Shown: positions 1 through 20,646 of the stretch, in pieces | Layout of the letters: each line of letters opens with the position of its first letter | How positions within the stretch are numbered: position 1 is the first letter of the stretch | From: a virus | Reading direction: 5' to 3' (one strand) | Virus record (IMG/VR): IMGVR_UViG_3300010883_014546 | Coordinates: 1 to 20,646 of that record | Length of the DNA stretch: 20,646 bases | Notes under the pieces: generated by a model | What the model saw: only the letters and a program-made list of their open reading frames with translations | The model's database searches: none | What the model was told of the DNA's origin: nothing | Position numbers and translations under genes: made by a program

Positions 1-243
1 GGCGTCACCTTGGTAGCCTTGATTACCTTGCGCACCTGCCGCGCCTGCCGCACCATCGCTGCCGTTACTACCGGCCGCACCGGCGTCACCTTGGTAGCCT
101 TGATTACCTTGCGCGCCAGCGGCACCCGCCGCACCATCGCTGCCGTTGCTACCAGCCGCACCGGCGTCACCTTGGTGGCCTTGCGCGCCTGCGGCACCTG
201 TCGCACCCGCCGCACCATCGCTGCCGTTACTACCAGCCGCACC
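1..243. repeat. Three tandem 81-bp units encoding Gly-X-Y blocks
   Basis: Units begin at 1, 82 and 163, each starting ggcgtcacctt on the plus strand, and have an exact 81-bp period (27 codons, nine Gly-X-Y triplets). Units 1 and 2 differ at only a few bases. Unit 3 keeps both ends but has a different middle. The array may continue beyond the left edge. Such near-identical in-frame units are prone to length change by recombination. Confidence 0.9.
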
Positions 244-639
244 TACGCTTCCTTGGTAACCCCTAAAGCCAATGTTACCTTGGTACCCCTGACTACCTTG
301 TGCGCCGACGGGGCCGACGGGGCCAGCGATAGAACTATCAGCGCCAACGTCGCCTTGGTGCCCCTGACTACCTTGCGCACCTGCGGGACCAACAACGGCG
401 CTGTCAGCGCCGGGGATTCCTTGGTGACCCGTATTACCATGCTGGCCTACGGACCCTTGGCGTCCTTGACTACCTTGCGCACCTATTCCGCCCTGAGCGC
501 CGACCACGACATTACTCGCGGACGAGCTAGCTCCAATAATATTACCATCCCCATCAGTCGCGGTAACCTGTGACCCTCCAGAGCTAGAAGGGTTATTGAG
601 ATTACTGCCATCCAAAAGATTTGTTACAACAGTAGGCAT
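1..639 (-). CDS. Collagen-like virion (fibre) protein, 3' end outside window
   Basis: The minus-strand frame is open from an ATG at 639 to the left edge (213 codons, no stop), so the C-terminus is missing. Residues 1 to about 47 are a Ser/Asn/Gly-rich head (starts MPTVVTNLLDGSNLNN). From there Gly-X-Y triplets dominate (GAQ, GSQ, GHQ, GDA, GSN, GSD), with two short phase interruptions around GADSAVVGP and GADSSIAGPVGP. The last part seen is three tandem 27-residue blocks of nine triplets each. Gly-X-Y repeats form collagen-like triple helices, and in phages they are typical of tail fibres and head fibres, so a trimeric fibre or adhesin role is inferred. It follows the capsid genes, just downstream of a small probable virion protein. 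No clear ribosome-binding site is visible upstream of the ATG. The open plus-strand frame over this region is a by-product of the repeat. The repeat identification is secure; the exact virion location is not. Confidence 0.85.
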   Translation of the reverse strand, partial: MPTVVTNLLDGSNLNNPSSSGGSQVTATDGDGNIIGASSSASNVVVGAQGGIGAQGSQGRQGSVGQHGNTGHQGIPGADSAVVGPAGAQGSQGHQGDVGADSSIAGPVGPVGAQGSQGYQGNIGFRGYQGSVGAAGSNGSDGAAGATGAAGAQGHQGDAGAAGSNGSDGAAGAAGAQGNQGYQGDAGAAGSNGSDGAAGAAGAQGNQGYQGDA

Positions 640-648
640 TTTATAAAT

Positions 649-993
649 TTACGTAGTTACTTCTGGGTTTATTAGAATCTTACCTGATATAATTTTGGTT
701 ACGATAGAGGTGTCTGATAATAAATATTTTTCAATATCATACACTCCTTGCGTAATCGGTAAGGTAGTTGTTACGCTAGCTGAAACGTTAATATCTACTT
801 GCCCCCCAGCAGCGTTGGAAATAGTCGGGCTTAGATCGAGTAAGGGTGTTACGTCGGAGTATTTATTTTTTAAATGCCCTCTTACGCCGTATCCTGTTAA
901 GTCTTCCGCGGTTCCTTGCGCGTCTCTAATCTCTAGTCTAATCGAAAAACTGGAACCTTGTGTTATTGATAAATCTACTAACTCAGCGCTCAT
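649..993 (-). CDS. Small probable virion protein (beta-rich, unknown family)
   Basis: A 114-residue protein starting at an ATG (MSAELVDLSITQGSSF). The pattern of an N-terminal ITQGSSFSIRLEI strand, followed by a DLTGYGVRGHLKN turn and strand and a final beta-rich half ending in GVYDIEKYLLSD and ISGKILINPE, resembles small Ig-like or baseplate-upper-protein-like domains that often sit beside tail-fibre or adhesin genes in phages. That assignment rests on pattern memory only. The gene lies 9 bp upstream of the collagen-like fibre gene, so it may be a fibre-attachment or baseplate component. No Shine-Dalgarno sequence precedes the ATG; the decamer TGTAATACTT lies 3 nt upstream of the start codon. 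No Cys, signal peptide or membrane segment is seen. Confidence 0.65.
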   Translation of the reverse strand: MSAELVDLSITQGSSFSIRLEIRDAQGTAEDLTGYGVRGHLKNKYSDVTPLLDLSPTISNAAGGQVDINVSASVTTTLPITQGVYDIEKYLLSDTSIVTKIISGKILINPEVTT

Positions 994-1042
994 GCTAAGT
1001 ATTACAGTAAATTACCAATGATTGAGACAATAAAAGATATTT

Positions 1043-1429
1043 TTATTTACCTTCTGCTAGAATTCTCGCAGCATCTTTTGAAATAGAGGGAGGGGGAACT
1101 ACCTTTGTATCAGGCTTCCTAAATCCAGATACATATCTTCTAAATTCCGTTAATAGTTTCTTCGTCAAGATACCTCTATCATCAATTGGGATTAAACCAG
1201 CCCTACTAGCGTGAGCCTGTAAATCAGACTTGTTCATTTCTTTGAGTTTATCGGTGTACTCAGCTTCGTCCATCGTTCCGTATTTGGTATTTCCAGTATC
1301 CCCCCATACTTGATCTAGGGTTGACGGTTGAAATCCTTCAACTTTCGCGTGCGTTTGTGTCATTTTCTTCGCTTTAGCCTTTTTGGGGGTTTTAGCCGGT
1401 TTTTTAGATGTCTCCCTTTTGTTTTTCAT
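1043..1429 (-). CDS. Basic SAP-like small protein
   Basis: A 128-residue protein. The first 30 residues are very lysine-rich (KKPAKTPKKAKAKK), giving a strongly basic, probably disordered tail. Around residues 65-100 the segment MNKSDLQAHASRAGLIPID followed by ILTKKLLTEFRRY resembles a SAP or Rho-N-type helix-extended-helix DNA-binding motif (a Leu-rich first helix, a Gly-Leu turn and a Lys-Leu second helix). The C-terminus is Pro- and Lys-rich. Binding to DNA, or packaging with it, is inferred. It is the first gene after the major capsid gene but is separated from it by a strong terminator, so it is probably expressed from its own promoter or by read-through. No Shine-Dalgarno site is seen before its ATG. 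The function is not established. Confidence 0.6.
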   Translation of the reverse strand: MKNKRETSKKPAKTPKKAKAKKMTQTHAKVEGFQPSTLDQVWGDTGNTKYGTMDEAEYTDKLKEMNKSDLQAHASRAGLIPIDDRGILTKKLLTEFRRYVSGFRKPDTKVVPPPSISKDAARILAEGK

Positions 1430-1460
1430 GTCAGTATTGTACGATTAACATGGGCGAAAT

Positions 1461-1506
1461 AATAAAAAAAATCAATAAAAAACCCTGCTGGGCGAACCCA
1501 GCAGGG
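1461..1506 (-). terminator. Strong intrinsic terminator after the capsid gene
   Basis: On the minus strand a perfect 10-bp stem CCCTGCTGGG / CCCAGCAGGG (plus-strand arms 1483-1492 and 1497-1506) closes a TTCG tetraloop. It is followed by TTTTTTATTG and then a second run of eight T. It begins 22 nt after the major capsid protein stop codon. GC-rich stem, stable UUCG loop and a long U-tract make this a textbook Rho-independent terminator for transcripts running leftward through the head genes. Confidence 0.95.
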
Positions 1507-1528
1507 CATGAGTTATTATTATAATGTC

Positions 1529-2695
1529 TTAGACAATCAGCCCCATGATAGCGCGAGCGTCGATACAGACACGGCCCTCTTCGAGGAATCCGTAAAAGCC
1601 TGTCTTCTCTACTCTGCTGCCATAAGCATTGAACTGCTCATCTGGTAACGCGGTAAACGTTCCGTTTCCGGAGCCATAATCATGACCACGGGAAACCGGG
1701 CGAATAAATGCGCCACGAGAATTATCAACGCCAATCACGATTTCATGATTATCAGCATTCCATGCGGTAGTTGTTCCGCTGGGGTCTACGTCATCAGTCA
1801 ACGTGGTTAGGTTGGATCCAAGCAGGCTGTTCCACAAGGTGTTATACTTTCTACCTTTGCCGAACTCAACCAATTCTACGATGTTAACACCGTAAATGGA
1901 TTGCATTCCGGCACCACGGTAGATCTCTTCGCGGACATTGTCCGGTAAAGCCTGAGTCGTGTCAGAAGATGTATACATTGGGTTATAAGCAAACGCTCGA
2001 ATCATCGCCTTAATCTCAGGACTTACGTATAAATCCGTAACTCCTGTTGAGTATGGGGCGATAGGTGTTTGGCCCGAAAAGGACTCGTTGAGTCTTTTCG
2101 TGTGGGTCATCAGGTTGTTCAGGTCTTGCAGACCGAACGCTCCGATTGCATTAGCTTGAATAACGTGCTTCAGCGCAGTAGACCCACCCGCAGTTGTCGT
2201 GTGGGTGACGGTCGTTTCCGCATCAGCGAGGGCTTTCAAGATGACGGCCCAAGCGTTTCTTTCCTGCTTAATGAGAACCTCATTAGCCATTCTTTCGAGA
2301 GCTTTGCTGACGATGTCAAGCCTTGCTCTGCGAGCGTAACGTTTGTTGAAGCTGACAGCTGAATCAAGCCTGTATGTGGCAATCTTGATTTCCTGCATGC
2401 CTTCTACTTGTGAAGTGGGCAAGCCACCAGCCATATGTTGACTCCATACTGTAACGTGACCTTCTCCGTCTCCGTGATAAAGATCAAGCGGATAACTTGG
2501 CGAATCGTCTTCGTCGAATGCAGAGTCTACATAAATTTGACTTGCTGTTCCTGCAGTCATGAGAACCTTTTCGATTACCGGACCGAGAAACGCTGCGAAA
2601 GCTTCAGAAGCTTCGCGAGCTACGCTTGAATCTCTAGAACCGATAGCCTTAACAAGCTCTACCTGCTCTGGTGTTTCTTTTAATTTTAATTTCAT
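1529..2695 (-). CDS. Major capsid protein (HK97-fold type)
   Basis: A 388-residue protein forming the icosahedral shell. Evidence is context plus sequence character. It directly follows the protease-scaffold and decoration-like genes. It is followed by a strong terminator. It has the best ribosome-binding site of the window (AAGGAGAT, 8 nt before the ATG). The protein has a charged helical N-terminus (residues 1-45), then an arm and E-loop-like region (residues 60-105). A long helix rich in Arg/Ala follows (RRARLDIVSKALERMANE, near 120-140), which is the usual HK97 spine-helix pattern. A mixed alpha/beta A-domain and a C-terminal strand region (GFYGFLEEGRVCIDARAIMG) complete it. It is not recognisably close to T4 gp23 by eye. 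The N-terminal segment could be removed by the upstream protease, but no cleavage site is assigned. Confidence 0.88.
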   Translation of the reverse strand: MKLKLKETPEQVELVKAIGSRDSSVAREASEAFAAFLGPVIEKVLMTAGTASQIYVDSAFDEDDSPSYPLDLYHGDGEGHVTVWSQHMAGGLPTSQVEGMQEIKIATYRLDSAVSFNKRYARRARLDIVSKALERMANEVLIKQERNAWAVILKALADAETTVTHTTTAGGSTALKHVIQANAIGAFGLQDLNNLMTHTKRLNESFSGQTPIAPYSTGVTDLYVSPEIKAMIRAFAYNPMYTSSDTTQALPDNVREEIYRGAGMQSIYGVNIVELVEFGKGRKYNTLWNSLLGSNLTTLTDDVDPSGTTTAWNADNHEIVIGVDNSRGAFIRPVSRGHDYGSGNGTFTALPDEQFNAYGSRVEKTGFYGFLEEGRVCIDARAIMGLIV

Positions 2696-2701
2696 TTTTA
2701 A

Positions 2702-2709
2702 ATCTCCTT
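2702..2709 (-). promoter_or_regulatory. Ribosome-binding site of the capsid gene
   Basis: AAGGAGAT on the minus strand with 8 nt between AGGAG and the ATG at 2695. This is a near-perfect Shine-Dalgarno match and fits a highly expressed structural gene. It contrasts with many neighbouring genes that show none. Confidence 0.85.
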
Positions 2710-2723
2710 ATTTAATTTAGGGT

Positions 2724-3314
2724 TTAATTCCAGTGATCGATATCCAACAGCACGAGGGTATTACCTCCAGCCGCTGCGCCTAAAGCGATCCCGACTTGAA
2801 TAGATGATCCTGCATCTGTCGCTGTCATCCCACCGTTAGCGTCACCGTAAACGGCTCCACCTGCTGCGGGGGTTCCAGCTACGCCGTTGATCAAGAACAT
2901 TCCTCGTCTCACGACGGGGACTGCTTGACCTACGATACAAGCTTCCAATTCAGCCGCTTTTCTCGGGTTGAATTTTAGTTGCTCACCATTTTCGTCGTAA
3001 TGTGCGACGTGGTGTAGTGTCATCCCGAATGGTCTATCTGCCCCGTTCGCTTGCGAAGGGAAGACCTTAGCAGCTACACCGTAGCGCTGAGATGTTACGT
3101 TTTTAAGTCCTGAACTTGCTGCACCAGCGTCTTCCAACATCGCTAATTCTTGGTCAGCTTTCCAGCCGGTCTGGAGTGCTACCAGTGTACCGTGGGGAAG
3201 CTTTTTAGCCCAAGTGGAAAGGTCTTGTGTGCTGTCGAGACTTGTGTCGTGTAAGGAGAATAGATTTACTACATCCTTTTCGTCATAATCTCTAAATGGT
3301 TTTAATGTCGCCAT
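2724..3314 (-). CDS. Putative head decoration / capsid-associated protein
   Basis: A 196-residue protein between the scaffold and the major capsid gene, the position of decoration or cement proteins such as lambda gpD. It opens with an acidic helical stretch (MATLKPFRDYDEKDVVNLFS). A middle alpha/beta part follows. The last third is Gly/Ala-rich and low in charge (GVAGTPAAGGAVYGDANGG, near 145-162), ending in a hydrophobic strand LVLLDIDHWN. It has no Cys except one near residue 126, and no signal peptide or membrane span. An AAGGA ribosome-binding site lies 10 nt before the ATG. The stop is 28 bp upstream of the capsid start, so the two genes are likely cotranscribed and made in large amounts. 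The decoration role is inferred from position and composition; a minor head or vertex protein is the alternative. Confidence 0.6.
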   Translation of the reverse strand: MATLKPFRDYDEKDVVNLFSLHDTSLDSTQDLSTWAKKLPHGTLVALQTGWKADQELAMLEDAGAASSGLKNVTSQRYGVAAKVFPSQANGADRPFGMTLHHVAHYDENGEQLKFNPRKAAELEACIVGQAVPVVRRGMFLINGVAGTPAAGGAVYGDANGGMTATDAGSSIQVGIALGAAAGGNTLVLLDIDHWN

Positions 3315-3350
3315 AATGTTATATTCCTTTATCTGTTAATGTTTGTTAAA

Positions 3351-4016
3351 TTACTTAAGCTCGAACTGATCGAGGCTAAAAGCTTTTTTATATTTTTGTT
3401 GCAAAGTCCCTTCTTCTGCCGTGGTAGAATTTGGAATATCTTCCATCTCTTCTTCCTGAGCTTCTTCGACAGCGTTTTCAATCGCCGTGGAATCTTCTGC
3501 GTCTTCAGTAGAGGCTTTGACTTGTTCTTGTTCTGCTTTTTCAGCTTTTTCAGCTTTTAGCTTTTCTTCCTTATCTTCCTTTGCGAGAAGTTCCCGACTC
3601 TTACCCTTTAAGAGTACCGCAAGCTTCTTCGAGTAAGACTCGAAATTTTCGTTATCCATATCTTTAATATCCGAAGCGATAACCTCCCGATCTTCATCGG
3701 TTAGTTTGTATTCTTCATCTAATGTAGACATGCGTTCATTGAATCTTTGTTGAGTTTCTCTCTCCTGCTTATCAGTCTCAAGTTCGGCTAAAGACTTCTC
3801 GACAGACGTTAGCTTTTCCTTGAGCTCTTCTTGCTCTTTGGTAATAACTTCGTTTTGCTCGATGGAGTCTTTCAGCTGATTTTCAACAGCCACCTTTTCT
3901 TCTGTGTATTGTTCAGAAGCTTTCTTGAGCTCGTCTTCGATAAAATCGGCGACGGCAGAAGCAGACATCTCTTGTAAAGACTCGTCTGTTATATCTTTGA
4001 TTGACTTAATTTTCAT
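3351..4016 (-). CDS. Nested in-frame scaffold protein (internal start)
   Basis: An internal ATG at 4016, codon 282 of the protease-scaffold frame, is preceded by TAAAGGAGAAAGTC, a strong Shine-Dalgarno (AGGAG) with 6 nt spacing. It would give a 221-residue scaffold beginning MKIKSIKDITDESLQ. The product is almost all charged helix (Glu/Lys/Ser-rich, low aromatic), matching capsid scaffold or core proteins that are needed in many more copies than the protease. The start lies exactly where the protease-like part and its basic linker end. In lambda, the Nu3 scaffold is made in the same way from within gene C. The site is seen directly; its use in vivo is inferred. Confidence 0.75.
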   Translation of the reverse strand: MKIKSIKDITDESLQEMSASAVADFIEDELKKASEQYTEEKVAVENQLKDSIEQNEVITKEQEELKEKLTSVEKSLAELETDKQERETQQRFNERMSTLDEEYKLTDEDREVIASDIKDMDNENFESYSKKLAVLLKGKSRELLAKEDKEEKLKAEKAEKAEQEQVKASTEDAEDSTAIENAVEEAQEEEMEDIPNSTTAEEGTLQQKYKKAFSLDQFELK

Positions 4017-4859
4017 GACTTTCTCCTTTAAAATTACATTTTTAATTGGTTTTCGTGAAATATTATTTGAAGTGGAATTGGTTTTAACCAAACTTTCTTC
4101 TTCTTTTCTGCGTTTTTTAGTTTTTTCCGTAGATACCCCTTTTACATCTGCTGCCGGGGTTTCCGTAAGCCCGATGCCGAGAGGAACCACGTTCCCGATG
4201 ACCTGTCTATATGCCTTTGTGTTTTCATCGACAATTTCTTTGCCACCGAAAGCTCTTAAATGATTTTGAAGCTCTTTTATCTTCACTTCATCAGCGATAA
4301 CTTCACCATTTTCTATATTTTTTTCATCGTTTTTGAGGAGGATAATGTTAAAATCCGAAAAACCTAACTCCCAGCTTGCTGATACTTTTAAGTAATTTTC
4401 GCTTGTTGGATCGCTTGAGTCCTCAATAAAACTTGCAATTTCATCATTTACTATTTTCCATATAACGCCACCCAAAGTTACGTTAAAGGGCCCGACCATA
4501 TCTTTAACCTGTTCAACGGTAAGAGCCTTGTCCGTTCCAAACTCGCTGAAGCCTGCTGTTAGAATCGTTCCGATGACCCTGTCTCTATTGTGCTCTATAT
4601 TGATTGGCTTATTCAAGAAGTTCTCGTAAATAGCGACCGCTGTTTTCGTATCGATTACGTCGCCATTCTTATTTACCCTGTTAGTTACGAAAGCGTTAAA
4701 AGCTATAGGGAGTAAGTCAACATTGTTTTCCAAGTCGATGTCAGGGATAAAGTCTCCGACGTCCAGCATGCTTGCTAAAGCTAAGTACTTGTCTCTTTCT
4801 TCTGAAACCGCTGCTCTTATCTGTGAATTAAAAGTTGTTTTGTATTGAAATTCTTTCAT
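3351..4859 (-). CDS. Prohead protease-scaffold fusion protein
   Basis: A 502-residue protein joining two assembly functions. The N-terminal 250 residues resemble phage prohead maturation proteases (T4 gp21 / S78-like). They contain IEHNRDRVIGTI with a candidate catalytic His at 90, a glycine-rich core strand (VTLGGVIWKIV), and LKVSASWELGF with candidate nucleophile Ser160 or Ser162. The catalytic assignment is by motif resemblance only. A basic linker (KKRRKEEES) follows. Residues 282-502 form a highly charged, coiled-coil scaffold with heptad-like Leu/Glu/Lys stretches, an acidic Ala/Glu-rich stretch and a short hydrophobic-basic tail (KKAFSLDQFELK) of the type that binds capsid subunits. 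An in-frame ribosome-binding site and ATG at the junction allow the scaffold to be made alone. AGGA precedes the ATG at 4859 by 8 nt. Decoration and capsid genes follow. The fused layout is like lambda C/Nu3. Confidence 0.8.
   Translation of the reverse strand: MKEFQYKTTFNSQIRAAVSEERDKYLALASMLDVGDFIPDIDLENNVDLLPIAFNAFVTNRVNKNGDVIDTKTAVAIYENFLNKPINIEHNRDRVIGTILTAGFSEFGTDKALTVEQVKDMVGPFNVTLGGVIWKIVNDEIASFIEDSSDPTSENYLKVSASWELGFSDFNIILLKNDEKNIENGEVIADEVKIKELQNHLRAFGGKEIVDENTKAYRQVIGNVVPLGIGLTETPAADVKGVSTEKTKKRRKEEESLVKTNSTSNNISRKPIKNVILKEKVMKIKSIKDITDESLQEMSASAVADFIEDELKKASEQYTEEKVAVENQLKDSIEQNEVITKEQEELKEKLTSVEKSLAELETDKQERETQQRFNERMSTLDEEYKLTDEDREVIASDIKDMDNENFESYSKKLAVLLKGKSRELLAKEDKEEKLKAEKAEKAEQEQVKASTEDAEDSTAIENAVEEAQEEEMEDIPNSTTAEEGTLQQKYKKAFSLDQFELK
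4017..4030 (-). promoter_or_regulatory. Internal ribosome-binding site for the scaffold
   Basis: TAAAGGAGAA at 4030-4021 on the minus strand, then AGTC and ATG. It lies inside an open coding frame, where so good a Shine-Dalgarno match at correct spacing to an in-frame ATG is unlikely by chance. It decides the nested scaffold start. Confidence 0.78.
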
Positions 4860-4920
4860 ATTATACTTCCTCGATGTAGTAGACTACTGTCAACTTGTTT
4901 ACGCTATCATAGCTTATTCC

Positions 4921-5790
4921 TTAGTATCTGCAAACGCCTCCGCTACAGTTTCCTTTCGTTAACTGGTCTGGCGTCTTGAAAAGCTTGTCGCCTTCTTTCC
5001 AATTTTTTCCTGCGTTCGAGCACGTGTATCCCACGGTAACCCCTTCTTCATTGGGGAGTTTTTTGATATCATCTACGACGCCTTCGCTATTGAAGTGTTT
5101 GCATTCTGAATTTGTGTTTTTTACATGGTCCCCCTTGGAAAAGCTAGGATACCCCTTGAATTTGTTTGCGTTAACTTTTTCCCAAAGCTCGTCATAGTTT
5201 GATTTGCTTTTCTTTTTGTTTAACCACGGCGGAAGCTTTTTGCCGTTTTTGTCTTTCTCTTCTTCATCCCCCTTCTTGCCGTCTTTCTTACCGCCTTTCT
5301 TGTCGTCTTTCTTGTCGTCTTTCTTGTCGTCCTTTTTCTTTAGAAAGTCGGGCTTCTTGGCGAGATTTTCTTCGCAATCTGCTTGCACGTGATCCACCTC
5401 TCTCAGCTCCACGGCTAAATCGGGCAAGTCTTCTATCTTTCTAGTTGACTCGTGCAAATTTTGCTTTTCATGCTCCGTCTTGGGTTTCGCATCTGGATCC
5501 CACTGGGGGTCAGCAGCAACGATTTCCACATCTTTTAGTTCCGGGAATACAGTCAAGATTCTTTTTAGGCAGTCGAAATTTCTAAATTCATTTTTGCCTT
5601 CGTTTCCCCAGTCATACCCAATGTCATTTAGGTAGGCCTTGATGCCTTCTTCGCTGGAGAAAACCATTCTAATGATTTCTCCTTCTTCTGTTTTTTCAAA
5701 GAGAGCGTATCCTTGCGGGGTCGGAAACGGTTTGTGGAGAACGTTCCGTTCTTTCATCTGTATAATGTCGTTTGTGAAATCAATGTTCAT
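4921..5790 (-). CDS. Charged three-part protein, possible prohead core component
   Basis: A 289-residue protein if translation begins at the ATG at 5790 (MNIDFTNDIIQ). A TTG six codons upstream would overlap the preceding gene and is less likely. The N-terminal part (about 1-110) is a compact alpha/beta region (PTPQGYALFEKTEEGEI). The middle (about 145-190) is an extremely Lys/Asp-rich linker built on repeated DDKK units. The C-terminal 75 residues form a small domain with KGDHVKNTNSECKHFNSEG, a Gly-Val-rich middle and KEGDKLFKTPDQL, probably an SH3/KOW-like barrel, with Cys residues near the end (NCSGGVCRY). The family is not recognised. It lies between portal and protease genes, the place of T4 core proteins gp67 and gp68, so a role in the prohead core is possible but unproven. 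The start is 4 nt after the upstream stop, suggesting translational coupling. Confidence 0.62.
   Translation of the reverse strand: MNIDFTNDIIQMKERNVLHKPFPTPQGYALFEKTEEGEIIRMVFSSEEGIKAYLNDIGYDWGNEGKNEFRNFDCLKRILTVFPELKDVEIVAADPQWDPDAKPKTEHEKQNLHESTRKIEDLPDLAVELREVDHVQADCEENLAKKPDFLKKKDDKKDDKKDDKKGGKKDGKKGDEEEKDKNGKKLPPWLNKKKSKSNYDELWEKVNANKFKGYPSFSKGDHVKNTNSECKHFNSEGVVDDIKKLPNEEGVTVGYTCSNAGKNWKEGDKLFKTPDQLTKGNCSGGVCRY
5296..5331. repeat. 12-bp tandem repeat coding for DDKK linker
   Basis: Three perfect copies of tttcttgtcgtc (plus strand) lie at 5296, 5308 and 5320, with degenerate copies on the left (tttcttaccgcc at 5284). In the gene's frame each copy gives Asp-Asp-Lys-Lys. The repeat stays in frame when copies are gained or lost, so the linker length can drift without breaking the gene. 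Confidence 0.88.
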
Positions 5791-5794
5791 AGCT

Positions 5795-6310
5795 TTATTC
5801 CCATCCAAATAGTATTGGCTTATAAGGTTCTAAGTATAGTTCGTTTATGTTTTTAAAATCTAAATTTAAATTGTACTTTTTGACGTTAGCTTCGGCCGCC
5901 TTAACGTCTTCCTCTTCTGGGGTCCATGTGTCGGAGATGTCTATAAAGTTATTTATTTCCTCAGGACGTCGATCTTCGAGCACTAGCTCTAATACTTCCT
6001 GCGAGGCGGAACAATCAGGGGGAGCAGTGGTGCTCGCCTTCTTTTGCTCTTTCATCCTTAAAAACATATTGACTCTGGCAAGGCCGTTAAGGTTCAGGTT
6101 CTCTTTGGAGGAAGACGAGCCTCGAAGGTATACTTCTTTCAGCTGCTCTATCTTAATGCTGGACTTGTTCCTCTTATTGAAGCTTTTCTTTATGTCCTCC
6201 AAACAAGAAATGAGATTGCCAGAGAAAGATATTCTCTGACGTTCTAATTTTTTTTCGCTTTCAATAGACGAATCCTTTTCTTGTGGGCTTCCCTTGGACA
6301 TATTTTTCAT
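5795..6310 (-). CDS. Hypothetical charged protein
   Basis: A 171-residue protein with no recognised family. The N-terminus is polar and charged (Lys/Glu/Ser-rich) with a second in-frame ATG at codon 4 (MKNMSKGS). The centre is helical (SCLEDIKKSFNKRN, LNLNGLARVNMFLRMKEQ). A Thr/Ala/Pro linker follows near 93-100, and then an acidic C-terminal half (DTWTPEEEDVKAAEANVKKY) ends in aromatic LEPYKPILFGWE. No signal peptide, membrane span or metal motif is visible. It is the first gene after the terminator that follows the lipoprotein gene. Its stop codon lies 4 nt before the next ATG, so the pair is probably coupled. Its place between portal and protease suggests a head-assembly accessory. No clear Shine-Dalgarno sequence precedes the start. 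Confidence 0.55.
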   Translation of the reverse strand: MKNMSKGSPQEKDSSIESEKKLERQRISFSGNLISCLEDIKKSFNKRNKSSIKIEQLKEVYLRGSSSSKENLNLNGLARVNMFLRMKEQKKASTTAPPDCSASQEVLELVLEDRRPEEINNFIDISDTWTPEEEDVKAAEANVKKYNLNLDFKNINELYLEPYKPILFGWE

Positions 6311-6357
6311 TTATAAAACAGCTCAATTCAAACGCTTTACACACTAAGAACTACACT

Positions 6358-6378
6358 AAAAATCCCACGCTTGGGATT
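6358..6378 (-). terminator. Hairpin terminator after the lipoprotein gene
   Basis: A perfect 7-bp inverted repeat, AATCCCA / TGGGATT (plus arms 6361-6367 and 6372-6378), closes a 4-nt loop. On the minus strand it runs into TTTTT before AGTG. It starts 23 nt after the stop codon of the lipoprotein gene. The stem is shorter and the U-run weaker than at 1461-1506, so it may act as a partial terminator or an mRNA 3'-end stabiliser inside the head operon. Confidence 0.65.
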
Positions 6379-6401
6379 CTCAAAGTAGTAATTAATTAAG
6401 T

Positions 6402-6905
6402 TTATTTAATTATAAGGTATGTTTCCTTTACAACAGTGTCCTTTCCAAAAAAAGTTAATATATTTTTATCCACAGGAAAGCACATCCAATGGTAATTTAA
6501 GGTGTTCTTTTCCTTGATTAAAATGATAGCTATGTCTATTGTTTTATTTAAGCTTGAATACTCCTTGCCCCTCTCGACGGAGTACCCCTTATCTTTCAAC
6601 GCGTTAATCATCTCTTCTGGAAACGTTATTCTTCTGGCTTCGTTATTAAAAATAGCAGCAACGTCTCTTATGAGGGAATTAAATTTGTGGCTTTTTTGAA
6701 TAGCGTGACTTATGTCTTCTTGGCTTATATGGATATTTAACTCTCTGAAAGCTTTTTCTAGGGCTTCTGGGCCACAGCTAAAAACATGAAGGGGGTCTTT
6801 ATCGTCTTTTCTTAATTCAGAATAACGCGCGGGCTCACGAAATTGATCCATTAAGCCGCATCCCATTAAAATTAATCCAAATAAAAGAATAAAAAAAAAG
6901 CGCAT
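6402..6905 (-). CDS. Lipoprotein with C39-peptidase-like fold
   Basis: A 167-residue protein. Residues 1-16 are a type II signal: MRF, a hydrophobic run, then the lipobox LMGC with lipidated Cys16, so the mature protein should be membrane-anchored and face the periplasm. The rest resembles papain-like C39 domains. FSCGPEALEKAF places a candidate catalytic Cys at 44, and a helical pattern like C39 (EDISHAIQ, then INALKDKGY) follows. NYHWMCF gives a candidate His at 139, and Asp146 could be the third residue. The full length is short for a peptidase, but the Cys and His are both present. Such a lipoprotein is unlikely to be a capsid part. Superinfection exclusion, envelope modification or host-protein processing are possible roles. 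It sits between an FtsZ-like gene and a hairpin terminator, like a self-contained cargo gene. No Shine-Dalgarno site is obvious. Confidence 0.68.
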   Translation of the reverse strand: MRFFFILLFGLILMGCGLMDQFREPARYSELRKDDKDPLHVFSCGPEALEKAFRELNIHISQEDISHAIQKSHKFNSLIRDVAAIFNNEARRITFPEEMINALKDKGYSVERGKEYSSLNKTIDIAIILIKEKNTLNYHWMCFPVDKNILTFFGKDTVVKETYLIIK

Positions 6906-6951
6906 ACTATAAAAGTATTACACCTTATTTAACAAACGAGGATAGCCCTAT

Positions 6952-8127
6952 TTATTTACCATTAGCAATCTCATTAAGTTCCCTTAGCTTGCCATCAGGT
7001 TGTCCTAATCCACCGATAACACTAAAAATATTTAACGTAGGTTTATCTCCACTGTAAACTCCGCCATGAACCGTGCTCCCAGACTTGAGCATCCTGTTAA
7101 GTTGATCTAAGGCTTGGTCTATGTGACTTTGGGGAAGGTTGTCTAGTACTTCTATCCCACCAATCATTATGACTCCAGCTGTATTTCCGGTGCTTACATC
7201 AATCCCGCTAGACAATAAATTGCTTCTAAGATTTTCCCTAACTGTTCGTGAAATCTGAACAGGATCGTGCCAGTCCTTCACCGGCGAAGCGCCGAATAGG
7301 ATTAATCCAGAATTTAGTATCCCTTTATAGTCATTCTTGTCGAAAGAGGTATAGCTACTGTCTTTCGCTGAGGTCAGATTAAATAAGTGAAATAATCCAG
7401 CCAAGTTGGAGTTTGCCACGTTCCAGAATTTGGAAACTGCCACACTTGGATACAGCGAGACTACTTTTTCGTTATCTAGCAGGATCAAGGGGGAAACTAT
7501 CCCTTCCCTCACTAGGCTGTATACGTTTCTTAAAGTGGTTGCCGCGTTATTGTTTACTTTTGCTCCTTCAGATTTTTTGGGCAGCGTTAAGATTACTCCC
7601 ACTTGCTTTTCTTTGGTTTTCACCAGTTCTTGAACTTCCTTAGCTAAATTAACTAATGGGGTTACCATTCCTGACCCAGTACCGCCTCCTGCACCAGCGC
7701 AAATGAAAATCCTATCGAAAGATTCACCGAAAGAATATCTCATGAAATCGATGACGTCTTCTTTGTTTTCTTTGAGCTTTTGCGCAGCGACCGCTGGATC
7801 TTTACCGGCTCCACCGCCCTCTCCAACGCATAGCTTTTGTTTTAAGGATAAAGAATTTAAATCAGAACTAGCGGTGTTAATTGCGGCTACTCTATTATAG
7901 CCAAGCTTCGAAAAGGTTTCCGCCAGCCTTGACCCCCCTTGCCCTGCCCCCAAGAAACAGAATTTAAAAGAAACATCTACATCGTCCTCTACATCATGGA
8001 CAAGGTAATCTTTTACCTCCCCGTTATCCTCCGGGACAAGAAGATCTTCAGGCATGGAAATATCTGACTCTCCGTAAAAAGACTTAATTTGTTCATTGTT
8101 TTCGTTTTCGTTTTTTTGCTCGCTCAT
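6952..8127 (-). CDS. FtsZ/tubulin-superfamily GTPase
   Basis: A 391-residue protein. Residues 1-50 are an acidic extension. The GTPase domain then shows FCFLGAGQGGSR (phosphate loop T1, 56-67), GEGGGAGKDP (T3-like, 102-111), the hallmark tubulin/FtsZ signature GGGTGSG (147-153) and an Asn/Ala-rich T6-like segment (NNNAATTLRNVY). Near 261-271, SFDKNDYKGIL matches the catalytic T7 loop with DxxD Asp263 and Asp266 kept, so self-stimulated GTP hydrolysis upon polymerisation is expected. The remainder fits an FtsZ-type activation domain (GVIMIGGIEVLDNLPQ). The C-terminus lacks an obvious FtsZ tail peptide. Known phage relatives such as PhuZ of jumbo Pseudomonas phages make filaments that position the phage nucleus or deliver capsids; whether this one does so is unknown. 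An AAGGA site lies 10 nt before the ATG, and the gene follows the portal gene by 32 bp. Confidence 0.88.
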   Translation of the reverse strand: MSEQKNENENNEQIKSFYGESDISMPEDLLVPEDNGEVKDYLVHDVEDDVDVSFKFCFLGAGQGGSRLAETFSKLGYNRVAAINTASSDLNSLSLKQKLCVGEGGGAGKDPAVAAQKLKENKEDVIDFMRYSFGESFDRIFICAGAGGGTGSGMVTPLVNLAKEVQELVKTKEKQVGVILTLPKKSEGAKVNNNAATTLRNVYSLVREGIVSPLILLDNEKVVSLYPSVAVSKFWNVANSNLAGLFHLFNLTSAKDSSYTSFDKNDYKGILNSGLILFGASPVKDWHDPVQISRTVRENLRSNLLSSGIDVSTGNTAGVIMIGGIEVLDNLPQSHIDQALDQLNRMLKSGSTVHGGVYSGDKPTLNIFSVIGGLGQPDGKLRELNEIANGK

Positions 8128-8159
8128 ATTAAAGTTTTCCTTACGTATTATTACACGTA

Positions 8160-10181
8160 TTATAGCTCACCTTTTTCTTCTGCTTCTTCTGTCTTGCTAT
8201 GGTATAATATACTTGCCATAAACGTATTAACTTGGTGTTCTATCGCTATATCTGATACCTCTTTTACCGTATCGTGATTTTTATCCACAGGATTCTTAAG
8301 GTATTCATCGATAGAGCTTTTCCAGTTTTCTTGCGTTTCGTTTGCCATAATTATACCAGTGATGCTTTCAGCGATTTCTTTTTGATCCTTATTCAGTCTT
8401 TTTACTTTGTGAGTTTTTCTCAAGGCGGCTTCTACGTTTTTTTCGAGATCCTGAGAAAGCAGAACGTTTTCCCTGACCTTATTAAAACTGAAGAACGATC
8501 TTGATTCCCTCGTGTCTTCCTGAGGAGTGCCTGTGCCCTCCGGGCGACCAGTTTGCTGCTTCTGCTTGGTGTTATTATTTTTCGCCGGTTGGCCTACTGA
8601 TTTTTCGGAACCCATTTGCGCCATCTTTAGTTCGTGGCTTCGTTGTTTAGCTGCGTCCGTTGGGTCTACTCCACCCATCATTGGTATATACAAGCCCTTA
8701 TCTTTCAGGCTCTTATATTCTCTTTGCGACTCAAGAGACTCCTCTTGCGTGGGTAGCCTCCCGGTTTCTATAGCCTTCAACCCTTCCATCGGCGTCAGGA
8801 CTCCTATTTCGACCAGCCTACTGTAAACTTTAGCGAAGGTCGTGCTCTCCCTTAGGCTTATCTCGTCAAATATGGGCGTAGGATAATTTTTAAGGCCCAC
8901 GTTCTGAGCTACCCTTCTTATCTCTGGAATCAAAAAATCATTAAGGAAAGTTTCCCTAGCTTGCTTTAACCTCGCTAAGAAAATCTCCACTTTCATTGAG
9001 AAGCTGCTAGATTTATCACCCGTAGATAATCCTCCGCCCGCTCCAGTAATCATACTGTTTAGTCCGGCTTGGATATCTGAGTTTACGATTTCGTATTTTC
9101 TAGGATCAAGAAGGTCGCCTATCTGTGGGATAACGAACTGAGCCTTGGTTGTATAATCAGCGATCAACACTCTCCCTACTGATTGGTTTTCGAAAAGCTT
9201 TTGCAGCTCCACTAAATTCTTTTGATTTACGCCCCCCTTGTCTGGGTCGGTTCCCGTAGTAACCAGCAAAACCGCTTGTTGCATTGTTCTGGCGATGGCC
9301 ATGTCCATCCGTTTTAGTTCTGATTTATGATTTATATCTTCAAGAACGGGGTACCCCATCGGAACAGCGAAAGGCTCGTAATCCATTTTTTTATAGAATA
9401 CTGCGGAAATCTTTTCAGCCTCTAGGGGGATTCTTATACAGTTGATAACTTGACCAGAGTTTAGTAGTTTCTTGACCTCGGCAGGCAGGGAATCTCTTAT
9501 CTTCTTGTCTTCGTCAGTCTTCGCGACTCTAACTCTTTCTAGCTCGTAATCAGAAAGCACCTTGTGGTATTTTTTGACATCAGTAGAAAAGCTTAATGAC
9601 CCGGATAGTTGAATGTCTGCTGGGTTAAGTATTACGTATCTATATGGGATTTTAATTTTTTTTGCGCCGAATGTTTGCGAGAGCTTCTTCACGTCTTCTT
9701 TTTTGATTTCGGCGTCAAGCCTGTATAAAAAAACGTTACCCGACCTGAAGTACTCTCTGAAAAATCTATCCTGTAAGTCTGATATATTTATTTTCTTCAA
9801 TAACGCTTCGAAGAATCTTCTTGATTTTTTGCTTCCGCCTCGAAAACAAATGCTTGCCGCTGCAAATTCCGTCATTAAATCTATAGCATTCCTGAAAACA
9901 GAAAAGTTGTAATAAGCCTTTTGGCATAAAATGACAGCGTCTCTTATAGACATGCTCCCCTTGCTATCGGTAGATGTAAACGGAACTAGGCCCTTATCTA
10001 TGTTCGTATACTTATCGGTTCTTTCGATATTGCTGGATACATTTCTCCTGTAGGAGGTTCTGTCGGAAGACGACGCTTTTGCTTCGCCGGAAGCTTCAGA
10101 TATCATAATGGGGACGATGTCTTCTGTTTTCTTTTTGCTCGCCCCGGACCCCTTCGTTGTTGTTTTTTTTGAAACGCTCAT
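8160..10181 (-). CDS. Portal protein
   Basis: A 673-residue protein, expected to form the dodecameric ring at the head vertex through which DNA is packaged. It lies directly downstream of the large terminase and upstream of the protease, the standard portal position. The first 65 residues are a basic, Ser/Lys-rich tail. The body has typical portal features: KAYYNFSVFRNAIDLMTEF (about 89-107), then FFREYFRSGNVFLYRLDAE (about 139-157), and a stem/crown region with LMTEF-type helices and long helical segments (EIFLARLKQARETFLNDFL). The C-terminal 130 residues are Lys/Gln/Glu-rich with a Pro/Gly linker and charged helices, perhaps a crown extension. The length exceeds T4 gp20 (about 520 residues). 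The upstream leader is A-rich with no Shine-Dalgarno site. The assignment is based on order and pattern. Confidence 0.85.
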   Translation of the reverse strand: MSVSKKTTTKGSGASKKKTEDIVPIMISEASGEAKASSSDRTSYRRNVSSNIERTDKYTNIDKGLVPFTSTDSKGSMSIRDAVILCQKAYYNFSVFRNAIDLMTEFAAASICFRGGSKKSRRFFEALLKKINISDLQDRFFREYFRSGNVFLYRLDAEIKKEDVKKLSQTFGAKKIKIPYRYVILNPADIQLSGSLSFSTDVKKYHKVLSDYELERVRVAKTDEDKKIRDSLPAEVKKLLNSGQVINCIRIPLEAEKISAVFYKKMDYEPFAVPMGYPVLEDINHKSELKRMDMAIARTMQQAVLLVTTGTDPDKGGVNQKNLVELQKLFENQSVGRVLIADYTTKAQFVIPQIGDLLDPRKYEIVNSDIQAGLNSMITGAGGGLSTGDKSSSFSMKVEIFLARLKQARETFLNDFLIPEIRRVAQNVGLKNYPTPIFDEISLRESTTFAKVYSRLVEIGVLTPMEGLKAIETGRLPTQEESLESQREYKSLKDKGLYIPMMGGVDPTDAAKQRSHELKMAQMGSEKSVGQPAKNNNTKQKQQTGRPEGTGTPQEDTRESRSFFSFNKVRENVLLSQDLEKNVEAALRKTHKVKRLNKDQKEIAESITGIIMANETQENWKSSIDEYLKNPVDKNHDTVKEVSDIAIEHQVNTFMASILYHSKTEEAEEKGEL

Positions 10182-10227
10182 TTTAGCTTTTTTTAGAGTT
10201 TTTTTTAGAATAAAATCTTATTTTACA

Positions 10228-12057
10228 TTACACCATTCTGGGTGTAAAGGTCGCGGCGGCATCATCTAATTTGTAATTCATCATATCGAAGTAACACTTT
10301 ACACCCCAATTGGCTAAAAGTAAACCAGTATAATTATCTTTTCTTGCCCTACCCGCGCTGGTATTCCGCTTTAAATGCTGCGGGAGATCAAACGTCTGTG
10401 TTCCTCTGGAGGTCGTCTTGACTTCGACAAGAGCGCACTGTTTCTTAACTTGATATACTAAATTATCTTGAGTTTCAATGAATTCTCCTAAATTTTCTTC
10501 ACAGGCATAGTCTAGATTGACCTTAGACATGCTTTGCTTGTCGAATTCCGAACCGTTTGCCGTGGTTCTGGACGCAAACCATACTTTTTTATAATCTATA
10601 TTTGCCTGAAGCAGTTCGTTTGCTTTCCTTATCCAGTCGCTTGAAAAAACTTGATTGAACACGATTCGGCGACCTTCCTTATTGTACGTGGACTTAAGAT
10701 CTCTGACTTCTTTCAGATAATCCACGCCTTCTTTATTAGAGTCGAAGTCGATAACTTTCAAATTAATTCTATTGTCTATAAATAACTTGGAGTGGTTTGC
10801 AGCCTCTAGAAACATGTCTGATCCGGCGTTATCGATACATATTAACTCTGGGTCAAAGTTGTCTAATACGTAATTAAGATATTTTACATGATTATTCAAA
10901 CTGCCTAAACCAGCGTAATTGTGCACAAGAGTTGAAGATTCCTTTTCTTCGTCTAGCTCCATTACAGAAATGGCAAAATAATCCGCGCTCGGACTATCGC
11001 TCATGTTGGGGTCAATGCCTATCACGTATTTTCTAGACGACTTGCCCCTTACAAGAGTGGTTGGTTCTTCCCCGTCCGGAACAGTGCATTGATGCATCTT
11101 GATCGCGCTGAAATAACTATCACTTCCGTCCGTAAATTGAGCGCAATACTCTCTCTGAAACGAAGCGTTAGAATACCCGCCGTCTTGAGCTGCCTCGATT
11201 ATTGTATGGTCAATCATGTGCTTTGGCAGGGATTCGTAACTCAATTGGGACACGAAATAAGAGGAGTCCTCCTTTTCTTCTTTGTAAATATGATTAACCC
11301 AGTCTTTGTATGTCTTATACAAGTTTTCAAAAGTATAGCTTGCCGAGGATAGCGCTATCATTTTACTGTTATTTTCAAAGACCATTCTGTCCTCCTCTTT
11401 CATGAAGCCTTTCTCTATGAGCCCGTCTTCTGTTTCACGTACCTCTATTCTCTCCTTCATGTCTTGAGGGGCAACCAAAAAAGGCATGAGAACCGTATTA
11501 ATTAAATCTTCCGGCAAAAGCAAAAACTCATCCAGTAAGAGCACGTTAGCTCGGAAACCGCGAATTTTTTCTCCGTTAAGAGGAATGGCCGTAATAGTCC
11601 CTCCATTTATCTGCCATTGAAATTGATCGTTCCTCTTAGACTTCGCCCCGAAACACTGCATCAAAAGCTCCGCGCCCTCAGACTCTACTATCTTTTCTAA
11701 GCTTTCGAATATGAATCTAGCTGTTCTGAACGTTGGTCCCGCTACTAATATCTTGGTGCCGGGGTTAAATATGCAATGAAGAAAGCAGAATACTGAAGCA
11801 ATAAAAGTCTTACCGCAACCACGACCCCATACGCACATTGAGAAATTTTTTTCCATTAACCCTTTTAGGGTAATTTCTTGATATGGAGCCAACTTAATCC
11901 CCGAGATTAGCTCGGTCGTAAGACCCAAGTTACCGTTTAAGAATTTAGCTAACGTTAACTTAGCTTCGCTGTCAGAAAGGTTCCCCTTAATTTTCAGCAG
12001 CTCTTCATTAATGCTTTCGTCTCTCTTCGTTTTATATTTGTCTGGACAGTACCACAT
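10228..12057 (-). CDS. Terminase large subunit (TerL)
   Basis: A 609-residue DNA-packaging motor. The ATPase half shows Walker A GRGCGKT (78-84) preceded by the adenine-side YQ segment (LAPYQ, 56-60), Walker B VLLLDE (172-177) and a coupling motif SSAS (237-240). The C-terminal half is the RNase H-like headful nuclease. YVIGIDP (344-350) supplies the first metal-binding Asp (349), ELICIDN (404-410) the second (Asp409), and further acidic residues follow. Length and order match the terminase large subunits of T4-like and other phages. It packages the genome into the prohead via the portal encoded immediately downstream (46-bp gap). The start ATG is 7 nt after the upstream stop and has no Shine-Dalgarno site, implying coupled translation. 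Confidence 0.95.
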   Translation of the reverse strand: MWYCPDKYKTKRDESINEELLKIKGNLSDSEAKLTLAKFLNGNLGLTTELISGIKLAPYQEITLKGLMEKNFSMCVWGRGCGKTFIASVFCFLHCIFNPGTKILVAGPTFRTARFIFESLEKIVESEGAELLMQCFGAKSKRNDQFQWQINGGTITAIPLNGEKIRGFRANVLLLDEFLLLPEDLINTVLMPFLVAPQDMKERIEVRETEDGLIEKGFMKEEDRMVFENNSKMIALSSASYTFENLYKTYKDWVNHIYKEEKEDSSYFVSQLSYESLPKHMIDHTIIEAAQDGGYSNASFQREYCAQFTDGSDSYFSAIKMHQCTVPDGEEPTTLVRGKSSRKYVIGIDPNMSDSPSADYFAISVMELDEEKESSTLVHNYAGLGSLNNHVKYLNYVLDNFDPELICIDNAGSDMFLEAANHSKLFIDNRINLKVIDFDSNKEGVDYLKEVRDLKSTYNKEGRRIVFNQVFSSDWIRKANELLQANIDYKKVWFASRTTANGSEFDKQSMSKVNLDYACEENLGEFIETQDNLVYQVKKQCALVEVKTTSRGTQTFDLPQHLKRNTSAGRARKDNYTGLLLANWGVKCYFDMMNYKLDDAAATFTPRMV

Positions 12058-12064
12058 TTCGTTA

Positions 12065-12505
12065 TTATTTATTAATTAATTTTCCTTTATACTTAGGACC
12101 AGAAACAAAAGGTATCCCCCTAAAGAGAAGCAGGTGATCTACATGATCCATTTCGGAATATTTTTCGTTTTCATTTTCTATGCAAAATCTATATTGATCT
12201 CCAAACATTTTCCACTTCATTCTGTATAGGGTCGTATTGGGAATTGGTTTAGGGTTTAATTCTATATCGCAACTCTGATTAATGTAAGAAATGTATCCAA
12301 ACGCGAATCCCGAGTTAACCTTGTTAATACATGGATGACTATCTTCAAGTGGGAAATACTCGAAACTAACGTCTGTAACATGTAAGTCTCCGCATAGGTA
12401 TGATATGTTTTGAGATGTCGGATCATTCACTTGGACCCATTTATCTACCGGATGTTTACCTAAGTCTTCTGTGCAGGGCTCATATGTAACATAATATTTT
12501 TTCAT
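12065..12505 (-). CDS. Hypothetical protein
   Basis: A 146-residue protein of no recognised family, starting MKKYYVTYEPCTEDLGKHP. It is rich in aromatic residues and Cys (Tyr, Phe, Trp, with five Cys), with predicted alternating strands (KWVQVNDPTSQ, VSFEYFPLED, TLYRMKWKMFGDQYRFCIE) and no membrane span or signal peptide. It resembles a compact beta-rich domain. The start is 6 nt after the stop of the nuclease gene and the stop is 7 nt before TerL, so it belongs to the same coupled transcript. It could be a packaging accessory or an intracellular regulator; nothing in the sequence decides between them. Confidence 0.55.
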   Translation of the reverse strand: MKKYYVTYEPCTEDLGKHPVDKWVQVNDPTSQNISYLCGDLHVTDVSFEYFPLEDSHPCINKVNSGFAFGYISYINQSCDIELNPKPIPNTTLYRMKWKMFGDQYRFCIENENEKYSEMDHVDHLLLFRGIPFVSGPKYKGKLINK

Positions 12506-12511
12506 TGTCGT

Positions 12512-13471
12512 TTATAATATTTTTAAATCATAAGCCAATTGCAAATCTATCTTGACGTAGGAACAGCCGCTAAAAAATATTTTTTCGATTACTCTTTTTG
12601 ACTCTTTTCTCCCTTTAACAAATAAGAATTGTACGTGGGGGTATTTCTGGATCAGTTGCCTTACGTTATGGAAAATATACTCCGGGGTAACTTTTATCTT
12701 CTTCGATATGTAGGGTAAGTATTTGAAGCTCATGGCGTTACTTAGAGTGTCTTCTACGAGTATAATTAAATTCGCCTCCATCTTCTTCGCTCTGATAATC
12801 TCATTTTCAAATCTATCGAAATTTCTCACGCTCAGTGTTGATATGAAATCTGCCAAAGATTTTCTTTCTATGTAACAGTTGCACGTTAACCTTGGTTCGC
12901 TAAACGTATAATCCCCGACAGGTAACGTCATGGACTGCGTACGATAATCATCCCACTTTAAAGGCAGTTGTTCTCTTGTGTCTATATGTATGGAGTATTG
13001 GGGCTTTTCGTATTCTTTCCCCTCTGTGATTTCCGTGGGAAATTGGTATTTATTTTTAAACCCAATCCTTTCGCAATAGGAATAATAATTTTTAAATATT
13101 CCATGAAGATATTGAATGGGTGGAGAAAGTATGCTTCTCAACTCTACCTGAGAAGGGGTGTAAACTAAATTTTTCTTTTCTTTTCTTTTTGTCAAAAGCT
13201 CCCCGCAATAGTTTACGGCCTCTTCAGGAGCTCTTTCTTTTAGCCAAAGGCGTAGGTTTGTGCGAGAGTTAAAGTCTGTGGAGAAATATTGTTCTTTTGT
13301 TTTGTATTTAATGATTTCTTTATCGTGAAGATCGTGTCTCGGGTAATATTTTTGATAATATCCTACCACCCTCAGCTTATGAACTTTAATATGGGCGTGA
13401 AGTTGCCTTTCCGTCTCGAAGGGTTTCTTGCAGTTTTGACAAATCACTTTTTTTTCTTCTTGCTCTGTCAT
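12512..13471 (-). CDS. C2H2 zinc finger fused to ERCC4/XPF-type nuclease
   Basis: A 319-residue protein with two recognisable parts. Residues 11-31 form a C2H2 zinc finger: Cys11, Cys14, His27 and His31 in CxxC-x12-HxxxH spacing (CQNCKKPF...HAHIKVH). A helical middle region (about 35-150) has a dense aromatic/basic stretch (YYQKYYPRHDLHDKEI). Residues about 158-300 form an ERCC4 nuclease core: IHIDTREQLP (Asp164, Arg166, Glu167), LPVGDY (Gly186, Asp187), then IERKSLADFI (Glu202, Arg203, Lys204, Asp208). This GD...ERKxxxD array is the XPF/Mus81 catalytic signature. The protein should cut branched or specific DNA under metal dependence. Its 4-bp overlap with the upstream gene and its position before TerL suggest a role in recombination intermediates or packaging. 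A homing-type function is the alternative. Confidence 0.85.
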   Translation of the reverse strand: MTEQEEKKVICQNCKKPFETERQLHAHIKVHKLRVVGYYQKYYPRHDLHDKEIIKYKTKEQYFSTDFNSRTNLRLWLKERAPEEAVNYCGELLTKRKEKKNLVYTPSQVELRSILSPPIQYLHGIFKNYYSYCERIGFKNKYQFPTEITEGKEYEKPQYSIHIDTREQLPLKWDDYRTQSMTLPVGDYTFSEPRLTCNCYIERKSLADFISTLSVRNFDRFENEIIRAKKMEANLIILVEDTLSNAMSFKYLPYISKKIKVTPEYIFHNVRQLIQKYPHVQFLFVKGRKESKRVIEKIFFSGCSYVKIDLQLAYDLKIL

Positions 13472-14544
13472 ATTTCATCTTCGTCTAAACCTAAGATTCT
13501 CGCTTTTATTTCATCCATAGACGACAGATTTTTCGCTTCGTCCTTAACGCTCTTTCTTCTTATCTCGGAGAGCTTGATGAGTTTCACCCTGCTTTCTTCG
13601 TCCTTCCAAACTTTGACTAAATTTAATATGCTTGCGTTTTCTTTAATTTGATTCTTGAGACGATCACTTCTCTTTTCTTTTAGATCGTTCAAAAGCTTCT
13701 GCTGCCTGTTAACAGATTGGTTGTATTCTGTTTCCGTCTTCCCTATAGCTTCGACTAGGGACATTGACGCCCTTCCGTTAGCGTCTTCCACTATGTCGTC
13801 AAGTAGTCCAGTCAAGTGCTCCTTTCTCCTTTGTATACTGGCTGAGATTACTACCTCAGAAGAAAGAACTATATATTGATCGACCTCTTCTTGAGTTAAA
13901 TCTGGCTTATCGTGAGTATACCTTACGAAGCTTGACTCAAATAGTTCCCTATCTGTTGTCGTAACATAAGTATTAATTTGATAACAAAATCTATAAGTAT
14001 TTATGTAATTGATTAAAGACTCAATATTCTTTTGTATCTTGGATGTGATTTTGTTTTTGTTTATGGATCCATTAGTGTATTTGTTTACCTTGAATAAGGT
14101 CTTGTCGAACGTCTTAGGCGGTTTGTATTTTTCCGTAGGAACTTCGTCTGGGGATTCGAAGGCGGTTGTGGGCTCTAGTTCTTTTATGAAATCGCTAACT
14201 ACTCGCGCCTCTTGGTTTAAATTACTTAAGCTTGGGTCTTTAAACAATATCCTTGCCATTTCCACGGAACTCATAAATTCAAGATTATTCTTTATGAAAA
14301 TTTCGTCTTCTTCGGTGAGGTCCATTTTTGTTTTCGCTTTGTATTCGTGAGCCGCCCTAGCCTTTATGCTCCTAGACGCCAAGAAGGCCTTAACAGCTTT
14401 CCCCTCTTTGGTTCTTCCGTCTAAGTCTTGATTGGGGAAAGCGAGCCTTATAAGCTCCAATAGCGAAGGCGGGGAATCTGGTCTGGAATTCCACTCTTCT
14501 AGAACTATCTTTTCTTGATCTTCTGTTAAGTTGAAGCTACTCAT
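13468..14544 (-). CDS. Protein with duplicated N-terminal helical unit (possible small terminase)
   Basis: A 358-residue, almost entirely helical protein. Two similar segments lie at the N-terminus: residues 6-60 (LTEDQEKIVLEEW ... LLELIRLAFP ... AVKAFLASRS) and 76-122 (LTEEDEIFIKNNL ... VEMARILFKDP ... VVSDFIKELE). Each has an acidic helix, a short turn and a second helix, which looks like a tandem HTH-like pair. A Pro/Lys linker follows (KYKPPKTFDKTLFKVNKY), then helical regions, and Lys/Glu-rich coiled-coil from about 260 to 345 (LLNDLKEKRSDRLKNQI). Helical DNA-binding domain plus coiled coil is the layout of many small terminase subunits, and TerL lies three genes downstream. This is only a candidate assignment. 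It overlaps the SET gene by 8 bp and the nuclease gene by 4 bp. Confidence 0.6.
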   Translation of the reverse strand: MSSFNLTEDQEKIVLEEWNSRPDSPPSLLELIRLAFPNQDLDGRTKEGKAVKAFLASRSIKARAAHEYKAKTKMDLTEEDEIFIKNNLEFMSSVEMARILFKDPSLSNLNQEARVVSDFIKELEPTTAFESPDEVPTEKYKPPKTFDKTLFKVNKYTNGSINKNKITSKIQKNIESLINYINTYRFCYQINTYVTTTDRELFESSFVRYTHDKPDLTQEEVDQYIVLSSEVVISASIQRRKEHLTGLLDDIVEDANGRASMSLVEAIGKTETEYNQSVNRQQKLLNDLKEKRSDRLKNQIKENASILNLVKVWKDEESRVKLIKLSEIRRKSVKDEAKNLSSMDEIKARILGLDEDEI

Positions 14545-15250
14545 CTTTTGTATTTTCTAAATCGGCAGGCTTCAAGTCTTCCGGCGTACTTGCCGCTGTC
14601 ACTTCTTGCTGCTCTTGACTCTCTTTGATTCTTTTGATAAACGGGACCCAGTATGAGTGTCCATAATTTACGTAGATTTCCTCACCCGCTTTAATGTCTC
14701 TTATGGATAATATATAAATCAAGGCTTCTGTTGGGTGTGACCAATAAGTGGAATTGTACCCCTGCGAAATATCTAATTCGTTCTCGGCTTTTAAGTCGTC
14801 TCCAGACTTGGGCTGCTTTTCTCGCGTCTCTCGTTCTTTCTCGTACTCTTCACCGCTTCTCTCAAGGGGGCCTCGCTTATCGTTTACGAATCCCCCAAGG
14901 CCCATTTCTTCATCAGTTAACGAGGGCTGGCAGTCTATCATCTTCCCCTCCCTCCCAGTCGTTTTAGACGATTGTTTTCGCCAGCTGATCGCGTATAGCG
15001 CCAAGGGTCTATCAAACCCCAAGCTCATTGTGTAGGCGTATTTTTCCCCTAACCTTTTCTGAGACGCTTCTGAGAGGGAAACTGAGCCACTAGCACCGTC
15101 TTGGCCTTCTAAATCAAGAAGTTCGCCTTTGTACTCGCAGATAGGCTTACCAGACAATATGTCTACCCCCGCAAATAAACCTACCCCTGCTCCCGGGACT
15201 TTGGAAACGCCTAGGTACAATTTGTCAGCTATGTTGTCTATAATTTTCAT
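14537..15250 (-). CDS. SET-domain protein (putative lysine methyltransferase)
   Basis: A 237-residue protein. The first 50 residues carry the SET N-motif: GVSKVPGAGVGLFAGVDI then an ICEYKGELLD strand (the G.G.FA ... I.EY.GE pattern). Further motifs are GLGGFVNDKRGP (113-124, the position of the Asn-containing cofactor motif, here with ND instead of NHS) and DIKAGEEIYVNYGHSYW (192-208, the G-E-E-[I/L]-x-x-x-Y pattern with the catalytic-type Tyr203). A charged insertion rich in Glu/Lys lies near 125-155. SET enzymes transfer methyl groups from SAM to protein lysines; the substrate here is unknown. The last 25 residues are acidic and disordered. The start overlaps the sigma-factor stop as ATGA, and the gene overlaps the next by 8 bp. 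Motif evidence is good; activity is not shown. Confidence 0.78.
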   Translation of the reverse strand: MKIIDNIADKLYLGVSKVPGAGVGLFAGVDILSGKPICEYKGELLDLEGQDGASGSVSLSEASQKRLGEKYAYTMSLGFDRPLALYAISWRKQSSKTTGREGKMIDCQPSLTDEEMGLGGFVNDKRGPLERSGEEYEKERETREKQPKSGDDLKAENELDISQGYNSTYWSHPTEALIYILSIRDIKAGEEIYVNYGHSYWVPFIKRIKESQEQQEVTAASTPEDLKPADLENTKDE

Positions 15251-15945
15251 AATAATTCAATTCCCCCTTTCTCAATGCATTCTTTTGCTTTTCTCAATAT
15301 GCTCTTTTTTAGATTTTTAATCTGCTTGTAGCCGGGCTTCCTGTTTTTTTCGTTTGACTTTAACCCTAGCTTTTCCGCCACATCGTCTTCTTCTAAATTT
15401 TTTATGTAAAGCCCCTCGTAAACTATCCATTCATTTGGCTTTAAAATCTGATTCATTTTAAAATGCATTAAATTAACATGCTTCTCGGTGTCTCCCGAGT
15501 TTACGGACTCTATCGAATCTGTTTCAAAAACATGATCTTCCAGTGAGAGGGGGATCTTGATGCTGTAAGCTGATTTCTTGGTTCTTTCCCACTTCGCATA
15601 GAGAGGGCAATCGTCACATTGTGTTTCGTATATTTTGCAAGAAGCTTCCCCTTCTCCTGCTTCGCATTTTAAACATGGCCTAGCGAAATTTCCATAATGG
15701 TTTCTTATTAGGTTTTTAATTTGATTAGATATAATCCTATTTAACCAAGGGCCTAGAGGTTTCTCCGTATCATACAGTGCCCATTTTTCATAAATGTGCG
15801 CCCTAATGATTTGAGAAACGTCATCATAGTCTATCCAGTTTAAGGACGTCAGGCTCCATTTTTTACTTCTCTTTCGTATCTCCTGATTGATGAAATCGTA
15901 ACTCTCTTCAAACGTTGGCTTTTTTTTACGGGTGCTTTTGTTCAT
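15247..15945 (-). CDS. Divergent sigma factor with central Cys cluster
   Basis: A 232-residue sigma-70-family-like protein, thought to redirect host RNA polymerase to phage promoters. Residues about 10-85 resemble region 2: a helix (FEESYDFINQEIRKRS), then WIDYDDVSQIIRAHIYEKW and PWLNRIISNQIKNLIRNHYG, the polymerase-binding and -10-reading helices. Residues about 158-225 resemble region 4, an HTH: NEWIVYEGLY, EEDDVAEKLGLKS, then a basic recognition-like helix (GYKQIKNLKKSILRKAKE). Between them are five Cys, at 91, 94, 103, 110 and 113 (CLKC and CDDC pairs), suggesting a bound zinc that is not usual in sigma factors. It is shorter than host sigmas and compares with small phage sigmas such as T4 gp55. 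Its stop overlaps the SET-domain start as ATGA. Confidence 0.75.
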   Translation of the reverse strand: MNKSTRKKKPTFEESYDFINQEIRKRSKKWSLTSLNWIDYDDVSQIIRAHIYEKWALYDTEKPLGPWLNRIISNQIKNLIRNHYGNFARPCLKCEAGEGEASCKIYETQCDDCPLYAKWERTKKSAYSIKIPLSLEDHVFETDSIESVNSGDTEKHVNLMHFKMNQILKPNEWIVYEGLYIKNLEEDDVAEKLGLKSNEKNRKPGYKQIKNLKKSILRKAKECIEKGGIELL

Positions 15946-15959
15946 CCCTTTAGTTAGGT

Positions 15960-16319
15960 TTAACCTTTCTTAGGGGTCTTCTTTCTCAAAGCGCCAGCTT
16001 CTTTCGAAAAGTTTTCTAAGACCTCCTTTCTGTTTAGTTTCGGGCGGTTTATATCCATTTGGGGCGCGCCTTTTTCAGCTGTTCCCATTAGAGACCCTAA
16101 GGGCTCGCCCCTTACTTGTTCTGTGTGTATTTCAATGTCTAGCCCGTTAATAACTGGTACGCTTGTCGCGTCCGAGACTTCTTCGTCAACGTCCTCTTCT
16201 CCCGCGTTCGTCACGTTGGATCCAAGGCTTAATGACTCTCCGCAGCTATGGCAAAACTTCGGTTTGTTGTTCGCGGAAAATTCAACTTTTGATCCGCATT
16301 TTTGACAATAAACTTTCAT
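15960..16319 (-). CDS. Zinc-ribbon protein
   Basis: A 119-residue protein. Residues 5-26 form a rubredoxin-like zinc ribbon: Cys5, Cys8, Cys23 and Cys26 in two CxxC knuckles (YCQKCGSK ... FCHSCGES). The rest is low-complexity, acidic then basic, with a likely unstructured middle (DEEVSDATSVPVINGLD) and a Lys-rich C-terminus (ALRKKTPKKG). Such short ribbons bind nucleic acid or protein partners. The gene precedes the sigma-factor gene by 14 bp, so a transcription-related role (for example a co-activator) is possible. A TATAAT-like sequence and a palindrome lie upstream. Confidence 0.65.
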   Translation of the reverse strand: MKVYCQKCGSKVEFSANNKPKFCHSCGESLSLGSNVTNAGEEDVDEEVSDATSVPVINGLDIEIHTEQVRGEPLGSLMGTAEKGAPQMDINRPKLNRKEVLENFSKEAGALRKKTPKKG

Positions 16320-16327
16320 ACTAACCT

Positions 16328-16353
16328 ATTATAACAGACGGTAAGAATCTTAC
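16328..16353 (-). promoter_or_regulatory. Candidate promoter/operator with 13-bp palindrome
   Basis: In the 70-bp gap above the zinc-ribbon gene the minus strand holds a TATAAT hexamer (16333-16328). Upstream of it is the palindrome GTAAGATTCTTAC (16353-16341, 6-bp arms around one base). No TTGACA-like -35 box lies at normal spacing. The TATAAT is only 8 nt before the start codon, so a transcript would be nearly leaderless. This is the clearest promoter-like site before the zinc-ribbon/sigma/SET block. Confidence 0.3.
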
Positions 16354-16389
16354 GAAAATAAATGAAGTAAAAATTAAAAAAGTGTAACG

Positions 16390-16701
16390 TTAAAAATCTA
16401 AATATCTCAGGTATTCAGTAGGGGAATTAAACTTAATCAGAATCTCTTTCCCCAAGCACTCGGGGATATCTTTTACCCCAAACCCCTCATCTTGCGCATA
16501 TTTCCATTTACTAAGGTTAACCCTATAGCAAGACAACAGGTTGTGAATCTCCTCTTCGAGTATAACCAAGCAAACCAGCTTTTCTCCGGAAGAAATAAAA
16601 GCTACGTTCTCCAACTGTGTTTCCATGATGGCGACGGGTTTTTCTTTTTTATCGGCCAGAGCCTTAAGGTTCTCAAACTCCCTCCTTAGCGCGGGATGCA
16701 T
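16390..16701 (-). CDS. Small hypothetical protein
   Basis: A 103-residue protein of no recognised family. The N-terminus is a charged helix (HPALRREFENLKALADKK). The middle is strand-rich and hydrophobic (VAFISSGEKLVCLVILEEE). The C-terminus is mixed (KEILIKFNSPTEYLRYLDF). There is no signal peptide or metal site. A good ribosome-binding site, GGAGG, lies 8 nt before the ATG within the last codons of the phoH-like gene, and the ATG directly abuts its TAG stop. The strong Shine-Dalgarno match, rare in this region, supports a real, well-translated gene. Confidence 0.6.
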   Translation of the reverse strand: MHPALRREFENLKALADKKEKPVAIMETQLENVAFISSGEKLVCLVILEEEIHNLLSCYRVNLSKWKYAQDEGFGVKDIPECLGKEILIKFNSPTEYLRYLDF

Positions 16702-17496
16702 CTATTCTTCCTCCGAAAATCGATGAATTTTTTTAACCAAAAACTTAACTAATTCTGACCTCATGATGTCTTCCTCCGAGAAATCAAACGTGTATATTCC
16801 CATATTAACGCTTTCTTCGTCTGAAAAAATTTCAGATAAACCCTCGAACCCTCCTCGTGAACTTTCGTTTTTTAAGTCGGTTTGCATTGGGTCTGCTAGG
16901 ACAAAGCACCTGCATCCTTCACCCATCCTAGTAAGCACGGTTACGATTTCCTTCGCGGAGCTATTTTGAGCTTCGTCAAGGATAATGCACTTATGTTTCC
17001 AGTTCATGCCTCTTGCGAAATTAACCGGAAACATGGAGACTCTTTTTTGGTCTTCTAGCTTCTGAGCGTTACTCTCGGTTAACAGTTCTTCTAGCTTGTC
17101 GAGAAATGGAAGATTGTAAAATCTTAACTTTTCGTTTACATCGCCGGGCAGATAGCCTAAACCCTTATCGGAACTTTCCACAGCTGACCTTAGATACATA
17201 ATATCTTCAGCAACCTTCATGTTTAAAAGTTGAAGCCCGCAATATACGGAAAGAAGAGTTTTCGCTGTCCCCGCCGGACCGTTTACAAAAACTATATTAG
17301 TAGAGGGATCTAGAGCTACCTTAAAAAATTCTTTTTGTTTTTCCGTCCAAGGGAACTGGTTGAGTTTAATTTGCTTTTTTATTGGATTCGGGGCTCTGGT
17401 GAGCTTATTAGCGCTTGACTCGCTTAAGTCTTCGGCTAACTCCCTAGCTCCACGAATCTTCACTTTGCCCTTAGCGGGGCTGCCTTTTTCTCTCAT
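16702..17496 (-). CDS. phoH: PhoH-like P-loop ATPase
   Basis: A 264-residue protein from the ATG at 17496 (MREKGSPAKGKV). A TTG three codons earlier is less likely. Residues 1-45 are a basic, disordered tail. The core carries FVNGPAGTAKT (70-80) as Walker A, CIILDEAQNSS (160-170) as Walker B with DEAQ, and LADPMQTDLKN (190-200) plus SRGGFEGL (203-210), the signature motifs of the PhoH family. PhoH-like proteins are RNA-related ATPases, sometimes linked to phosphate stress and common in marine and other environmental phages; the exact phage role is unknown. The gene sits between a sugar-modification gene and a small unknown gene. Confidence 0.9.
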   Translation of the reverse strand: MREKGSPAKGKVKIRGARELAEDLSESSANKLTRAPNPIKKQIKLNQFPWTEKQKEFFKVALDPSTNIVFVNGPAGTAKTLLSVYCGLQLLNMKVAEDIMYLRSAVESSDKGLGYLPGDVNEKLRFYNLPFLDKLEELLTESNAQKLEDQKRVSMFPVNFARGMNWKHKCIILDEAQNSSAKEIVTVLTRMGEGCRCFVLADPMQTDLKNESSRGGFEGLSEIFSDEESVNMGIYTFDFSEEDIMRSELVKFLVKKIHRFSEEE

Positions 17497-17517
17497 GGTT
17501 ACCAAGAATTACACCAT

Positions 17518-18153
17518 TTATTTAAATAATCCCTCATCATTCATCAACTGATCTATAATTGAGAAATTACTTTCCGAAGAGGACGAATAGTAACCTATTT
17601 TTATATTATTCTTTATGAAGAAGTCGCTATTGAAAGTGTCCCTATACATAGCGAAAGTCACAAACTCTTTCGAATGCTCTTTCTTGCAAATTTTAATTAT
17701 TTTTTTGTAAAACGAACCCTCGGTGCCCTTGTAAGCTATAGACGATAGGCAAAATTTCGTTTCCATCCCTAACAGCTCGCTTATCCTAAAGACGCTATAA
17801 GCTGCTATATGTGAGATATTCTCGGACGGTAGCTTCACTATCTCTTTTACAACCGGGAACACTCTCTCAAAATTGGGAGACTCTTTGTATTCTGACGCGA
17901 TTATTTTAAGTAGATTTCTTCTCCAGTTACCCACGGATACAACTAAATCACAAATTTTCTTACTACTTGCGCGCTCTTCTATGGGTACCCTGAATACGAT
18001 TTTCTTTCCATTTTTTTTCAGTACAGTTTTGTTCACCCAAGATTTATCGTTGTAGTATGTGTCATCAGCAAAAACTACTTTATCCACCTTATTGACAACC
18101 TCTAAGTAGCTTTTGAAAGGAAAGAGGTTTGGTTGTAAAACTGTTATTTTCAT
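17518..18153 (-). CDS. WbqC-family protein
   Basis: A 211-residue protein. Family features are the N-terminal strand-loop VLQPNLFPFKSYLEVVN (5-21), the acidic DDTYYNDKSWVNKTVLK (30-46) and the C-terminal SIIDQLMNDEG (about 198-208), which together match the WbqC-like family pattern (QPNYFP-like start, DD ... W.N core, SI.D.L.N end). WbqC proteins occur in O-antigen and other surface polysaccharide clusters, where they are thought to help make or attach unusual sugars; the precise reaction is poorly known. Its ATG overlaps the stop of the oxygenase-like gene by 4 bp, so it belongs to the sugar module. Confidence 0.85.
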   Translation of the reverse strand: MKITVLQPNLFPFKSYLEVVNKVDKVVFADDTYYNDKSWVNKTVLKKNGKKIVFRVPIEERASSKKICDLVVSVGNWRRNLLKIIASEYKESPNFERVFPVVKEIVKLPSENISHIAAYSVFRISELLGMETKFCLSSIAYKGTEGSFYKKIIKICKKEHSKEFVTFAMYRDTFNSDFFIKNNIKIGYYSSSSESNFSIIDQLMNDEGLFK

Positions 18154-19115
18154 TTTGCGTCAAAGAAAAACATGTGGAACAATCTTGAATTTTGCTTTTG
18201 GTCTCCGAAGTATTCGGAAGCGGCATGGATTAATTTCGCATCCCAGATTACAAGCCTGTTATAGACATTACCAACGACATCGACCACCTCTAAATCTGTC
18301 TTATCGTAAAAGTTATTCTTAAAAATTTCGAAAGATAAGTCGTCCTTGCTTCGGCCTATTCTTTCAGAATCCTCGTCTGTCGGAGAATGTAATAGCCCCG
18401 TACTCTTGCTCTTAAAGAAGGTGGTCCCACATGAGACTGGGGCATTTGGGGTAAGGAAAACAACGGCTGCATAAGTCTGTGCGTCGACGTGATACACCAA
18501 TGAGTCTTCAGCGGTACAAAACTGGAACACCCCGTTCGCCCCTTGATCTTCCCAGCTCGTGATTTCCATTCGTAAAAGAGTCTCTAGAGTCTCCTTGATC
18601 CCGTCAGGAATATACTTGGACTCGGTTCTTTGCCCCTTGTGGTATTCGAGGTGAGGCGCGTATCCACGCGATAGAGCAAAATCTCTTATCTCGTCTGGGT
18701 TTTCGTAAAAGTCGTCAATGACTATCAGTTCTGGGTTTAACTTTTTTGAAATTTTGAAATCGACCGTTTTCTTTTCTTCTGTCAGAGACCACGCCTCCGC
18801 CCCTTCAATGTTGACAGCCTTTGTCCATGCTTTCTTTTTCAAAACCTCCAAGCATAGATCTTTTGCGTCTTTGAATTTTCGCGGAATAGATATAGAAAAT
18901 CCCGAATTTAAGAAGTCTTTATTTTCGTAATGCTCCTGCACATCTTTCCGCTCTTTCCCGTATACGCCCACAAAGGACTCCTTACCTTTCGATAGTCTTA
19001 CGTTGTCCACTTTGCTTGAGGCGGAAGCGCACCACCCAACAATATTAAGTTCGTCGTCCTGACCGTTCACGGAATCAACGTGAAGCTTGACGTCTTCTAT
19101 CAATGTTTCATGCAT
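18150..19115 (-). CDS. Beta-sandwich plus 2OG-Fe(II) oxygenase-like (DUF6445-type) fusion
   Basis: A 321-residue protein with two parts. Residues about 10-80 form a strand-rich domain with GWCASASSKVDNVRL, VYGKERKDVQEHYE and NSGFSISIP. This resembles the small beta-sandwich found at the N-terminus of some polysaccharide-pathway transferases (pattern yG..R.DV ... SGF). Residues about 128-321 resemble DUF6445, a double-stranded beta-helix oxygenase relative: VIDDFYENPDEIRDFA, then YHVDAQ giving a His209-x-Asp211 iron pair, followed by PVSCGTTFFKSKSTG, with distal His297 (LIHAAS) and Arg311 (SRLFHMF) for 2-oxoglutarate. The facial triad is thus complete by eye. Hydroxylation of a sugar or protein substrate is inferred. 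The gene overlaps rmlB by 8 bp and the WbqC gene by 4 bp. Confidence 0.72.
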   Translation of the reverse strand: MHETLIEDVKLHVDSVNGQDDELNIVGWCASASSKVDNVRLSKGKESFVGVYGKERKDVQEHYENKDFLNSGFSISIPRKFKDAKDLCLEVLKKKAWTKAVNIEGAEAWSLTEEKKTVDFKISKKLNPELIVIDDFYENPDEIRDFALSRGYAPHLEYHKGQRTESKYIPDGIKETLETLLRMEITSWEDQGANGVFQFCTAEDSLVYHVDAQTYAAVVFLTPNAPVSCGTTFFKSKSTGLLHSPTDEDSERIGRSKDDLSFEIFKNNFYDKTDLEVVDVVGNVYNRLVIWDAKLIHAASEYFGDQKQNSRLFHMFFFDAK

Positions 19116-20043
19116 AATATTTTACTGTTTTCTTGAGTCCTTGCTTTAGGTTTATTTTTGATTTCCATTTTAGCTCTTTTCTTATTTTTGAACTGTCTAT
19201 AGCGTACCTGAAGTCGTGACCGGGGCGGTCTTTTACAAACGAAATATATTCATTAGGGTCCTTTTTTAATATTTTACAAAGCTCAGTAATTATTTCTAAA
19301 TTAGTTTTCTCGCAATCGGAACCCACTAAGTAAGTTTCTCCGATTTTACCCTTGGTGAGAACTTTCCATACCCCAGAGCAATGGTCGTCTACGTAGATCC
19401 AATCTCTGACCTGATCTCCTTTTCCGTATACAGGGATAGGCTGGTCATCTAACAAAGAGTTAATCACCACGGGTATAAATTTTTCTCCATGTTGATTTGG
19501 GCCATAGTTATTGCAACAGTTGGAGATTGTCGCTTCGATTCCATGCGTATTAACGTACGCCTTTACCAAGAAGTCTGAAGCGGCTTTTGTCGCTGAGTAA
19601 GGGTTTTTTGGGTCGTAAGGGGTGTCTTCAGAGAATCTCTCTCCGTCTTTTGCGACACCGTAAACTTCATCCGTGGAAACGTGATGGAACCTAGTTTTGA
19701 ATTTTCTTGCGGCCTCCAACAATGCATGAGTGCCGATGATATTAGAATCGACGAACTCTTTCGACCCCTTGATAGAATTATCGACATGAGACTCGGCGGC
19801 AAAATGAACCACATGAGTAATGTCATGCTTGTAAAAAGTATCATAGGTCTTGTCGTAATCTGATAAATTATATTTTTCCAAAAGGTACTTCGGATGTTTG
19901 CGAAAACTACTCGTGTTATCCAAGGACCCCGCATAGGACAAGCGGTCAACATTGATAAGTTTATTGATTCGTTTTTTGTTTATAACGTACTCTATGAAAT
20001 TAGAGCCGATAAATCCGCATCCTCCTGTTACTAGTAAGTTCAT
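19108..20043 (-). CDS. rmlB: dTDP-glucose 4,6-dehydratase
   Basis: A 311-residue short-chain-dehydrogenase-type enzyme converting dTDP-glucose to dTDP-4-keto-6-deoxyglucose, the entry step to deoxy sugars. NAD binds at GGCGFIGS (7-14). Catalytic Thr124-Asp125-Glu126 lie in VSTDEVYG, and the Tyr149-xxx-Lys153 pair in NPYSATKAAS. A substrate-binding NNYGPNQHGEKFIP stretch, RDWIYVDDHC and DRPGHDFRY are all family marks. At 311 residues it is somewhat shorter than typical RmlB (about 340-360), mainly at the C-terminus, but no key residue is lost. Only RmlB is seen in the window; RmlA, RmlC and RmlD are absent here, so the phage may rely on host enzymes or make another 6-deoxy sugar. It overlaps the upstream gene as ATGA. 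Confidence 0.93.
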   Translation of the reverse strand: MNLLVTGGCGFIGSNFIEYVINKKRINKLINVDRLSYAGSLDNTSSFRKHPKYLLEKYNLSDYDKTYDTFYKHDITHVVHFAAESHVDNSIKGSKEFVDSNIIGTHALLEAARKFKTRFHHVSTDEVYGVAKDGERFSEDTPYDPKNPYSATKAASDFLVKAYVNTHGIEATISNCCNNYGPNQHGEKFIPVVINSLLDDQPIPVYGKGDQVRDWIYVDDHCSGVWKVLTKGKIGETYLVGSDCEKTNLEIITELCKILKKDPNEYISFVKDRPGHDFRYAIDSSKIRKELKWKSKINLKQGLKKTVKYYA

Positions 20044-20646
20044 TTTATAATATTGTATTTTAACGATCCATCTTCATAAAATTTGTCATGAAAATAGTCT
20101 ACATCGTTTTCGTATTCTTCAAAATGATCAACGGAAACAAAAGAAAAACCTAAATCATTTTCAGAAGGATCTAGATATCTGTTTTCTTTTTTAAGCTTAC
20201 TGTACTCACTATTTGAGTCATGGTCTCGTTCGTCAGTAATATGATAAGCAGGATCACTTTCTATAATGAATGATTTTTTTTGCATTATATTATCAAAAAT
20301 TCTAAATAAATCAAAATCACAAAAAATAGGCGATCGCCACTTAACTTCTCCCCGCCCCGGAATCGATGTCCCCCAAGTATGACTTTGATCTCTTATTAAT
20401 TGTAAACATGTTTTCCAGTCCTGTCTTCTTGATGTTACAAGGCATAGTTGGTTAAGCGTGCACCTAGAAATTCCAACGCCGCCCCAAGGCTTGGAGTTCC
20501 TTTCGTCTCGCTCGAAATATCCTATATCTTCTTTGCATAGGTCTTTAAGATCTTTTTTCATCCAAAGTGTCGATCTTCTTTGGGAAACTATACCTATGTC
20601 TTCATATTTATCGAAGAGTTCATGTTGTTTCTGTATCGACTCGCAA
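20040..20646 (-). CDS. Unknown protein, 5' end outside window
   Basis: The minus-strand frame is open to the right edge, giving 201 residues. An internal Met at 20561 (MKKDLKDLCKEDIG) has no ribosome-binding site, and the frame continues upstream without a stop (DKYEDIGIVSQRRSTLW), so the true start is probably beyond the window. The visible part is acidic and aromatic-rich with motifs SKPWGGVGISRC and DQSHTWGTSIPGRGE, followed by SPIFCDFDLFRI and an acidic C-terminus. The family is not recognised. No membrane span is visible. It is coupled to rmlB by an ATGA overlap, so a part in the sugar module (for example a glycosyltransferase-like or carbohydrate-handling protein) is a guess from context only. 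Confidence 0.55.
   Translation of the reverse strand, partial: CESIQKQHELFDKYEDIGIVSQRRSTLWMKKDLKDLCKEDIGYFERDERNSKPWGGVGISRCTLNQLCLVTSRRQDWKTCLQLIRDQSHTWGTSIPGRGEVKWRSPIFCDFDLFRIFDNIMQKKSFIIESDPAYHITDERDHDSNSEYSKLKKENRYLDPSENDLGFSFVSVDHFEEYENDVDYFHDKFYEDGSLKYNIIK

Follow-up and report, generated by a model that had tools for sequence, protein, structure and literature searches.

Most of what is described of phage tubulins concerns PhuZ, from jumbo phages that form a nucleus, and the TubZ of one partition prophage, c-st; CetZ, an archaeal member of the superfamily, has a cell-shape function. Across the tubulin superfamily, conserved acidic residues of the T7 loop act on the nucleotide of the next subunit, and polymers follow. 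By treadmilling, PhuZ filaments bring phage DNA to the cell centre and transport capsids, and TubZ moves plasmid DNA (PMC7950403). Among these systems, TubZ (Bacillus plasmids and phage c-st; type III partition) is the best match in sequence, profile (aligned over the full length) and fold to a protein encoded in the viral DNA analysed here. This DNA is a stretch of 20,646 nucleotides (positions 1 to 20,646 of IMG/VR record IMGVR_UViG_3300010883_014546), hereafter the window, in which a tubulin GTPase gene had originally been predicted among the head-assembly genes. The literature searched contains no account of a tubulin family of this kind. The best viral fold match in BFVD is A0A6J5RW92, 'FtsZ Cell division GTPase' from an uncultured Caudovirales phage (E 1.4e-33, 25% identity); likened by its fold match alone, this uncharacterised protein shows that such phage proteins have already been deposited and annotated.

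Head module of the window

The head genes of the window, with the tubulin gene among them, are as follows.

1529..2695, minus strand: putative major capsid protein, assigned by position; weak PHROG matches only
2724..3314, minus strand: head cement/decoration protein (PF09956, 2e-6)
3351..4859, minus strand: putative prohead protease/scaffold, assigned by position only, in the order of SPbeta-like phages
4921..5808, minus strand: 295-aa ORF with no assigned function, occurring only with the tubulin, in part of the loci
5795..6310, minus strand: 171-aa ORF of the head module, which related loci lacking the tubulin have too
6402..6905, minus strand: small putative lipoprotein with an N-terminal MGCG lipobox-like stretch and a CGPEAL motif
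6952..8127, minus strand: phage tubulin, predicted TubZ-class GTPase of 391 aa (Pfam, PDB phmmer, AF2 and profile comparison)
8160..10181, minus strand: portal gene, directly upstream of the tubulin gene across a 32-nt gap
10228..12057, minus strand: terminase large subunit (TerL; Pfam Terminase_6N, 3e-10)

The tubulin gene was expected to be in line with the head genes, and it is: its ORF lies on the minus strand, as do its neighbours, and the plus strand of 6952-8127 is full of stops, with no ORF there. The genes run TerL, portal, protease, cement, capsid, an order similar to that of SPbeta-like phages, which show no tubulin at the corresponding place. The portal label is weak but consistent (PHROG portal 6e-6 in relatives, SPbeta YonE structure 0.004, and 4e-4 in a tblastn to SPbeta-like portals). 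The 'protease' and 'major capsid protein' gave no significant Pfam or PHROG match and none to their counterparts in one SPbeta-like phage. The predicted position between portal and protease is correct as to order, but three small ORFs separate the tubulin from the protease, which is itself a positional guess. The putative lipoprotein ORF was seen solely in tubulin-bearing loci, though in part of them, and a search for a tubulin-specific neighbour gene found none as constant as the tubulin. Promoter and terminator scans returned chance numbers only.

Several other genes of the window were noted. An ERCC4-type nuclease (12512-13471, minus strand), whose N-terminus resembles a C2H2 zinc finger, is conserved just upstream of TerL in the group, and a Sigma-70 region 2 protein (15247-15945, minus strand; 1e-5), possibly a late sigma factor, is conserved upstream of the head module. 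A SET-domain protein (14537-15250, minus strand; Pfam SET 1.9e-8), unusual in a phage, was also present in another locus (L258, 13564-14058), and a SET-like ORF was recognised by eye on a MAG contig bearing a relocated tubulin. Sugar-modification genes (WbqC-like, DUF6445 and GDP-mannose 4,6-dehydratase/epimerase; 17518-20043, minus strand) stand beside PhoH. Positions 10-573 are repetitive, and the corresponding region of relatives encodes collagen-like Gly-rich repeats (e.g., L008, 12941-13159).

A tubulin of the TubZ class

By homology far above chance, the window gene encodes a putative GTPase of the tubulin/FtsZ superfamily. The 391-aa protein matched Pfam Tubulin (4e-12, above the cut-off) and Tubulin_2 (3e-6), and the best PDB phmmer match was TubZ/RepX 4ei7 (1.3e-18), ahead of FtsZ (1e-14) and CetZ (4e-14). 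Among PHROG families, phrog_17961, for which no function is assigned, scored 3e-10 and the PhuZ family merely 0.02. The AF2 model (pLDDT 86, pTM 0.84) displays a complete tubulin fold from residue ~50 and, together with the Pfam and PDB phmmer matches, bears out the original prediction of a tubulin GTPase gene in the head module. The three motifs then listed (GGGTGSG, GAGQGGSR and SFDKND) are all present, alongside a disordered tail.

7330..7347, minus strand: T7 catalytic loop SFDKND, residues 261-266 (alignment, relatives)
7669..7689, minus strand: T4 tubulin signature GGGTGSG, residues 147-153 (alignment, relatives)
7927..7950, minus strand: T1 loop GAGQGGSR, residues 60-67 (alignment, relatives)
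7969..8127, minus strand: disordered acidic N-terminal tail, residues 1-53 (sequence; pLDDT low in residues 1-42)
8032..8064, minus strand: tail motif DISMPEDLLVP, residues 22-32 (family alignment)

Across 52 diverse members of the family, 56-94% identical to the window tubulin, both T7 acids (D263 and D266) and most nucleotide-loop residues are invariant. The dN/dS of the tubulin against its two nearest relatives is 0.03-0.05, and the portal and terminase are alike in this respect. Judged from these alignments, the catalytic loops are under strong purifying selection.

Structure prediction and comparison, proposed as a check of the original reading, placed TubZ and CetZ nearest. Among the 50 PDB matches listed by VIA-align, TubZ-Bt reached Z 37.3 with 332 residues aligned (query ~50-391), TubZ-Bc 36.9, CetZ2 36.7 and FtsZ about 30-32; PhuZ structures were absent among these 50, a listing that excludes nothing. 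The family profile matched plasmid TubZ at 1.7e-22 over 322 columns and E. coli FtsZ at 7e-11 over 170 columns, in the N-terminal domain only. The protein is not PhuZ-like in descent: the corresponding hhalign match to PhuZ reaches only 4e-4 and spans 97 columns. A phylogeny with plasmid tubulins had likewise been suggested; in a small tree the family is separate from five plasmid TubZ, which form a side of their own, with weak support and long branches. From sequence and model, the nearest class is TubZ (CetZ being tied in fold), then FtsZ, and PhuZ is far. The protein is called TubZ-class, and not a TubZ partition protein, because of these profile and fold matches and its separate place in the tree.

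The T1, T4 and T7 loops are common to TubZ and the window family. However, the window family differs from TubZ in having the disordered N-terminal tail with its motif, and it sits in phage head or replication modules, unlike partition TubZ; in the head context the tubC-tubR-tubZ cassette is absent and a portal gene lies upstream instead. PhuZ resembles the window tubulin as a phage-encoded tubulin for which DNA centring and capsid transport may be a shared job, but its sequence is very distant, and the window gene adjoins the portal. A search for chimallin, made without a positive control, gave no match in 8 incomplete contigs. CetZ is tied with TubZ in fold within method error, but its sequence score is lower and, unlike the window tubulin, it has no phage context. 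FtsZ has the superfamily and the loops in common with the window tubulin, but its C-terminal tail peptide is missing from the window protein, which stops after the fold.

The N-terminal tail

The 50-residue acidic N-terminal extension of the original prediction is present (53 residues in the window, 17 of them D/E and 3 K), but its notable part is a conserved PDIPLP-type motif and not acidity alone. The family form of this motif is D-I-S-L-P-D-I-P-[LMI]-P. The pattern D-[IVL]-x-[LMVI]-P-[DE]-I-P-[LMI]-P, close variants included, occurs in 51/52 divergent members, and a stricter core pattern in 131/137 distinct members. Tail length varies from 42 to 113 residues across the family, and the motif lies 23-37 residues ahead of the fold. 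Tubulins outside the head module retain the motif too, so the partner of the tail is probably not simply the product of the neighbouring gene. The analysis turned up no partner for the motif, nor a copy of it in the other ORFs of nine loci.

Distribution of the family

A first IMG/VR scan found 22 relatives of the window tubulin. Two later scans built on alignments raised the number of stretches that encode relatives to 230 and 328; from each of these two sets the 80 best were retained. All contigs are fragments, and distant members are under-sampled because the loci are best-scoring matches. No relative was found by tblastn in 50,697 GenBank phages, and searching 84,980 GTDB genomes with a peptide pattern gave none either; a direct search of MAG bins yielded one divergent and one close family member. 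A hint of TGA stops in one MAG-bin member was dropped, the ORF being open under table 11. A Halobacteriovorax MAG includes a 101-kb contig, L259, with a divergent tubulin (2933-4147, minus strand; 2e-37) next to PhoH; the N-terminal extension of this tubulin is long and lacks the PDIPLP motif. The MAG bins in which portal relatives were seen belong to several phyla, a spread that may reflect binning noise, and dUTPase, sought as a genome marker, gave nothing useful.

The tubulin and portal genes co-occur in all of the first 85 loci. In a larger set the portal lies on the same contig, upstream of the tubulin, in 133/134 loci, and in the one exception the contig ends before the expected portal place. 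The two genes overlap or are <=10 nt apart in 56/84 loci; the window has a gap of 32 nt, and the others have one or more variable genes in between. Tubulin and portal distances are correlated (r 0.78; portal-terminase 0.84). On these sequence comparisons, the tubulin of the window's clade is as constrained as the portal and has evolved together with it.

Portal adjacency was dropped as the defining feature of the whole family after a wider scan from a divergent member found both upstream and replication-module members. In that scan the order TerL-tubulin-portal appeared in L186, L211, L267, L268, L281 and L286, and 40 tubulin loci had no portal nearby. A conserved subset of these 40 has the tubulin between RecA and DnaB helicase genes, followed by genes for primase, a PD-(D/E)XK nuclease and DNA polymerase III alpha. 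On the tubulin tree, whose root was not inferred, gene place changes twice, downstream of the portal once (support 98) and upstream once (support 100), so that the portal was reached twice, on opposite sides.

Among portal relatives of ~55-60% identity, the tubulin is missing at this place from many loci whose downstream sequence is long enough to show it, and it is therefore dispensable or relocated in these phages. Ten of these contigs, all incomplete and at most 97 kb long, carry no tubulin anywhere on them. In two RecA/DnaB-type genomes (170 and 144 kb), each with a single tubulin, a portal of the same family lies far from the tubulin and groups, adjacent to the upstream clade, with the 'no tubulin' loci; some apparent absences are therefore likely relocations. 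On the portal tree, tubulin presence clusters strongly (3 changes vs a shuffled mean of 21.7). Outgroup portals on MAG contigs (~40% identity) are mostly followed directly by the putative protease. In L160, L162, L171, L177 and L185, which are without tubulin, insertions concentrate around the portal, and the fibre-like proteins encoded there have in common an N-terminal stretch resembling M-x-N-L-I-R-x-K-Q-x-D-Q.

Proposed function and alternatives

We give about an even chance to a GTP-driven TubZ-class filament that couples phage DNA and heads, a TubZ-type protein thus doing work like that of PhuZ, which is taken by analogy as the working model for the mechanism. The tubulin would bind and hydrolyse GTP and assemble head-to-tail filaments, and in the window's clade it would be made together with the portal. 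The disordered tail, via its PDIPLP-type motif, would provide the docking site for a common partner from phage or host. Filaments so anchored would position replicating phage DNA and/or carry proheads to the DNA, and replication and packaging would meet in one place. The conserved loops and T7 acids predict GTP hydrolysis between subunits and hence polymers; we infer polymerisation from the T7 acids and are less sure of the cargo and of the docking role of the tail. Because the gene travels between replication and portal neighbourhoods inside a single phage family, its function probably bears on both DNA and packaging.

A filament coordinating capsid assembly or transport had been offered as one possibility. 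Given that the gene keeps its place next to the portal, a link to heads or packaging is plausible, but a role tied to capsid assembly alone is less likely than a DNA-head link because relatives occur in DNA-replication modules. The same relatives, far from head genes, weigh against a head-assembly or packaging GTPase acting as a chaperone or switch, in which dimers or short oligomers would work at the portal with no long filament. Such a protein would fit the strict portal neighbourhood and co-evolution in the window's clade, and a dimer would suffice for the T7 acids; however, the full tubulin fold keeps all polymer loops, and we regard this reading as distinctly unlikely. Position among head genes would also suit a virion component inside or on the head, but relatives outside the head module keep both fold and tail, which makes this extremely improbable.

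On the side of DNA, portal-adjacent genes need not be partners of the portal, an objection to the coupling filament, and the neighbourhood could reflect late expression with no head contact if the protein served TubZ-like genome positioning or segregation only. TubZ is indeed the closest class, and many relatives lie in DNA-replication modules. However, the head context has no TubR-like gene and no space for a tubC centromere, because the portal stop overlaps or nearly touches the tubulin start, and the portal side was reached twice; we hold this explanation to be unlikely, though worth serious weight. Interference with host FtsZ, also raised originally, is conceivable for a tubulin-superfamily protein in a phage, which might poison the host ring through co-assembly. 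It is poorly supported and very improbable: the gene lies in the head (late) operon in the window's clade, its own catalytic T7 loop is conserved, its sequence is nearer TubZ than FtsZ, and its divergence tracks that of the phage portal.

Implications for phage biology

Returning to the coupling filament, a tentative extension, which we would not yet favour, is that the family forms a third, common phage tubulin lineage, in phages that are not known to form a nucleus. Its filaments would bind the prohead or packaging machinery through the PDIPLP tail, heads would be delivered to replication sites, and the gene would have moved between the replication module and either side of the portal as this coupling evolved. 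Related phages in which the tubulin gene adjoins the portal, lies among the replication genes or was not found offer a clean comparison. Uncultured phages of a widespread group encode their own tubulin-like protein of the TubZ type, predicted to form filaments, and the places of its gene suggest a role where DNA and heads meet. If true, cytoskeletal organisation of phage infection would be more general than the phage nucleus.

Follow-up and report, generated by a model that had tools for sequence, protein, structure and literature searches.

A SET-domain protein gene optionally inserted into a conserved packaging operon of uncultured tailed phages

The window, i.e., the whole stretch of DNA that was analysed, is itself a virus record of 20,646 bases. 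Since profile searches found in it a terminase, a cement protein, PhoH and a tubulin-like gene, it is regarded as a piece of a tailed phage. The gene considered here encodes a SET-domain protein and lies between the genes for a sigma-70-like factor and for a conserved protein, g358 (Table 1). The sigma assignment is real but weak (25.7 bits for Sigma70_r2 at a cut-off of 24). The public phage collection contained no phage with a recognisable homologue of this sigma, and the TerL matches listed from it were about 23% identical. Of the 12 gene junctions between 20561 and 10228, six are overlaps of 4 or 8 bp, which makes stop-start coupling a habit of this operon.

Table 1. Positions of the SET gene, its motifs and its neighbours in the window
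Feature	Position	Strand	Basis
Sigma-70-like factor, upstream neighbour of SET	15247..15945	(-)	Sigma70_r2, 1e-5
4-bp ATGA overlap, sigma stop/SET start	15247..15250	(-)	ORF positions
SET-domain protein, 237 aa	14537..15250	(-)	ORF, Pfam, AlphaFold2 model, structure match
SAM-binding loop PGAGVGLF (predicted), residues 19-26	15173..15196	(-)	G22 and G24 invariant in 45 sequences
EYKGE motif, residues 39-43	15122..15136	(-)	G42 invariant, Y40 almost invariant in 45 sequences
Insert 1, about residues 47-70, exceeds bacterial SETs in length	15041..15112	(-)	Alignment
IDCQP...GLGGFVND, residues 105-124	14879..14938	(-)	N123 and D124 invariant in 45 sequences
Insert 2, about residues 127-163, helical in model, bacterial SETs without it	14762..14872	(-)	Alignment and model
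GEEIYVNYGHSYW, residues 189-201, including conserved SET Tyr196	14648..14686	(-)	E191, Y196, Y200 and W201 invariant in 45 sequences
g358, conserved, downstream neighbour, 8-bp overlap with SET	13468..14544	(-)	ORFs, relatives
ERCC4-type nuclease, N-terminal C2H2-like zinc finger	12512..13471	(-)	Profile searches
Terminase large subunit (TerL), query for fetching relatives	10228..12057	(-)	Profile search

Some further features of the neighbourhood may be mentioned. The nuclease gene adjoins the terminase gene or stands close before it in the relatives, and the small gene between the two in the window (12065-12505, minus strand) was recognised only in the closest relatives (L002, L013, L014, and L015). 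The tubulin/FtsZ-like gene (6952-8127, minus strand) follows the portal gene, as it does in many relatives, and a cytoskeletal or nucleus-type phage biology is possible. Upstream of PhoH there is a glycan-related cassette (17518-20043, minus strand) with WbqC-like, DUF6445 and sugar-nucleotide dehydratase genes.

The SET reading frame is intact and begins with ATG. Its product matches the Pfam SET profile (PF00856) with 35.1 bits (E 1.9e-8; curated cut-off 22.4), the profile being covered whole (positions 1-105 of 105) and spread across residues 22-197. SET is the sole Pfam domain detected in the protein, and the PHROGs profile search gave no significant SET family (best E 0.069). When IMG/VR was searched with the protein, 16 contigs were found, and all of them keep the frame and the motifs. 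A comparison with a 75% identical homologue (L003) yielded a dN/dS of 0.18, which indicates purifying selection. Because of this value and of the kept frame and motifs, the reading frame is not a chance one.

AlphaFold2, run on residues 1–210 with 44 aligned sequences (one row, from a public phage record, was left out), returned a confident SET fold with a pLDDT of 91.8 and a pTM of 0.87; with a shallower alignment of nine phage sequences the model was poor (pLDDT 56). The Foldseek matches shown for the model are SET structures, including PR-type SET, with TM-scores of only 0.4–0.5 on query length, for which the inserts of the phage protein are probably responsible. The top match in VIA-align is human SET8 (Z 12.7, rmsd 2.8, 134 residues). 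The original prediction of a SET protein at this place, for which a structure prediction had been proposed as a check, is thus borne out by the reading frame, the full-length Pfam match and the fold. Profile, fold and motifs together support the assignment as a SET methyltransferase, the activity being a predicted one.

It had also been pointed out that the protein keeps the N-motif, has ND in place of the usual NH, and ends in the Tyr motif. Indeed, N123, D124, and Tyr196 are invariant in the 45 aligned sequences (15 from phages and 30 others), and so is the YxxYW end. In eukaryotic SET proteins an N-H stands where N123-D124 is found here. From this difference it could be argued that the phage protein has no catalytic activity and that its SET fold serves for binding or as a decoy. 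We consider this improbable, since the ND, both glycines of the loop and Tyr196 are invariant in phage and bacterial sequences alike, which suggests a maintained active site. For the same reason the ND is not the peculiarity for which it was taken: every one of the aligned phage and bacterial relatives has it. Judged by its sequence, the protein belongs to a bacterial “ND” subtype, which is seen in many Bacteroidota.

Among cellular proteins, the closest matches found were small SET proteins from Bacteroidota, and 96 of 198 sampled Bacteroidota genomes contain a SET gene, so that the description of SET proteins as mostly eukaryotic does not fit this phylum. In a review SET genes are treated as native to bacteria (PMC3980110). 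In the SET tree (FastTree, midpoint rooting) the phage SETs from the sigma/g358 slot form one group with a support of 0.945, and the SET from the most distant relative (L098) is their weakly supported sister (0.794). A bacterial origin of the phage SET is likely, although the tree has no eukaryotic outgroup. In the alignments the two inserts and a conserved N-terminal MKIIDN extension appear as features of the phage proteins, and they may have a role in substrate recognition. The first eight residues (MKIIDNIA; 15227-15250, minus strand) are strongly conserved in the clade described below, and bacterial SETs are without them.

With TerL as the query, 80 loci from this phage group were collected. 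The gene order conserved in these relatives is PhoH, zinc ribbon, sigma, g358, ERCC4 nuclease, TerL, and portal, often with the tubulin-like gene, and some of them have SET in addition, in the slot between sigma and g358. In a four-gene tree of 62 contigs the SET in this slot is restricted to one clade with a support of 1.0. Within the clade 15 of the 18 contigs carry SET, a sample that was partly selected for SET; among the evaluable members that were fetched by TerL, five have the gene and three do not. The three without it (L017, L019, and L020) are nested in the clade and show a clean absence with no space for a remnant. In the SET-less contigs, all of them fragments, although some are as long as 136 and 144 kb, no second SET was found elsewhere. 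One phage (L007) has two tandem, intact and diverged copies (L007:7001-7624 and L007:7611-8258), both with the key motifs. The two copies branch apart from each other in the phage SET tree, and the duplication may be old, the tree support being weak. In L098, the TerL of which is 39% identical, SET lies between the nuclease and TerL genes, and sigma joins g358. The operon is therefore conserved, and SET is an optional addition to it.

These relatives bear directly on the proposal that the SET protein is functionally linked to sigma, i.e., that it methylates the phage sigma or the host RNA polymerase and in this way redirects or switches transcription during infection. The proposal was derived from the ATGA overlap, which is indeed present in the window, and a 4-bp overlap joins sigma and SET in 12 of the 14 distinct phages with SET in the slot (short gaps are found in L007 and L097). 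The overlap is, however, not specific for SET but an ordinary junction of this operon. In the relatives without SET, sigma joins g358 directly at 46 junctions, at 28 of them via the same 4-bp overlap. Moreover, the three SET-less clade members have kept the same sigma, and in L098 the SET gene is found by TerL. Thus, the bond between sigma and SET is neither specific for SET nor kept everywhere, and, SET being optional in a conserved operon, its position beside sigma says little about the methylation target. Where members of the clade have SET, the gene is always in this slot, which could nevertheless reflect a functional tie to the operon.

The rates of evolution point in the same direction. 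Between the window and L003 sigma is 94% conserved and SET 75%. In the same comparison dN/dS ranges from 0.024 (sigma) through 0.029 (nuclease), 0.037 (g358), and 0.039 (portal protein) to 0.044 (TerL), as compared with the 0.18 of SET, which is the fastest among the genes measured; the zinc ribbon is nearly as fast (0.125). The fast evolution of SET could alternatively be due to relaxed constraint. In sigma and seven neighbouring proteins there is no lysine that is conserved together with SET and absent in every clade member without SET, which is a weak test with only three such members and of low power, since none of the eight residue types tested tracks the presence of SET either. Taken together, a sigma or RNA polymerase target appears very unlikely.

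As a second alternative, the methylated protein could belong to the virion or the packaging machinery (portal, capsid, terminase, or nuclease), and its methylation could, for example, tune assembly or protect the particle. We rank a structural target of this kind second, after a host target, because the operon is one for packaging and head formation and because the L098 SET sits between nuclease and TerL; a SET gene of another uncultured phage, LR756502, is located 3.6 kb from a terminase-like gene. On the other hand, portal and TerL are highly conserved and present without SET in most relatives, and none of their lysines tracks SET in the weak test mentioned above, so that this explanation is rather unlikely too, if less so than the one involving sigma.

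We therefore favour a third explanation, namely that the gene product is an active accessory protein-lysine methyltransferase, which from its sequence and model we consider quite probable. The protein would be a SAM-dependent protein-lysine N-methyltransferase of the SET fold, encoded by an accessory gene that, in one clade of the phage group, occupies the place between sigma and g358 in the packaging operon. Its expression would follow that of the operon, and its translation would rely on the stop-start coupling that many of the operon's junctions show. SAM would be bound via the GxG loop and the region of N123-D124, and a lysine presented near Tyr196 would become methylated. The target would more probably be a host protein (of the nucleoid, of transcription, of translation, or of defence) than the highly conserved phage sigma. 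It is the evolutionary pattern that leads us to infer this class of target: SET has been gained, lost, duplicated, and relocated, and it evolves faster than most of its neighbours. Taken alone, the assignment to a host protein is tentative.

In an uncultured lineage of tailed phages, a predicted lysine methyltransferase of the bacterial type has thus been carried along, has diverged, and in some members has been duplicated or lost. To our knowledge, protein-lysine methylation by phages is largely unexplored, and a substrate, if found, would therefore be new biology. The SET genes themselves have precedents, being already on record for phages and bacteria.

In the main text of a jumbo-phage survey (PMC7824862) none of the “SET” occurrences found is a SET domain, and in the available part of a crassvirus paper (PMC10172136) no passage on a SET protein was found behind the text match “SET domain.” ORF62 of Stenotrophomonas phage Ps15 is a SET-domain protein (PMC9025141), also from a tailed phage, the likeness being one of annotation. 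SET proteins are furthermore annotated in uncultured Caudovirales (A0A6J5L8Y2 and others) and in many giant viruses. The two best Caudovirales entries likewise represent a tailed-phage SET domain, but in structural alignments they are only 14–16% identical to that of the window. The 642-kb phage LR756502 has an unannotated SET (L136:7935-8378), which is of the N-D type like that of the window but has only 147 amino acids, lacks the inserts, and falls in the SET tree beside a Bacteroidota protein and not with the clade of the window. Its first residues, MRYLKTFESF, are similar to those of several proteins encoded nearby, a likeness that perhaps reflects a shared targeting signal.

Among viruses of eukaryotes, chlorella virus PBCV-1 encodes a small SET protein, vSET (A612L), to which the profile match is weak (1n3j, E 0.0004). 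PBCV-1 infects eukaryotic algae, and the substrate of vSET is histone H3. The best match among solved structures, human SET8/KMT5A, is about 20% identical to the phage SET; it is the methyltransferase for Lys20 of histone H4 and has N-H rather than N-D. The small SET proteins of Bacteroidota (about 135–160 amino acids; e.g., from Agriterribacter humi, L119), for which we know of no functional test, share with the phage protein the common SET core, the N-D, the YxxYW end, and the invariant glycines of the loop, whereas the two inserts and the N-terminal MKIIDN extension are found only on the phage side of this comparison.
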